Shown here piece by piece: positions 1 through 64,000 of a DNA stretch of 64,000 bases (position 1 is the stretch's first letter; each line of letters starts with the position of its first letter). Position numbers and translations under genes: made by a program. The notes under the pieces were generated by a model that saw nothing but the letters and a program-made list of their open reading frames with translations, did no database searches and was not told where the DNA came from. The DNA is from Nostoc sp. TCL240-02 (lineage in GTDB: Bacteria; Cyanobacteriota; Cyanobacteriia; Cyanobacteriales; Nostocaceae). The stretch covers positions 1,798,501-1,862,500 of the forward strand of contig NZ_CP040094.1 of NCBI RefSeq assembly GCF_013343235.1, in the 5' to 3' direction.

Positions 1-2
1 TT

Positions 3-380
3 TCACCACCTTGGGGTAAAGAGATTCCCCCCTTAGAAGTTTCCCTGTTGGAGAAAGTCTACGTCACTACCACCAAATCTTTCGGTTACTGTTGCGGTGT
101 AGAGTGGTCAGCTAAAGGCTGAAGTTATGAGATTGTCTCCGGCAACGATAATCTAACTGTTTTAGGACGTGAAATCATTGGTACAGGTAACTTACAATTA
201 GTTACCAAAGAAAAGCCTGTGTTTGAACTGGGTGAATTAGTCGAGTTCCGATTTCATGGCGACGGGACACCAGCAAGGATTGTCCAAGGCATCCAAATTA
301 ACGATTGCTGGTTTTACAGCGTGGAATGGTACGAGCGTCGGTTGCGAGGGATTCTTCACTCTTCGGCAGCAGTTGATTGA
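3..380 (+). pseudogene. DUF1392-like protein, broken by a stop and cut by the window edge
   Basis: Reading frame 3 gives SPPWGKEIPPLEVSLLEKVY, then VTTTKSFGYCCGVEW, a TGA stop at 120-122, and then continues in the same frame with YEIVSGNDNLTVLGREIIGT and a further stretch to the TGA at 378-380. The PPW start, FGYCCGV core and later IIGTG and WFYSVEWYE segments resemble the cyanobacterial DUF1392 family, whose function is unknown. The expected segment between the FGYCCGV core and the YEI block is missing, so I read this as an internally deleted pseudogene rather than recoding. The 5' end may lie before the window. Family assignment is from memory of the pattern, not a search. Confidence 0.55.
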
Positions 381-715
381 GCTTTGGGTGAATTGGCAAC
401 GCAAAACCCTAGTGATATAAGGCTCTCGCTGTTATGAAAAGCTAGGGGATTTAAATGTAAATAGTAGTTAATATTTGATATTGATTTGGGCAAAATGATC
501 TCAGGCTCTTTTCATGACAGTAGATTTGTCCAATTTATCTAACGATAACTTCTTCACCAACAAATTTATATATATGAGCAACTATACCAAAACAAAAATT
601 CCACATGACTATCACATTTTCAAGTTACTTTACTTTGGGAATAGACAAATCAATTCACTGTATTGAGATATGCATAGCCTTCTCAATGTTTAAAACTAAA
701 AATTAGTGAATTTGT
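381..715. other. Intergenic region upstream of the histidine kinase
   Basis: AT-rich stretch with no convincing reading frame. It presumably holds the promoter of the kinase gene at 716, but I cannot single out -10/-35 boxes with confidence. Confidence 0.4.
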
Positions 716-2161
716 ATGTCTATTGAAGAGTTAAATCAAGAGTTAACTAGATTACGTCAATGCCTTCAGCAACTAAAAACAGATAATGCTGAACTACGCC
801 AGGCAGTTCTAGAATATACTACTCAATTAAAGCAACACAAGAGCGAACAGCAAGCTGCACTGCTTGAGCGCCAACGGATAGAAGAACAACTCCAAACTAC
901 TCAACAGTTTCTGTATTCTGTGATTCAAACCATGCCTGTAGCAGTTTTTGTCAAAGATGTGGTTGATCTGCGAATTGTCTTATGTAATCAAGCCGCGGAA
1001 AAGTTAGCTGGTGTCAGTGCCGATGAAATTTTAGGAAAGAACGACTACGACCTATTCCCCAGAGAAGAGGCCGATTTTTTTACCACGCGAGATCGCGAAG
1101 CACTTAATAGCAAAAAATTATTAGAGATTCCTGAAGAAATAATTCGGACAAAAAGCGGCGAAACCCGCATTTTGCAGATTAAAAAAGCTCCGATTCTTGA
1201 TTCTCAAGGACAGCCTAAATATTTATTAGTGGTTCGATACGACATTACAGAACATAAACAAGCAGAGGCTCAACTCAAACAGCAAGCAATAGAACTAGAG
1301 CAAACTCTCAAAGAATTACAAAGTACTCAAGCTCAACTTATCCAAAGTGAGAAAATGTCTTCTCTGGGTCAATTAGTTGCTGGAGTTGCCCATGAAATCA
1401 ATAATCCAGTAAATTTTATCTCCGGCAATTTAACTTACGCTAACAAATATATCCAACAACTACTGAATCTACTTCATCTTTACCGCATAAACTATCCAAA
1501 TCCTGCTCAAGAAATTCAAATGACAATTCAAGAGATGGAATTCGATTTTTTAGTAGAAGATTTGCTAAAATTACTCTCTTCAATGGAAATTGGTGCTGAA
1601 CGCATACAGCAAATTGTAGTTTCTCTTCGTATCTTTTCGCGGCTAGATGAAGCCGAGTTAAAAGCAGTAGATATTCATCAGGGTATTGAAAGTACACTGA
1701 GTATTTTGGAGCATCGTTTAAAACCCAGAGCTAATCATGTCGAAATTCAGGTTCTTAAAGATTATGACGATTTACCTTTAGTTGAGTGCTATGCTGGCCA
1801 GCTAAATCAAGTATTTATGAATATTTTATCCAATGCAATCGATGCTTTAGAAGAAGCATTAATTCAAGGGAAACTCTCGCATAACCACCCACAAATTCGG
1901 ATTTGTACTCAGCAACTGAATGCTCAACAAATAGTTATTCGGATCATCGATAATGGACTTGGTATTCCCGAACAAGTTAAACAAAAGTTATTTGATCCTT
2001 TTTTTACTACCAAAGATGTGGGGAAAGGTACTGGTTTAGGTTTATCGATTAGCTATCAGATTATTACCGAGCGGCATGGTGGTTCGTTAGAGTGTGTTTC
2101 TTCTCTTGAAGAGGGAGCAGAACTTATTATTACAATTCCAGTTGTACAACCCAAACAGTAA
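716..2161 (+). CDS. Cytosolic PAS-domain sensor histidine kinase
   Basis: Two-component sensor kinase that should autophosphorylate on His and pass the phosphate to an unknown response regulator. Order of parts: N-terminal coiled coil (about 1-62), one PAS domain with PAC-like end (about 63-180), a second coiled coil, HisKA with H-box GVAHEINNPVNF (phospho-accepting H226), then the HATPase with N-box NILSNAIDAL (about 369-378), G1 box DNGLGIP (D412) and G2 box GKGTGLGLSI (about 438-447). All catalytic boxes are intact. No membrane segment is visible, so the signal is probably intracellular. No response regulator lies next to it, so it is an orphan kinase. Length (481 aa) is normal for the class common in Nostoc. 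The ligand of the PAS domain cannot be told from sequence. Confidence 0.93.
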   Translation: MSIEELNQELTRLRQCLQQLKTDNAELRQAVLEYTTQLKQHKSEQQAALLERQRIEEQLQTTQQFLYSVIQTMPVAVFVKDVVDLRIVLCNQAAEKLAGVSADEILGKNDYDLFPREEADFFTTRDREALNSKKLLEIPEEIIRTKSGETRILQIKKAPILDSQGQPKYLLVVRYDITEHKQAEAQLKQQAIELEQTLKELQSTQAQLIQSEKMSSLGQLVAGVAHEINNPVNFISGNLTYANKYIQQLLNLLHLYRINYPNPAQEIQMTIQEMEFDFLVEDLLKLLSSMEIGAERIQQIVVSLRIFSRLDEAELKAVDIHQGIESTLSILEHRLKPRANHVEIQVLKDYDDLPLVECYAGQLNQVFMNILSNAIDALEEALIQGKLSHNHPQIRICTQQLNAQQIVIRIIDNGLGIPEQVKQKLFDPFFTTKDVGKGTGLGLSISYQIITERHGGSLECVSSLEEGAELIITIPVVQPKQ

Positions 2162-2389
2162 TTTTGATTCAAAATGTGTGATTGCAGGTATCTGGAATAT
2201 AGCGAGGATTTTGGGGATTGGTCGGAACTTGGGGTGCTGGCAGTGCTTTCGGGGTTACAGCAGGAGTTCTATCGGTGCGGTTGGTGGGGTCTGGCTGAGG
2301 CTGGAGTGTCTTGCGGGAGCGGCGAAGTTACAAGGCTTTCCTGACTGGTACGAATTCCCTAACGAAACTGCTACGGCTGGGTCAATTAT
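2162..2389 (+). other. Stretch with relic-like reading frame
   Basis: One frame here reads fairly protein-like (for example DFGDWSELGVLAVLSGLQQ) but is soon broken by stops. I do not recognise it. It could be the eroded end of a lost gene; no function is proposed. Confidence 0.25.
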
Positions 2390-2598
2390 GGGGTATGAGT
2401 ATCATCAGAACAGAAAACCGGGTTTAGCTTAAAAGCCTTATTCGCTAAGGATTTTCCCAATAGCGAAGGTCATTGACTTAAACTTATTATCGAGTCACTA
2501 CTCAACGAGAAAATAAGGGTTTCAGCTTCTAAAAATGCAAGTCTTGCTCATGTAATATCTCTTAACCCGGTTTTCTGCGCGAATGCTACTCATACCCC
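2390..2598. mobile_element. Candidate MITE (209 bp) with imperfect terminal inverted repeats
   Basis: The left end starts GGGGTATGAGTA and carries CAGAAAACCGGGTT about 20 nt in (2390-2425). The right end is the reverse complement with the same two blocks at the same spacing (about 2563-2598). About 31 of 37 positions match. The inside is AT-rich and encodes nothing. A short non-coding element with long inverted ends fits a non-autonomous transposon. No clear target duplication beyond a possible AT/TA was seen. Confidence 0.5.
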
Positions 2599-2726
2599 GA
2601 TATTTGAAAAGTATTGAGTGAATATAATTCGCTATTTTTTTAACCAGCGTAGAGAGTGTAAAGTCTCGTATAGCCATGACTTCTAGTCACCAAAGCAAGT
2701 AATAAATTAGAGTTTTCAAACAACCT

Positions 2727-2987
2727 CTAATAAGTTTTATTTATAAACTCAAAAGTATTTTTGAGGCATGGAGGAAACGGACTGTTGCCACGGGAATTAT
2801 TGCAAGTGAAACAAGCCAAACGCAAATTCGAGAGACTATTAGAGCCGCCTAGACTCTTAGGAACTAAGTGTTCAATGGTTCTTTCGGATTTGGTCATTTG
2901 CTTGCTACACCAGCAACAGCGGTTGCCATACATTTGTAATAATTGGTGTCTCTTGCTACGCCTAGAGGCTGGAGACATATTAGCCAT
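2727..2987 (-). CDS. Small HNH endonuclease-family protein
   Basis: 86-residue protein with a complete HNH/zinc core: CCWC (C-x2-C, about residue 24-27), the metal-binding TIEHLVPKSLGGSNSLSN segment (HNH His and Asn) and a second C-x2-C pair in ACFTCNN, followed by SRGN. These are the hallmark residues of small stand-alone HNH nucleases (PF01844 type). Such proteins cut DNA, often in mobile or defence settings, but no partner gene is adjacent, so its role is unknown. Start ATG at 2985-2987. The family call is firm; the biological role is not. Confidence 0.8.
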   Translation of the reverse strand: MANMSPASRRSKRHQLLQMYGNRCCWCSKQMTKSERTIEHLVPKSLGGSNSLSNLRLACFTCNNSRGNSPFPPCLKNTFEFINKTY

Positions 2988-3249
2988 AATTTAACTGCCT
3001 GAGTATCAAGGTCTGAAGGTGTTCACTTGTTTAACAGTCCAGTACTAAAAAATGACGCAGAGTTTTTGATTGCGTTGTAAAAAGCAGAAACTACAGTAGT
3101 TCTCATTTTGATGCAACAAGGCGATGGCGTGGGCTAAAAAATCCCTTACTGAATAATCGCTTCAATTCGTTTTAGATTATTAATATCTTGCCTTGTCCGT
3201 TTTGGCACGGTGATGCTAAATACACTAAATATACAGTTAACTTAGCCCA

Positions 3250-3993
3250 ATGCTCGATTACGTCAGTGCAGCAATGGCATTTTACGTCACAATGCTCCCA
3301 GTACAAGAATGGATATTGGAATTCCGCCTTGGCTATCTCGGTCGCTACTGGAGCCTGATAAGTGTTGCTGGCTTATTAATTGGTTTCTTGGTCTGTGCGC
3401 TGATATTTGTGCCACTGATCATTAATATGATGCTAGATCCGTTTAGATATCCAGATCATTTGGTTATGAGTGCGATCGCTGCGGTGATTTTTAGTGCAAT
3501 ACTTTTGCTGGGACAGTGGCTGGTACTGCGACAGACTGAGATCACACCCAGAATTTTCGCTCTTCTCAAGACAGTAGTTGGAATTTTTGTCTTCTCTGTC
3601 CTGGTGTGGTTGAATCAAAAAAGTTTGGAATGGAGCGGTGGCCCGATCCGAGGCTGGAAAACTGGACTGATCTTTTTATTCGGTGGTGCAGTTACCGGAG
3701 GCGCGACGGGCAAGGCTTTGGATTTCTACTGTTGGCGAATCGAGCAGCGATTAATCAGAATTGAGAAGGAGAGGGTAGACCAAGAAACCCAAGAACGAGA
3801 AAGGCTGAAGCGAGAAAAGTTGGAGAAGGCAAAGTTAGAGCAAGAAGCAATAGAAGCGGAGATGGCAGAAAGGAAAAGAATACAGCGAGAGGCGGCTCAA
3901 GAAGAAGAACGTTTATGGTACGAGAAACACGGGAAAGACTATGCAGATTATGCAGATTATGGAGATTATGAGGAGGAAGATGAAGATGAATGA
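3250..3993 (+). CDS. Membrane protein with charged coiled-coil C-terminus
   Basis: Not a family I recognise. The first 165 residues contain about four hydrophobic segments (around 40-65, 75-97, 108-122 and 140-155). The rest, about 170-247, is strongly charged and alpha-helical (many E, R, K), ending in an acidic tail with DYADYADYGDYEEEDEDE. The cytoplasmic tail may mediate protein contacts. The stop at 3993 is followed within 15 nt by a 58-nt palindromic sequence that was later split by the IS630 element at 4042, probably its original transcription terminator. Function unknown. Confidence 0.6.
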   Translation: MLDYVSAAMAFYVTMLPVQEWILEFRLGYLGRYWSLISVAGLLIGFLVCALIFVPLIINMMLDPFRYPDHLVMSAIAAVIFSAILLLGQWLVLRQTEITPRIFALLKTVVGIFVFSVLVWLNQKSLEWSGGPIRGWKTGLIFLFGGAVTGGATGKALDFYCWRIEQRLIRIEKERVDQETQERERLKREKLEKAKLEQEAIEAEMAERKRIQREAAQEEERLWYEKHGKDYADYADYGDYEEEDEDE

Positions 3994-4041
3994 ACTTTTG
4001 TGGTTTGAACAAGAAAATGAGTGCAATTCGTTGTAAGGGTA

Positions 4042-5069
4042 TAGCGGTTATCAGTCTACTTCAGTACAGTAGGAGAGAGCAATTCTACTGATAATTGGTG
4101 GTGATGAAAGCCTACTCTCTCGACTTGCGTCAAAAAATAGTTGATGCTTATGCCTGCGGTGACATTTCCCAACGAAAACTGGCTAAAAACTTTGGTGTCA
4201 CCTTAAGTTTTGTGCAAAATTTACTCAAACGCCATCGAGAATTGGGGATGATAGGCCCCAAGGTGCGGACTGAGCAGACAGCAACAAAGTTGAATGCTGA
4301 ACAGTTAGAAATCCTGCGCCAACTCGTCATAGCACAGCCCGATGCGACGTTAAGCGAATTGCGGGAACGACTTTACGAGAAAACAGAGGTCTTAATTGGG
4401 GTAGCTACGGTGAATCGGATGGTTCGCTGGAAACTTCACCTCAACCTCAAAAAAAAGTCTCCACCTCACAAAAAAGGTAGTGATGAAGTCCAACTAGCCC
4501 GATTTGAGTACTGGAAACTCTTGAGGGGGATACCCGTCGAAGAGCTGATTTTCTTAGATGAATCGGGAGTTAATCTGTCCTTCATCCGCAAATGTGCCCG
4601 CGCCTTGCCTGGCCTTCAGGCCTATGCTCAAAAGCCCAACCGCAAAGGGAAAAATGTCTCGGTAATTGGTGCAATTAGCTTGAAAGGACTGCTCACCCAA
4701 TGGAGTGGCTTAGGTTCTATCGATGCTTTGACTTTTGATGCCTTCATCGCCCAAAAGCTCGTACCCAAACTTTGGCCTGGTGCAGTGGTGATCATGGATA
4801 ACTGCTCAATCCATAAAAGTGATGAACTTGAAGCTTTGCTCATCGCTGCTGGCGCTCATCTCATTTATCTCCCCCCCTATTCTCCCGATTTTTCACCGAT
4901 TGAGAATTGTTGGTCCAAGATTAAGAACATTCTCCGTCGCATCGGTGCAAGGACATACCCTGATTTACTCCAGGCATTAGATACGGCATTCGCAGAAGTG
5001 ACAATAGAGAATTTGCTGGGTTGGTTTACTCACTGCTGCTACTGTACCTCACAAGACTGATAACCGCTA
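4042..5069. mobile_element. IS630-family insertion sequence with intact ends
   Basis: 15-bp perfect terminal inverted repeats, TAGCGGTTATCAGTC at 4042-4056 and its complement at 5055-5069, are flanked on both sides by TA (4040-4041 and 5070-5071). That is the target duplication typical of the IS630/Tc1/mariner group. The element holds one full-length transposase gene and may be active. Confidence 0.88.
4104..5060 (+). CDS. IS630-family transposase, full length
   Basis: DDE transposase that cuts and joins the element ends. An N-terminal helix-turn-helix (DISQRKLAKNFGVTLSFVQ, about 20-38) is followed by the RNase H-like core with all three acids visible: FLDESGVN (first D), VIMDNCSIH (second D) and DFSPIENCWS (E). 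I place the start at the ATG at 4104 (MKAYSLDLRQK), the usual IS630 N-terminus; a TTG nine bases upstream is in frame but unlikely. The stop codon lies inside the right terminal repeat. No frameshift or internal stop, unlike the other transposases in this window. Confidence 0.93.
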   Translation: MKAYSLDLRQKIVDAYACGDISQRKLAKNFGVTLSFVQNLLKRHRELGMIGPKVRTEQTATKLNAEQLEILRQLVIAQPDATLSELRERLYEKTEVLIGVATVNRMVRWKLHLNLKKKSPPHKKGSDEVQLARFEYWKLLRGIPVEELIFLDESGVNLSFIRKCARALPGLQAYAQKPNRKGKNVSVIGAISLKGLLTQWSGLGSIDALTFDAFIAQKLVPKLWPGAVVIMDNCSIHKSDELEALLIAAGAHLIYLPPYSPDFSPIENCWSKIKNILRRIGARTYPDLLQALDTAFAEVTIENLLGWFTHCCYCTSQD

Positions 5070-5112
5070 TAATCGCACTCATTTTCTTGTTCACCCATCT
5101 GTACAACTGACA

Positions 5113-5964
5113 TCAATTTTCTTGGGAAAGAAGAGCTTGTAACTGCTGAACTTGTTCAAGACTTAAACCCGTGACTTGTGAGATTTCTTGCACAATCATT
5201 CCTCTTTTGAGTAAATTTAATGCAATCTCTTCTCTTGTTTTTTGAGCGCCTTCCTGTTGCCAACTTGTAACAATCTCCATAATTTCCTCCTGTTCATCTA
5301 ATCCCATTGTACTGATTGCCGCTTGAAAGACTTGTTTCTCAGTATCATCGAGCCTCAAATACGTATCAACGAACCCAGAAATTAGTTGCATCCTTGCTGG
5401 GTCTAATTTTAACGTTGCCAGCAGACGCAAACATTCTGCCTTCACCTGTGGACGTTCGTCTGTTGGAATATTCATCTTTGACATCAAAGCTGCGGCCACC
5501 GGATTTGGCTGCGTTAAAAAATCGCGCCAATTTAAACGATTCAACTGGATTGCTACAAACTGAAACTCCAGCACTTTTAAGTCGCTAAAGGTGACACTAT
5601 AATTTTGAGGTTCGGCGCGTTTGGGTTCATCAAAAGAAAAAATCACCACTGGGTAGATAGGGAGATCATATTTTTCATGCAAACGGGCAAAATACTTAAA
5701 CATCCGCTTTGCAAAAGCTGTTTCAGTGTAAGACTGGTTTTCAACGTGAATTAGAAAACAAGTATCTTGCTGCTGGAAGCGGCATTGCACCAGTAAATCA
5801 ATTTCCTTCTTTTCGCCAGAAGTGACATCAGTAAAAACTTCTTGGGGTAAAAATTGGATAGAATCACGATCTATTTGGCTGACTACTTGAGGCAGGAATA
5901 AATCAAGAAATTCCACAAAAAACGTAGATAGTAATTCTTTGAAAATGCGGTCGTGGTCAATCAT
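5113..5964 (-). CDS. Rpn-family PD-(D/E)XK nuclease / putative transposase
   Basis: 283-residue protein of the Rpn (recombination-promoting nuclease) type, abundant in cyanobacteria. N-terminus MIDHDRIFKELLSTFF is typical. The nuclease core shows EIDLLVQCRF (D) followed by FLIHVENQSYTE, with the E-x-Q of the PD-(D/E)XK motif. The C-terminal part (about 215-283) is helical with a QQEGAQKTREEIALNLLKRGM segment like those in related family members. Expected to be a DNA endonuclease; many copies per genome are common and their role is unclear. It lies convergent with the IS630 transposase. Confidence 0.8.
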   Translation of the reverse strand: MIDHDRIFKELLSTFFVEFLDLFLPQVVSQIDRDSIQFLPQEVFTDVTSGEKKEIDLLVQCRFQQQDTCFLIHVENQSYTETAFAKRMFKYFARLHEKYDLPIYPVVIFSFDEPKRAEPQNYSVTFSDLKVLEFQFVAIQLNRLNWRDFLTQPNPVAAALMSKMNIPTDERPQVKAECLRLLATLKLDPARMQLISGFVDTYLRLDDTEKQVFQAAISTMGLDEQEEIMEIVTSWQQEGAQKTREEIALNLLKRGMIVQEISQVTGLSLEQVQQLQALLSQEN

Positions 5965-6132
5965 AATATTTATCTTTAACTTTCATAACAATCATTCTAT
6001 TTTCAGATTAAGATTTTTACTAAAGCTCAGTATTGCATATACTCAATATCTCTGCAATCCACTAGAATAAAGAGATAATAATTCTGATTAATGTATATTA
6101 GCTATTAAAACAGACTTTATAAGATACAAGCT

Positions 6133-6300
6133 ATGAAATTATCAGACTTATCAGCAGAAAGACTAGAGAAAATTAAGGCAGTTAGATGGGATAGGATTAT
6201 TGAGAAACATGAAGGGCCAGAGGATTGGGAATCAGTTCTCAGACAGGGTAAGAGCATCTCAATCAGGCTTGACAGAAGGATTCAGAGGAATTTAATGTAG
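6133..6300 (+). CDS. Short ORF fused to the end of the ISAs1 element
   Basis: The ATG at 6133 opens a 55-codon frame starting MKLSDLSAERLEKIKAVRWD. Only the first 37 or so codons lie outside the insertion sequence that starts at 6244; the rest reads through the IS end. It is probably the 5' part of a gene cut by the insertion. The protein is not recognised. Confidence 0.35.
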   Translation: MKLSDLSAERLEKIKAVRWDRIIEKHEGPEDWESVLRQGKSISIRLDRRIQRNLM

Positions 6301-7701
6301 AGTCAAGAAAACAAAAACTGAGAACGCGAATCATATAATCGTTGTCCATAGCCGTGCGCTTCATTTTTTGACGAAGACTACGTTTGTAAGTATGTTCGCG
6401 ATTAAGGGCATTGAGAGCAATGCGTCGTAAAAGGGCAAAATTACGCGGACTATGGAAAGAGCGAATGCGGCAAGAATCTTCTGCAAAAGTACAATCAAGT
6501 GTCCAGTGAGCCTGGTTTTCAATACCCCAATGTTTTCGGATAGCTCGACCTAAAAGTTGAGCGTCACTATGTAAAGAAGTCAGATAAAACTGAATTTCAC
6601 GAGTAGTTTGATTCCAAAGACGACGCACTCGGACAACCATAACCACACTTTGAAGTCCTGCCCATAGTCGGGGCTGGTAAAGTTCACCAATGGCAGAAAC
6701 TGGAACAGACCAAACTTGACGGATTTCCGTGCGATAATGTCCTTTCTCAATGCGTTGCTCATAACTGACATCAATACCTTGAAAATCCTGTGCAGAAGCT
6801 TGTTCAAACCATTGTTCTACCTGACGGTAGAGAGTCGGGTGATTAGCCTTAAGTGCCAGAACATAATCTGCTTTCTTATCAATAATCTTTTTGGCAATTT
6901 CTGTTTGTGTCCCCATTGCATCAATGGTGATGATAGCTCCTGTGATATCTAGTAATTCTAGTAATGCGGGAATAGCAGTAATTTCATTAGATTTATCTTC
7001 CACTTTCATCTGTGCCAACACCAAATTTTGTTCGCTTGCCCAAGCACTAATTACGTGCAGTGCTGATTTCCCTTGATTGCGGTCGTAAGAACCCCTAATT
7101 GTCTTTCCATCTATGGGGATTATCTCTCCTCCCATCTTTGTCACCAGGGTTTCTATCCATCTTAGAAAACAACGATTCAATTCTTCTGGGTTAATGAACT
7201 CAAACACTCGTCGGAAGGTATCAGACGCTCGAAGACTCGCTAACGCTACGCTATCGGAGGGAATTCCATTTGGTAATGCCAAAAATTCTTCTAACCACTG
7301 TCGCTTACTTATGCCGTAATTCTCGATATCTTCCCATCCCTGCGCTCCTGCTATGACTGCCAGAATTGCAATTACTAAAATGTCCCTAAGTTGATGTTTT
7401 TGGTTCGCTCTACTCTTGGGTCTTTAATAAGAGCAAAATGCTCCACTAGATTCTGTTGAATACGGACGATATCTGCCACTTCTTCTGGCTTTCGCTGATG
7501 AGGAGAATTTTCTAGAGTATCAGCAGATTTAATTTCAAAGCCTTCTGACATCAAATTGACTCCAGGCGATTTTCAATCGAGCAATTGAATTCATCTCATT
7601 GATCTTGCTCAGTTGTCAAGTCCATTTTTTACAGAGTCGTTTATGCTGATCTTCTTTGATTTGTCAAGTTCTCTTTATACCAAATTAGATGAGCTTACCC
7701 T
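6244..7701. mobile_element. ISAs1-family insertion sequence, inactivated
   Basis: Imperfect terminal inverted repeats: CAGGGTAAGAGCATCTCAA starts at 6244, and the complement of CAGGGTAAGCTCATCTAA ends at 7701. The transposase inside is frameshifted. The two flanks share no target duplication, and each flank is a cut gene, so DNA next to the element was lost or rearranged after insertion. Confidence 0.75.
6263..7551 (-). pseudogene. ISAs1-family transposase with one frameshift
   Basis: The long part (7282 to 6263) has ISAs1 hallmarks: IIPIDGKTIRGSYDRNQGK, ALHVISAWASEQNLVLAQMK, TIDAMGTQTEIA and YVLALKANHPTLY, and near the end HWGIENQAHWTLDCTFAEDS. The true start is ATG at 7549-7551 (MSEGFEIKSADT), but that frame ends after ERTKNINLGTF at an AAAAA run near 7395. 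Reading one base over gives the expected KKHQLRDILVIAILAVIAGA, which then joins the long frame. So a single missing A in the run breaks the gene. Programmed slippage is possible but not known for this family to me. Confidence 0.82.
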
Positions 7702-8702
7702 GCTAAAAGTGGGGGAATATGTATCCAGATCCACTCCGCTCCATCCCCGATTAATAAGACTTGTTTTGCTTGACTAATTCCCAAGTCAACTAAATCCGCT
7801 TCTAAAATCTCCAAAAGCGCTTTATATCCTTCATAAGTGCCATCATTCGTAATAGGAATTTCAGAATTATTTATTTTTTTACCTTGCTCATCAACAACAT
7901 AAATTGTGAATAACTTTGGCTCAACCCATTTGCCGATAAACCCGTGTCGCTTGGTTTTGGAATTTTTTCTCCCCTTTTTATTAATTCGGATTCTACTCCG
8001 ACTACCATCTACGGCGATGACAACTCTTTGGTCTTTAAGAATATTATCTTCAGCTAAATTCCCTAATTGACGATTTAAGGTTTTAGATTGACGTAAGTTG
8101 ATCTCAATTTGACCAAATTTATATGTTAAACGTTCAATTCGTTTTAAACTAAGGTTAATTCCCCAACCCGTCAAAGTTGTACAGGCGGCTTCAAATGAGC
8201 TAGTGATTGCACCATATTGAGCAACTGTAGACCATACCAATGGGGTTAATCCTTCTGACATTCCTAACCATATTAAAAATGGGCAAAATCCTTCGCAAAA
8301 AGATTTATTTTTATCCTGTTTTTTGTTGATAGTTACTACATACGGTAATTTTAAAATAACCAGTACATTCCAAATTGTTAATATTTGTCGAGTCCGAAAA
8401 CCATGTCTTTGGGTTTTGGGATGCCACCAGCCTTGAGTTTGAGTTTTTGCTGTATCGAGAACTGATTGAGATTGGGAAAGATTATATAAAAATAAGGCAA
8501 TACATTGACCCCCTAAAATAAGCACTGAATCTCTAATTTTTTGTTCTCTTTCTTTTAATACTTGCCCATCCCAAACAATAACATTAGTCAATTCTAAAAG
8601 TTTAGTAATCTGAGCTTCAAAGTCTTTCAATGATTTCACTAAATCTAAAGTTGCATCTATATTTTTTTCCATCAAGGTAGGCATTTCCTGTCTCAAAAGC
8701 AT
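7702..8702 (-). pseudogene. DDE transposase truncated at its C-terminus by the ISAs1 element
   Basis: The frame from ATG 8702 runs 335 codons and ends within the right repeat of the ISAs1 element. Probable catalytic blocks are VVIAVDGSRSRIRINKKG (first D) and VLLIGDGAEWIWIHIPPLL (second D). The match then stops because the IS replaced the rest, so the third acidic residue is missing. I am not sure of the family. The N-terminal 200 residues look intact. The gene is certainly inactive in its present form. Confidence 0.65.
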
Positions 8703-8868
8703 TGCTAAAAGGAAATTCTACCTTTTTTCGCATCCACAAAAAAATAGCACTCCAAACTGATGTTACGGATGCTGTTCATTATTAGAACATTTTAAGTATT
8801 AATACTAATTAATACTGTAATAAATATATTTTTATACTGAAAAAGATGATTAGCGATCGCATTTTTTT

Positions 8869-10543
8869 CTAGAACCGCAAAGTTTGCTACAGAGGCTCAG
8901 ATATTCAAGTAAACTAGGGGACACAGAGAAGATGAGGAGTATAAATGGCAAGAAAAAGCCCTCAACCAAAAGCGACATCCTCTGAAGTACTAGAATGCGT
9001 GCAACAGGATTGTCCCTGTTGCGGCAAACCCATGTGGAATGAGTACAACAATCTTCGGCGTGTGAGAACCCTCAAAGGAGTGGTACAACTGCTCTTAAAA
9101 ATTCGCCGTTGTCAGAATATATCTTGTGAGCGTTACAGAATTAAATATTGAACAGAACAGGAAGGTTCATGGGCATTACCACAACAAGAATTTGGTTTAG
9201 ATGTGATAGCACTGGTAGGAGCGTTGCGCTACCAAGAACACAGAAGCATACCTCAAATTCATCAACATCTTCGTAATCATGGTGTAGAAGTAAGCGAGCG
9301 AAGCGTTACTTACCTGTTAGAAAGATATGACGAATTGGTAGCATTGTGGTTAAATGACCAATCAAGACTCAAAGGCATAACTAAAAAACAAGGGTGATTG
9401 ATATTAGCAATTGATGGGATGCAACCGGATGTTGGGCATGAAGTACTATGGGTAATTCGAGATTGTTTATCAGGAGAAATTTTGCTGGCAAAAATTTTAT
9501 TATCGTCAAGGAATGAGGATTTAGCCGCCTTGCTATTAGAGGTAAAAAATACTCTTGATGTAGAGATTGATGGGGTAATCAGTGACGGACAACAGTCAAT
9601 TCACAAAGCCGTTGAAGTGGCATTACCGGGAATTGCTCATGGTCTATGCCATTTTCACTCTTTTATTGGAAGCAGCCAAGGTTATTTATGAAGCAGATAG
9701 GCACGCAAAAAAGGAATTAAAAAAACACGTTCGGGGCATACGCCAGATTGAACGTAGTATTAGTGAGTGTGACCAAGCTACGTCTGAAGTTGTACGTGGA
9801 TATTGTTTAGCTGTACGTGGTTCCTTGACCAATGATGGTCGTCCACCGCTAGATGCTTCGGGATTAAAACTACAAGAACGTCTAAGTTTAATTGAAGCAA
9901 GTCTAGAACGGGTGGCTAAAAAAGGGGCTTACCAAAACCCTTAATAAAGCTCAAACAAATTCTGAACAAAGGCCTTGAACAAACAGCATCTTTATTCACT
10001 CCAATTACTGTTGCTTATCACTGGGTTCATCAAGCCGCCGAGATTCTTGACAACGAAACATGTCTTGATGCAATTGAAGTTCAACAAAGTTTCCACGCTT
10101 TAATTGATTCAATGTCACAGGCGAAAAATGAAGCAGGAACTTTAGAGTCTGGTATTGCTCATTTCTTAAAAATTACTCGTAGTTATTGGTCTGGACTTTT
10201 TCATTGTTACGATGTTGAAGGTTTACCTCGAACCAATAATGACCTTGAACAAACATTTGGTGTTTTACGACATCATCAACGTCGTTGTACTGGTCGTAAA
10301 GTCGCTCCTTCATCACTTGTAATTCGAGGAACAGTCCAGTTAGCTTCAGCTATTGCTACTGCACTTCATTCTTTTACAGCCCAAGATTTGGCACAAGTTT
10401 GTGTTCAGAATTGGCAACAATTACGCTCTGATTTACGCCAACATCAACTTAGTCGCATTGAACAACTACGATTCCGTCGAAATCCTCAAGCTTACTTAAC
10501 AAATCTTGAAACACTACTTCTCTAGCAAATTTTGCGGTTCTAG
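8869..10543. mobile_element. Decayed insertion sequence with 21-bp terminal repeats
   Basis: The left end CTAGAACCGCAAAGTTTGCTA (8869-8889) and the right end at 10523-10543 are reverse complements with one mismatch. Seven T residues flank both ends (8862-8868 and 10544-10550), which may be a target duplication. The transposase inside is broken several times. The right end interrupts an SDR gene. Confidence 0.72.
8945..10525 (+). pseudogene. Transposase pseudogene with several stops and frameshifts
   Basis: Pieces in order: a zinc-finger-like N-terminus (CPCCGKPMWNEYNNLRRVRTL with CxxC, then C-x4-C in RRCQNISCERY), a stop after RYRIKY, a middle piece with RYQEHRSIPQIHQHLRNHGV and a TGA before LILAIDGMQPDVGHEVLWVI (first D), DGVISDGQQSIHKAV (second D), a frameshift after HGLCHFH, and a final piece with GLPRTNNDLEQTFGVLRHH (E) and FRRNPQAYL. 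At least two nonsense codons (near 9148 and 9395) and frameshifts near 9660 and 9940 make it non-functional. Family looks like a multi-zinc DDE transposase common in Nostoc; I do not name it further. Confidence 0.75.
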
Positions 10544-10738
10544 TTTTTTTACAAGGTGTTCATTTGCCACATCTACAGATGTGAAATCGTTGGGCGCACT
10601 AAACTTTTGGCGTATTTTATCGAGCGTATCTGATGAACGGGCACAACCAATAACAGTATGTCCCTGTTGAATAAAACCCTCGGTCATCGCATAACCTAGA
10701 CCTTTACTTATGCCTGTAATTAAGATGAGCTTACTCAT
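10544..10738 (-). pseudogene. Short-chain dehydrogenase, N-terminal fragment
   Basis: MSKLILITGISKGLGYAM shows the Rossmann glycine motif (TGxxxGxG) of SDR oxidoreductases, followed by GHTVIGCARSSDTLDKIR. The frame is cut after VANEHLVKK, where the IS end begins, so the catalytic Tyr-Lys region is absent. The continuation is not present on the other side of the IS. Dead fragment of about 65 codons. Confidence 0.75.
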
Positions 10739-10760
10739 ATATTTCTGGTATTATTAGATT

Positions 10761-12164
10761 TCAGTTTTTTTCGGGTCGGTTTCGTGGAGGTAAGATTCGT
10801 CCATCATAAAACTGAATAACTAACTTACTAAGTCCCATCCATGCTAGTGCAAAGATTAAGGGAGCTAGAGTTTCAATCACAACTACTACAACTGATGTTG
10901 TCTGAAAAAATAAAAAAAGCATTGGAGTCCAAGCCAAAGTAAGTACTGTTGCAACTCCACTTCCAAATCTCAATCGCTCAATAATAGAAAGCGCCGAGCT
11001 ACAACTGGCACATTTTTCCGTATGAGAATGATACCTCTCCAGAAGCACGGACTTTGCCAATGGGGGAGAAAAAGTCTCTTTGCCAAATGGTTCAGCATTA
11101 TATTGGTTTACCCACTGACGCAATTCAAATACAAAACTATCTGCTTTGGTTGGAAGGTAAAAGGCTTTAGTAAAGTTAGGGCTACCTCCTTTAGCTTCAA
11201 GATATCTTTCTTGATAGTGGAGAAAAATTTGATCGTCTTCTAAAACACCATTTTGTCCAATGTGGTAATACCAACGCGGTCTGAGCTTAATAAACCAACC
11301 TGGAAGTTTATCAGGAAACTTAAAAGGAAAACGTGCAAATACACGACATTCTCCTTTACGTATGGGTGTAGCATAAACAACGGTTAGAATTCTACCACGC
11401 TGGGAATTGATGTCATGCCACATTAAACTCGGAGCGACGAAGGTTGTAGATAACTCTCCTGATTGCCCTGGTTTCAAACCTTGTTTCCAAATCCCTTTGA
11501 ATCCATGTTTCCCAGATTCAATCACTTCAAGTTCCAAAGGTGCTGCATTTGCCCTATTTCCTACCGTTTTATGATGTGTAAACGATATGTGGCTAGGGTC
11601 TAGTATATTTTCTAATAGTGTTAATGCATCATAAGGTACATCTCTAAATGTATTAATTACAACCCATCCTTCGGCAGATTCTTCTAATGGTTCAATTATT
11701 GGGACTTCGGTTTTGGCAGCATTTTCATATTCACCAACGTATACAAACAGTAGTCCTTGCTTTTCTATAATTGGTAATGATGCCACACAAGCTCGTTTTG
11801 ATGTCTCTGCTGTTCCACCTTTGACTTGTTGAGGAATCCTTTGGCAATTTCCATCTCCAGAAAAAGCCCAACCGTGATAGGGACATTCCAAAAGCCCATC
11901 GTCACTTATCCTGCCTTCAGACAACGGTACTAAACGATGAGGACACTGGTCTTCAAAGCTTCTCCAAGATTGGGCAAGTCTATCCCACCAAATTACAATA
12001 TTTCTTCCCAGCACTGTAAAAGGCGTTGGTTTTGATTTGTCTAAGTCCTCTAGGTAATGGATGGGATACCATGTTTCTTTACAATCAAAACTATTCGGAT
12101 CGCTGCCGCCCCCAGGCTGTTTTGAGTGAAAACTATCTCTGACATTAACTTCTTTCTCAAACAT
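10761..12164 (-). CDS. Rieske non-heme iron oxygenase, pheophorbide a oxygenase-like
   Basis: 467-residue Rieske oxygenase of the PaO/Tic55/Lls1 group. [2Fe-2S] ligands are C74 and H76 (DQCPHRLVPLSEG) and C94 and H97 (LECPYHGWAF). The mononuclear iron site fits NILDPSHISFTHH (D189, H192, H197). A C-terminal CASC pair (CxxC, typical of the chloroplast PaO group) precedes two hydrophobic segments, so it is likely membrane-anchored. In plants this family opens or oxidises chlorophyll breakdown products or modifies pigments; the cyanobacterial substrate is unknown. It is transcribed away from the biosynthetic cluster and I see no sequence evidence that it belongs to it. Confidence 0.85.
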   Translation of the reverse strand: MFEKEVNVRDSFHSKQPGGGSDPNSFDCKETWYPIHYLEDLDKSKPTPFTVLGRNIVIWWDRLAQSWRSFEDQCPHRLVPLSEGRISDDGLLECPYHGWAFSGDGNCQRIPQQVKGGTAETSKRACVASLPIIEKQGLLFVYVGEYENAAKTEVPIIEPLEESAEGWVVINTFRDVPYDALTLLENILDPSHISFTHHKTVGNRANAAPLELEVIESGKHGFKGIWKQGLKPGQSGELSTTFVAPSLMWHDINSQRGRILTVVYATPIRKGECRVFARFPFKFPDKLPGWFIKLRPRWYYHIGQNGVLEDDQIFLHYQERYLEAKGGSPNFTKAFYLPTKADSFVFELRQWVNQYNAEPFGKETFSPPLAKSVLLERYHSHTEKCASCSSALSIIERLRFGSGVATVLTLAWTPMLFLFFQTTSVVVVVIETLAPLIFALAWMGLSKLVIQFYDGRILPPRNRPEKN

Positions 12165-12271
12165 TTTTGATGTTTATTAATTTTTATTGCCTACTCTCAG
12201 ATTTATTTTAGCTAGTATGAACATTGGCTGTATGGAGATCGCATTTCCATTTTTGATTTTTTGAATAGCCA

Positions 12272-12469
12272 TTAAGTACTTTGGCTAGAAACAAAGCGTT
12301 CAACATCAGCAAGATTCAGCGCTGCTTGGATCTGCTGCGGACTCCATTCGCTAAAGCCGATGTAACGAGCTTTTTCCTGACCCACTACCTCAGCGAGTGC
12401 CGTCATGGTTTCTTCTAAAGGCGTATTTGGATCGTAGCGATGGCATTGGTACAGGTCAACGTATGTCAA
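12272..12469 (-). pseudogene. Aldo/keto reductase fragment
   Basis: About 65 codons reading TYVDLYQCHRYDPNTPLEET, ALAEVVGQEKARYIGFSEW, SPQQIQAALNLADVERFVSS. This is the middle of an aldo/keto reductase barrel (strand containing the VDLYQ-H active-site region and the K/R-x-I-G-x-S strand). Both ends of the protein are missing, so this is a leftover, not a gene. Confidence 0.75.
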
Positions 12470-12692
12470 AATCCAAAAGAATTTTGACTTCTAGACAATG
12501 ATCCTACTGCGATCGCTTTTAGGCATCTGCCCGAAAAAGATATTTATGTCCAATTAATAAATTGTTCAGCAAGGGACTCGTATTTCTCATCGATTTGGTG
12601 TACCTTGTTAATTCTGTGCAAATTATTTATACCTAACTTCTCCCAAGTTTACTCAGACAAATTTTAAACCAATGCCTTCGAGGGAACAGCCA

Positions 12693-12986
12693 ATGAAAAC
12701 TTCTAATGATACAGATATTAAGAAGATCATCAAAAAATCGGACAAGCTTACCCTGAGACAGATGAAGCTAATCGAGGAGGCTGAAGACCAACTCCTTCAA
12801 GCTAATACTGACAATTCTACTGCCCCTGTGGTTGAAGTTGAGGAGAAACCAGTAGCAATTTCTGAGCCTAGAGTTCCTGACTATATTCCGCTCCTTGACA
12901 ACCCTCCAGTACAGTCTGTTGGCAACTCTGGCTGGCAAGTGTCTGATGTCTGGCGGGATATTCGGGTAGATGATTTCTGTAGTTAA
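12693..12986 (+). CDS. Small hypothetical protein
   Basis: 97 residues, not recognised. The first half is charged and helical (DTDIKKIIKKSDKLTLRQ, then MKLIEEAEDQLLQ); the second half is Pro/Val rich (VVEVEEKPVAISEPRVPDY, then IPLLDNPPVQ) and ends VWRDIRVDDFCS. I prefer the ATG at 12693 because GAGGG lies 8 nt upstream; another ATG is at 12672. No signal peptide or membrane segment. The only Cys is the second-last residue. A charged leader followed by a variable tail could suit a precursor peptide, but no modifying enzyme is next to it, so this is only a possibility. Confidence 0.45.
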   Translation: MKTSNDTDIKKIIKKSDKLTLRQMKLIEEAEDQLLQANTDNSTAPVVEVEEKPVAISEPRVPDYIPLLDNPPVQSVGNSGWQVSDVWRDIRVDDFCS

Positions 12987-13291
12987 TTAAAGCAGGCAAT
13001 TTATATTCCCAGATGGTTGACCATTGAGCCGGTTGCAATTATCCATGATCCCAATCTTAGAGATTGAGGGGCAGGAACCGCTTCAGGGAGAAAAGTTTTC
13101 CCGAATGCATTCTTCGGCAGCAATACCTCTGTCTCTTCGTTGAACCAATATTATGCCAAGCCCCTTTTCCCCTTCAATGTAAACTATCTTTGCACTCAGT
13201 CAAAGCTATAGTTAATTGTGCCTATAATAAGTTACGGCTAATTATAACTAAAAGTTAGCATCCTGTAAGTGTGTATCGCTTGAATTACGCA

Positions 13292-13588
13292 TCAAAGGCG
13301 ATACCAAAGACAAACAAAATTTATCGGCAGCGCAATAGTTTTTATTCCGTTGCCAACATGCACCCAAAGCCCTTTTAGACCTTGCTTTTTCCATTTGTGC
13401 AAAACCTCTCTCACTGTCTGTGGAGTCCAATTTAAATAACCCGCTATTTTTTCCACATACCAGCCATGTGCGTTTAACCTGATTACTTCTGCTCGGTCTT
13501 TTATCTTCTGGGGTACATCTGCTGTTCTTAGGGTTAACAGGGTTTGGTCTTGCTCACGAGTCAAAAATACCCTTAAACGAGCGCCCAT
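13292..13588 (-). pseudogene. IS630-type transposase, N-terminal helix-turn-helix remnant
   Basis: The frame from 13588 reads VFLTREQDQTLLTLRTADV and then DRAEVIRLNAHGWYVEKIAG, YLNWTPQTVREVLHKWKKQG and LKGLW, the double HTH start of an IS630-family transposase. After LKGLW the similarity stops and unrelated sequence follows. The DDE core is absent. Confidence 0.65.
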
Positions 13589-13718
13589 CTTTTAGTTACC
13601 TCAGTAGATGTATTCTCCGTATTTACTTCTCTTTACATAGTTTGGTTTTTTCCTGCCTACTTACTTAAGTGAAAAGTGATCGCCTTCCTGGTATTTATCC
13701 TAGTTAACTGAGTAGCCC

Positions 13719-13846
13719 GGATTTCTCACAAGGGTGTGGGGAGTGTGGGAGGTGTGGGAGGTGTGGGAAGAAAAGAAGAACTCTCTCCCCACACTCCCCA
13801 CACTCCCCACACTCCTGGATTTCTCACAAGTGAGAAATCCAGGAGT
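13719..13846. repeat. Composite short-repeat structure with nested hairpins
   Basis: Two copies of GGATTTCTCACAAG (13719-13732 and 13817-13830) flank two tracts of short repeats, GGTGTGGGAGTGTGGG-like at 13733-13768 and its complement CCCCACACT-like at 13786-13815, which can pair with each other. The last part, 13811-13846, is a perfect 17-bp hairpin with a 2-nt loop. Such short tandem repeats are typical of Nostocales intergenic DNA. Confidence 0.75.
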
Positions 13847-14401
13847 AGGATAGTGCAATGGCGTACCCGCCAATGATCGCTTCTTTGCGGGGCGTAGCCC
13901 ATCGCTTCTAATGCTGTGGTTCATGTCATTCTTTCACCAATCAAATTTTATTTGCTGGGGATTTTGGTGTTTTGCATAAATAACCCAGAGAAGAGCGATA
14001 AGTGCTGTAAGAGCAAACAAAAAATTAACTCTTAAGTTTTAAGAACTTATTATACTGACGGGAAAAATCAAATATGATTGGCAATCTCTCAGGCATTAAA
14101 ATTTTATGCTTTTACTATTTAGCTATCTCTATTTTATAGCAGTTAACAATAGAGATAAATTGACATTTTTTATCAATGAATTTGATAGTATTATTTGCTG
14201 TGAATATTTACTAAAATTAGAAGTCTTGGCTGTAATTCTTCTTACTCATAGTCAGATTTAATTACTCATGTTAATTAACCGTGTATATGTACAGAAATAA
14301 TATTTACCTTTAATCGCTGCTATGAACAGAGTTACCACAGTCTGATAAAGAAACAGGTTTAGGCTTTATAACAAAAATTTTCAGATTACAGACATAATTT
14401 T
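13847..14401. other. Long leader region upstream of the thioesterase
   Basis: No gene seen. It starts with a Nostoc-type repeat (TTTGCGGGGCGTAGCCCATC near 13884-13903) and holds the first copy of the two-box cluster motif (13972-14001). The rest, up to 14401, is very AT-rich. Confidence 0.5.
13972..14001 (+). promoter_or_regulatory. Two-box cluster motif, copy 1 (upstream of thioesterase)
   Basis: TTGCATAAAT, 15 nt, GATAA, followed by GTGCTGTAAGAGC. It lies 400 nt before the start of the thioesterase gene. Shares the middle block (CCCAGA, GCGATAA) and the trailing AAGAGC with copies 3 and 5. Either a -35/-10-like pair with a long spacer or a regulator site. Confidence 0.6.
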
Positions 14402-15178
14402 ATGACAGCAAGACTAATAGTTGATCCTTGGATTAGCTGCCCTCAGCTTAATCCAAAGGCCCAACTTCGCTTATTCTGTTTTCCATGTGCGGGGGGTACA
14501 ACTTCAACATATAGTACATGGACAAACAAATTACCAAAGGATGTAGAGGTTTACTTAGTTCAACTTCCTGGAAGAGGCCGTCGATTGCAAGAACCTTCCT
14601 ATACCAATTTTTTACCTCTTATTCAAACTTTGGCATCAAAAATTAGACCGTATCTGAATATGCCATTTGCTTTTTTTGGCCATAGCATGGGTGCAACGCT
14701 TGGCTTTGAGATAACGCGTCTACTCCGTCAAGAATATAATCTTAGCCCTGTTCATTTATTTGCTGCTTGTTGCCCTGCTCCCCAAAAACCAATTCTCAAA
14801 CCGTTTATTCACAAAATGCCTGAGGCTAAATTCCTGGCGGAACTTTGCGATCGTTACAATGCAATTCCCAATGCGATTTTGCAGAATGAACAAATGTTGC
14901 AACTTTTCTTGCCTTGTCTGCGAGCGGACTTTACGATACTAGAGACATACATTTACAAAAGTGAAATGCCACTCGAATGCCCAATCTCTGTATTTGGAGG
15001 TTTGCAGGATAAAGCAATTAAGTTTGATGCTTTAGAAGCTTGGCGTGAGCAGACTAGTAGTTACTTAAACCTGCAAATGTTTCCTGGAGATCATTTCTTT
15101 TTACATAATTCTCAATCACTCTTTTTGCAGTCATTATCCCAACATTTACATTACCTAGTAGCTATCAACAACAATTAA
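14402..15178 (+). CDS. Type II thioesterase
   Basis: 258-residue alpha/beta hydrolase of the stand-alone thioesterase class that removes wrong or stalled acyl groups from PKS/NRPS carrier proteins. The N-terminus has the family pattern RLFCFPCAGGTTSTYSTW and VQLPGRGRR. The triad is visible: S95 in GHSMGA, D203 in GGLQDKAI and H231 in GDHFFLHN. It is the first gene of the plus-strand cluster and is followed by the MFS transporter. Since no thioesterase domain is fused to the downstream PKS/NRPS proteins, it might also take part in release, but editing is the default role. Confidence 0.92.
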   Translation: MTARLIVDPWISCPQLNPKAQLRLFCFPCAGGTTSTYSTWTNKLPKDVEVYLVQLPGRGRRLQEPSYTNFLPLIQTLASKIRPYLNMPFAFFGHSMGATLGFEITRLLRQEYNLSPVHLFAACCPAPQKPILKPFIHKMPEAKFLAELCDRYNAIPNAILQNEQMLQLFLPCLRADFTILETYIYKSEMPLECPISVFGGLQDKAIKFDALEAWREQTSSYLNLQMFPGDHFFLHNSQSLFLQSLSQHLHYLVAINNN

Positions 15179-15364
15179 GAATTTGAGATACAAATCTATA
15201 CTTTACTAAGTAGCTAAATTTATTTCAATAAAGTTCAAAAAATAATTTTATTGCAAAAAATGCTATTTCTATTTTGCATAGCTTTTTTGCGATAACAAGA
15301 TTGCGTGCATCGTATTTATACGATGCACTTAAACCACATAATTTATCAATTATCCTCAGGTTTT

Positions 15365-16534
15365 ATGACAGAATTGATCTCGAAAAAATCAAATTCCCCT
15401 TTTTCTACTGGATTACCAGCTTTGTATAGCATAGCTTTTTTGTCTGGTATTTCTATAGGGCTATTTAATCCCTTTATCTCAACATTAATGGCGCAACATC
15501 AAGTTGATGATTTATGGATAGGAGCAAATTCTACCGTGTATTTTCTAGTCATAGCTTTGGGAACACCGTTCGTAGTAAAAGTATTACCCAAGTTGGGGCT
15601 TCGTAAAACTATGATGCTTGGCTTGACAATGATGGGTATTAGCGCTCCTTTGTTCACTATGACTACATCAATGCCTTTGTGGTTTATTATACGTGCTGTT
15701 ATGGGCATTGCTTGTTGTTTATATCTAGTCAGCGGAAACACTGCATTAAATCACTTTTGTCATGAAGATAATCGAGGGATCGTCAATGGTTTGAATGCTC
15801 TAGCTTTTACTTTTGGATTTGGTATTGGCCCAGTAATTGGTTCTGCTTTCTATAATGTTTCACCAAAACTTTCCTTTTTGTTGGGTAGTGCTTTAATTTT
15901 TAGCGGTGTAATTGTGGTCTGGATAGCTCTACCAGATAAAACAGTTGTTTTTCAACAATCTTCACGTTCCGGAATTTTCAACAAGCTGAAACTTCCTCTT
16001 CAGGGCGCATTTGCCTATGGTTTTGCCGAATCAACGCTAGTTTCTTTATATCCGGTTTATCTGCTACGACAAAATTACAATATAGAGGAGATCGGCTATA
16101 CCTTTGCTGTATTTGTAGTTGGCGGCTTGCTCTCTACTGTTCCAGTTACTCACATAGCAGACAAATTCGGCAGACTCAAAGTTATTTTTATGAGTGTGTC
16201 TATCGTAATATTGTCGTTTTTATCTCTTTCATTGATTCAAGACTCCACTGCTACCCAGATATTTGCATTTATTGCTGGAGCTAGTATCAGTCCGATTTTT
16301 CCCTTAGCAATGGCATTAATTGGAGCAAAACTTTCTAGAAATGAACTATCTTCTGGAAGTGCTTTGTTCACAGCTATATATAGTTTCGGATGTACTACTG
16401 GGCCTATTGCTTCATCCTTAGCCATCAAACTTTTTGGTGATGGTTACATATTTAGCTTAGTTATAATCATCTTTGCCATATTTTTGTTTTATGTGGGCAG
16501 ACAGAATAAAAAAATTCCGTTCCGAAGTGCTTAA
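15365..16534 (+). CDS. MFS transporter (putative exporter)
   Basis: About 389 residues with roughly twelve hydrophobic segments. The loop between helices 2 and 3 (PKLGLRKTMMLG) and the matching one in the second half (ADKFGRLKVIFM) fit the MFS signature G-x3-D-R-x-G-R-R. I use the ATG at 15365 (MTELISKKS); in-frame GTG 15305 and ATG 15323 would add up to 20 residues of no clear use. Placed between the thioesterase and the lyase, it is a good candidate for export of the product or an intermediate, but the substrate is not readable from sequence. Confidence 0.85.
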   Translation: MTELISKKSNSPFSTGLPALYSIAFLSGISIGLFNPFISTLMAQHQVDDLWIGANSTVYFLVIALGTPFVVKVLPKLGLRKTMMLGLTMMGISAPLFTMTTSMPLWFIIRAVMGIACCLYLVSGNTALNHFCHEDNRGIVNGLNALAFTFGFGIGPVIGSAFYNVSPKLSFLLGSALIFSGVIVVWIALPDKTVVFQQSSRSGIFNKLKLPLQGAFAYGFAESTLVSLYPVYLLRQNYNIEEIGYTFAVFVVGGLLSTVPVTHIADKFGRLKVIFMSVSIVILSFLSLSLIQDSTATQIFAFIAGASISPIFPLAMALIGAKLSRNELSSGSALFTAIYSFGCTTGPIASSLAIKLFGDGYIFSLVIIIFAIFLFYVGRQNKKIPFRSA

Positions 16535-16777
16535 CTTGTCAATATCACTGGTGAAGAGGGAAGATTCGCTGGTACTAATGGCATATTATCCCTTTCTGGA
16601 AGCTTCATAGTTGATCTATAACCAAATGTTCCTAAGCCAACTCAGATTATAGTGAATGGCACTCTCGCTACCGTTCCAGAACCTAATACTTTAATAACGC
16701 TGATTAGTCTAGATATAGGTCGAGTAAGTGCTTTACTGAATCGGCGCTATAGGGAACAACATGAAAAAGTAAGTTAA
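16535..16777 (+). pseudogene. Remnant of a PEP-CTERM protein
   Basis: The frame reads TGEEGRFAGTNGILSLSGSF, a TAA, then NGTLATVPEPNTLITLISLD and RRYREQHEKVS before a stop at 16775-16777. The VPEP, a hydrophobic stretch and RR are the sorting signal of exosortase-processed cyanobacterial proteins, here degenerate and without a start. It lies directly after the MFS gene. Confidence 0.6.
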
Positions 16778-16929
16778 AGGTAAATAATAGCCTTTAGCAT
16801 AAAGTTACAGAAACAGAAAGTTAACCAAGTTCTTGCTACCTACTAATATCGAGTTACATAATTTTCGGATACGGCTTGATTTGATTGAGCTATGTTGTTA
16901 GGTATTTTCGAGTAAGAAAATATCTAAAT

Positions 16930-16980
16930 ATTTAAAATCTGTGAAAATCCTACTATATGAGCTTTTCACGGATTTTAAAT
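16930..16980. terminator. Long AU-rich hairpin
   Basis: ATTTAAAATCTGTGAAAA pairs with the downstream TTTTCACGGATTTTAAAT (one U-G pair), 18-bp stem with a 15-nt loop. May end transcription from the MFS side; it lacks a GC-rich stem and T-run, so the function is uncertain. Confidence 0.4.
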
Positions 16981-17006
16981 GTTTGTGCTGTTTGCACCAC
17001 GCTGTA

Positions 17007-17180
17007 TTAGTATTGTAGACACCGAAATAGGCGAAAGATATTCCACATAAGCAGAGCAAACACATCTAAGTACTCTTGATCACGACCAACATTAAGACCC
17101 AACGAAAAATCAGTATTTCTGGCTTGATTTATTTTCCAAGGCTCAAAGCGATCGATAAAATCTTCGTCAATAAGCAGGGA
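17007..17180 (-). pseudogene. Unrecognised C-terminal gene remnant
   Basis: An open stretch of 57 codons between stops, reading LIDEDFIDRFEPWKINQARN then TDFSLGLNVGRDQEYLDVFA and LLMWNIFRLFRCLQY. It has protein-like composition but no start codon. I do not recognise it; perhaps the end of a gene lost before or during cluster arrival. Confidence 0.35.
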
Positions 17181-17313
17181 TTAATGAGATTATTCTTGAG
17201 TCTATTGAGAATAGAGTAGTCTTATTGACATGACGCGGCCGCCCTGTCCACATAAGGCTTAATATATGCAATCACAGGTAAGTAAAATAAATAAAGTCAA
17301 ATTTATGGAATAG

Positions 17314-17343
17314 TTGCATAAATCTTTTACTTACTCCAGATAA
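17314..17343 (+). promoter_or_regulatory. Two-box cluster motif, copy 2 (upstream of the ammonia-lyase)
   Basis: TTGCATAAAT, 15 nt, GATAA, followed by ATATATAACAG. It lies 329 nt before the lyase ATG. Weaker in the trailing block than copies 1, 3 and 5, but spacing is exact. Confidence 0.5.
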
Positions 17344-17671
17344 ATATATAACAGTTCAATTACAGAACAAACGATTACAATTTTCATTATCTCATGTTGT
17401 AATTTCAAAACACAACAAACGGAATATCTATCATCAATATATGAGCAAAACAATTGAAAAAAATAGCTAATTTTTTTGGTTAACTTTTACGTGAACTTAT
17501 CCAAAAATTATTCTTGAAAGTTTCAATTATGGAGAATGACTGCTTCCTGAAAACACTGATGCCCGCTAAATATCAATTTGTATTTGCTGAAATGTTATGT
17601 CAAATACTCTCAGCAAAAAACAAAAGTTAAGTTAATTGCAATACCTACTACAAGTTAAACATAATCCCTGT

Positions 17672-19363
17672 ATGAAGACACTATCTCAAGCACAAAGCAA
17701 AACCTTATCTCAACAATTTTCTTTCACTGGAAATTCCTCCACCAATGTAATTATTGGTAATCAGAAACTCACAATCAATGATGTTGCAAGGGTAGCACGC
17801 AATGGCGCATTAGTGTCTTTAACCGATAACGCAGACGTTTTGCAGAATATTCACGCATCTTGTGATTACATTAATAATGCTGTTGAATCTGGGGAACCAA
17901 TTTACGGAGTAACATCTGGCTTTGGTGGTATGGCCAATGTTGCCATATCCCGTGAACAAGCATCTGAACTCCAAACCAACTTAGTTTGGTTCCTGAAAAC
18001 AGGTGCAGGTAACAAATTACCCTTGGCGGATGTGCGTGCAGCTATGCTCTTGCGTGCAAACTCTCACATGCACGGTGCATCTGGCATCAGGCTGGAACTT
18101 ATCAAGCGCATGGAAACTTTTCTCAACGCTGGTGTTACACCGTATGTGTATGAGTTTGGCTCAATTGGTGCAAGTGGTGATTTAGTGCCACTATCCTACA
18201 TTACTGGTTCACTGATAGGCTTAGATCCCAGTTTTAAGGTTGACTTCAACGGTAAAGAAATGGATGCGCCAACAGCTCTACGTCAACTGAATTTGTCACC
18301 CTTGACATTGTTGCCGAAGGAAGGCTTGGCGATGATGAACGGCACTTCAGTAATGACAGGTATTGCGGCAAACTGCGTCTACGATACTCAAATTTTAACT
18401 GCGATCGCTATGGGCGTTCACGCTCTAGATATCCAAGCTTTAAACGGAACCAATCAATCATTTCACCCATTTATCCATAATTCCAAACCACATCCTGGTC
18501 AATTATGGGCAGCAGATCAGATGATTTCTTTGCTAACAAATTCCCAGCTAGTCCGTGATGAGTTAGATGGTAAACACGATTATCGTGATCACGAATTAAT
18601 TCAGGACCGTTACTCACTCAGATGCCTTCCCCAGTATTTGGGGCCCATTGTTGATGGGATTTCCCAGATTGCCAAACAAATTGAAATCGAAATCAACTCA
18701 GTGACTGATAACCCACTGATTGATGTGAATAACCAAGCTAGCTATCATGGAGGCAATTTTCTCGGACAGTACGTAGGTATGGGAATGGATCACCTGCGTT
18801 ACTATATTGGGCTATTGGCTAAACACCTGGATGTGCAGATTGCCCTCCTCGCCTCACCGGAGTTTAGCAATGGACTACCACCATCTTTACTTGGCAACCG
18901 AGAACGTAAAGTCAATATGGGACTCAAAGGTCTGCAAATATGCGGTAACTCAATTATGCCACTGTTGACCTTCTATGGAAATTCCATCGCTGATCGCTTT
19001 CCTACCCATGCGGAACAATTTAATCAAAACATCAACAGTCAAGGATACACTTCAGCGACTCTAGCCCGCCGTTCTGTCGATATATTCCAGAATTATATGG
19101 CGATCGCTCTCATGTTTGGAGTCCAAGCTGTTGACCTCCGCACATATAAAAAGACTGGTCATTACGATGCACGTGTCTGTCTATCACCTGCAACTGAGCG
19201 GTTGTATTCAGCAGTCCGCCACGTAGTTGGACAAAAACCAACTTCAGATCGCCCATATATTTGGAATGATAATGAGCAAGGTCTGGATGAGCATATTGCC
19301 CGAATTTCTGCTGATATCGCGGCTGGTGGTTTGATTGTGAAAGCAGTTCAAGATATCTATTAA
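17672..19363 (+). CDS. Phenylalanine ammonia-lyase (AvPAL-type)
   Basis: Converts L-phenylalanine to trans-cinnamate and ammonia. I recognise the sequence as a close relative of the Anabaena variabilis PAL. The ATG at 17672 (MKTLSQAQSK) gives the same N-terminus and numbering. The MIO cofactor triad is A167-S168-G169 (GSIGASGDLVPLS). Y78 is present in GEPIYGVTSGFGG, and the selectivity pair is F107-L108, expected for Phe rather than Tyr or His. Length is 563 aa, four less than AvPAL as I remember it, since the C-terminus ends QDIY and lacks the last Cys-containing residues. It sits directly before a carboxylate-activating ligase and PKS genes, so its product is probably a polyketide starter. 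A 13-bp hairpin follows at 19383. Very sure of the enzyme class; the pathway role is inference. Confidence 0.96.
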   Translation: MKTLSQAQSKTLSQQFSFTGNSSTNVIIGNQKLTINDVARVARNGALVSLTDNADVLQNIHASCDYINNAVESGEPIYGVTSGFGGMANVAISREQASELQTNLVWFLKTGAGNKLPLADVRAAMLLRANSHMHGASGIRLELIKRMETFLNAGVTPYVYEFGSIGASGDLVPLSYITGSLIGLDPSFKVDFNGKEMDAPTALRQLNLSPLTLLPKEGLAMMNGTSVMTGIAANCVYDTQILTAIAMGVHALDIQALNGTNQSFHPFIHNSKPHPGQLWAADQMISLLTNSQLVRDELDGKHDYRDHELIQDRYSLRCLPQYLGPIVDGISQIAKQIEIEINSVTDNPLIDVNNQASYHGGNFLGQYVGMGMDHLRYYIGLLAKHLDVQIALLASPEFSNGLPPSLLGNRERKVNMGLKGLQICGNSIMPLLTFYGNSIADRFPTHAEQFNQNINSQGYTSATLARRSVDIFQNYMAIALMFGVQAVDLRTYKKTGHYDARVCLSPATERLYSAVRHVVGQKPTSDRPYIWNDNEQGLDEHIARISADIAAGGLIVKAVQDIY

Positions 19364-19382
19364 CAGTTATTAGTCAATAGTG

Positions 19383-19415
19383 AACAGTCGGCAGTCAATT
19401 GAACTGTTGACTGTT
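19383..19415 (+). terminator. Hairpin after the ammonia-lyase
   Basis: AACAGTCGGCAGT pairs with ACTGTTGACTGTT (two G-U pairs), 13-bp stem with a 7-nt loop, 20 nt after the lyase stop. Probably a terminator, which fits with a new promoter motif just after it at 19435. Confidence 0.6.
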
Positions 19416-19434
19416 TACTAATTTTATACACTTA

Positions 19435-19464
19435 TTGCATAAATTCTATACATCAAGGCGATAA
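19435..19464 (+). promoter_or_regulatory. Two-box cluster motif, copy 3 (upstream of the AMP-ligase)
   Basis: TTGCATAAAT, 15 nt ending ATCAAGGC, GATAA, then GTACAACAAGAGC. It ends 41 nt before the ligase ATG, the shortest distance of the set, as expected for a promoter. Nearly identical to copy 5 from ATCAAGGC to ACAAGAGC. Confidence 0.65.
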
Positions 19465-19504
19465 GTACAACAAGAGCTACAACTTAAATATTGCAACAAA
19501 TTTT

Positions 19505-21496
19505 ATGAATATTTCACAAAATGTGGAGCGTGGTTGCTGCCTTTTTCCTAACAAACCAGCGCTCATTTTTGAAGGCTTATATTTTACTTATAAACAACTG
19601 AATGAAATGGCAAATCGCTTTGCCAATGCTTTGCTGGGATTAGGGGTTGAGCGTGGCGATCGCATAGCATTATTATTACCAAACATTCCTGAATTTATCA
19701 TTTCCTATCTGGGGATTCTCAAGATTGGGGCGATCGCAGTTTCCATTAACCCAAGTCTGCAAAGTGATGAACTCAAGTTTATTCTCAATGACTGTGGAGC
19801 AGTTGTACTCGTAACCACAGAAACGCTGCGAGAAAAATTGCCCAAGCAGGATTTACCGCACCTCAAGCACATCTTAATTGCTGAGGGAAAAGCAACTGAC
19901 GCGATCGCATTGAGTGAATTCATGGCAAATGCTTCGTCTAGCGCTCGTGCTGTGGAGATGGAACGTGATGATCCGGCGGCGATTCTTTATACTTCTGGTA
20001 CAACAGGTTTCCCTAAAGGCGCGACTTTATCTCATGGCAATGTGATTTCTAATATGCACTCAATGAATCACTGTTGCGAAATGCGCCCTAACGATCAAAT
20101 TTTACTATTTTTACCGATGTTCCACTGTTTCGGGCAGAATGCAGTTCTCAATAGTGGACTTAATACCTGTGCAACTATCGTTTTACAGCGATCGTTCGAC
20201 CCAGAAACGGTACTGTCAACCATAAGCGAATATAATATTACAATCTTTTTTGGTGTTCCCACTACTTTTATTCTTTTATGCGATAAAGCATCTATCCGCG
20301 ATTTGGATTCAGTGCGTTACTACTTCTCTGCGGCCGCAGGTTTGCCTGTAGAAATTGCCAAACGTTGGCAAGACAAGTTTGGTAAAGTCATCAACCAAGG
20401 GTATGGTCTTACAGAAACATCACCATTAGCTAGTTATAACCACGAATTGAGGTACAAACTGGGTTCTATTGGTTCACCAATTGAGAATGTCGAGATGAAG
20501 ATTGTCAGCCTCGATGATGGTTGCGAAGTTGCCCCTGGTGAACTCGGCGAAATCGTTATTCGCGGTGTCAATGTCATGCTAGGTTACTGGAATCGCCCGG
20601 CTGAAACTGCCAAAGCCATGAAGAACGGATGGTTTCACACTGGTGACATTGGTCAAATAGATGAATTGGGCTACTTTTACATCGTTGACCGCCTCAAAGA
20701 TATGATCAACAACGGTGGATTAAAAGTATACCCAGCCGAAGTTGAAAATGTTATTTACCAGCATCCAGGTATTGCAGAGGTAGCTGTCTACGGTGTACCA
20801 GATTCAGTACTAGGTGAACAGGTGAAAGCTAGTGTTGTTCTTAAACCAGACCAAGTAGTTACAGAAGAAGAAATAATTGCCTTCTGTTACCAAAAACTGG
20901 CTAAATATAAAGTTCCTAGTGCCGTCGAACTTGTCTCCTCGATCCCCAAGAACCCGACTGGCAAAATACTCAAGCGGCTACTAAGGCAAGAAAATTCTGC
21001 TGCACCTTCCCATAGTACTGTGGTTAGCAAAACTCAGACATCTGCGTCGGTAAATGTCTCTTACCAAACTACCGAATTGATCGAAAACTGGATTATGGAT
21101 TGGGTCGTGAGAAAATTGGCAGTAGCAGCCCAGTCAGTCGACCAAAGTAAATCATTTGCTGATTATGGATTAGATTCCGTTAGGGCTGTCAAGTTAGCCC
21201 AAGAATTGAGTGAATGGTTGGGATATCCCTTAGAAGCAACTATAGTCTGGAACTTCTCTACCATCGAATCTTTAGCACGCCACCTAGCCAGTCAAAAAAT
21301 TCCCCAACTGACAGAATTAGCCAAGACAAAGCCAGAGTTTAATTTGCACACAGAAAGTCTGTTGGTGTCTGTAGAATTGCCTACAAATAAAGCAGAACTG
21401 ACCGAATCAACAGACTTAAAAGCACTCTCAGACGCAGAAATAGCTGAATTACTAACCAGAGAAATTGCCACAGTTAAACAAAAGAGATTAGTATGA
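19505..21496 (+). CDS. AMP-dependent acyl ligase fused to acyl carrier protein (PKS loading protein)
   Basis: 663 residues in two parts. Residues 1-500 are an acyl-adenylating enzyme: ILYTSGTTGFPKGATLSHGN (phosphate loop), YGLTETSPLA, GWFHTGDIGQIDELGYFY, and PKNPTGKILKR with the catalytic Lys. Residues about 520-600 are an ACP with DYGLDSVRAVK; S558 should carry the phosphopantetheine arm. The protein can therefore activate a carboxylic acid as AMP ester and load it onto its own ACP. With the ammonia-lyase next door, cinnamate is the obvious candidate. The stop overlaps the start of the next PKS by 4 nt (ATGA at 21493-21496), so translation is coupled and the two proteins likely hand over the acyl group. 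Substrate is inference. Confidence 0.9.
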   Translation: MNISQNVERGCCLFPNKPALIFEGLYFTYKQLNEMANRFANALLGLGVERGDRIALLLPNIPEFIISYLGILKIGAIAVSINPSLQSDELKFILNDCGAVVLVTTETLREKLPKQDLPHLKHILIAEGKATDAIALSEFMANASSSARAVEMERDDPAAILYTSGTTGFPKGATLSHGNVISNMHSMNHCCEMRPNDQILLFLPMFHCFGQNAVLNSGLNTCATIVLQRSFDPETVLSTISEYNITIFFGVPTTFILLCDKASIRDLDSVRYYFSAAAGLPVEIAKRWQDKFGKVINQGYGLTETSPLASYNHELRYKLGSIGSPIENVEMKIVSLDDGCEVAPGELGEIVIRGVNVMLGYWNRPAETAKAMKNGWFHTGDIGQIDELGYFYIVDRLKDMINNGGLKVYPAEVENVIYQHPGIAEVAVYGVPDSVLGEQVKASVVLKPDQVVTEEEIIAFCYQKLAKYKVPSAVELVSSIPKNPTGKILKRLLRQENSAAPSHSTVVSKTQTSASVNVSYQTTELIENWIMDWVVRKLAVAAQSVDQSKSFADYGLDSVRAVKLAQELSEWLGYPLEATIVWNFSTIESLARHLASQKIPQLTELAKTKPEFNLHTESLLVSVELPTNKAELTESTDLKALSDAEIAELLTREIATVKQKRLV

Positions 21497-24400
21497 TTCC
21501 TAATTCAGAGAATACAAATTATCGCTTGTTACTAGAAAATGCCATTTTAGAATTGCGGCGGATGCGGTCTGAAGTTGATACTGTTGAGCAATTACAGAAA
21601 GAACCCATCGCTATTATTGGGATGTCTTGCCGTTTACCTGGGGGTGTCAATAACCCAGAGGATTACTGGAATCTATTACATAATGGGGTAGATGCCATTA
21701 GCAAAATTCCTGCACAAAGATGGCCAGTAGATGAGTTTTATCATCCAGACCCCGATGTATTGGGGAAAATGTACACCCACCACGGCGGTTTTTTAAATGA
21801 GGTAGACAAGTTCGATGCTCAGTTCTTTGGCATCTCTCCCCGCGAAGCCGTCAGCCTCGACCCTCAACAGAGGCTACTTTTGGAAGTAAGCTGGGAAGCG
21901 CTAGAAAATGCTGGACAAGCAACAGAAAAGTTAAATGGCAGTCCTACAGGGGTATTCGTCGGGCTGTCTATGGATGACTACTCACAACTGAGCTTTTATG
22001 GCGATCGCACTCAAATTGATGCTTACAATACTTTAAGTGTTCTCAGAAGTATGGCAGCTGGGCGTTTGGCTTACGTCTTGGGTCTGCAAGGAGCTACCAT
22101 GCAGTTAGATACAGCTTGCTCGTCTTCGCTGTTAGGGGTGCATCTAGCTTGCCAAAGCCTGCGTTCTCAAGAATGTAATATGGCTTTAGCTGGCGGTGTC
22201 AACCTGATTCTCTCACCAGATCCTTCCATTGGTCTGTGTAAATTAAAAGCTTTATCTACTGATGGTCGCTGTAAAACTTTTGATGCCAGCGCCGATGGTT
22301 ACGGACGCGGAGAAGGATGTGGCATAGTAGTACTCAAACGTTTATCTGATGCTTTAGCTGATGGCGATCCTATCCTGGCATTGATTCGGGGTTCAGCATA
22401 CAACCATGATGGCTCTAGTAATGGTCTGACAGCCCCCAATGGTTCTGCTCAAGAAAAATTACTTCGCAAAGCCTTAGAAAATGCCAACGTCCAAGCCCAT
22501 CAGATTCAATATGTGGAAACTCACGGGACTGGTACACCTTTAGGCGATCCCATTGAGGTGTTAGCCTTGGGAGCAGTATTAGGTCAAGGTCGCTCCCAAG
22601 ACAATCCCCTAACTATCGGTTCTGTCAAAACTCAGGTGGGTCATTTGGAATCAGCCGCCGGAGTTGCTGGATTAATGAAAGTTGTATTAGCTCTCCAGCA
22701 CGCAGAGATACCACCACATTTACATTTTCAACAACCTAATCCCTATATTCCTTGGGAAAAACTGCCGGTTGTGGTTCCGACTCAGCCCACCAAGTGGCCA
22801 TTAGGGGCAGATGGACGACGACTAGCTGGGGTCAGTTCCTTTGGCATGAGTGGTACAAATGTCCATCTGATTTTGGAAGCAGCACCAGATAACAATTCAA
22901 AATTGAAAATTGAAAATTCAAAATTAATTGAGCGTCCGCTTCATCTTTTGAGTTTATCGGCGAAAACTGAATCAGCACTACATTCACTTGTCAGCCGCTA
23001 CGAATCCTTTTTGGCAGGTGATAGCAAAGCAAATCTAGCAGATATTTGTTTCAGCGCGAATACAGGGCGATCGCATTTTGACCATCGTTTTGCTGTTGTC
23101 GCTGAATCTACTCAAGACTTACGTCAACAATTGGCAGCTTTTACAGCAGGTAAAACCCCAGGTGTGAGCGGGCAATTACACAACAAAAAGCGCCCAAAAA
23201 TTGCTTTTCTCTTTACCGGACAGGGTTCTCAGTATATAGGTATGGGGCGAGAACTCTACGAAACCCAACCAACATTCCGGCAAACTTTAGATCGTTGTGA
23301 TGAAATTCTCCGTCCTTATTTAGAACAACCTTTACTGTCGGTTCTCTATCCTGAATCTGGGACTAGCCCTCTGAATGAGACCGCCTACACCCAACCAGCT
23401 TTATTTGCCCTAGAGTATGCAGTCTCCCAGTTATGGAAGTCTTGGGGCATAGAACCCACAGTAGTTATGGGGCATAGTTTGGGTGAGTATGTTGCCGCTT
23501 GTATAGCTGGAGTTTTTAGCCTGGAAGATGGACTAAAATTGGTTGCTGCCCGCGCTCGCCTCATGCAGTCATTACCTCAAGATGGGGCAATGGTCAATAT
23601 ATTCGCCTCAGAAGCGCGAGTATTGGCAGCTATTCAACCTTATGCCAATCAAGTATCGATTGCTGCCATTAACGGCCCGGAGAGTGTCGTTATTTCTGGA
23701 CAGCATCAAGCAGTCGCAGCAGCGATGTCTACTCTCCAAAGCGAAGGCGTTAATAGTGTCAAATTAAACGTTTCCCATGCCTTCCACTCTCCTTTAATGG
23801 AACCAGTGTTGGCGGAATTTGCGCGCATCGCCTCAGAAGTCAGCTTCTCATCACCTAATATCAAACTGATTTCTAATGTTACTGGCACAGTAGTGACTAC
23901 AGAAATCACCAATGCGGAATATTGGGTCAGACATTTGCGCCAGTCAGTGAGATTTGCTTCTGGGATGGAAACCCTTGAGCAGCAAGGTTGCGAAATTTTT
24001 CTAGAGGTCGGGCCAAAACCAATTTTACTGGAAATGGGTCGTAAGTGTCTCCCCGAAGGAGTAGGAGTGTGGCTCCCTAGTTTGCGCCCTGGACAGTCGG
24101 ATTGGCAACAGCTACTTCAAAGCTTACAGGAATTATACTTACGTGGGGCATCAATCAACTGGTCGGGCTTTGATCGAGATTATCCCCGTCGTCGCCTAGT
24201 ACTGCCAAATTATCCCTTCCAGCGCCAGCGTTACTGGGTTGAGACATCCCATCGCCAACAGACTTTACCCGCCAAGGCTAGCAAAATTCTCCATCCTGTA
24301 CTCGGTCAACGGCTAAAATTACCCTTTTCTCCAGAAATTCGCTTTGAAACCCAATTTAGCCCCAATTCGCCTGCTTACCTAGAGGATCATCAATTAAACG

Positions 24401-27150
24401 AAGTCAAAATTGTTCCTGGTGCATCTTATATCTCGATGCTTCTATCCGCAGTTAAGGAGGTTTTCCCCAATGAATCTTGCATCATCGAAGATTTGTTGTT
24501 TCAAAATACGCTGGTTTGCCCAGATGACGGTAGTACAACAGTTCAGTTAGTTTTGACACCCCAAACAACAGAAGAGACTTCCTTTCAAATTATTAGTTTT
24601 TTAGGTGGAGAAGCAGAAAACGAGGTTAACTCTTGGAAAACACACGGCACAGGAAAAGTCCGGCTGTTCTCGCCAGTACCCAATTTCGTAGATGTGGCAG
24701 AAGTCAAGGCTAGATGTTCTCAAGTTTTATCGGGAACGCAATTTTACTCTAGTTTTCAAGCAGTTGGCTACAGTTGGGGAACTTCATTTCAATGGCTAGA
24801 AAATATTTGGCATCAGGATGGAGAAGCTGTATGTCAAATGAAACTACCCCAATTACCAGACGAACTCGATAACTATCAACTTTATCCGGGATTAATTGAT
24901 TCATGCTTGCAACTACTCAACGTTTGCTGGGATGTTAATCCTGCCGAGCAAGTCCAGAATGACTATATGTACATTCCCTTTAGCATCGGTAGCTTTAGAT
25001 TCTATGGTCGTTCCCATCCTGGTCATCAACTATGGTGTCATGGTCAGAAAACACCAACATCTAATCAGCAAAGCTTAATTGGTGACGTACATCTGTTCGA
25101 CCAAAATGGGCAGTTAATCGCCGAAATCATCGGTTTTGAAGTGAGGAAAGTTCGTCGGGCAACTCTGCTGCAAAGTCTGCAAAAAGATTTAGGTGATTGG
25201 CTCTATGAAGTAGCTTGGCAATCAAAGCCTCGTGAGCAAAATCATCAGTTGGCACAGTCACAAGAGTTAGGAAGTTGGCTGATATTTGCTGATAACCAAG
25301 GAACAGCGGTTAAGTTGGCAAAACTACTCCAAGAACGTGGCGATCGCACTATCTTAGTTTCTCCTGGTGCCGAATATCAAGCCGATGCAGAACATTACTA
25401 CATCAATCCCTCAGAACCACAAGATTTTCAGAGGTTAATTCAAGCAAGCTTAGGTAATAACCAACCTCCTTGCCGTGGGGTAGTATACCTGTGGGGGCTG
25501 GAGCATGAAAGCATTGTTGATTTCCAAGATACCCAGGTTACTGGCTGTGGTTATGTGCTGCATTTGGTTCAAGCCTTAGCAAAATCAACTTGGTCTAAGT
25601 ATCCTCGTCTGTGGTTAGTTACCAGAGGAAGCCAGCCAGTAGAGCCAATGTCCGATTCCTTAGCCATAACTCAGGCTGCTTTGTGGGGCTTGGGACGTGT
25701 TATTCCCTTGGAACATCCAGAATTATCATGTGTGCGGTTGGATTTAGACCCAGTTGGTAATGGGAACGAAGTTGAAGAATTATTAGCAGAGTTGTGCTTC
25801 CCAGACCAAGAAGACGAAGTGGCATTTCGTCAAGGAGTGCGGAAAGTCTCCCGGTTGGTGCGTCGCCAAGCTCAAACCCCGGCGAATCAACTTGCAGTTG
25901 GTGAAGATGGGACTTATTTGATTACAGGTGGTTTAGGGGCGCTAGGGCTGCAAGTTGCCCAGTGGATAGTAGCACAAGGAGCCAAAAACTTAGTTTTAAC
26001 TAGCAGGCGCGGAGTAGTTGGTGATACTCAAGTAGCTATCAATCAACTACAGCAAGCAGGGGCAAAAGTTCTAGTTGTCACAGCAGATGTGTCCAACACG
26101 GAAGATGTGGCTCAGATGTTAGAGGCAATCAAAGCCAGCTATCCACCTCTACGGGGTATTTTTCACGCGGCTGGTGTTTTAGATGACGGGGTATTACTGC
26201 AACAAAATTGGAGCCGCTTCGCGAAAGTGCTTGCTCCCAAGGTGCAAGGGGCATGGAATCTGCACACATTGACCAAAGACCTACCTTTAGATTTCTTTGT
26301 CTGCTTCTCCTCGGTCGCCTCATTACTTGGTTCACCCAGCCAAGGAAACTATGCAGCCGCTAATGCCTTCATGGATGCTTTAGTTCATTATCGTCGAGGT
26401 TTGGGTTTGCCAGGTTTGAGCATTAACTGGGGGCCTTGGGCAGAAGCAGGGATGGCAGCAGATTTAGACAGTCGTAGCCAACAGCGAATAGCTGAGAGTG
26501 GTTTTGCTACCATGTCCTCAGAATTGGGATTGCAACTACTGGGAGATTTATTGAGACAAGATGCCACCCAAGTTGGTGTGATGTCAGTCAATTGGGAAAA
26601 ATTCCTCCAGCAATTCCCACCAGGAGGCGCAGCACCTTTAATTGCTGATTTAGCTCCCCAAACCCAGCCACAAGGCAATTCTGCACAATCAGGCAAACAA
26701 CTTGAACTTCTGCGTCAATTAGAGGAAACTATTGCTAGCGATGGGCTGCGCCCCGCCATAGGCGATCGCCAGAATGTTTTAATTGCTTACATTCAAAGTG
26801 AGGTTGCCCAAGTTCTCAGGTTTGAAGCATCTGATCAACCAAATCCGCAACAGGGCTTTTTCGATATGGGGATGGACTCTCTCATGTCCATCGAGTTGAA
26901 GAACCGACTAGAAACCAGCTTAGGAAATTCTCTACCTTCGACTTTGACCTTTGAATATCCCACAATTGAATCCTTGGCTGAATATCTGCTCAACAATGTA
27001 ATTTCCTTGAATGTAGCAGAGCCAGTTGTGGTGGAGCCGCAAATAGAGACTGAAGTGCAAACTAATTTGTTAATAGATATTCAGCAGTATTCTGAAGACG
27101 AATTAGCAGCATTAGTTGACCAAGAATTAGAGGCTTTGCTTGGTGTCTGA
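21493..27150 (+). CDS. Type I PKS, one module: KS-AT-DH-KR-ACP
   Basis: 1885 residues. N-terminal docking helix (about 1-35), KS from about 37 with C209 (DTACSSSL), H344 ([10 protein letters not shown]) and H384 (GHLESAAG). AT with GQGSQY, S662 (GHSLGEY) and HAFH at 762-765, the pattern of malonyl-CoA selection. DH with H966 in [13 protein letters not shown] (the usual Gly of the HxxxGxxxxP motif is Glu) and a matching LIDSCLQ. KR with TGGLGALG at about 1477 and Y1620 (NYAAANAF); the AAGVLDDG segment suggests a B-type KR. ACP with S1796 ([10 protein letters not shown]). No ER. One round should give an unsaturated two-carbon extension. A short acidic tail (about 1850-1885) may be a docking element for the next PKS. 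Confidence 0.93.
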
Positions 27151-27167
27151 AGTAATTACTTGTGAAC

Positions 27168-27197
27168 TTGCGTAAATCACCTGCTTAACTCCGATAA
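27168..27197 (+). promoter_or_regulatory. Two-box cluster motif, copy 4 (upstream of the second PKS)
   Basis: TTGCGTAAAT (one change), 15 nt, GATAA, then GTCTACAAAAGAC. It lies 95 nt before the start of the second PKS and 18 nt after the first PKS ends. Confidence 0.55.
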
Positions 27198-27237
27198 GTC
27201 TACAAAAGACATTTATTTATTTACTTACACAGCTAAA

Positions 27238-27257
27238 TGAGTCTGACTTCAGACTCA
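27238..27257. repeat. Short hairpin in the PKS1-PKS2 leader
   Basis: TGAGTCTGA, CT, TCAGACTCA: a perfect 9-bp stem with a 2-nt loop, 35 nt before the start of the second PKS and after motif copy 4. It could be a terminator of the first PKS or an attenuator or RNA structure in the leader of the second. Confidence 0.45.
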
Positions 27258-27291
27258 ATTTCTTTGTCTATTAATTACGCAATTTCTTAAA

Positions 27292-30200
27292 ATGAGTAAC
27301 ACTTCAGACATCAACCAATTATCTCCATTACAACGTTCAGTTTTAGCCTTAAAAGAAATGCGTGCCAAGTTGGACGCAGTGGAGAACGCTAAGACAGAAC
27401 CAATCGCCATTATTGGGATGAACTGTCGCTTTCCTGGGGGAGCCGACTACCCTGAGAAATTCTGGGAATTACTCCACAATGGGGTAGACACTATCACTGA
27501 AGTTCCGGCTGACAGATGGGACGTGGATGAGTATTACAATGCAAATCCCAACACTCTGGGGAAAATTTACACCCGCTATGGTGGGTTTATTAAACAGGTA
27601 GATCAATTTGATCCTCATTTCTTTGGACTTTCCCCTCTAGAAGCAGCCAGCATGGATCCCCAACATCGGCTACTGCTGGAGGTAGGCTGGGAAGCCATCG
27701 AAAACGCCGGACAATCCCCAGAGGAATTAAACGGCAGCCAGACGGGAGTCTTTATGGGACTCTTTATGGAAGATTATTCCCGATTTAACCTATATTCCGG
27801 CGATCATAACCGCATTGATGCCTACAGCAGTTTAGGAAATGCTCGGAGTATTGCCATTGGTCGCCTAGCTTATGTCCTCGGCTTGCAAGGCCCTGTGATG
27901 CAGTTAGACACGGCTTGTTCTTCTTCGTTGCTAGCAGTTCACCTGGCTTGTCAGAGCTTGCGTTCAGGAGAGTGCAATATGGCTTTAGCTGGTGGAGTCA
28001 ACTTGATTTTAGCACCGGAAGCCTCTATTGGTCTGAGTAGAATGAGGGCGCTGGCTCCAGACGGTCGTTGTAAGACCTTTGATGCCAAAGCTGATGGTTA
28101 TGTACGTGGAGAAGGCTGCGGCATAGTCGTACTCAAGCGTTTATCGGATGCGATCGCTAACAATGATAATATTTTGGCTGTGGTGCGAGGCTCGGCAGTT
28201 AATCACGACGGTGCTAGCAGTGGTCTGACAGTACCGAATGGGCTAGCTCAAGAGAAATTGATTAATCAAGCACTCACCAACGCTAAGGTAGCGCCAGAAC
28301 AGATTAGTTATGTAGAAACCCACGGTACAGGCACATCTTTGGGAGATCCTATTGAAGTGAGAGCTTTAGGCTCAGTGTTGTGTCAAGGACGTTCTCCAGA
28401 GCAACCATTGCTGATTGGTTCCGTGAAAACTCAGTTGGGTCATTTAGAATCAGCTGCGGGAGTTGCCAGTTTAATGAAAGTGGTGCTGGCTCTACAAAAC
28501 GCAGAGATACCGCCACATCTGCATTTACAACAACCCAGTCCTCATATTCCTTGGGACAAACTTGCGGTTGCTGTGCCAACTAAGCCAACTCCATGGCCGG
28601 CAGTCAACGGGAAACGCTTGGCTGGGGTTAGTTCCTTTGGTATGAGTGGCACTAATGCCCATCTGATTATTGAAGAAGCACCAAAATTGAAATTAGAGCC
28701 GCCGAAAACTGAGCGTCCACTTCACCTGCTGAGTTTATCGGCCAAAACTGAGGCCGCACTACTGGCAATGGCTAGTAGCTATGAATCTTTTTTAACATCC
28801 CATCCAGAAACATCTTTAGCAGATATTTGTTTTACAGCTAACACCGGGCGATCGCATTTTGAACACCGTCTTGCTGTTGTCGCTGCATCTAACGCAGGCT
28901 TGCGCGAACAACTAACAGCTTTTGCTAGCCAAAAGCAGACCAGCACGTTAGTCAGTGGTCAAGCACAGAAGAAGCGTTCCAAAGTAGTGTTCATGTTTAC
29001 AGGGCAAGGTTCTCAGTATGTGGAAATGGGACGGCAACTTTACGAAACCCAGCCGACATTCCGTAAGACTTTAGACCGATGCGACGAAATTCTGCGTCCC
29101 TATCTTCAGCAACCTTTGTTGTCAGTACTTTACCCCACATCTGATGTTACTTCCCTCTTGAATGAAACAGCATATACTCAACCAGCACTGTTTGCTTTAG
29201 AGTACTCCCTAGCTGAACTGTGGAAATCTTGGGGAATTGTACCAGATGCAGTTATGGGTCATAGCGTGGGTGAATATGTAGCCGCTTGCGTTGCGGGAGT
29301 GTTCAGCTTGGAAGATGGGCTGAAATTAATCGCCGAGCGGGGGCGTTTAATTCAATTTCTACCCCAAAATGGGATGATGGCGGCAGTTTTCACCAATGAA
29401 GCACGGATAAACGGCATTTTAGCTGCTTACACTGGGCAAGTGGCAATTGCCGGGATTAATGGCCCAGAAAATATCGTTATTTCTGGAGCCAGAGAAGTTG
29501 TCCAATTCGTGCTGAAAGAATTGGCAACTCAAGGAATTAACGCCCAACCATTGCAGGTTTCTCAAGCTTTCCACTCCCCTTTAATGGCTAGCATCCTCGA
29601 TCCCTTTGAGCAGATAGCTAGCTCGGTGCAGTTTCAAGCGCCGCGTATTCCCCTAATCTCGAATTTGACTGGACAAATACTTAAATACCAAGAAATTCCC
29701 AATGCAACTTACTGGCGACAGCATCTGAGAGAAGGAGTAAGATTTTATGCCGGCATCAAGACGCTACATGAACAAGGGTATGAAATCTTTGTAGAAATGG
29801 GGCCGAGTACCACATTAGTAGGCATGGGTAAAAGATGCTTGCCAGAAGGTACAGGCACTTGGCTAACTTCTCTGAAAAAAGGACAACCGGACTGGTCACA
29901 ATTGCTTGTTAGTTTAAGTGAGTTGTACATCAGGGGTATAAAAATCAATTGGACTGCATTTGACCAAGGTTATCAGCGTCGCCGCCTAGCACTACCAACC
30001 TACCCATTTCAACGCCAACGCTATTGGGTGGAAAACCTAACGCGAAACCTAACCCCCCAGCCCCCTTCCCTACCAGGGAATGGGGAGAATTCAAAGCCTC
30101 TCTCCTGCAAGGAGAGAGGTTTGCTAAATCCCGTAACAAGCCAGAAGCCAAAAATTCCGCTTTCTGTACCATCGAATTGGTTTCATAGTTGGCAATGGAC

Positions 30201-33200
30201 TCCAGAGGTGTCAAGCCAATCTCAAGATATTCCTTCAGGGGCAATTTTGATCTTTAGCGATCGCCACCAAATAGGGGAAAATTTAGAAAAGCTATTCGAC
30301 TCTAAAAAGTACACGACATATTTTGTCACCCCAGGGGAGAGCTTCAAGCAAACAGCACAACATTTCACTATTAATCCGGCATCCGTTGAAGACTACGAAC
30401 AGCTAATTAAAAATATCAAAGCAGTCGGTGTTACAGTCACAGCAGCCGTGCATCTGTGGAACTATAGTTTGTGGGCAACATCCCCAGAACAATTACTAGA
30501 AAATAACCGCCTGCTCAATGAACGCGTTTACAGTCTTTTGTTTTTGACACAGGCTTTAGTCAAACATTACCCAGCCTCTCCCCTCAATTTCTTAGTGGTA
30601 ACTCAAAGTGCTTATCCAATATCTCCAAATGATTCCCTACACGGTGTACATCAATCTATGGCAGGTGTACTGGCACAGGTGGTGGCACAAGAAAATCCTC
30701 AGATTAAAGCAAAAGTCGTAGATTTTAACCAAGATGTTTATCTGCCTGAAAAATTAGCCGATATTTTGTTCCAGGAAATGAAAGCAGCCCCTACTGGTGA
30801 AGGTATCGTTGCTATCCGTCATGGTCAACGGTTGAGCCGTACCCTGGAAAAAATTAATGTCCCCACAGATAACGACGCTCTACCTTTGTCGGCAGGAGAA
30901 ACCTGGTTGATTACTGGTGGTACCAGTGCTGTCGGGACAGAAATAGCCTTAGCTTTGGTTCGACAAGTACCCATCAATTTGGTGCTAACAGGTCGCCATC
31001 CCCTCCCCCCCAAACAAGAATGGCAATCCGCTAGTCATGATTCCTCAACCCAGCAACGTATCCAGGCAATTCAGCAACTAGAGCAACTCGGAGCCACAGT
31101 TATGTATCAGGCTGTGGATATAACGGATGCCTTGGGGATGAAGCAATTAATTGAGAACATCAAGTCCCGCTTTGGTAATCTGGATGGAGTCATCCATGCG
31201 GCGGGTGCAGTTGACCACAGCACATTTAAACTACTACAAAAACAACCTGCCTCAGTCACCAAAGTTTTAGCCCCGAAAGTCCAGGGAACCATCATCCTCG
31301 ATGCTGTTACCCGTAATGAACCTCTAAAATACTTTGTGTTGTTATCCTCGGTTTCCGCTTCCAAAGCCGAATGGGGAATCGGCATGGGCGATTATGCCGC
31401 AGCCAATACTTTTCTCGATAGTTATGCCATCTACCGGACACAGCATGGCGGTCAAGGACGCTCTTTGGCTCTGAATTATTCTCTGTGGAGCGATCGCGGT
31501 ATGGGCGCTCTTTTAGGAGCATCAACTTTATTAATGGTAAAATCCAAAGGTTTAAATCCTCTGGAACCAGAGCCGGCTGCTAATGCCTTTATTCAGGCTC
31601 TATCTTTGGATGCTTCTGGTGTAATTCACATCATTGACTTGATTGCTCAAGCCACCCCAGAAATAGCACAAAAATCCTCCACGAGCCAACCACAAACTAA
31701 ATCTCGCAATCTGCGACAGCTTGTCCGAGAAGTTTTACTGCAACATTTACGTATTCCGGAAGCACAGGTGGAAGGACACAAAACTTTCCCAGAAATGGGG
31801 TTAGATTCTGTTGGGACTGTAGAAGTTGTCCAACATTTAGGGACAACTCTGGGTGAGGAATTATTTCCGACTTTACTGTTTGAATATCAAACACCAGATG
31901 ACCTGGTAGATTATTTACAAAGCAAGTACGGTTATTCTGTTAAGGCTAGCACGAGCGCGATCGCTCCTGAAGAAACATCTAGCCCGGAAGCCGAAAAATC
32001 AGCGCCCCCAAATGTCGCTACCCAGGAAAAATACCAAGACGTTCCTGAACAAGACATTGCTATCATCGGCATGGCTTGTAAAATACCAGGCGCTAATAAC
32101 TTAGAGCAGTACTGGGATTTACTCAATGCAGGCCGCTCTGTCATTCAAGATGTGCCTCAAGACCGTTGGTTCAACCAACACTACTTTGAAGCCAAAAGAA
32201 ACTCTCCGCAAGCAAAAATATCCAAACGTGGATGCTTTGTAGATAATCCCTTCGACTTTGATCCGATGTTCTTTGGCATCTCTCCCAAGGAAGCTACGGC
32301 GATGGATCCACAACAAAGGTTGTTCCTAGAGCTTTCTATGCAGGCTCTACAACAAGCAGGCTACGGCGGCAAATATCGCCCAGATAATATCGGCGTGTTT
32401 GTTGGGTGTGGACAGAATACCTACATCGAACACTTCACCAATTATCAGTATTACGAGGAATTACGTCAGCGTTTGCAAGAGAGTTCCTGGTTTGATCACC
32501 TTCCTGTTGAAGATCGTCAGCATTTGCTCAAGACCCTCTCCCAAGTACTGCAACCAAGTGAAATTCTCCCTGAGTCAGCAGCAGGTAACGAGGTCAACGA
32601 ATTAGCGGCACGAGTTAGCCATTGCCTGAACCTCAAGGGGCCAAGTATGGCAGTTAGCACTGCTTGTTCTTCTTCATTGGTGGCATTACATATTGCTTGC
32701 GAAAGTCTACGTTCCGGTCAAACTGGCATGGCGATCGTCGGTGGGGTAAATTTAAATCTCAGTCCTAGTCCCTTTACTTTTTTACGTAAGGCACAGGCTC
32801 TTTCCCTCAGTGGAACCTGCTATCCCTTTGACCGCCGTGCCAACGGCATCGTTTTAGGAGAAGGTGCAGGTGTATTAATTATCAAACCTTTAAAACAGGC
32901 TTTGGCTGACGGGGATTTGATTCATGCTGTAATTAAAGGTTCCGCAGTGAATAATGATGGTCATTCTCAAGGGATAACCGCTCCCAATCCTAAAGGTCAA
33001 GCAGAAGCCATCCGCCAAGCTTACAACAGTTGTGGCGTAGATCCCCGGACTATCTCCTACATTGAAACCCACGGTACAGGTACTCTCCTGGGCGATCCAG
33101 TAGAAGTAGAAGGGATGACACAAGCTTTCCGTAGCTTTACTGATGAAAAGGGATTCTGTACCATTGGTTCGGTTAAATCCTCCATTGGTCATTTGCTGTC

Positions 33201-34938
33201 TGCTTCCGGGATTGTCAGCTTGATCAAAGTGGTACTGGCCATGCAGCACGGCAAAATTCCCCAAACTGTAGGTTTTGAGGAGCCTAATCCCCATATCAAT
33301 TTTGCTGACACACCTTTTGCTGTGGCGGGTAAGAGTATACCTTGGTCGCCAAATGGCAACCCATTACGTGCAGGTGTGAATGGATTTGGATTTGGCGGCA
33401 CCAATTGTCACGTTATTCTTGAGGAATCCCCGCTAGCAGCTAATTTACAGTCCCAGGTCACAAGTTCTTCTCCTGATTTGTTATGTCTGACCGCACGGAA
33501 TCAACAAGCACTTCAAGAAGTAGCTAGACAACTACGCGAACACATCATTCATCATCCTGAACAAGAATCTTCTCAAATCTGCTTTACTCAGAATAATGCC
33601 CAAAAAGAATTACCTTACAAGGCGGCTTTAGTAGTCAATGACCGTCAACATCTGCTCAATTACTTAGACGCTATCTGTTCGGCACAAACACCAGCAGAGA
33701 TATATACAGGTCGAGCTAACCCCCAGCGCACAACACCGTTTCACTTAATATTAGATGGAACTAGTGTGATCGCTCCCGCAGAGCTAGAAACTTTAGGCAA
33801 ACGTTTCCCCCAATTCCAAGTAGCTTACGATAGCGTGCGTGCCGGATTAAATGAGATGAGCGAACAGGCACATATATTTGCGGTGCAATACGCTTGGGGA
33901 CACTTGTTGATGTCTTTGGAATTACAACCCACTAGTTTATTAGTAGAAAAAACCGGTATTCTAGTAGGAGCTACACTGCGGGGAATGTTGACATTAGAGC
34001 AGGCGATCGCCTTGCTCCTACAAATAGAAGGACAAAAAGGTCTTATTGCTCATAATTTGTCCGCAAAAGAACAGTTAGCATCAACCTGGACTTGTCCATT
34101 AGTAACTTCACAAGGAATTTTCAGCTATTCTGACACGATTTCCACGGCTCAACTGGTAGCCCTGGTGCAAGTATCTGAACAGTTAAATAATGTAGATGCG
34201 TGTCAAGATGTCATCTCCAAAGAAAGTGTTTACCTACACTTAGGAGATTCATTAGCTCTCAAAGAACAATTAGCAAGTTTGGATGAACTGGGAGTCTGGA
34301 TATATCTAGACAAAGAACAACCAGTAGTGGGACGTGTGTTGACATGTCTGGCCAGGTCTTATGTAGCCGGGGTGAGGTTTAATAGCATACCCTTATTTCC
34401 TCAAGGTCTACGTCGGGTGCTGCTGCCTACTTATCCTTTCGAGCGTAAAACCTACAGAGTATCATTAGTTGATAGCACTCAGGAAAATCAAGCAACCTCC
34501 ATACCTGCGGCTGAATTATTACCACCACGCCTAGAAAGCCAAGGTCAGTCAAATGCCAAAGTTTTGGAAACCCATCTAGTAACAGTAGCCCAAACTCGAC
34601 TGTTGCTAATGGAACAACCATCCCCACTCACAGACAGTCAACGCCAGTCAAGTTACGCTAAGTTGACTCAGGACTTGAAGATTGTGGACAATAGCCAACA
34701 GCCACGACTAGTGCCCATAGAACAACCATCCCCACTCACAGACAGTCAACGCCAGTCAAGCTACGCCAAGGTGGCTCAGGACTTGAAGATTGTGGACAAT
34801 AGCCAACAGCCAAAGCATCCGGTAGCAGTAGCCCAAACTCGACTGTTGCTAATGGAACAATTATCTCCACTCACAGACAGCCAACGCCAGTCAAGTTACA
34901 TCAAGCTGGCTCAGGATTTGCAGAGATTTGGTAAATAG
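27292..34938 (+). CDS. Type I PKS: KS-AT-KR-ACP plus KS with a degenerate AT and repeat tail
   Basis: 2548 residues. Module A: KS C209 (DTACSSSL) with HGTGTSLGDP and [11 protein letters not shown]658 (GHSVGEY) and QAFH 758-761 (malonyl type); KR with TGGTSAVG (about 1208) and Y1368 (GDYAAANTF), no LDD motif; ACP S1506 (MGLDSVGTVE). No DH, so the beta-hydroxyl should stay. Second half: KS with intact C1792 (STACSSSL), H1927 and H1967, and an extra segment near 1715-1750. It is followed by an AT-like region (about 2140-2350) in which the GQGSQY and GHSxGE motifs are gone (VEKTGILVGATLRG stands in place of the Ser loop), although the post-AT linker LPTYPFERKTYRV is kept. There is no second ACP. 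The C-terminus (about 2430-2548) is three imperfect repeats sharing SPLTDSQRQSSY. The KS probably works with the ACP that starts the next protein. Confidence 0.9.
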   Translation: MSNTSDINQLSPLQRSVLALKEMRAKLDAVENAKTEPIAIIGMNCRFPGGADYPEKFWELLHNGVDTITEVPADRWDVDEYYNANPNTLGKIYTRYGGFIKQVDQFDPHFFGLSPLEAASMDPQHRLLLEVGWEAIENAGQSPEELNGSQTGVFMGLFMEDYSRFNLYSGDHNRIDAYSSLGNARSIAIGRLAYVLGLQGPVMQLDTACSSSLLAVHLACQSLRSGECNMALAGGVNLILAPEASIGLSRMRALAPDGRCKTFDAKADGYVRGEGCGIVVLKRLSDAIANNDNILAVVRGSAVNHDGASSGLTVPNGLAQEKLINQALTNAKVAPEQISYVETHGTGTSLGDPIEVRALGSVLCQGRSPEQPLLIGSVKTQLGHLESAAGVASLMKVVLALQNAEIPPHLHLQQPSPHIPWDKLAVAVPTKPTPWPAVNGKRLAGVSSFGMSGTNAHLIIEEAPKLKLEPPKTERPLHLLSLSAKTEAALLAMASSYESFLTSHPETSLADICFTANTGRSHFEHRLAVVAASNAGLREQLTAFASQKQTSTLVSGQAQKKRSKVVFMFTGQGSQYVEMGRQLYETQPTFRKTLDRCDEILRPYLQQPLLSVLYPTSDVTSLLNETAYTQPALFALEYSLAELWKSWGIVPDAVMGHSVGEYVAACVAGVFSLEDGLKLIAERGRLIQFLPQNGMMAAVFTNEARINGILAAYTGQVAIAGINGPENIVISGAREVVQFVLKELATQGINAQPLQVSQAFHSPLMASILDPFEQIASSVQFQAPRIPLISNLTGQILKYQEIPNATYWRQHLREGVRFYAGIKTLHEQGYEIFVEMGPSTTLVGMGKRCLPEGTGTWLTSLKKGQPDWSQLLVSLSELYIRGIKINWTAFDQGYQRRRLALPTYPFQRQRYWVENLTRNLTPQPPSLPGNGENSKPLSCKERGLLNPVTSQKPKIPLSVPSNWFHSWQWTPEVSSQSQDIPSGAILIFSDRHQIGENLEKLFDSKKYTTYFVTPGESFKQTAQHFTINPASVEDYEQLIKNIKAVGVTVTAAVHLWNYSLWATSPEQLLENNRLLNERVYSLLFLTQALVKHYPASPLNFLVVTQSAYPISPNDSLHGVHQSMAGVLAQVVAQENPQIKAKVVDFNQDVYLPEKLADILFQEMKAAPTGEGIVAIRHGQRLSRTLEKINVPTDNDALPLSAGETWLITGGTSAVGTEIALALVRQVPINLVLTGRHPLPPKQEWQSASHDSSTQQRIQAIQQLEQLGATVMYQAVDITDALGMKQLIENIKSRFGNLDGVIHAAGAVDHSTFKLLQKQPASVTKVLAPKVQGTIILDAVTRNEPLKYFVLLSSVSASKAEWGIGMGDYAAANTFLDSYAIYRTQHGGQGRSLALNYSLWSDRGMGALLGASTLLMVKSKGLNPLEPEPAANAFIQALSLDASGVIHIIDLIAQATPEIAQKSSTSQPQTKSRNLRQLVREVLLQHLRIPEAQVEGHKTFPEMGLDSVGTVEVVQHLGTTLGEELFPTLLFEYQTPDDLVDYLQSKYGYSVKASTSAIAPEETSSPEAEKSAPPNVATQEKYQDVPEQDIAIIGMACKIPGANNLEQYWDLLNAGRSVIQDVPQDRWFNQHYFEAKRNSPQAKISKRGCFVDNPFDFDPMFFGISPKEATAMDPQQRLFLELSMQALQQAGYGGKYRPDNIGVFVGCGQNTYIEHFTNYQYYEELRQRLQESSWFDHLPVEDRQHLLKTLSQVLQPSEILPESAAGNEVNELAARVSHCLNLKGPSMAVSTACSSSLVALHIACESLRSGQTGMAIVGGVNLNLSPSPFTFLRKAQALSLSGTCYPFDRRANGIVLGEGAGVLIIKPLKQALADGDLIHAVIKGSAVNNDGHSQGITAPNPKGQAEAIRQAYNSCGVDPRTISYIETHGTGTLLGDPVEVEGMTQAFRSFTDEKGFCTIGSVKSSIGHLLSASGIVSLIKVVLAMQHGKIPQTVGFEEPNPHINFADTPFAVAGKSIPWSPNGNPLRAGVNGFGFGGTNCHVILEESPLAANLQSQVTSSSPDLLCLTARNQQALQEVARQLREHIIHHPEQESSQICFTQNNAQKELPYKAALVVNDRQHLLNYLDAICSAQTPAEIYTGRANPQRTTPFHLILDGTSVIAPAELETLGKRFPQFQVAYDSVRAGLNEMSEQAHIFAVQYAWGHLLMSLELQPTSLLVEKTGILVGATLRGMLTLEQAIALLLQIEGQKGLIAHNLSAKEQLASTWTCPLVTSQGIFSYSDTISTAQLVALVQVSEQLNNVDACQDVISKESVYLHLGDSLALKEQLASLDELGVWIYLDKEQPVVGRVLTCLARSYVAGVRFNSIPLFPQGLRRVLLPTYPFERKTYRVSLVDSTQENQATSIPAAELLPPRLESQGQSNAKVLETHLVTVAQTRLLLMEQPSPLTDSQRQSSYAKLTQDLKIVDNSQQPRLVPIEQPSPLTDSQRQSSYAKVAQDLKIVDNSQQPKHPVAVAQTRLLLMEQLSPLTDSQRQSSYIKLAQDLQRFGK
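34580..34935 (+). repeat. Three tandem coding repeats at the end of the PKS
   Basis: Units begin near 34580, 34703 and 34830. Each has CCACTCACAGACAG followed by CAACGCCAGTCAAG and AAGATTGTGGACAATAGCC or a variant. Units one and three also share GTAGCCCAAACTCGACTGTT. Near-identity at DNA level means recent duplication. They encode a 35-40 residue unit of unknown role. Confidence 0.8.
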
Positions 34939-34958
34939 GCTGAAGTTATTAGTATAAA

Positions 34959-34986
34959 AAACTCTACCCCCTTGTGGGTAAAGTTT
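34959..34986 (+). terminator. Hairpin after the second PKS
   Basis: AAACTCTACCC pairs with GGGTAAAGTTT around a 6-nt loop with one internal mismatch, 20 nt after the stop at 34938. Likely terminator. Confidence 0.6.
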
Positions 34987-35121
34987 CGTCAGAGGTCTGT
35001 AGTCAGTGGCAGAACAGCTAATAACTGACCACTAACACCCACAGAGCAATAAAACTTCCAAAATTAGTTAGGAAGCAATAGATAAAGAAAGCTAACCCTT
35101 TGTTTTATTGCTCCTAACTTT

Positions 35122-35151
35122 TTGCATAAATAGCCCAGATCAAGGCGATAA
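35122..35151 (+). promoter_or_regulatory. Two-box cluster motif, copy 5 (upstream of the NRPS)
   Basis: TTGCATAAAT, AGCCCAGATCAAGGC, GATAA, followed by an ACAAGAGC block at 35159-35166. It lies 153 nt before the ATG at 35305. The best-preserved copy; shares CCCAGA with copy 1 and ATCAAGGCGATAA with copy 3. Confidence 0.65.
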
Positions 35152-35304
35152 TTAACATAACAAGAGCAAAGATTAATTTTTCTCGTAATTCTTATCCATT
35201 CAAATTTAGTTTTGTATGAATAACTAGACTTCAAAACAATACTTACTTAATTAGGTAAGACGTTGGACATTTTTATTGCGAATATTATTTTTTTAGAGGA
35301 TGCA

Positions 35305-38300
35305 ATGAGTACTAAGAGCTTAGAATTGCCTATTTTCTCCCTAGTTGCCAAAATTACTGGACATGATGCAGAAGAATTAGAACGAGATATGTTTTTAGAG
35401 GGTAACTTAGGATTAGATTCCATCAAAATGATGGAACTATTGAATGGATTAGTAGCACTAATTCCCCAAGAAATGCAACCCATTTTTATGGAAGCATTGC
35501 CTTTGCAAAATTTGATGCAATTGCAAACTTTGGGTGATGTCGTACAAATAGCTGATAAATGCTTAGTTTCCCAAATAAATAATTCAGATTCTTCGCCATC
35601 TGCAAGTATTATCAATCAAAAGGAGCAGAAAACAGAGAAGGTTGAGATTCTTTCTGGGCAATATTTTCATTTACTCGGTCATTGGGTAGTAAATTCAATT
35701 AGCTTATTTTCTACTCTACGTTTACGAGGTAATTTTGATTCAAACGTTGCTTGGCAGTCTTGGAAAGACTTGCTGAATCGTCATCCTATGCTGCGATCAC
35801 GCTTTATCATTCCTCCTAATACTACCAGATTCAAGGATTACGAAATGGTAGTTATGGAAAACCCCACTCCTCCTGATATACCCGTTACTGACATCAGGCA
35901 TCTTCATAGTGAGGCTCAAGAACAACTAATTAATGATGAATTGCATCGCTGCCTCAATTATGAATGGCAAATGACAGAGTGGCCACTACATCGATTTTTT
36001 GTTTTTCGGCTGGAAGATTCAGTCTATCAACTGGTATTAGCCAACGAGCATCTCATTTCTGATGCCCTGGGATGTCATGTCATCTTACGCGAATTTATGG
36101 AAATCTACCGAGCTCATGTCTGCGGTGAAGAACCTAATTTGCATCCACCTACAACTGTTCAAGATTACAGCGAATTGGTGCAATCAATTAATGCTTGGCA
36201 AGACCCAGAAGAAGACAAAGCACTGGTCGAGTATGTAAATCGACGAGGCAAAGATTCTTATTTATGGAATCCCACAGGAAATGCCATCACATCCCTGTGT
36301 CCAAAATTCCATAACCGCAGATTTTCCTTAGGAAAGGCTATCACTAATCAACTCATTGCCCAAACTCGTGAATGGCGATTACCACTGAACTCTCTCCTAG
36401 TGGGTGCGTTTGTGCGGGCTGTTGCCAAATTTGAGAAGTCTAAAAACGAACCGATTATGGTTCAAGTTCCCACCAGTGGACGGGTTTATCCAGGCATAGA
36501 TGCTTCTGATGTGGTGGGTAGTTTTGCTCAGAATTTGTCTATTAGCCTAGACTTACCAGCACTGAATGAAGATTGGCAACGCTTGTTAAACCGCGTTCAT
36601 CAGGAAATCCAACAAGGGTTAGTTAACGGTTATGACCGCGCCCAAACTCGTCAAATGGCGATCGCTTTCCGAGATAATATTGTTTTAGAAGATGGCAAAA
36701 TCCCTGAGCGGATGTTACCCATGTATCGCCGCATACTGAAATCAAATTTATACTGTCCATTTACAGGACAGACTAATATTAAAAACAAATATGGCCCCAT
36801 AGATGTAATCGATTATCGCGCAGGTGGTATTAATGCTGCGGGAACAATTGATATATTGCAAGAAATATTTGACGACAGTTTACATTTGTTCGCTAGCTAC
36901 GATAGTAACTTTTTCCCTGAGTTTGTTATCGATGAATTGATGCATGAATATATTACCCAAATCAAAGAATTAGCCTCACTAAAAATCCCATCTCAGCAAC
37001 TAACGCAGCCACTGCTCAAGACACAAACAGATGTAAATATAGTGCAGCTTTTGCAAGAAATCGCCACAGAAATCTGCCATTCTCAGATTACTGACAATGA
37101 TATGGCTAAGGATTTGGAAGCAGAATTGGGAATGGATTCTTTGGAACTCATCCGCATTGTTACGAGGTTAGAAAAACGGTTAGGCAAAGTAAATCGTCAA
37201 GCCTTGCTTTCTTGTCGCAGTCTCCAAGAAATGGCTGTGCTACTTGGGAATAAACAATCATCTTCTTTACAAAACCAATCAGTTGTCAACAATCAACAAC
37301 CCCAAGAAATTCCTTACTGGGAAATTATCGAGCAAGCCAAGCGTACTCCCAATGCCATAGCGGTGACGGATGGGGAAACTCAAATTACCTACGCAGAGTT
37401 GAACCGTCTTTCCAATCAGGTGGCTAATTATTTGCAGGCTCAGGGAGTTAAACCAGGCGTGTTTGTGGGGATCATGACACGACGTGGGCCTTTGATGTTC
37501 GTGGGTATTCTCGGTATTCTCAAAGCAGGCGGGACTTACGTTCCTTTAGATCCTATATATCCCCATGAACGGATTAAGTACATACTAGAACACGCTGAAA
37601 TTGGAATTTTGCTCACAGAAAATCGCTTGACAAACAAGTTAGCAGTATGCCTGACTGAGCAGTTACCTTTAAATACTTTGATGTTCTTAGATGAGGGTAT
37701 TTTTGAGAAAGGTAAAGCTTGGACACAGTTAAACAAAAAGACTTGGGCGCGTTGTTCAGACATAGCTCCTGCCAATGTTAGTACTCCTGATGACTTGATG
37801 ACAGTACTGTACACCTCTGGTTCTACAGGTAAACCTAAAGGAGTGATGCTCAACCATCGGGGTTACATGAATCGCCTGGTTTGGATGCAGAATGCTTTTC
37901 AATTGCGTTATGGCGATCGCGTTGCTCAAAAAACATCTTGCTGTTTTGATATATCAGTATGGGAAATATTCTGGCCTTTGATGGTGGGAGCTACTGTTTA
38001 TTCTGTGGAAACAGAAACAGTCAAAAATCCTTGGCTTTTAGCACAGTGGATTAAAGATAACCAAATCAATGTCATGCACTTTGTTCCTTCCCTATTTGGA
38101 GAATTTTGTAACGCTTTAGAATCAGAATCATGGATTTTTCCCGATTTGCGTTGGTTAGTCTTTAGTGGCGAAGCTTTACCTGTACCTTTTGTACAGCGTT
38201 GGATTGATAAGTATGGCATGAGTGTTGGTTTAGCCAATCTTTATGGCCCCACTGAAGCTTCCATCGATGTCACCGCACACATTATTCGTCAACGTCCAGG

Positions 38301-40236
38301 CGAACAAGAAATCTGCATTCCTATAGGTAAAGCTATAGATAATGTGTATATCTTAATTTTGGATGAACAGATGCAGCCATTAGCCCCAGGAAAAATGGGA
38401 GAACTCTGGATTGGCGGCGTGCAATTGGCTAAAGGTTATCTCAAAGATCCACAACGCACAGCAGACGCATTCCGCCTGAATCCCTTTTCTCACGTTCCAG
38501 GGGAATATTTATACAAAACCGGCGATTTAGCTATGGAATTGCCCGATGGCAGTTTCGAGTATCATGGACGCATTGACCACCAAATTAAAATACGTGGTTT
38601 CCGTGTAGAACTGGGTGAAATCGAAAGTGTTCTCAATAGCCATCCCGCGATTAATGAAGCTGCCGTTTTAGCTGTAGATTACGAAAATGGTCAAAAACGG
38701 TTAATAGCTTGCTTGGCTGGTTCTCAAGTAGACAATCAACAAATTAAGGAATTCCTGGCTCAACGCTTGCCTGATTACATGATTCCTCACCGATGGGAAT
38801 GGCTAGCCAGTTTACCTAAAACCCACAATGGTAAGCTAGACCGCAAGGCTATTTTGGCAGCTGTCACCCAAGAAAAGCCAACAATATCACAGGAATACTT
38901 ACCTATAGGCCCTGCTCAACGTTGGTTAGTGAAATACTTTGAGCCTCCATATCAATGGAATGGGTACACACGTTTTCTTTTCCATCAACCATTAGACGCA
39001 GAGATATTTAACCAAGCTCTCAATGTTGTACTGGAAACTCATCCTGCTCTACGGACTGTGTTTGTGCAACGAGATCAACAATGGTGGCAACAGTTAATTT
39101 CCCCAGAGCAAAAGTTGAGTGCTGAATTCTACGATGGTAGTCATCTTACATCTGCACAGCGAGACAGTGAAATCCACAACCGGATACAAGAAATAGCTCA
39201 ACAGTTTCAAATCAACCAATGGCCGCTGATGAAAGTAATCGCGATCAAGGTCAATGAATCCTGCTATGATATCTCGCTGGCTGGACATCATATCATCGGT
39301 GATTTGCTGAGTACTGGGGTGATTTTTAATCTCTTATGGTTGACTTACAGCGAGTTGCTGGGGAACAGAACTCAGAGTTCTCAGCCTCTCCCTTCGATAC
39401 CTTCTTATATAGACTATGTGCGTGTACTGATGCAGGCGGAACAACAAGGAGCTTTGACAAGTCATGTAGACTATTGGAAATCTCAATTTCCTTCTCAAGA
39501 ATATACCTTCCAAGTTCCCTTTGACCATCAAAAGGGAGCTAATTTAGAGGCTTCCGCCGCCAGCGAAAAATTTACCCTGTCCAAAAACAGTAGTAACATT
39601 CTTTTACGTGAAGCCAAACAGTATTACAAATGTAATGTCTACACGTTGCTACTTTCTACCTTGTATCGGTTGATGGCTGAGTGGAGTGGACAGCCTTGGG
39701 TAGTAGTTAGCCATCGCAGCCACGGCAGAAATCTAGATAGTACGCACACGTTTTTAAATAGCGTTGGTAACTTTGCGATGAATTTCCCTGTCGGGGTTAA
39801 TGTAGGACGTTCCATCAAGTGGGAGCAAACCACCAAGGAAATCCAAGCCAAATTTAACGAGTTGCCGATGAATGGTGTAACTTTTGATTGGATTTCTGAG
39901 CAACTTCCTCATCATGTTTATCCCGATAACAATCTCACACCAGTCAGAGCCAATTACTTAGGAAATCGTACTGCTCCCGCCTTAGAACTGTTTGAGTTTA
40001 TTGAGGAAGATAGAGATAGTCGGTTGTCCTCCCCTGACCAGAAACGTACAGCGTTACTAGAGTTTTTCTTCTCCATCACCGATGGCACTGTTCACTTAGA
40101 AATCGAATATTCTCGTAATTTCCATCTGCCTGCAACTATTCGCAGGCTTGGCGATCGCTATTTGGAACTTATGGCAGAGATGCTAGCCGTTGTATCTTTA
40201 GTAGGTAATGCTATAGACGTGACAAATTATTCTTAA
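35305..40236 (+). CDS. PKS/NRPS hybrid protein: ACP-C-PCP-A-C
   Basis: I choose the ATG at 35305 (MSTKSLELPIF), with AGAGGA just upstream, over an in-frame TTG at 35263. Domains: carrier protein with S39 (LGLDSIKMM); condensation-type domain with H249 and D253 (EHLISDA, HHxxxD with the first His replaced by Glu); a second carrier with S612 (LGMDSLELIR); adenylation domain about 670-1190 (YTSGSTGKPKGVML near 836, NLYGPTEAS, GRIDHQIKIRGFRVELGE, K1177 in NGKLDR); and a C-terminal condensation domain with intact HHIIGD 1328-1333. Reading the ten-residue code by alignment in my head gives D-I-W-H-V-S-L-I-D, close to serine-type codes. The carrier precedes the A domain, and no carrier or thioesterase follows the last C domain, so release or partner is unclear. 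The N-terminal ACP probably serves the orphan KS of the preceding PKS. Confidence 0.88.
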   Translation: MSTKSLELPIFSLVAKITGHDAEELERDMFLEGNLGLDSIKMMELLNGLVALIPQEMQPIFMEALPLQNLMQLQTLGDVVQIADKCLVSQINNSDSSPSASIINQKEQKTEKVEILSGQYFHLLGHWVVNSISLFSTLRLRGNFDSNVAWQSWKDLLNRHPMLRSRFIIPPNTTRFKDYEMVVMENPTPPDIPVTDIRHLHSEAQEQLINDELHRCLNYEWQMTEWPLHRFFVFRLEDSVYQLVLANEHLISDALGCHVILREFMEIYRAHVCGEEPNLHPPTTVQDYSELVQSINAWQDPEEDKALVEYVNRRGKDSYLWNPTGNAITSLCPKFHNRRFSLGKAITNQLIAQTREWRLPLNSLLVGAFVRAVAKFEKSKNEPIMVQVPTSGRVYPGIDASDVVGSFAQNLSISLDLPALNEDWQRLLNRVHQEIQQGLVNGYDRAQTRQMAIAFRDNIVLEDGKIPERMLPMYRRILKSNLYCPFTGQTNIKNKYGPIDVIDYRAGGINAAGTIDILQEIFDDSLHLFASYDSNFFPEFVIDELMHEYITQIKELASLKIPSQQLTQPLLKTQTDVNIVQLLQEIATEICHSQITDNDMAKDLEAELGMDSLELIRIVTRLEKRLGKVNRQALLSCRSLQEMAVLLGNKQSSSLQNQSVVNNQQPQEIPYWEIIEQAKRTPNAIAVTDGETQITYAELNRLSNQVANYLQAQGVKPGVFVGIMTRRGPLMFVGILGILKAGGTYVPLDPIYPHERIKYILEHAEIGILLTENRLTNKLAVCLTEQLPLNTLMFLDEGIFEKGKAWTQLNKKTWARCSDIAPANVSTPDDLMTVLYTSGSTGKPKGVMLNHRGYMNRLVWMQNAFQLRYGDRVAQKTSCCFDISVWEIFWPLMVGATVYSVETETVKNPWLLAQWIKDNQINVMHFVPSLFGEFCNALESESWIFPDLRWLVFSGEALPVPFVQRWIDKYGMSVGLANLYGPTEASIDVTAHIIRQRPGEQEICIPIGKAIDNVYILILDEQMQPLAPGKMGELWIGGVQLAKGYLKDPQRTADAFRLNPFSHVPGEYLYKTGDLAMELPDGSFEYHGRIDHQIKIRGFRVELGEIESVLNSHPAINEAAVLAVDYENGQKRLIACLAGSQVDNQQIKEFLAQRLPDYMIPHRWEWLASLPKTHNGKLDRKAILAAVTQEKPTISQEYLPIGPAQRWLVKYFEPPYQWNGYTRFLFHQPLDAEIFNQALNVVLETHPALRTVFVQRDQQWWQQLISPEQKLSAEFYDGSHLTSAQRDSEIHNRIQEIAQQFQINQWPLMKVIAIKVNESCYDISLAGHHIIGDLLSTGVIFNLLWLTYSELLGNRTQSSQPLPSIPSYIDYVRVLMQAEQQGALTSHVDYWKSQFPSQEYTFQVPFDHQKGANLEASAASEKFTLSKNSSNILLREAKQYYKCNVYTLLLSTLYRLMAEWSGQPWVVVSHRSHGRNLDSTHTFLNSVGNFAMNFPVGVNVGRSIKWEQTTKEIQAKFNELPMNGVTFDWISEQLPHHVYPDNNLTPVRANYLGNRTAPALELFEFIEEDRDSRLSSPDQKRTALLEFFFSITDGTVHLEIEYSRNFHLPATIRRLGDRYLELMAEMLAVVSLVGNAIDVTNYS

Positions 40237-40268
40237 CGTACTACATACTTAGCACAAGCCAAAAATAT

Positions 40269-40291
40269 ACCTCAGACCGCCAGTCTGAGGT
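40269..40291 (+). terminator. Terminator hairpin after the NRPS
   Basis: ACCTCAGAC, CGCCA, GTCTGAGGT: perfect 9-bp stem with a 5-nt loop, 33 nt after the NRPS stop. Flanking TAT/ATA can extend the stem. Confidence 0.7.
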
Positions 40292-40524
40292 TATACAAAA
40301 TCAAGCCTTGTGTAGTACAGTAATTTCTTCGATGAAAACAAGTTATATCTAATTGCATCTGTGTGGGATGAATTTTTCTCTCTTTACTCCCCAGGTTGGA
40401 TGCACTCGGATGATTTCCCTCATTTTGCTCTTCAGACGTTATTACCATTCTTAGCATATTACACATCAAACCAGTGATAATATGATGCTGAAAATCTCAC
40501 TAAAGCTTCCTTTAAACCTTAAAT

Positions 40525-41505
40525 ATGCGTACTTATCAACTGTCTACACTTATTGGTCTTACCACCTCTGTCACCTTATCTGCAATTGCACCAGTCCAAG
40601 CCACAAACTTAAGCTTTGACTACAACCAACTGCAATTTATTAAATCACGACCAATAGCATCTAGTAATTTTCTGGGGTTAAATGGATCACCGACTGAAAA
40701 TCAAGGTTTTGTGCCTTTCTATAATCCAGATCCTTCGGCTCCAGATCACGGCCATAAGGAAATCGGTTTGAATTCGCGCCGAGATTTCCCCGGTTTCAAC
40801 AACGCCCCATATTACGGGACTGGTCGCCAAGGAAGTCCGGAAGAACCTGCTAGCGGTGCTAACAGAATGACAACTTTGATTAACATTAATAGCTTCCCTA
40901 CCTTTGACCAGTACTTGACAAATAATGGCATTCCATTCAGTGATATTGGCTTTGTGTTTGGTCAAAAGAGTGATCGCGATTTTAACCAAACTTGGAATTT
41001 AGGTGCAGATATATTCGGTCAAGATTGGTACGCTGATCCTAATACACCGCTTGAGGAAAGAATTTATAAAGCTAATCCAAATGATATTGAAATAGCACTC
41101 TATAGTGGCAATACTAAAATAGTTGACTTTGGATATTCTGATTTTTATTCAATTGTCGATTATGGTTCTACACCATCATTTAATGATGATTTTGAAAGTA
41201 GTTTTACCGACCCAATTGCAGCAAAAAAAGCATCTGACTTAGATCCATTGCTGGCAGGTTTAGCCACAGCTTTTTTAAATGATGTTAATGCTGCTGGTGG
41301 TGGAGTACAGATAGTTAACGAGAACTTTGGAGAACTAGATATTAATTTTGCAAGCGGCAATGGATACGATATGATACTTCTGCCATACCCGATGCAAATT
41401 CGCGCAGTTGCGCTAAAAGCAGTTCCAGAAGCTTCTTTTTCTTGGGGAATATTTATGTTTGGAGTTTTGGTTGCTGTGTCCCAGCGCAAGAAACTACAGA
41501 ACTGA
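40525..41505 (+). CDS. PEP-CTERM sorted extracellular protein
   Basis: 326 residues. N-terminal signal peptide (LSTLIGLTTSVTLSAIAPVQA, cleavage near 27). The C-terminal sorting signal VPEASFSWGIFMFGVLVAVS followed by QRKKLQN is a PEP motif, a membrane helix and a basic end, as processed by an exosortase. The middle is rich in D, N, G and F and is not a domain I know. It follows the NRPS after a terminator and has no two-box motif, so it may simply be a neighbour of the pathway. Confidence 0.75.
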   Translation: MRTYQLSTLIGLTTSVTLSAIAPVQATNLSFDYNQLQFIKSRPIASSNFLGLNGSPTENQGFVPFYNPDPSAPDHGHKEIGLNSRRDFPGFNNAPYYGTGRQGSPEEPASGANRMTTLININSFPTFDQYLTNNGIPFSDIGFVFGQKSDRDFNQTWNLGADIFGQDWYADPNTPLEERIYKANPNDIEIALYSGNTKIVDFGYSDFYSIVDYGSTPSFNDDFESSFTDPIAAKKASDLDPLLAGLATAFLNDVNAAGGGVQIVNENFGELDINFASGNGYDMILLPYPMQIRAVALKAVPEASFSWGIFMFGVLVAVSQRKKLQN

Positions 41506-41555
41506 AAATTACCCATAATTAGTTTTAGTTATCAAAATTATCCCAATTTTTCCAA

Positions 41556-41584
41556 GTAGAGACATAGTATTGCAACGTCTCTAC
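41556..41584. repeat. GTAGAGAC inverted repeat
   Basis: GTAGAGAC and GTCTCTAC are separated by 13 nt, a common cyanobacterial intergenic repeat between the PEP-CTERM gene and the next. A related pair is at 58716-58750. Confidence 0.55.
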
Positions 41585-41617
41585 TACCTAATCATGTGTT
41601 CCTTATCTCATGTAATC

Positions 41618-42343
41618 ATGTCAAAAATAAATTCCTTTATGTCTATCAAAGCACTTTACCGAACTGCTGGTCTGGTATTAATTATTGAAAGTCTACTGCT
41701 GTTTGTGCCGGTTTTTATTCTTGGTGCAGCAATCAACTGGCCAACTAGCCTTGGTGAACCTGCTAGCATCATGTTGCCATTACTAATTAAAAAAGCTGAA
41801 CCAGTCAGAATTGGTTATCTGATCTATCTTCTTTATTCACTACTTTTTTGGGTAGTAGCTTTATTAACTGCTCGTGTCGTTAGCAATGGGGAAACCAACC
41901 CTGTATGGCTCCAGGTGGCAACAGGTTTTGGAATCGCATCTACTGTCACTCGTTGCCTGGGCATTATTCGCTGGTTAGTACCAATGCCAGCTTTAGCGCA
42001 AGTTTATGCTGACCCTGCAATCTCTGCACAAACTCGTGAAGCGATCGCTGTTGTCTATAAAACCCTCAATGACTACGCTGGCTCGGTCGGTGAAGTATTA
42101 GGTGTTAGCCTATTTACCGTATTGTGGTTAACAATTATCTCAATTTACTTATTGCGTTCAAGAACACTACCACGTTGGTTAGGAATCTTTGGGATCGTCG
42201 CTGCTCTGTTTTTGGCAACTCAATTAATAGAACTATTTGGGGTGGATTTGGGAGCATTTATTAGCGTATCAGTGACCATGCTCCAACTCTGGTTTTTAGC
42301 CGCAGGTGTGACCTTATTAAGACACAAAAACGTCCAAGTTTAA
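41618..42343 (+). CDS. DUF4386-like integral membrane protein
   Basis: About 241 residues with six hydrophobic segments. The start YRTAGLVLIIESLLLFVPVF, the loop with PVRIGYLIYLLYSL, and RTLPRWLGIFGIVAALFLAT near the end fit DUF4386 membrane proteins, which have no known function. The ATG at 41618 (MSKINSFMSIKALYRT) is favoured; ATG 41639 is also possible and an upstream TTG frame is unlikely. It is 56 nt before the epimerase-like gene and may form an operon with it. A link to the biosynthetic pathway is not shown by sequence. Confidence 0.7.
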   Translation: MSKINSFMSIKALYRTAGLVLIIESLLLFVPVFILGAAINWPTSLGEPASIMLPLLIKKAEPVRIGYLIYLLYSLLFWVVALLTARVVSNGETNPVWLQVATGFGIASTVTRCLGIIRWLVPMPALAQVYADPAISAQTREAIAVVYKTLNDYAGSVGEVLGVSLFTVLWLTIISIYLLRSRTLPRWLGIFGIVAALFLATQLIELFGVDLGAFISVSVTMLQLWFLAAGVTLLRHKNVQV

Positions 42344-42399
42344 ATGAAGCTTGGCATTATTATCTAAAAAAATAATTCTCCTAATATCAAAACCAACCC

Positions 42400-43353
42400 A
42401 TGAACACAACAGAAGAACTCCATATAATTTTTGGTACTGGCCCCCTAGCACAAGCCGTCATGCGCGAACTATTGACTCGGAAAAAACGGGTGCGTATGAT
42501 TAACCGCAGTGGCAAAGCAGACGTACCCTCTAATGTGGAAATCATCGCCAGCGATGCTTATAATTCCGAAAATACACGAGCGGTTACTACTGGAGCGACA
42601 GTCGTTTACCAATGTGCACAACCAGCCTACACCCAATGGCCAGAGTTTTTTCCCTCATTGCAAGCTAGCATTGTCGAAGGGGTAGCCACCAGTGGCGCAA
42701 AGCTCGTTGTGGGAGATAATCTCTATATGTATGGCCCTGTCAATGGTGCGTTGCGGGAAGATATGCTAAATGCTGCAACCACCCGCAAAGGGCGCGTTCG
42801 TGGGCAGATAGCAGAGGCGCTTTTGGATGCACACCGTAGAGGTATTGTACGAGTTGCTATTGGTCGAGCATCGGACTTCTATGGCCCACTAGTACTTGAT
42901 TCTGTAATGGGCGATCGCATTTTTCCCGCTGTACTGACTGGGAAGCCTGCATCAGCGATCGGTGAAATTGACCTCCCTCATACTTATACCTTTATCGATG
43001 ACTTTGGCAAGGCATTAGTAGTGTTAGGGGAACAGGATAAAGCATTGGGTCAAATTTGGCACGTACCTAACGCTGAGACTATCACTACTCGACAATTTCT
43101 CAACATAGCTTTTGAGGAAGCTGGACACCCACCAAAAATAAGTAAAATGGGTAAGTTCATGATGCGACTAGGCGGGATTTTTATCCCAGAAGCTCGTGAA
43201 ACCGTCGAGATGATGTATGAGTTTGATGAGCCATTTGTTGTAAATCATGATAAATACGTTCAAGCATTTGGCAACCATGCTACCCCTTTACGTGAAGCTA
43301 TCCGGCACACTTTGACATGGTATAGCGAACATCTCAAAACCTTAAAAACGTAA
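42400..43353 (+). CDS. NAD(P)-binding epimerase/reductase (extended SDR type)
   Basis: 317 residues. The Rossmann start is HIIFGTGPLAQAVMRELLTR (G-x-G-x2-A), followed by VRMINRSGKADVPSNVEIIA with an Arg suited to NADP. VVGDNLYMYGPVNG contains the Y-x-Y-G-P segment of the epimerase/dehydratase family. Members reduce or isomerise diverse substrates. The classical Tyr-x3-Lys is not clear, so it may be an atypical SDR. It may tailor the cluster product or be unrelated. A strong hairpin at 43397 ends the unit. Confidence 0.75.
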   Translation: MNTTEELHIIFGTGPLAQAVMRELLTRKKRVRMINRSGKADVPSNVEIIASDAYNSENTRAVTTGATVVYQCAQPAYTQWPEFFPSLQASIVEGVATSGAKLVVGDNLYMYGPVNGALREDMLNAATTRKGRVRGQIAEALLDAHRRGIVRVAIGRASDFYGPLVLDSVMGDRIFPAVLTGKPASAIGEIDLPHTYTFIDDFGKALVVLGEQDKALGQIWHVPNAETITTRQFLNIAFEEAGHPPKISKMGKFMMRLGGIFIPEARETVEMMYEFDEPFVVNHDKYVQAFGNHATPLREAIRHTLTWYSEHLKTLKT

Positions 43354-43396
43354 AAGTTAAGGTTAGCTCTATCAAGGTTAGACTATCTCATTCCTT

Positions 43397-43430
43397 TTCC
43401 CTTATGGCAATGTTTATCACCATAAGGGAA
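43397..43430 (+). terminator. Terminator after the epimerase-like gene
   Basis: TTCCCTTATGG pairs perfectly with CCATAAGGGAA around a 12-nt loop, 43 nt after the stop. Confidence 0.7.
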
Positions 43431-43635
43431 GGCAACTGTGCTACTTCTCAACTTAATGCTAGAGAGTGCAAGCTTTACACCCTCAATGACATTAATTTGG
43501 CACAGCAACAAATAAAAACTCACTGTACAGCAGTGGGTTAAGGGATGTTTGCATCAAGGATAGGAATCCTTCCCTTCTTTGGAGCTTTTGGGTACACTAT
43601 ACCTAGCACCTGACCTAAAAATAATTTTTTTCTAG

Positions 43636-43665
43636 TTGCATAAACCTACAATATTTAACTGATTA
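43636..43665 (+). promoter_or_regulatory. Two-box cluster motif, copy 6 (upstream of DAHP synthase)
   Basis: TTGCATAAAC, 15 nt, GATTA, followed by ATATTTAACAATAA. It lies 86 nt before the GTG start at 43752. First box has one change and the second box is GATTA instead of GATAA; spacing is exact. Confidence 0.45.
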
Positions 43666-43751
43666 ATATTTAACAATAAATCAGCGAACCTGGATCAACT
43701 TTTTCGCTAAAAATTATCAATTTTTGCACTATTCAAGGAGTAGACAAACTA

Positions 43752-44840
43752 GTGATTATTGTAATGAAACCCTTCACCCCATCTGCGGAAATAGAACAAG
43801 TAAATGAAGAAATTCGTCGCTATGAACTTACACCAGAAATCTGTATAGGTCATCACAAAGTAGTAATCGGTTTGGTGGGAGATACCTCAGAACTTGATCC
43901 ACGCCAGATTCAAAATTTGAACCCTTTTATAGAGCAAGTAATTAGGGTTAAAAAGCCTTTCAAACGAGCTTCTTTAGAATTTCGTTACGGAGAACATAGT
44001 GAGGTTGTAGTACCAACACCTAGTGGACCTATAACTTTTGGGCAAAACCATCCTGTAGTTGTAGTTGCAGGCCCTTGCTCGGTAGAAAACGAAGAAATGA
44101 TCGTCGAGACAGCCCAAGCGGTGAAAGAATACGGTGTACAATTTTTACGTGGTGGGGCATATAAACCCCGTACATCACCTTATGCTTTCCAAGGTCACGG
44201 TGAGAGCGCTCTAGCTTTGTTAGCAAAAGCTAAAGAAGCTACAGGTTTAGGAATCATTACAGAAATTATGGACACAGATGACTTAGACAAGCTCATCGAA
44301 GTAGCAGATGTGTTGCAAATTGGAGCCCGAAATATGCAGAATTTTTCACTTCTCAAAAAGCTAGGAGCTACCACTAAGCCAGTGCTATTGAAGCGGGGAC
44401 TGTCAGCCACTATCGAAGATTGGTTGATGTCAGCAGAGTATATTTTAGCCGGAGGTAATCCAAACGTTATACTATGTGAGCGAGGAATTCGTACCTTTGA
44501 CCGACAGTTTACAAGAAACACACTTGATATATCTGCAATTCCAGTTTTGCGAACCCTGACCCACTTACCTATCATGATTGATCCTAGTCATGCCACAGGT
44601 AAGTCCGAATTTGTGCCAACTATGACAATGGCATCAATAGCTGCTGGTGCAGATTCCTTGATGATTGAAGTTCACCCCAATCCAGCTAAAGCACTTTCAG
44701 ATGGTCCTCAATCACTGACATTGGAAGGATTTAAGGAATTAATGCACGAAATAACTGCCCTAAGTAAATTCTTTGGTCGTTCGCCTCACAACAATAGTAC
44801 AAATCTAAAGCCAAAAACTATCTCATTGGTGAGCTATTAA
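43752..44840 (+). CDS. aroF: 3-deoxy-7-phosphoheptulonate synthase (DAHP synthase)
   Basis: Catalyses the first step of the shikimate pathway, phosphoenolpyruvate plus erythrose 4-phosphate to DAHP. 362 residues: an N-terminal ferredoxin-like regulatory part (about 1-75, HHKVVIGLVGDTSELDP) followed by the barrel with VVVAGPCSVENEEMIVETA, GGAYKPRTSPYAFQGHG, LKRGLSATIEDWLMSAEYIL, LCERGIRTFD and IDPSHATGKS. I take the GTG at 43752 because MIIVMK matches the usual cyanobacterial N-terminus and AAGGAG lies 11 nt upstream; ATG 43764 is the alternative. It is preceded by the cluster motif and sits in a pathway that consumes phenylalanine, so it is probably a dedicated extra copy that raises aromatic supply. 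Whether it escapes feedback inhibition cannot be read. Confidence 0.93.
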   Translation: MIIVMKPFTPSAEIEQVNEEIRRYELTPEICIGHHKVVIGLVGDTSELDPRQIQNLNPFIEQVIRVKKPFKRASLEFRYGEHSEVVVPTPSGPITFGQNHPVVVVAGPCSVENEEMIVETAQAVKEYGVQFLRGGAYKPRTSPYAFQGHGESALALLAKAKEATGLGIITEIMDTDDLDKLIEVADVLQIGARNMQNFSLLKKLGATTKPVLLKRGLSATIEDWLMSAEYILAGGNPNVILCERGIRTFDRQFTRNTLDISAIPVLRTLTHLPIMIDPSHATGKSEFVPTMTMASIAAGADSLMIEVHPNPAKALSDGPQSLTLEGFKELMHEITALSKFFGRSPHNNSTNLKPKTISLVSY

Positions 44841-45767
44841 ACATATTCATCTCCATCTAAAGTTAATAGTGGTTTAGGACTTCCTTAAATCTTTAGCTAT
44901 CCTGTTGCTAATAAAAAATTTGAACGTTCAAGCCCTAGTAGAATCCTTAGTAGCTTTCATTGATGTCAACTTAGCAAAAAGAAACCGCTAGACATAAAGT
45001 TTGGGAGCAAAGATAGCAAAACAATGAGTTGTCAAAATGGCTACTTTTCGCACCTAAAAATAGGAAATCCAGACCGAAGAAGATAAATACAGGTGCCAGC
45101 TTCAGCAATAGAAAAAATAAAGACAGAAATCTATGTACTTGCGCTACTAAGAGGTTGGTTGAAAAGTGTTTTCCTGTGGCTTTAGGCACTTTTACTTTTA
45201 TATTTCCCTTTAAAAAAGGGGAGGAACCAGACTCTAAATCTCCCTTTTTAAGGGAGATTTAGAGGGCTATAAAACTTTTGATACTGACAATAGGACTTTT
45301 CAAACATTCTCTAAAACTATCAAGCTTGGAGCTACTGCGATTTTCATCAGGAAAGACAACGAAAAGTTAAGAGAGCAAATTTTCACATTACCAGTGATGA
45401 TGATAGTGGTATTAAGTCTGCTCAGTGAACGTCCTAGTTGAGCGAAGCACTCAAGGTGTTAGCAACTGAAGCGTTATTGTTAGTATAACTAATGTTAGTA
45501 AGTAAACAAGCATTATTTCAAAAGTTGATGAAATTATCAGTAAAATTATGGTTATTATCAGCTTTTGGTGATCAATCACGGGTTCCTGAAGGCAGAAAGA
45601 AGAAAGAAAAAAACTTGATAGGTTCTTGCAGTACAAAGGTTAAAGAAAATCTGTATTACAATCTTATCTTGAAGTTTAATTTTAGCCTTTTTTACCAGTT
45701 AAACTATGCTTTTCAACATCATAAAAACCTATAAACCTAATTTTTTATTATTACAGCTTTTAAAACT
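44841..45767. other. Intergenic region with repeats
   Basis: No gene I can support; short frames here look like chance. It contains one typical Nostoc palindrome (45232-45264) and otherwise low-complexity AT-rich sequence. Confidence 0.5.
45232..45264. repeat. Perfect 15-bp palindromic repeat
   Basis: CTCTAAATCTCCCTT, TTT, AAGGGAGATTTAGAG. A widespread Nostocales repeat type that forms a stable hairpin; also could terminate transcription from either side. Confidence 0.75.
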
Positions 45768-46148
45768 ATGTCTACTGTATCTAAGTTAACACAATTAAAC
45801 AAAGGTTTAGAAACAAGCGAAGTTCAGAAAGGGATGAAACTTATAGGATTAAAGATTACACAATTAGAACTAGATCAACTTGCATTTGGCAATACTATTT
45901 CGCTAGAAAACAGAAGATTAGGTGAAATCGGTTCAATATTTATACTAGCAGAAGCTCTTTCGGCAATGAATTCAATTCAAACAAATATTACTTTTCAAGA
46001 CTTACCACAAACGGTTAAAGAGTTTTCTTGCTGTTACGGAGGAGTTCCAATCTACTGTTGGAATTCTGACTTAATCGGAAAGTGTTGTCTGACCCTAACT
46101 TTGCTAGATGGCAAACCGGCAATTAGAGTTTCATCTCAAAACCTATAG
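45768..46148 (+). CDS. Small cluster-associated protein A, unknown function
   Basis: 126 residues, not a family I can name. It is clearly related to the protein at 58171-58584: both have a block G-[M/I]-x2-IGL-x-I-x4-[L/I]-x2-L-x-FG-x-TISLE-[N/D]-R-x-LGE-[I/L]-GS-[I/L]-F-[I/L]-L (about 25-65), a TFQDL motif near the middle (about 87), GVPIY-x-WN, and LDGKPAIR or EGKPAIR near the end. No signal peptide or membrane helix, Cys pair CC near the middle. Shared presence in both halves of the locus suggests a conserved pathway accessory or regulatory role. Confidence 0.7.
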   Translation: MSTVSKLTQLNKGLETSEVQKGMKLIGLKITQLELDQLAFGNTISLENRRLGEIGSIFILAEALSAMNSIQTNITFQDLPQTVKEFSCCYGGVPIYCWNSDLIGKCCLTLTLLDGKPAIRVSSQNL

Positions 46149-46336
46149 CTTACCATTTCGTAAGGATTCATACCAATTTAATGTGAAGCTGCATAGAAAA
46201 GAGCTTCTAGGATAAAGTTATAAGAAGAGACAGAAATTACTTGCTCAAATGTAAGTTGGTCTAAGGGACTTCCAAAGAATAAATTATTCTAAAAAAAACA
46301 AGCAATAGAATTCCTGAAAGAACGATAATAATTTTA

Positions 46337-46378
46337 AGGAGGAGAGGGGTTGCCGACGGCAACCCCTCTCCTCCTTTT
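46337..46378 (+). terminator. Strong GC-rich terminator
   Basis: AGGAGGAGAGGGGTTGCC, GAC, then its exact complement and TTT. 18-bp perfect stem followed by T residues, 190 nt after the small protein gene ending at 46148. Looks like a rho-independent terminator. Confidence 0.75.
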
Positions 46379-47056
46379 GATCTACGCATGAAAAGCCTAT
46401 ACACTTGTAGCTACCTGTGGGGAATTGTATTCTACAATACTGTTTGCCACTAAATCTACTTTAGTTTTGTGTAGATTATCAGGCTTTAAAAAATCTCTAC
46501 TGCACCCAGTTATTCTTACAATCCCAGCATTGATATCAATGCTTTGGAATCCTGCAAGTGGTTGCGCCCAATGAATCTAATATTTTCAAGGCTTGGGTCA
46601 GCGTTGGGTGTTTCTCCTGAGCGGTTGGCGTGAGATGCACAAAGCGCAATGTTACCCCGCTTTAATTTTTTCAGTCGCATGATGGCGTAACCGCCATGAG
46701 CCGATGGCGATCGCAATCAGCCCAAATTGACTACAAAAAAACTACTCAAAAACGACAAAAGCAGATCAAGTTTCAGAGATTGAATGACAACGCCCATTTC
46801 ACCCAATCCCTAATCTCTAATGTCTAATAGGGCGACCAGGGGAGTAAAGTGTAGCCAAGCCAAGAATTGAGATTGGGTATTTGGGGTGAGGAAAGCGATC
46901 GCGCCGTGGTCAATTAGAAGGAGAGAAATTAGGCAGTCAGGATATTGAGTCACGCACAACACTTATCTAATTCTTTTTTTTCTTGACTGCCACAAATTGG
47001 TAAACGCTAGAGAGTTCGCCGGAAAAACTTCGCATACGAACTAAAAACTTACTCCA

Positions 47057-47243
47057 ATGGCAGAATTATGGCAAAAAAAAGGAATTTCAGAAAATTGGCA
47101 CAATTATGGCAGGATTATGGCATTTGAATGGCAAATTTCTGGCATTTCAATGGAATTTTAAAAACTCATTTCTCAACAGTCTGAGCTTGTTGAGAAATGG
47201 ATGTAATTTTGGCAGAATTATGGCAAATCAATGGAAAATGCGA
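47057..47243. repeat. TGGCA repeats phased at 11 bp, around a central hairpin
   Basis: TGGCA (or TGGAA/AGGAA) occurs at 47058, 47069, 47080, then 47096, 47107, 47118, 47129, 47140, 47151, then 47210, 47221 and 47232. Within each run the step is exactly 11 nt. Between the second and third run lies a 12-bp perfect hairpin, CATTTCTCAACA at 47167-47178 and its complement at 47188-47199. The consensus unit is about ATGGCARAATT. It resembles iterons or an array of same-face protein sites. Confidence 0.75.
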
Positions 47244-47303
47244 GAATTTCAGCATTTTTAAATGTCGCAGTGATATTCTCCTACGAGAAAATAATAATAT
47301 GAT

Positions 47304-47328
47304 TTTTTGGCGTACTGTACGCCAAAAA
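47304..47328. terminator. Bidirectional hairpin with T and A tracts
   Basis: TTTTTGGCGTA, CTG, TACGCCAAAAA: perfect 11-bp stem flanked by T and A runs, typical of a terminator usable in both directions. Confidence 0.6.
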
Positions 47329-47521
47329 GTTTGGAAAGTTTTTTGAGCTAAAAATCAACAATCAGCCAAAAATTAGTCCCAAAAAACTACAAAAGTACTA
47401 CAAAAGTGACTGAGGTTTTACAACACTTGTGTCCAATCAAATCAGAGGCAGGGGAGGAAAGAGTTGATAGACAATTAGTTCTTTTCCCCCTGATTCTCTT
47501 CTACCTCTGCTGCCCTCAATA

Positions 47522-48661
47522 GACATCTCCAAAATAGTAACGTTCTGTGGTAAGAGAACATTAGAGAGCTTTTTGGACACAGAAACATGAGCGATATCCT
47601 GAATTATATTGAAGGGAACAAAAAAGAAACACAGCGCTTAATTGGTCTGGAGTATGAACAGTTACAACAGTTAATCCAAAATGCGGAACGATTACATCAC
47701 GAAAAACAAGCGGTTTTAGAATCAAGAAAAGTGAGAATTATTTCTGGTGGTGGAGGTCGTAAACCAAAACTATCTATAGCCGAACAAATAATTTTAACTT
47801 TAGTTTATCTCCGACACATGACAACCTTTCAACTTCTGGGTATCCAGTTTGGAGTAAGTGAATCGACAGCTAATAATACGTTTAATTATTGGTTGCCTAC
47901 TTTACGAGAACTGTTACCATCTAGCTTACTTGAGCAAGTAAAAAAAACGCTGCTGACTATGAAATAGTGAAAGAAGTTCTGACAGAATATGAATGAATAG
48001 TAGATAGCTATGAACAAGTTAGAGAAAGGCCTGGAGACAAAGATGAACAAGAAAAATATTTTTCAGGTAAGAAAAGTAATCATACATTCAAAACCCAAAT
48101 GATTATCATGCCAGATGGTAGAGATATCGTTGATGTTGTGGCAGGAGAACCTGGACCAATAAGCGATATAACTTTGTTTCGAGCAAATCGTGATAACTTT
48201 GACCCAAAACAAAGTTTTAAAGGAGATTTAGGTTATTTAGGAGAAGATTTAATTGATACTCCAATTAAGAAACCAAAAAATAAAGAGTTAACAACTGACC
48301 AGAAAAAATCAAACAAGGAGTTTTCCTCTAAACGAATATTTGTCGAACATCGAATCCGTTCGGTAAAAATATTTCGAGTTGTCCAAGACAGATTTAGGTT
48401 AAATCCAAAAAAGTATGAACAAGTTATTATGACAATTTGTGGATTAGTCAGACTACGAATTAGAGCGCTAATATTACCATTAGAAATATCTGCTATGTCA
48501 TTAGGTTAAAATTAACGCATATAACTAGATGTTTTTGCCTAATTATCAACAGTAAATATCTCAAAGCCTTATTTTTATGTACAGACTAGCTAATTTAGGA
48601 TGATTGCATTTACGGACTATAGCCTAGCTACATAAAGGCTTTGAACGTTTTCGGAGATGTC
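47522..48661. mobile_element. IS5-like insertion sequence, inactivated
   Basis: Ends GACATCTCC (47522-47530) and GGAGATGTC (48653-48661) are perfect inverted repeats, with AAA and GTTC/GAAC further in, and TA flanks both sides. The transposase inside is broken. Confidence 0.7.
47587..48509 (+). pseudogene. IS5/DDE_Tnp_4-type transposase, frameshift and stop
   Basis: The first piece (126 codons from ATG 47587) has the HTH part with LTLVYLRHMTTFQLLGIQFG and VSESTANNTFNYWLPTLREL. At a run of eight A (47940-47947) the frame shifts; the next frame, AADYEIVKEVLTEYE, meets a TGA near 47995 and resumes as IVDSYEQVRERPGDKDEQEK, KTQMIIMPDGRDIVDVVAGE, GPISDITLFRA and finally IFVEHRIRSVKIFRVV. The A-run might be a programmed frameshift site as in some IS5 members, but the stop codon kills the gene anyway. 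Confidence 0.75.
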
Positions 48662-49187
48662 TAATGCAAAAGTTCCTTAACCGAAGGTATTGGGAGTGTC
48701 GAGAGGCGTAAGCGGACTGTGACAACCAAAATCTCAATTGGGAGGCAAGGTAACACAGAGCGATCGCCTCACCCGTGAACGAAAGCTAACTGACGACGAG
48801 ACTGTTAGCAGCGATCGCCTCTTCCCCAACAACCAATGCCCAATGCAAAACTGCTTTAGGCGATTTTAGTAAGGGGTAGGGGGTGCGATCGCCCCATTCA
48901 TTCCCCATTTCCTCATGTTGCCCCAAGCAAGTACCTTTATTTTGTTTTGGTGGCGGGGCGGGGAGGTAATTAGAAGCGCTAGTTATAATCCCACATCAAA
49001 AAAATAGCAGCCCCAGGAACCACGCCAAAATGATTACTTATGGATAGGAGCGATCACTTCTAGCGGGCGGTTAAGCTATCGCGTTTACAAACTCACTTAG
49101 AATCTCCCGTAGTCATGGACAGAAAACATTTGTCTGTTATTCTCATTTACAGCTATTTGCGAACAAACCAGCCACAAAAAAAGCTAT
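48662..49187. other. Intergenic region rich in HIP1-like sites
   Basis: Contains several GCGATCGC-type sites and short G-rich blocks; no reading frame I can support. It presumably includes the lost end of the IS630 remnant that follows. Confidence 0.45.
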
Positions 49188-49859
49188 CTAAATAGGGCTG
49201 AAAAATAGACCACAATGATGAAACCAATTGAGAGCATTTTCATCAGTAATAGCATTAACAGCCATAGTGATTGTTTCATCAAGAGCATCGAATGTGCGAG
49301 TTTTCGCAGAACGAAGAATTTCTTTTAACTTTGACCAACATAATTCTATTGGTGATAAATCAGGTGAATATGGAGGTAAAAACTTAATTTTAGCTCCAAC
49401 AGATTCTATTAAAGCTTTTGCACTATTAGCATAATGTACAGGTAAATTATCCATAACTACAATTGCTCCTAGCCACAATGATGGTAGTAATATTTGCTCC
49501 AGAAAAACTAAAAAGCTATCAGTGTTCAAACTACCGGGAAAAGTCATAGTGGCTATTAATCCTTCATCACTCATAGCTGCAATTACAGTGATGTTTTTAC
49601 CTTTATTCCCTGGGCGATTATCATAAATTCTCACTCCACCTTCACACCTGCCATAGTGTCGTGTCATAGCTAGATTTACACCTGTTTCATCAATGAATAC
49701 AAGGTTTTTAACATCTATAGTATCTAACCAACGCCGAAATTCATGGCGCAATTCCTGTACTCTTTCTGTAGCTTGCTCAGTCGCGACTAAAGTTTTTTTT
49801 TGCGCTTTAGTTTTAAGCGGTTAAGAGTCCGGGACAAGCTTGATATACTTACTTCTATT
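49188..49859 (-). pseudogene. IS630-family transposase, frameshifted and cut at its 5' end
   Basis: From 49751 down the frame reads WLDTIDVKNLVFIDETGVNL (first D), AIVVMDNLPVHYANS (second D) and PYSPDLSPIELCWSKLKEIL (E), a complete IS630 catalytic core, and ends GLFFSPI at 49188. Upstream, VSISSLSRTLNRLKLKRKKK is in another frame; the shift is at a run of nine A (about 49792-49801). Beyond 49859 the gene is replaced by another insertion sequence, so the N-terminal HTH is partly missing. Confidence 0.82.
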
Positions 49860-51027
49860 GGGAGCATCCAGTTTTGGAAGATTTAGCATTTGTGGGAAAA
49901 TATAAAAGGAAATAACCCTGTGCGATCGCTGACTATGAGCCAACAGAAACAAGAACGGATCAAAGCGTGCTTACAAGAACTGTCAACATTGCTGTACTCG
50001 GAAGCTGATAAAAGTCAGTTAATAGACCTCGAAGGTATAGAAAAAACAGTTCGTAGTCAAATATTGGAATATGTCGGCCCAGAAATGGCCCTTTTTTTAT
50101 CGAACAAACAACAAAAACAAAAATCGGTAAAACTAGGAAAATCAAAAGCTTGGTTGGGGAACTGAAATTAAAAGCTAAACAGATACAGAGACTGGGTTTG
50201 AAGCCAAGGAGTCGATTAAGTCCATGACTTCAAAAGTGCTGTTTGAGGCTATCAGCTAATGAATCATACCAAAAAGCAGAAATCGAAATTGAGGCATTGA
50301 CAGGAGTGAAGGTTGGTCATACAACGCAACAAAATCTAGTTCTCAAGCAAGATTTTCAACTACCCGTAGCATTACAACCTGTATCAGAAGTGAGTGTGGC
50401 GGAAAAGTTCGACTACGAGGGAAACCTCAAGTAGGTTGTCACTGGCGAGACTATAAAACCGTTCGTCTGCAAGGGATTTACTATGGTGCATTCTTTGATG
50501 ACAACCAATCATTAATTGATTACGTCAATAGCCAATGTTTGGTGAATCCACTTGTTTGCTTGGGAGATGGCCATGATGGAGTTTGGAATTTAGTTAAAGA
50601 GTTTGGAACTGAACAATTTGAACGTTGGGAAATTTTGGATTGGTATCACCTCAAGGAAAATCTTTATAAAATTGGTGGTTCTTTAAAGCGTCTCAAAGCT
50701 GCTGAGAGTTTATTGTGGCAAGGTCAGATAGAGCCAATTCAGGCTTTATTTAATAATTGCCGAGGCAAACAAGTTAAGAAGTTTATCGCTTATCTCCAAA
50801 AGCATCGCTCTGGCATTATTAACTACAGCTATTACCAAACTGAACAACTGTGTTCTATTGGTTCTGGATCTGTTGAGTCTGCTATTAAACAGATTGGAGC
50901 AAGGATTAAAATTTCCGGCGCACAGTGGAATGTTGAAAGTGTCAACCAAATCCTTTCCGTTCGTTGTGCTTATCTCAATGGTTTGCTTCTTGCTATTTAA
51001 GTCTTTCTGCCTAAACTGGATGCTCCC
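49860..51027. mobile_element. ISKra4-like insertion sequence, inactivated
   Basis: 15-bp perfect inverted ends GGGAGCATCCAGTTT (49860-49874) and AAACTGGATGCTCCC (51013-51027). It sits between a cut IS630 transposase on the left and a cut HU gene on the right; no target duplication is seen. Confidence 0.75.
49935..51000 (+). pseudogene. ISKra4-like transposase with several frameshifts
   Basis: Pieces: MSQQKQERIKACLQELSTLL from 49935, a break after 50165, then NESYQKAEIEIEALTGVKVG, another break near 50405, KVRLRGKPQVGCHWRDYKTV, LQGIYYGAFFDDNQSLIDYV, and finally CLGDGHDGVWNLVKEFGTEQ, ERWEILDWYHLKENL and IGSGSVESAIKQIGARIK ending at 51000. The VCLGDGHDGVW and GSGSVES blocks carry the later catalytic acids. 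Three frame changes make it inactive. Family by pattern memory. Confidence 0.68.
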
Positions 51028-51136
51028 CTACAGCTTCGGTAATAACTGACAAAAAAGCACTAATGACTTCATCGGCTTGCTTTTTTGTGATGTTGGTCTT
51101 TGCTGCTACAGCATCCACTAATTCGCCTTTGTTCAT
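51011..51136 (-). pseudogene. HU-family DNA-binding protein, N-terminal fragment
   Basis: From the ATG at 51134-51136 the frame reads MNKGELVDAVAAKTNITKKQ then ADEVISAFLSVITEAV, the exact N-terminal two-helix pattern of bacterial HU (histone-like, nucleoid protein). It then runs into the IS end at 51027 and stops after GEHPV. The DNA-binding arms are lost. A full HU gene must exist elsewhere if the cell needs it. Confidence 0.82.
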
Positions 51137-51419
51137 AAATCGCCCTGAAACATTGCAAGTAATCGAAATCTAGCATTATTACCTCTTATTCATAAAGGGG
51201 AAAAGGAATAATTTTCTAGCAACACGCGAAAATTAACAATGCACGACGACTATTGCTGTAATAGGATGTTATACGGAAAAATTCGGTATAATACGCAATT
51301 ATCCAACGAGAAAAGTCCGAACAACTTAATCGCAGTTAAGCGTTCACAGACGGCACGACAACTGTTTCGCAAGCTACTGGGGTGTTAATATGCTTGTCTT
51401 ATAAGGGAGCAGTAAGCAC

Positions 51420-51593
51420 ATGGAAAAGATCGTTATCGTGAAATGGAGAATTAAGGAGTCGGAAACGTCCCGGATACTGAAATTGCTACCGGAGCTGGCC
51501 GAGAAGACCAGATCGGAGGAAGGCAACATTTCCTACACGATTTATCAGTCGGAAAGCGATCCTTGCGAACTCATTCTTTGTGAACACTACTGA
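51420..51593 (+). pseudogene. Antibiotic-biosynthesis-monooxygenase (ABM) domain fragment
   Basis: 57 codons: MEKIVIVKWRIKESETSRIL then LPELAEKTRSEEGNISYTIY and QSESDPCELILCEHY. This is the first half to two thirds of an ABM/ferredoxin-like small monooxygenase (KW-R, EEGN-SY-[I/L]-x-Q, DP-E-[L/F]-x-L-x-E-x-Y). The usual end (helix with an H-x2-S/T) is missing. GGGAG is a plausible ribosome site. Codon use (CGG, CTG, GCC, CCG) is richer in GC than the neighbours, hinting at foreign origin. The 3' end meets another small gene on the opposite strand. Confidence 0.65.
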
Positions 51594-51756
51594 GTTCTGT
51601 TGTCTGTGCTTCTACCAGTGTCTGTTCTAAACCACGAAGTTCTTGCATTCGTGTTTTTACTAGTTGTTGCAAAGAAGCAATTTCTGAGTCGAATTGACTA
51701 GCATGATTTTGCACCAACTCTTCATACAAAGAAAGTAGGGAATTAGAATCTGTCAT
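51571..51756 (-). CDS. Small coiled-coil protein, possibly truncated
   Basis: From ATG 51756, about 61 residues: MTDSNSLLSLYEELVQNHAS then QFDSEIASLQQLVKTRMQEL and RGLEQTLVEAQTTEL. Heptad-like leucines suggest a coiled coil. GAGG lies about 7 nt before the start. The last codons overlap the end of the ABM fragment on the other strand, so the 3' end may be a junction. Not recognised. Confidence 0.4.
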   Translation of the reverse strand: MTDSNSLLSLYEELVQNHASQFDSEIASLQQLVKTRMQELRGLEQTLVEAQTTELSSVHKE

Positions 51757-51768
51757 GGGATTCCTCAC

Positions 51769-52122
51769 TTTATAAGTGCTAATTGTTAGTGACTACCGCA
51801 GTTTGAAACTACTGCAAAGCGTCTTAATAGTTCTTCTGTACTAATATATCATTAATTGTTTGATTTCTAAAAAAGCATTTTTCCCGCTTCAGATTCCGAC
51901 TCAAAAACCCTCAATACTTTCTCTTCCAAAGCTGTCAAATAAGCCCGCTTCAGCTTCCCCAACGACTCCAAAAACTTCTGCACCGAATACTTTAGTAGCA
52001 ATTCTTACTTATCTTTTAGCTGTGATTGAGTCTTTGAAGCTTAAAATAGAACGATTGCATTTAGACCGGGAATTCTTCTATCCGAATTTTTCACAAGTAA
52101 GAAATCCGGAAGTTTAGCCTAC
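51769..52122. other. Intergenic region with a gene remnant on the minus strand
   Basis: On - about 51887-52011 a stop-to-stop frame reads ELLLKYSVQKFLESLGKLKR then AYLTALEEKVLRVFESESEA, protein-like but without a start. Also a GGATTTCTTACTTGTGAAAA-like copy (52082-52107) of the repeat seen at 13817. No intact gene. Confidence 0.35.
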
Positions 52123-53244
52123 TTAAAGCAACTGTCGGCGAAACTTGCTAATGCCAACAGTTAGAAAAACTAATACGAATCCTATTAAAGCTAAGATATT
52201 GGGCCCAATTATATCCAACCCAAGACCTTTTAATAAAATGCCACGCACAATGAATATATAATGCCGGAGGGGATTTAATAAAGATAGAAATTGAAACAAA
52301 GGGGGCATGGCTTCAATAGGTGCGATCGCTCCTGATGTTTGAATAAGTGGTATATTAATAAAAAAAGAAATTAGGACTACTTGTTGTTGTGAACGCGAGA
52401 CTGTAGCTAGCAAAATTCCTAAACTAATTCCTACTAAGACATACAAACTAGATGCCACTAAAAATAGACCAAAATTGCCATTAAAGGGAATATTAAATAC
52501 TATTCTGCCTAAAGTCAGAGCTAATAAAATATCTCCCATTAATAGAACACCTAATGGAAATATCTTGGCTAGTAATATTTCCCAATTCGCTGTCGGAGTC
52601 ATGAGTAACTGTTCAAGAGTGCCGACATCTTTTTCCTTAACAACTGTAATTGCAGAAACAGATGTGGATATTAATGTCATCACTAAACCCATTACTCCTG
52701 GAACAAAAAACCAACTACTTGTAAGTCCTGGATTGTAAAGAAAGACAAATTGAGGTGTGACTGGGAGATTAGTTTGATAACTAACTCGTTGACGATTATG
52801 TTTTTGGATGATTTGATTGATATAGCCGTTGGCAATACCGGCTGTGTTGGCGTTAACACCATCAATAAATATTTGTATTGGTGCTGATTTCGTTGCTAAG
52901 TTACGGTAGAAATCTGGCGGAATGATTAAACCTACATCTAGTTTTCCTTCTTCTACTTGATTGCTTAACTCTTTTTCACTAATTAATACAGATTCTAAAT
53001 CAAAAGTATGATTTGCTGTGATAGCCTGCAATAGTTCCCAACTTTCGGTTACGTTAGCATAGTCAACAACACCTAATTTTAAGTGTTTAACATCAGGATT
53101 GAGGACAAATCCATATAGGATTAGCTGTAAAGTTGGCGGAATAATGAGCATAACCATTAAGGCACGATTGCGCCGAATTTGACTAATTTCTTTTTTGACT
53201 AATGTCCAAAATATGTTGTCAAATATTCTGAGGATAAATTTCAT
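52123..53244 (-). CDS. ABC-2 type permease (second exporter permease)
   Basis: 373 residues. One N-terminal membrane helix (ALMVMLIIPPTLQLILYGFV), a large outside domain (about 45-180) and five helices at the C-terminal half, with VVKEKDVGTLEQLLMTP, the conserved E-x-G-T-L-E-Q-L cytoplasmic segment of the ABC-2/YhhJ-YbhR group. Last gene of the exporter set, 145 nt after the sister permease. It should form the membrane channel with its partner and the duplicated ATPase. Confidence 0.88.
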   Translation of the reverse strand: MKFILRIFDNIFWTLVKKEISQIRRNRALMVMLIIPPTLQLILYGFVLNPDVKHLKLGVVDYANVTESWELLQAITANHTFDLESVLISEKELSNQVEEGKLDVGLIIPPDFYRNLATKSAPIQIFIDGVNANTAGIANGYINQIIQKHNRQRVSYQTNLPVTPQFVFLYNPGLTSSWFFVPGVMGLVMTLISTSVSAITVVKEKDVGTLEQLLMTPTANWEILLAKIFPLGVLLMGDILLALTLGRIVFNIPFNGNFGLFLVASSLYVLVGISLGILLATVSRSQQQVVLISFFINIPLIQTSGAIAPIEAMPPLFQFLSLLNPLRHYIFIVRGILLKGLGLDIIGPNILALIGFVLVFLTVGISKFRRQLL

Positions 53245-53389
53245 ATTTTTGCAAGATAATTAACTGTTGATAACTGAATATGGTATGTTACGCCAATGTT
53301 AGGATTAAGCGTTAAAGAGAGTAGAAATTAGCCGTAACGAACCGGATGATGGTGGTGCTTAAGCGTTGCTTTAATACACCCTACATTTT

Positions 53390-54496
53390 CTACTGTGGTA
53401 GTTGCATTTTTTTTAACATATTGTGGCAGATTCTAAATAATATTAATCCAAATATAGCTAGCATTAATAAGTTAAACCAAGTTCCTCGCCAACCAATTCC
53501 TCGTACAAATGCATCGCGGGTAATTTCCATGTAGTAGCGTGCAGGAATAATGTTAGGTACAAGTGATATGGGGAAAGGGATATTACTGAGAGGATAAATA
53601 AAACCAGAGAGCATTAATGATGTAACAAAACCTATTAAAGTAACTCCTTGAACGGCAGAGTTTTGGTCACTGCTACGTGTTCCCAAAAGCAGACCAAATA
53701 ACACACTATCTATAAGAAATAGTAGAGTTCCTAGTGATAGATTGATAATGTCTCCGACTAAAGAAATTTTAAAAATTAGTGACGCTATCACCATGACTAA
53801 TACTGCTTCCGTAATTGCAATTAGCAGGTAAGCTAATCCTTTGCCTAAGAGAAATTCAACTGCACTAATATTAGAAGCATAGGCTTGGATAATTGTACCT
53901 CTTTCTTTTTCACGTACCATTGCGATCGCAGTCAACAAAGACGGATAAATCCACAACACTACACCATACACTCCTGGCACAAAAAAAAGTGATTCTAAAC
54001 GACCGGGATTAAACCAGAGGCGGATTTGCGGTTTGATAATATTCGTTAAAGTGACTAATCCTTGCTCTTGAATAAAAAAGTTAGTCACATTTTGAATACC
54101 ATTTCTAATCACACGGGCATTATTAACATCTGTAGCATCAATTAATATCTGGACTGTGGTACTTTTACGATCTTGAATATCGCGGCTAAATTTGGGGGGA
54201 ATAATGACGGCAGCTTTGGCAATACCACGGTCAATAGCATTACTTACAGAGTCCGTTTTTGCCCATTGTGTCGGTATAAATTGGTTAGTAGCATATAAAC
54301 GCTCAATGTAAATACTACTAAGATTTGTCCGGTCAAAATCTTGCACAATCAAGGGGATATTAGAGCTTTCTAAGCGGAGTGCAAACCCATAAATTAGCAA
54401 AGCGAGCGTCGGTAATAAAAATGCTAACGCCAACGTCAAGCGATCGCGGCGAAACTGGGCTAATTCTTTTTGACACTGGGCAATAATTTTTTGCAT
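53390..54496 (-). CDS. ABC-2 type permease (first exporter permease)
   Basis: 368 residues with the same layout as the neighbouring permease: helix near the N-terminus (LALAFLLPTLALLIYGFALR), outside domain, then MVREKERGTIIQAYASNISA and four to five helices. The C-terminal end has PARYYMEITRDAFVRGIGW as in the YbhS-type family. Together with the other permease it gives a heterodimeric transmembrane unit. Exports drugs or lipophilic compounds in characterised relatives. Confidence 0.88.
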   Translation of the reverse strand: MQKIIAQCQKELAQFRRDRLTLALAFLLPTLALLIYGFALRLESSNIPLIVQDFDRTNLSSIYIERLYATNQFIPTQWAKTDSVSNAIDRGIAKAAVIIPPKFSRDIQDRKSTTVQILIDATDVNNARVIRNGIQNVTNFFIQEQGLVTLTNIIKPQIRLWFNPGRLESLFFVPGVYGVVLWIYPSLLTAIAMVREKERGTIIQAYASNISAVEFLLGKGLAYLLIAITEAVLVMVIASLIFKISLVGDIINLSLGTLLFLIDSVLFGLLLGTRSSDQNSAVQGVTLIGFVTSLMLSGFIYPLSNIPFPISLVPNIIPARYYMEITRDAFVRGIGWRGTWFNLLMLAIFGLILFRICHNMLKKMQLPQ

Positions 54497-54560
54497 ATAC
54501 CAAGATTCGTGACTGGGGATTGGGATTGGGAAGTTTTCTTCCTCTGTCCCCTACCTCCTA

Positions 54561-56504
54561 CTAACTTCGCTGGACTATACCAATAAAGGCATCTTCTAAA
54601 GAGAAGGGAATCGGACGCAAGGACTGAACTGTGAAATCCTGAGACTCTAGCAATTGCAGTAGTTGGGGAACTTCCTCATCAGGGCGATCGAGCACAATAT
54701 GTAAACTATTGGCAAAAATCGCCACTCGCCAAGGCTCAAGATGCTGTTTGAGCAAGTCTGACGCGGCTTGGTTTTGTTGGACAATGATTTCTATGAGTTG
54801 TCCGGGTTGGGAGGCTTTAATCTGACTGGGTGAACCTTCAGCAACGGTTTCTCCAGCTACCATGAAACTCATGCGGTTACATTGTTCTGCTTCTTCTAAA
54901 TAATGAGTTGTAACTAAAATAGCTGTACCGTTACGGGCAAAGTCATTAATCAGCTTCCAAAATTGACGACGAGCCAAAGGATCAACCCCGGAAGTTGGTT
55001 CATCTAGAAATAAAATATCTGGTTCGTGCATTACAGAAGCACCAAAGGCTACCCTTTGCTTCCAGCCACCGGGTAGCTGTCCGGTGATCATATTTTCCTG
55101 TCCTTCTAACCCACAGGTAGCAATTACCCAATCAATTTTCTCACGTCTGAGTTTGGGAGGAATGCCGTAAACACCACTATAAAATTCTAGGTTTTCTAAA
55201 ATTGTAAGGTCATCGTAGAGGGTGAATTTCTGACTCATGTAACCGATACGTTGGCGGAGTTCTGCACTGCGTAAGTTACCCGTTTCACCACCAAGGGCAA
55301 TTTTACCACCACTGGCTGCTAACAACCCACACAACATTTTAATCGTGGTGGTTTTCCCCGCACCGTTAGCGCCTAAAAGTCCAAAGATTTCGCCATAACG
55401 TACTTCGACATTGACACTTTTGACTGCTTGAAAATTTCCAAAGACACGGCTGAGATTATGAGCGAAGATGGCAAGGTTTGAAGATGAGGTAGAATATTTT
55501 TTCTTATCTCCCTTGTCTTTTTTGTCTCCCTTGCTCCCCATTCCCCTCAATCGAGAACGAGGAAAAGAATAATATGAGGGTGCTAAACCTTGTTGTCTAA
55601 GACGGGTAACAAAAAGATTTTCTAGGGTGGGTGCAGCAGACTTAACGTTGACGGAGTTTTGTAGTAGTTTTTTAACTTGAGTTTCCCCCAAGGTTACATC
55701 TTCTACTAAAACATCCAAGCGATCGCCAAAGGTTTGCACATCGACAATATTACTAGTCTGACTCTGCAATAAAACTTGTTCAGCTAATTCTAAATTGGAT
55801 GTGTGAACTTCTAAGCGATGTAGACCTAAACTGGAACGCAAGGCTTCAGGGCTGCCAATCTCTTGAATTTGACCACTGTACATTAAAGCTATGCGATGAC
55901 AGCGTTCTGCTTCATCGAGATAGGGTGTAGCCACAACAATAGTCATACCTTCAGCAGATAGCGCCGCCAGTGTATCCCAAAACTCCCGGCGGGAAACTGG
56001 ATCAATCCCTGTAGTGGGTTCATCCAATAGTAAAATCCGGGGTTGCGAAACCAAAGCACAGCATAGTGCCAGCTTCTGTTTCATCCCACCGGAAAGTTGC
56101 CCCGCAAGGCGATCGCCAAATTTATCTAAATTCATCAATCGTAAGTATTTATTACGGCGTGCCTGCAACAATTCCTCTGGTACTTGTCGTAATCCCGCAG
56201 CGTAGCGCAAATTTTCATCAATACTCAAGTCTAAATACAGAGAAAATTGCTGTGTCAAATAGCCCGTATTCAAACGAGTATCCCGTGCAGATTGACCAAA
56301 TATTTGCACCTCGCCCGCCGAAGGTGCCATCACTCCACTCAAAACATGAAAAGTGCTAGTCTTACCCGCACCATCAGGGCCAATCAGCCCGAACATTTCC
56401 CCCTGATTAACAGTAAAATCAACACCCCGGACAGCCGCTAGCTGACCATAATATTTATATAAACCGCGAACAGCGATCACTTCAACCGATAAGTCAATAG
56501 CCAT
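54561..56504 (-). CDS. ABC transporter ATPase with two nucleotide-binding domains (YbhF-like)
   Basis: 647 residues with two ATPase halves in one chain. First half: GPDGAGKTSTF (Walker A), LSGGMKQKLALC (signature), ILLLDEPTTGID (Walker B). Second half: GANGAGKTTTIKML, a changed signature LPGGWKQRVAFG (LSGG has become LPGG), DILFLDEPTSGVD, then VTTHYLEEAEQCNRM. A charged linker (GDKKDKGDKKKYSTSSS, about residue 325-345) joins them. This drives the two ABC-2 permeases next door; the membrane-fusion protein is the next gene upstream, 33 nt away. Set order HlyD-ATPase-permease-permease is that of YbhGFSR-type efflux pumps. Confidence 0.92.
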   Translation of the reverse strand: MAIDLSVEVIAVRGLYKYYGQLAAVRGVDFTVNQGEMFGLIGPDGAGKTSTFHVLSGVMAPSAGEVQIFGQSARDTRLNTGYLTQQFSLYLDLSIDENLRYAAGLRQVPEELLQARRNKYLRLMNLDKFGDRLAGQLSGGMKQKLALCCALVSQPRILLLDEPTTGIDPVSRREFWDTLAALSAEGMTIVVATPYLDEAERCHRIALMYSGQIQEIGSPEALRSSLGLHRLEVHTSNLELAEQVLLQSQTSNIVDVQTFGDRLDVLVEDVTLGETQVKKLLQNSVNVKSAAPTLENLFVTRLRQQGLAPSYYSFPRSRLRGMGSKGDKKDKGDKKKYSTSSSNLAIFAHNLSRVFGNFQAVKSVNVEVRYGEIFGLLGANGAGKTTTIKMLCGLLAASGGKIALGGETGNLRSAELRQRIGYMSQKFTLYDDLTILENLEFYSGVYGIPPKLRREKIDWVIATCGLEGQENMITGQLPGGWKQRVAFGASVMHEPDILFLDEPTSGVDPLARRQFWKLINDFARNGTAILVTTHYLEEAEQCNRMSFMVAGETVAEGSPSQIKASQPGQLIEIIVQQNQAASDLLKQHLEPWRVAIFANSLHIVLDRPDEEVPQLLQLLESQDFTVQSLRPIPFSLEDAFIGIVQRS

Positions 56505-56537
56505 TAGTCATTACTGAATTTACCTTTCCCCAGTCCC

Positions 56538-57911
56538 CTATTGCCGCAATTTAATCTCCGCATCCCCAGGCATACCAATTTTGGCGCAGGGCAAATCTGA
56601 ATCTGTGTATGGTTGTTCTGGTTGAAAACAACCGCTTGGGTTTTCGATGCTAATCCGCACCCCAACGACTTGCCTAACCCTATCTTTTTGAAAATAAATA
56701 TTTTCTGGTGTAAATGAGGCTTGCGGATCGATAGAAATTACTTTCCCTTCTAGCGGTTTTTTGGGAGCAGAATCAAGAAAGATTTTAGTTTGCTGTCCTA
56801 CTCGTACTTTACCAATATCACCTTCTGGCACAAAACCCCGTAAATATAAAGCTTTAGGATCGACTATCGTGAGAATTTTGGTTTGATTGTTGACTACTGC
56901 TCCTGGTTCAGCACTACGGGCGATGACTACGCCATCTAGAGGACTGAGCAAATTTAAGTCTTTTTGAGAGTCTTTAATTTGGGTGTAGATTTGTTGTTTG
57001 GTGGCTAACGCGTCTCTAACTTTAGCCTGAGCCGATTTGACTTGTGCTTGTGCGGCTTTAATTTGGGAGTAGCTTTGCTTTTCCCGGCTGTAGAGGGCGG
57101 CTAATTGGCTATTACGAATGCTGGGGTTGAAGCCTGTAGTTTTGGCTTGGGTGAAACTACCGAGGCTAGCGTTTAATTGTTCGCGGGCAGCGTGAACTGT
57201 GGCTTGATAGGCGGCGAGGGTGGCTATGGCTGTATCTAAAGTAGTTTGGGCTTGGTCGAATTGTTGTCTATTGATAGCACCATCATTAACTAATTGGGCA
57301 TAGCGATCGCGGTTTACCTGTGCTAACTTCAATTCTGCCTCTGCTTGTGTTACCTGTGCTTGGGCTTGGGCTAGTTGGGATCTAGCAGCCGCTACATTCG
57401 ATCTTGCTTGCTCAATCTTGCCTTGGGTATCACCAAAAGATTGCTGCAAATTTAATTGAGCTTCTCCAATCCGGTTTTTCATCTCTTCGACTTCACCTGT
57501 TATCTGCTCTACATTCGAGCGTGCTTGCTCTACATCCGATTGGGCGGATGCAATCTTAGCCTCGGCTGAAAGTAATTGATCTTTTAAGAGTTGATCGTCA
57601 CTGTCATCAAGTTTGATTAACTGTTGACCTTTTTTGACTGCTACTCCCTCTCGTACACTAATTGATTCAATTCTGGCCGAACGCTTTACCCCAATCTCAG
57701 TTTCGTAACCATCAATCCGCCCACTCAGCTTCAGTATATTTGCTGTTTGTTGGGGCTGATTATGCCGGATGATGTAAACAATACCACCTGCTAATATCAG
57801 CCCTAATGCCAATATGAGACGAATTGGTTTTTGCCGATACTCCTGTTTAGAGAATGGTTCTTGGGCCCGATCCTCATTTCCTGTAAATTTCGTGGATATA
57901 GATTTAGTCAT
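56538..57911 (-). CDS. HlyD-family membrane fusion protein
   Basis: About 457 residues. N-terminal anchor helix (LILALGLILAGGIVYIIRH, about 30-50), barrel-sandwich half (RIDGYETEIGVKRSARIESI, VREGVAVKKGQQLIKLD), a long alpha-hairpin (about 110-310, many Q, A and E), second lipoyl half (LLSPLDGVVIARSAEPGAVV) and a beta-barrel ending PGDAEIKLRQ. It links the inner-membrane ABC unit to an outer-membrane channel. ATG 57911 (MTKSIS) or 57917 may be the start. First gene of the exporter set; it follows the small paralogue gene by 260 nt. Confidence 0.9.
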   Translation of the reverse strand: MTKSISTKFTGNEDRAQEPFSKQEYRQKPIRLILALGLILAGGIVYIIRHNQPQQTANILKLSGRIDGYETEIGVKRSARIESISVREGVAVKKGQQLIKLDDSDDQLLKDQLLSAEAKIASAQSDVEQARSNVEQITGEVEEMKNRIGEAQLNLQQSFGDTQGKIEQARSNVAAARSQLAQAQAQVTQAEAELKLAQVNRDRYAQLVNDGAINRQQFDQAQTTLDTAIATLAAYQATVHAAREQLNASLGSFTQAKTTGFNPSIRNSQLAALYSREKQSYSQIKAAQAQVKSAQAKVRDALATKQQIYTQIKDSQKDLNLLSPLDGVVIARSAEPGAVVNNQTKILTIVDPKALYLRGFVPEGDIGKVRVGQQTKIFLDSAPKKPLEGKVISIDPQASFTPENIYFQKDRVRQVVGVRISIENPSGCFQPEQPYTDSDLPCAKIGMPGDAEIKLRQ

Positions 57912-58170
57912 TATCAATTGAAATCAATAGTTTTATATATTTATAGCAATCCTGATTTTTCAAACTATATCCTACTTTAAATGGAATGCAATTATTATAA
58001 GTAGATATGCACAATTAAACAGAATTAAGTAAAGAAAAATTAAGCTCCTCAAACTTTATTTTCTTTTAGTTTGAAAGAGGGCATAGCGTAAAAGAGTGAC
58101 ATTTTTATGTTGGGTTGTGAGATTTTTTCGTAAATAACTGGCTTGAAAAAGGATGTAGGGGCAAGCGTTT

Positions 58171-58584
58171 TTAGGCTAAATTCGACTCTACCATTAAAGA
58201 GTCGGTAGAATTAATTAGAGACATATTATCTAAACGAATAGCAGGTTTACCTTCTATCATCGTCAGATATAGATAACATCTGCTGGCATCTTCAGTATTC
58301 CAAGCATAAATCGGTACTCCTGAACAAGGAGCAAAATCTGTCAGTTTTCCTAATAAATCTTGAAAAGTAAGAGTTTTGTGGAGTTTCCCTAATAGGGGTT
58401 GAGATAGTGCTGACACCAGAAGAAATAGTGAACCAAGTTCCCCTAACCCTCTATCTTCCAGTGAAATAGTCTTGCCAAATCTCAGGGCATTGATTTCCTC
58501 TTCCGATATACTTAACCCGATGCGCTCAATACCTTTTCTAATCGTGGAATTATTCCCTACAATGTATATTACCTCCTCGGACAT
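58171..58584 (-). CDS. Small cluster-associated protein B, unknown function
   Basis: 137 residues, paralogous to the protein at 45768-46148. Shared blocks: GIERIGLSISEEEINALRFG and KTISLEDRGLGELGSLFLLV, then TLTFQDL, GVPIYAWN and EGKPAIR. It lies in the minus-strand operon between the desaturase and the HlyD gene. No signal peptide, membrane helix or known motif. The two copies share about a third to half of residues by eye. It may be a small binding or regulatory protein of the pathway; I cannot assign a function. Confidence 0.75.
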   Translation of the reverse strand: MSEEVIYIVGNNSTIRKGIERIGLSISEEEINALRFGKTISLEDRGLGELGSLFLLVSALSQPLLGKLHKTLTFQDLLGKLTDFAPCSGVPIYAWNTEDASRCYLYLTMIEGKPAIRLDNMSLINSTDSLMVESNLA

Positions 58585-58715
58585 ATCGCATCTCCTTTTG
58601 TATAATACTCAAGTAAATTAATGAAAATTATGCAAACATTAATGTAAATTTTTACTGTTAATTATTTTTGACAATAATTAGTTTCAGGTTTCATAAATTT
58701 AGTTAACTTTATGGA

Positions 58716-58750
58716 TCTGTAGAGACGTTAAATTGCCACATCTCTACAGA
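58716..58750 (-). terminator. Hairpin after the desaturase
   Basis: TCTGTAGAGA and TCTCTACAGA, 10-bp stem with a 15-nt loop, just beyond the stop of the desaturase at 58761 on -. It may lower read-through into the small gene. Confidence 0.5.
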
Positions 58751-58760
58751 TGCTTATACA

Positions 58761-59750
58761 TCAAACAGATTCAACAGCCTGTTCAAAAGGATCGAAGCTG
58801 CTATCTTGAGAGCTGGAATTATATTTTGCAGCTATGTTCATATAGGAACGGAAAAACGAAGGTTCAATAGAGGCTTGAGTTGCAGCATAAGTGCCATTCT
58901 CTTGCAAAAGTTGGTGAACCTTATGCAATCTGTAACAAGGAACGCCTGGATATAGATGATGTTCCAGATGAAAATTAGTGCCAGCAAACAGGATTGTCAT
59001 TAAGGGAGAAGTACGACTCCAGGCATTATGAAATGGATTATCATCAAGACCACCATGATCGAGATAGGCTTGACATCCAGAGATTAGCATCAATGCAAGC
59101 ATTGGTAGTCCGATAGAAAATAAACCAGCAATGGGATTGTATACAGCTATTCCTAAATAAATCCCAATCCATAACAAAGCAAATACAAAGTTCATCCAAC
59201 AAAGAATACGCACAGTAGACATCTGAAATGGCATCATGTAAGGAAATGGCCAAGGACGACCTAAAGCAGTATTCAAAGTTATTTTAAAATGATGATAGTT
59301 AAGTAATAATCTGGCAAAAAATAATCTTTGCCACCATGTTGTTAAAGGTGTGAGTATTTCAATGTCAGGGTCAGAAGCTTGATTTGTAAATCGATGATGA
59401 CTCCAATGTCGCATCATTGCACCCATATCACAATATGTTAAGACTGAAGATGCAAAGAAAAGACCAATTAATGCACTAACAAATTTGTTAGGATGTAGTG
59501 CTAGATGAAAGCCATCATGACCAATAAAACCCATCATCTGAATACCATATCCAGTTATGATAGTTAGTGGAATAATTAAAGCTATTTTTAGTGGTAGAAA
59601 ATCAATTGATGTGACAACCACATAACATAGCCATGCTGGGACAAAAAACCAAATCAGTCCGTAGAGAATAAACCCAGTAGTTCCTAAAATTGTGGGTTTA
59701 TACCAGTCGGCGGGAATTGCGGGTCTGCGAATTGTTTGTGTTGTTGTCAT
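58761..59750 (-). CDS. Membrane fatty-acid-desaturase-type di-iron enzyme 1
   Basis: 329 residues with the three histidine boxes of the membrane desaturase/hydroxylase superfamily: H78DGFH82, H115WSHH119 and H261LEHH265, with four or so membrane spans between them. These bind two irons that activate oxygen. Family members desaturate, hydroxylate or make triple bonds in acyl chains. It lies 83 nt downstream of the trans-AT gene on the same strand, in a PKS operon, so it probably acts on an acyl-ACP or on the finished chain. Regiochemistry cannot be inferred. Confidence 0.88.
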   Translation of the reverse strand: MTTTQTIRRPAIPADWYKPTILGTTGFILYGLIWFFVPAWLCYVVVTSIDFLPLKIALIIPLTIITGYGIQMMGFIGHDGFHLALHPNKFVSALIGLFFASSVLTYCDMGAMMRHWSHHRFTNQASDPDIEILTPLTTWWQRLFFARLLLNYHHFKITLNTALGRPWPFPYMMPFQMSTVRILCWMNFVFALLWIGIYLGIAVYNPIAGLFSIGLPMLALMLISGCQAYLDHGGLDDNPFHNAWSRTSPLMTILFAGTNFHLEHHLYPGVPCYRLHKVHQLLQENGTYAATQASIEPSFFRSYMNIAAKYNSSSQDSSFDPFEQAVESV

Positions 59751-59832
59751 AAGTATCCTTATTTGTGTGTAAATGGTAGGGGTGTAAGGAGGAAACTTGA
59801 TATGTTTTTGAGGTAAATATTTTCTTATACCC

Positions 59833-60777
59833 CTATATCCCTACTAGTCCTTGGAAAGTTTCTAGTGTTTCGTTCATTGAGGTGCTATTTTCCACGTTGA
59901 GGGTTTTAGCTTGGTTAAAATTCCGTTTCACTAGTCCTGAGATTGTCTTACCAGGACCGAACTCGATAAAGGTATCCACACCATGATTAGCAAGGTGTTG
60001 AATAGAGGTCATCCACCGCACTGGTAGGGTGATTTGGTGGATGAGTAAGAAACGGATGTGTTCAGCTGTGGTGATGGGTTGGGCGGTGACGTTAGAAATC
60101 ACAGGGATGCGAGGGGTACAAATGTTGATAGTTGCTAAGATTCCGGCTAAACGCTTGGCGGCTGACTGCATTAAAGGGGTGTGAAATGCACCAGAAACAG
60201 CTAATTGCACTACTTTTGTCGCGCCTGCTTGTTCAGCTAAGGTCATTGCTTGTTCTACCGCCCTCGCATCTCCACCGATGACGGTTTGATTAGGTGCATT
60301 GTAGTTAGTCGGTTGACACACTCCTATTGATTTCACCTGCTGACAGATAGCTTCTACTATGTCGGCATTCAGACCGATAATCGCCGCCATCTTGGTATCT
60401 CGGTTGATAGAGGCTTCTTGCATAAAGATGGCTCTTTGCTGTACTAAAAAGACTGTATCCTCAAATTCCATCACGCCGGCTGCGACTAGTGCGCTGTACT
60501 CTCCCAAACTTAAACCAGCAAGAAATTTTGGTTCAGGGAACTGGGTTTGAGCCGCCGCTAGACAAGCTAAGTTAGTGACAAAAATGGCAGGTTGAGCATT
60601 CTCTGTTTGTTGTAACAGTTCTGGGGAACTATCACGACACATTTGCAATAAATCAAAACCGAGTACATTCGAGGCGCAATTGTATAATACTTTGGCTTCG
60701 GGGTAGCGATCGGCAATTTCCACACCCATCCCAACATATTGTGCGCCCTGTCCAGGAAATACAAATGCAGTGTTCAT
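59833..60777 (-). CDS. Stand-alone malonyl-CoA:ACP transacylase (trans-AT candidate)
   Basis: 314 residues. I choose the ATG at 60775-60777 (MNTAFVFPGQGAQYVGMG), not the longer upstream frame, because it matches the family N-terminus and overlaps the desaturase stop by 4 nt (ATGA). Active-site S90 is in GLSLGEYSALV; the Leu before the Ser (not His) is common in PKS trans-ATs. GAFHTPLM points to malonyl. The overlap with a desaturase and the PKS upstream, plus a dead AT in the plus-strand PKS, suggest it charges AT-less modules. A housekeeping FabD role is the alternative. Confidence 0.88.
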   Translation of the reverse strand: MNTAFVFPGQGAQYVGMGVEIADRYPEAKVLYNCASNVLGFDLLQMCRDSSPELLQQTENAQPAIFVTNLACLAAAQTQFPEPKFLAGLSLGEYSALVAAGVMEFEDTVFLVQQRAIFMQEASINRDTKMAAIIGLNADIVEAICQQVKSIGVCQPTNYNAPNQTVIGGDARAVEQAMTLAEQAGATKVVQLAVSGAFHTPLMQSAAKRLAGILATINICTPRIPVISNVTAQPITTAEHIRFLLIHQITLPVRWMTSIQHLANHGVDTFIEFGPGKTISGLVKRNFNQAKTLNVENSTSMNETLETFQGLVGI

Positions 60778-61748
60778 GCTACTACCTCTTCTACTGGTAC
60801 TTGATTGCAAGTTAAACCTTCTGTAAGTTGCGCTCCTTTGTGAATTTGATACAGAGGAAAAGGAGCGCAATAATACTGCATTTTTTCTTCTTGAAAAATC
60901 TCGTGTAGTTTACGTAATCGATAAAATGGACATTCTGGATAAGCGTGATGTTCGACATGGTAAGTAATACCAGCCCAGAGTAAACCTAACCAAAAGTTAT
61001 CAATAGTAATTGCGTTTTTCTGCATATCTCTTTTTTGAGGATCGTCACCTTCATAAAGAGTTAAGGGAGCGTGTTCATAACCCCGTGTGATCGGATTAAT
61101 CACTAAGGCAACAAAGGCTAAAGGAATCCAGAAAATAAACAGTGCTTTTATTCCCATACCGGAATAAATTAAAACGGCATGAATGACTACCCAAAAAGCC
61201 AAATTAACTATTTGTTCAATAATCACCGTCAAACTGACTTGTTTGCCATAGCAAGTCAAAGATATCTTGGTATACCATTCATAATATCTCCAAATTCTCA
61301 ACCAAATTTGGTTGAGTTTACCAGAAAAATAATATTCATCTGGGTCTCTTTCTGGATCGGAAATAAAATTATGATGACGTTTATGGGTTTCTCTATTGGT
61401 TGTAAATGTCATCGTGAATGACAGTGCATAAAGACGACCAAATAATGTATTTAACCATTTGGTTTTAAAGGCGCTACCGTGCATACAATCATGATGCAAA
61501 ATAAATAAGACATAGAGTTGATTGCCTAGCCCAAGTGCTAACAGAAAATCAATCCAAGGATTATCTATGAATAAAATCAGGGAAATTAATCCGAAATACA
61601 ATACTATATATGGTGAGCCATAAAGTAGGTGTAGTAAGCCATTAGCAGCACACATTTTTCTAATTTCTGCCTCCCGTGCTGAGGGAGCGCGTAACCATTT
61701 TTGTCTTTTAGGCTTGGAAGTTAATTGTGATTCTATTGCAACACTCAT
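60774..61748 (-). CDS. Membrane fatty-acid-desaturase-type di-iron enzyme 2
   Basis: 324 residues from the ATG at 61746-61748 (MSVAIESQLT), which has AAGGA 7 nt upstream; an ATG ten codons earlier is in frame but lacks this. Histidine boxes: H85-H86-D-C-M-H90, H122KRHH126 and H264VEHH268. Only distantly like the other desaturase, so it probably acts on a different position. Coupled to the trans-AT by ATGA overlap. Follows the PKS end by 72 nt. Confidence 0.88.
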   Translation of the reverse strand: MSVAIESQLTSKPKRQKWLRAPSAREAEIRKMCAANGLLHLLYGSPYIVLYFGLISLILFIDNPWIDFLLALGLGNQLYVLFILHHDCMHGSAFKTKWLNTLFGRLYALSFTMTFTTNRETHKRHHNFISDPERDPDEYYFSGKLNQIWLRIWRYYEWYTKISLTCYGKQVSLTVIIEQIVNLAFWVVIHAVLIYSGMGIKALFIFWIPLAFVALVINPITRGYEHAPLTLYEGDDPQKRDMQKNAITIDNFWLGLLWAGITYHVEHHAYPECPFYRLRKLHEIFQEEKMQYYCAPFPLYQIHKGAQLTEGLTCNQVPVEEVVA

Positions 61749-61820
61749 GTCAATTTCCTTAGTATATTTTAATGTCAAGTTGTTAGGATTTATCAGGGCT
61801 TTAGCCCTGATAAGAAACTT

Positions 61821-64000
61821 TTAGGAATTAACTATCCGTAGAGATGCGGATATTCTTTTTTGATTGACCCATTCACCTTTTTGGATAAGATATTCTACCC
61901 AATAGTCAATATCTTGAATCAGTGCTTGGCTCTTACCTTGGTCAAGAAATTTTTTCAGGTAAATAGCAGTGTCAAAATTGTCGATGGTTTTGTAAAACTT
62001 GAATGCCTCAATAAATGGGTCATCACTAACATGAGAAATCAGACCAATTTCATAAGCTGTTTGGGCATTGATTAGCTCTCCAGTTAGTACCAATTTTTTA
62101 GTTTGTAGCAATCCTATTTGCTGCTTTAGGAAACTCATGCCGCCCATACCAGGAATTAAACCTGATTTGACTTCAGGTAAACCTAACTTGACGTTGGTAT
62201 CAACAAACTGAAAATCACTACACAAGAGCATTTCTAAGCCACCACCTTGGGCGGCACCATTTATGACGGCGACAACTAGAGCATTTAAAGAGACAAATCC
62301 GTGAATTACTTGCTGAACTTTAGCGGCAAATTTTTTCAGTATAGTGGGATTTTGCTGTTTTAAATATTCTAAAATGAGAGTGCGATCGCCACCAAGAGAG
62401 AAATACTTACCATGATGGGAAATATAAACTATTTTGGGCATCTTTAACGATGATTTCTCTTTAGATAAAGCTGCAATTATATCTAATAGTTCATCCAGCA
62501 CTTCGATAGATAAAGCATTGCCATTGGCAGCATTTAAGAATAACCAAAGACAACTATTTTTATCAAAATAGCTATCAATACAAGCAAATTCTTGCCGAGT
62601 ACAGCCATAGGTATTATGTAGATTGATTGGCTGTAAATATTCTCGAATACTGGGATGAATTACATCTTTGTTAACTATCTCATGTTCTCTAGTAATTGCT
62701 ACTTTTATTTCTTGATTGCTATATACTTTTAAGAGTTGTCCGTCACTTCTAGCTACAAACACCTGCTGCACGAGAATATCTTCTTTATCGCTAGAGGTAG
62801 GAACTAGAGATTGCAGATTAAAGAAACCTTCTTCTCTCATTAATCTCTGCCAAGTTGCTTCTTGTAAAAGAGGCGATCCCGGATATCTCAAATCTCTATC
62901 TTGTGAATTCCACCAACCTCTTAGTAATCCAAATGTTAAAGTTGAGAAATTCTGTGATTTGACACTCTCATTAAAGATTAAGCAACCTGTTGGCTTGAGT
63001 AATTGCTTAACGTTGCGTAGACTTTCACGAATATTAGGGGTGGCGTGCAGGATATTTGTAGCAATGACAAAATCAAATTGTTCTTGCCAACCTTGTTTTT
63101 CGGGATTTAGGGAAATATCTAAAACAGAGAAACGCATTCCAGGGTAAGTTTTAGCAAATTTTTCTCGACCATGTTCTAAAAGTTTAAACCAAACATCGGT
63201 GTATACATACTCGACAGCAATATTATGAGCAACTAGTGAATTAATTACATAGCGAGTTGTCCCACCTGTTCCCGCACCTACTTCTAAAACTTTGATTTTT
63301 TCTGGAGATTTACCGTTGAACTTAGCTTTGATTTGATTAACAAGGGTAGCAGCAACAAGTTCATTATAAATATCAGAAGCTAAGTTACCACTGTAGACTC
63401 CCTCAACTAAATCTAAACTAGAGTTAGGAAAGACAATATTATTAGCTGCGATTTTACCTAATAAAATATCTTCGTAATTCTTTAAGCAAGTGTACAGTAA
63501 CTGATAGTATTGTTTGAGTTCTGGCTCAGTGTGTAGGATTTGATTAGCAGCATTTTCAAATTCAGTCAATGTATGATATTCACCTTGGTATTGTATTTCT
63601 ACTGTTGCAGAAAAGTAGTGATTTTGTTGTGATAAATAACCAGCTTGTACCAGGAATTGGAAAATTTCTGCAAATAGATGATGGTGTTCATCAATAATTT
63701 TGGCTGATTTGATAGCTTCTGTAATCCTGTAGGATGCTGCTTGGTGGTCAAATAAACCCAGATTTTGCAAAATTCCTACTAACCCAGTAGCCGCAGCAGC
63801 CATTAACTGATCTAAGCCTTGCTTAAACTTGAGTAATGGTGGATGATTAGCTGTGAAAAAATCTGCATGATCTATAGTTAGTGGTGCAAGATTTGATAGT
63901 ATTTCTGTAATTGGTCTTTGCTCAAGCATTAAGTGAGGATCTAAGCCAATTTGTAACAGGATATTTCTCTTAGCTTTCACGACTACAGCTTGGGGAATTT
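61821..64000 (-). CDS. C-terminal part of a PKS-like protein: C-methyltransferase and enoyl-CoA hydratase domains
   Basis: The frame is open to the window edge (codons before the GTG at 63980 read IPQAVVV), so this is the end of a larger protein. Domains seen: a carbon methyltransferase like those inside trans-AT PKSs, with VLEVGAGTGGTTRYVINS (about 63250-63300), FDVIATNILHATPNIR-like FVIATNILHATPNIRESLRN and CLIFNESV; then, after a linker, a crotonase/enoyl-CoA hydratase domain with VVAVINGAAQGGGLEMLLCS (oxyanion hole, about 62225-62280) and SGLIPGMGGMSFLKQQIGLL, ending RISASLRIVNS. The first domain would add a methyl from SAM to a beta-keto intermediate, the second hydrate, dehydrate or isomerise. 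Fusion MT-ECH at the end of a protein is unusual. Full domain order needs the next stretch of DNA. Confidence 0.82.
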   Translation of the reverse strand, partial: IPQAVVVKAKRNILLQIGLDPHLMLEQRPITEILSNLAPLTIDHADFFTANHPPLLKFKQGLDQLMAAAATGLVGILQNLGLFDHQAASYRITEAIKSAKIIDEHHHLFAEIFQFLVQAGYLSQQNHYFSATVEIQYQGEYHTLTEFENAANQILHTEPELKQYYQLLYTCLKNYEDILLGKIAANNIVFPNSSLDLVEGVYSGNLASDIYNELVAATLVNQIKAKFNGKSPEKIKVLEVGAGTGGTTRYVINSLVAHNIAVEYVYTDVWFKLLEHGREKFAKTYPGMRFSVLDISLNPEKQGWQEQFDFVIATNILHATPNIRESLRNVKQLLKPTGCLIFNESVKSQNFSTLTFGLLRGWWNSQDRDLRYPGSPLLQEATWQRLMREEGFFNLQSLVPTSSDKEDILVQQVFVARSDGQLLKVYSNQEIKVAITREHEIVNKDVIHPSIREYLQPINLHNTYGCTRQEFACIDSYFDKNSCLWLFLNAANGNALSIEVLDELLDIIAALSKEKSSLKMPKIVYISHHGKYFSLGGDRTLILEYLKQQNPTILKKFAAKVQQVIHGFVSLNALVVAVINGAAQGGGLEMLLCSDFQFVDTNVKLGLPEVKSGLIPGMGGMSFLKQQIGLLQTKKLVLTGELINAQTAYEIGLISHVSDDPFIEAFKFYKTIDNFDTAIYLKKFLDQGKSQALIQDIDYWVEYLIQKGEWVNQKRISASLRIVNS

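Follow-up and report, generated by a model that had tools for sequence, protein, structure and literature searches.

A phenylalanine ammonia-lyase (PAL) gene lies beside PKS genes in Nostoc sp. TCL240-02, which raises the question of what an enzyme of this type supplies in its own host. AvPAL, the source of the phenylketonuria drug pegvaliase, is among the most used PALs, but to our knowledge few studies have asked what it does in the organism it comes from. None of the papers listed by the literature searches described the AvPAL gene context or product, or a PAL/ligase-ACP/PKS-NRPS cluster like the one reported here. The window analysed is a stretch of 64,000 nt (NZ_CP040094.1, positions 1,798,501-1,862,500, forward strand); coordinates below are relative to it, and all features listed are on its + strand. 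The locus is probably a biosynthetic gene cluster in which the AvPAL-type PAL makes cinnamate, a CoA ligase fused to an ACP loads it, and a PKS-NRPS line extends it and joins serine, as a starter-swapped member of its family.

The PAL gene (17672..19363) encodes an ORF of 563 aa from ATG with the Pfam aromatic amino acid lyase domain. Its product is identical at 546 of 563 residues to the PAL of genome G242, which is AvPAL, and its best PDB matches are 2nyn and 3czo, entries titled phenylalanine/histidine ammonia-lyase that we take to be AvPAL structures; the G242 protein equals 2nyn over 562 aligned residues, the MIO site excepted. The window protein carries the MIO triad Ala-Ser-Gly in the motif IGASGDL, and direct reading of its sequence gave the Phe selectivity residues F107-L108 rather than the Tyr-type Y-H, so that both the kinship to AvPAL and the selectivity residues claimed in the initial annotation were borne out. 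In the PAL tree set, FL is present in all 11 PKS-linked rows, and the 16 furanolide-labelled rows comprise 9 YH, 6 FL and 1 HL. By motif, identity and selectivity residues, the enzyme is an AvPAL-type PAL, for which Phe deamination is predicted.

The ligase-ACP gene (19505..21496; Pfam AMP-binding, AMP-binding_C and PP-binding) carries DYGLDSVRA in its ACP part, and its stop overlaps the PKS1 start by 4 bases (ATGA at 21493-21496), the overlap itself having been noted at the outset. The genes thus comprise an aryl acid source, an activating enzyme with a carrier protein and a downstream KS-AT, the elements of an aryl-acid-primed modular PKS. The ligase is of the CoA-ligase type, with no FAAL (fatty acyl-AMP ligase) model among the best 25 of 109 families. 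A PDB sequence search scored fatty acyl-CoA synthetase 3r44 (320 bits) above feruloyl-CoA synthetase (294) and plant 4CL (259), and therefore the substrate is not fixed by sequence alone. This ranking, a pass of the NCBIfam model for long-chain fatty acid-CoA ligases, which is a broad one, and the FAAL starts of relatives of the same assembly line would suit a ligase that loads another acid, whether benzoate, a fatty acid or some hydroxycinnamate; the PAL cinnamate would then serve elsewhere or as a precursor that is converted beforehand, perhaps to benzoate. We regard this as unlikely, since no cinnamate-shortening gene was recognised among the conserved cluster genes, PAL and ligase are fused into one ORF in two other lineages (L100 and L115), and the window ligase is 57-69% identical to ligases of furanolide-type loci among 80 named loci. 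In 51 of these 80 loci, a ligase relative is encoded on the PAL strand no more than 4 kb from PAL. CybC, the ligase of furanolide clusters, makes coumaroyl-CoA according to PMC12395478, and cinnamoyl-CoA is named in the maculalactone work (PMC13288894). A cinnamoyl starter fits this comparative evidence from the Phe-type PAL, the ligase-ACP fusion, PAL-ligase proximity and fusions, and furanolide relatives; the cinnamoyl-primed polyketide first proposed thus gained comparative backing, its starter still being a prediction from sequence.

The cluster unit spans about 14402-46148, larger than the 17672..27150 initially flagged. Upstream of PAL lie a type II thioesterase (TE; 14402..15178, Pfam PF00975), 87-98% identical in six relatives and 63-65% in two more, and a predicted MFS exporter (15305..16534, Pfam PF07690), 86-98% identical in six and 60-64% in four. 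The intergenic region before PAL (16535..17671) is a likely promoter; by blastn its PAL-proximal 426 bases are kept at 92-96% in four close relatives, and the window has about 195 extra bases at gap positions 517-712. Beyond PKS1 (21493..27150) and PKS2 (27292..34938) lie the NRPS gene (35302..40236), a predicted PEP-CTERM-like exported protein (40525..41505), a DUF4386 membrane protein (41570..42343; domain match and conservation in relatives), an NAD(P)-binding SDR/epimerase-like protein with weak, below-cut-off Pfam matches (42400..43353), a DAHP synthase (43752..44840; domain and family matches) and a 126-aa protein with no assigned function that recurs in clusters of this kind (45768..46148). 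The DAHP synthase, an enzyme that feeds the aromatic amino acid pathway, is 91-99% identical in six relatives and 68-70% in two more; neither it nor the TE had a match in the stretches of relatives G025 and G062. The PEP-CTERM-like protein, called by eye from its C-terminus, recurs beside this PKS-NRPS cluster family, and two of its relatives hit the PEP-CTERM model with scores under the cut-off; its predicted structure (mean pLDDT 81) gave no PDB match at E <= 0.001 in a fold search.

ORFs, domains and motifs give PKS1 as KS-AT-DH-KR-ACP, with an AT motif HAFH that we take as a malonyl-type signature and an LDD-type KR; PKS2 as KS-AT-KR-ACP-KS and then a degenerate AT lacking the GHSxG serine, with three short repeats at the C-terminus; and the NRPS as ACP-C-PCP-A-C, with HHIIGDL in its last C-like domain. 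The A-domain code reads D-I-W-H-V-S-L-I-D, which is Ser-like under the usual mapping of the code positions, in keeping with the Ser-like residue suggested earlier; the A-domain motifs are nearly identical across relatives. From the observed genes, domains, motifs and conservation, we infer substrates, step order, release and export as follows. PAL would convert phenylalanine, with extra supply via the cluster DAHP synthase, to cinnamate, which the ligase-ACP would activate and load onto its own ACP. PKS1 would add one C2 unit and reduce and dehydrate it to a 5-phenylpenta-2,4-dienoyl chain, PKS2 would add a 3-hydroxy unit, and the last PKS2 KS with its inactive AT may contribute another extension, carried by the N-terminal ACP of the NRPS. 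The NRPS would then join serine, either the terminal C-like domain or else the type II TE would release the product, and the MFS protein would export it. Chain length and release are uncertain because the PCP-A order of the NRPS and the inactive PKS2 AT are unusual.

The comparison of gene order around PAL that the initial annotation had proposed showed that, of 217 genomes of the family Nostocaceae, 11 have PAL adjoining ligase-ACP and PKS. The order PAL, ligase-ACP, PKS1 is kept in these 11 genomes, although identity of the large proteins falls as low as 63-69%, and the arrangement is therefore not due to chance. In G216 and G219 the assembly line is split over two contigs, contiguity being evident only through PKS1, and in G219 the NRPS is spread over two reading frames and contains one stop. 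That PAL is a general enzyme of Phe degradation or stress, here by chance and outside the assembly line, would suit the 141 bases between PAL and the ligase and PAL's own start, but is highly improbable given this order at such low identity and the PAL-ligase adjacency and fusions elsewhere.

PAL occurs without a PKS in 33 of 44 places, an observation that the initial annotation had named as a refutation. Such PALs exist, but the idea is not refuted: the test was badly chosen because 23 of the 33 belong to furanolide-type clusters, which have downstream enzymes of their own, and the PKS-linked cyanobacterial ligases form one supported clade while the PKS-linked PALs fall within one supported group of 13 that includes three others. 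Within the PAL tree (hits of <=480 aa and exact copies dropped; five rows that were duplicates, near-duplicates or truncated also removed, as were nine distant ones), the ten cyanobacterial PKS-linked rows make two supported clades with unresolved branching between them, and the eleventh, L123, lies elsewhere in both PAL and ligase trees. In the ligase tree (hits of <=430 columns or <=48% identity dropped), the PKS-linked ligases stand beside, not inside, the furanolide ligases, as a sister group of the cyanobacterial ligases of the other loci, so that a common substrate is not forced. Least likely of all is a furanolide cluster (cyanobacterin/maculalactone-type) lying beside the PKS by accident, which we rejected: a DAHP synthase-PAL-ligase core is shared with most furanolide-type loci seen (cf. 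PMC13288894), but the defining TPP enzyme and KAS III-like furanolide synthase had no tblastn match in the whole 64-kb window at E <= 1e-5, neither is near PAL in L052, L053, L054 and L076, and the PKS-linked ligases group apart. That PAL and ligase were taken over together from an adjacent furanolide cluster was likewise rejected, as the ligase tree argues against it; the PAL tree is compatible with it, the nearest non-PKS PALs including the furanolide-type places L056 and L160. At both places a copy of the same NRPS lies about 11 kb away, FAAL-started in G159; the L056 loader lies beyond the contig end.

The cluster looks like a starter swap in a PKS-NRPS family of Nostocaceae, because its PKS2-NRPS end is common to FAAL-started clusters. 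The closest other copies of the assembly line start with a FAAL, and in the A-C2 tree (hits of <=850 columns dropped) the 11 PAL-linked copies form one clade (100/99) with FAAL copies around it. The loaders of three relatives match FAAL models below curated cut-offs. A possible, still tentative history is that FAAL was replaced once, in an ancestral fatty-acyl-started pathway, by PAL, ligase-ACP and an added KS-AT-DH-KR module, that AvPAL naturally primes a PKS-NRPS line, and that the product belongs to a novel class, either phenyldienyl acyl-serines or kavalactone-like dihydropyranones. The FAAL-started clusters possibly make nostovalerolactone, which is a guess; a review (PMC11837247) gives, as a hypothesis, a C8 FAAL starter for this compound. 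The locus would be of use in engineering as a natural case in which one assembly line exchanged its starter unit between fatty acid and cinnamate.

Compared with known systems, the FAAL-started clusters share KS-AT-KR-ACP-KS-AT0, ACP-C-PCP-A-C, the MFS and the PEP-CTERM-like protein with the window, whereas they begin with a FAAL and the window begins with PAL and CoA ligase-ACP; no KS-AT-DH-KR protein was seen in those compared. The furanolide clusters (cyanobacterin cyb, maculalactone mac, nostoclide ncl) have a DAHP synthase, an ammonia-lyase and a CoA ligase of the same families as the window, but also a TPP acyloin enzyme (CybE-like) and a KAS III-like furanolide synthase (CybF-like), both without a tblastn match in it, and ligase-ACP and a type I PKS directly downstream of PAL occur in 0 of 23 furanolide-type places of the window's family. 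Cinnamate-type starters of bacterial polyketides are known in kind, and crocacin, soraphen, enterocin and isopropylstilbene are aryl-primed examples; as predicted for the window, these start a PKS with an aryl acid derived from phenylalanine, with other loaders and other assembly lines. In a figure legend of PMC3252866, microcystin Adda is drawn from cinnamate. AvPAL itself is a further comparison: G242, the one of the 11 cluster-bearing genomes that encodes it, has the same cluster at 91-100% identity per domain or protein, which suggests AvPAL's role in nature, a testable answer that points to a product to be sought in A. variabilis.

Reading the ORFs of the window located the genes at the positions given in the initial annotation, and its proposed overlap of the ligase-ACP stop with the PKS1 start was confirmed as an ATGA common to both (21493-21496). 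The PAL gene (17672-19363) encodes the MIO motif and F107-L108, and a PDB sequence search with its product returned 2nyn and 3czo, which we take to be AvPAL, on top. Pfam assigned AMP-binding, AMP-binding_C and PP-binding domains to the ligase. By the same models PKS1 is KS-AT-DH-KR-ACP and PKS2 is KS-AT-KR-ACP-KS, whereas the NRPS has a single A and a single PP-binding domain with two C domains; reading the sequence further revealed an N-terminal ACP in the NRPS (GNLGLDSIKM) and a degenerate AT (AT0) behind the last KS of PKS2, both also kept by the relatives. Three near-identical repeats (SPLTDSQRQSSY) were observed at the PKS2 end (~34650-34938). A type II thioesterase (TE) and an MFS protein are encoded upstream of PAL, and a PEP-CTERM-like protein, DUF4386, SDR, DAHP synthase and a 126-aa protein downstream of the NRPS. 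Nearly all of these genes were present, at 79-100% identity, in six close relatives among the 217 genomes of the family (G242, G060, G022, G063, G064 and contig C60 of G094), with G060 having no DUF4386 or SDR match and a PEP-CTERM-like match of only 46%. The Rieske protein (10761-12164) and the 104-aa ORF at 12672 were excluded from the unit because they were unmatched in all 12 relative stretches compared, which extend just a few kb upstream of the TE.

The PAL of G242 (7.1 Mb, 5 contigs) is the same as 2nyn over 562 aligned residues, bar the three residues forming the MIO group, and the same cluster lies downstream of it, with individual domains or proteins 91-100% identical, disregarding the cross-match between its two AT domains. 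The special value of the window cluster is that it represents the native setting of AvPAL. G242 also carries a second A-C protein (C1:892823-895771), 57% identical, with its own PKS genes.

PAL relatives (E <= 1e-150) were found at 44 places in 35 of the 217 genomes. Ligase-ACP and PKS accompany PAL at 11 places (the window's own genome G000, G060, G022, G063, G064, G242, G094:C60, G025, G062, G216 and G219, with PKS2 and NRPS on a different contig from PAL in the last two), and none of the other 33 has ligase-ACP and PKS directly 3′ of PAL. Genes for a TPP enzyme and for a KAS III-like protein, >40% identical to probes from furanolide (cyanobacterin/maculalactone/nostoclide type) clusters, were present at 23 of these 33 (PAL loci L186-L190, L192, L194-L197, L199, L200, L202-L208, L210, G094:C15, G016:C36 and G159); three have more distant versions of both (G163:C74, G024:C265, G030:C123), five have two different genes in place of this pair (G073, G016:C3, G030:C60, G085, G006), and two reach a contig end (G106, G195). 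A search that found 123 relatives left 80 named loci, and in seven of these a KS with >50% identity is encoded no more than 6 kb from PAL (L052-L055, L057, L076, L123); L123 is a Myxococcales MAG, and the PAL/ligase/PKS order is therefore present in a second phylum.

Other arrangements were also observed. In a third PAL-ligase context (L061-L064, L069, L191, L209, L211), two other proteins of ~228 aa and ~255 aa, judged by eye to be acetyltransferase-like and helical, stand in place of the furanolide genes, and L213 and L214 (G025, G062) carry the furanolide genes ligase-TPP-KAS III without an adjoining full PAL. G000 itself contains a second, broken PAL-ligase pair (C1:4305885-4308061; L212 8838-11077), in which a PAL with Y-H (Tyr-type) residues runs across several frames and the ligase is shortened next to a transposase; it looks like a decayed furanolide locus. 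The insertion sequence at window 4040-5071 matches L212 7857-8889, at this broken ligase, with 99.8% identity over 1033 bases.

For the starter, F107-L108 was found in all 11 PKS-linked PAL rows of the tree set, and the 16 furanolide-labelled rows carry Y-H (9), F-L (6) or H-L (1). The 10 cyanobacterial PKS-linked PALs form two supported clades inside one supported group of 13 that includes L056, L070 and L160, the last having NpPAL (2nyf) as its nearest PDB entry. PAL and ligase lie on one strand, <=4 kb apart, in 51 of the 80 named loci (in 11 of the other 29, the sequence stops <=3.3 kb from PAL), and are a single ORF in L100 (1064 aa; 285-3479, Thiomargarita MAG) and L115 (1103 aa; 9857-13168, Enhygromyxa salina). 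Comparison of the ligase with PDB entries did not discriminate between substrates; in the ligase tree, the 11 cyanobacterial PKS-linked ligases form their own clade beside other ligases. In furanolide clusters, coumarate is reported to come from the lyase and to be converted to the CoA ester by the ligase (PMC12395478), and cinnamoyl-CoA is given as a preferred substrate in the maculalactone work (PMC13288894). The PAL residues, the PAL-ligase adjacency or fusion and the furanolide enzymes support cinnamate as the ligase substrate, and the cinnamoyl starter predicted initially is likely right.

The ATs carry the malonyl-type signature HAFH, the second AT of the window having QAFH. PKS1 KR has the LDD motif, and DH motifs were found, with Glu replacing Gly of HxxxGxxxxP in the window and Gly in G242. 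The last KS ahead of AT0 retains Cys-His-His. The A-domain residues, D-I-W-H-V-S-L-I-D, are near the serine code, and the Ser-like residue predicted initially is also likely right. The last C-like domain retains HHIIGDL, with PvdL, bacitracin and tyrocidine synthetases as top PDB matches. A plausible chain would start from cinnamoyl, pass to a diene, a hydroxylated ketide and perhaps a keto unit, and have serine joined after the ketide part.

NRPS matches (E <= 1e-180) occurred in 26 of the 217 genomes, exceeding the number with PKS-linked PAL. Five of these (G016, G163, G190, G159, G087) have a fatty acyl-AMP ligase (FAAL)-like loader and a KS-AT0 end; the loaders of three matched NCBIfam FAAL models with scores under the cut-offs, G016 was called from sequence, and G190 solely from a weak ligase match. 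A sixth KS-AT0 copy (G094:C15) starts at a contig end. The GHSxG serine is missing from AT0 in both PAL-linked and FAAL-linked lines; the AT is active-looking in the copies of G014, G024, G068, G017, G245 and G224 and in the second copy of G242, and no FAAL was recognised in these. A tree of the A domain plus last C-like domain, built from 22 rows and midpoint-rooted, unites the 11 PAL-linked copies in a single clade (100/99), with three FAAL copies nearest (90/94) and the remaining FAAL copies outside. The simplest story would be that a FAAL loader was replaced once by PAL, ligase-ACP and PKS1. The PEP-CTERM-like exported protein (40525-41505; 21 relatives aligned) recurs next to members of this PKS-NRPS family, including the second G242 line; its predicted structure has a mean pLDDT of 81 and gave no PDB fold match (E <= 0.001).

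No description of such a cluster was found in the literature searched; prior mention is possible, because the primary papers on AvPAL discovery, cyanobacterin and nostovalerolactone were outside its scope. The unit is likely, for starter and serine, a cinnamate-primed PKS-NRPS, a variant of an already known sort. It shares the KS-AT0 end with the FAAL-started lines but has PAL and ligase-ACP in place of their FAAL-like loader, and its PAL/ligase pair resembles the lyase and CoA ligase of furanolide clusters.
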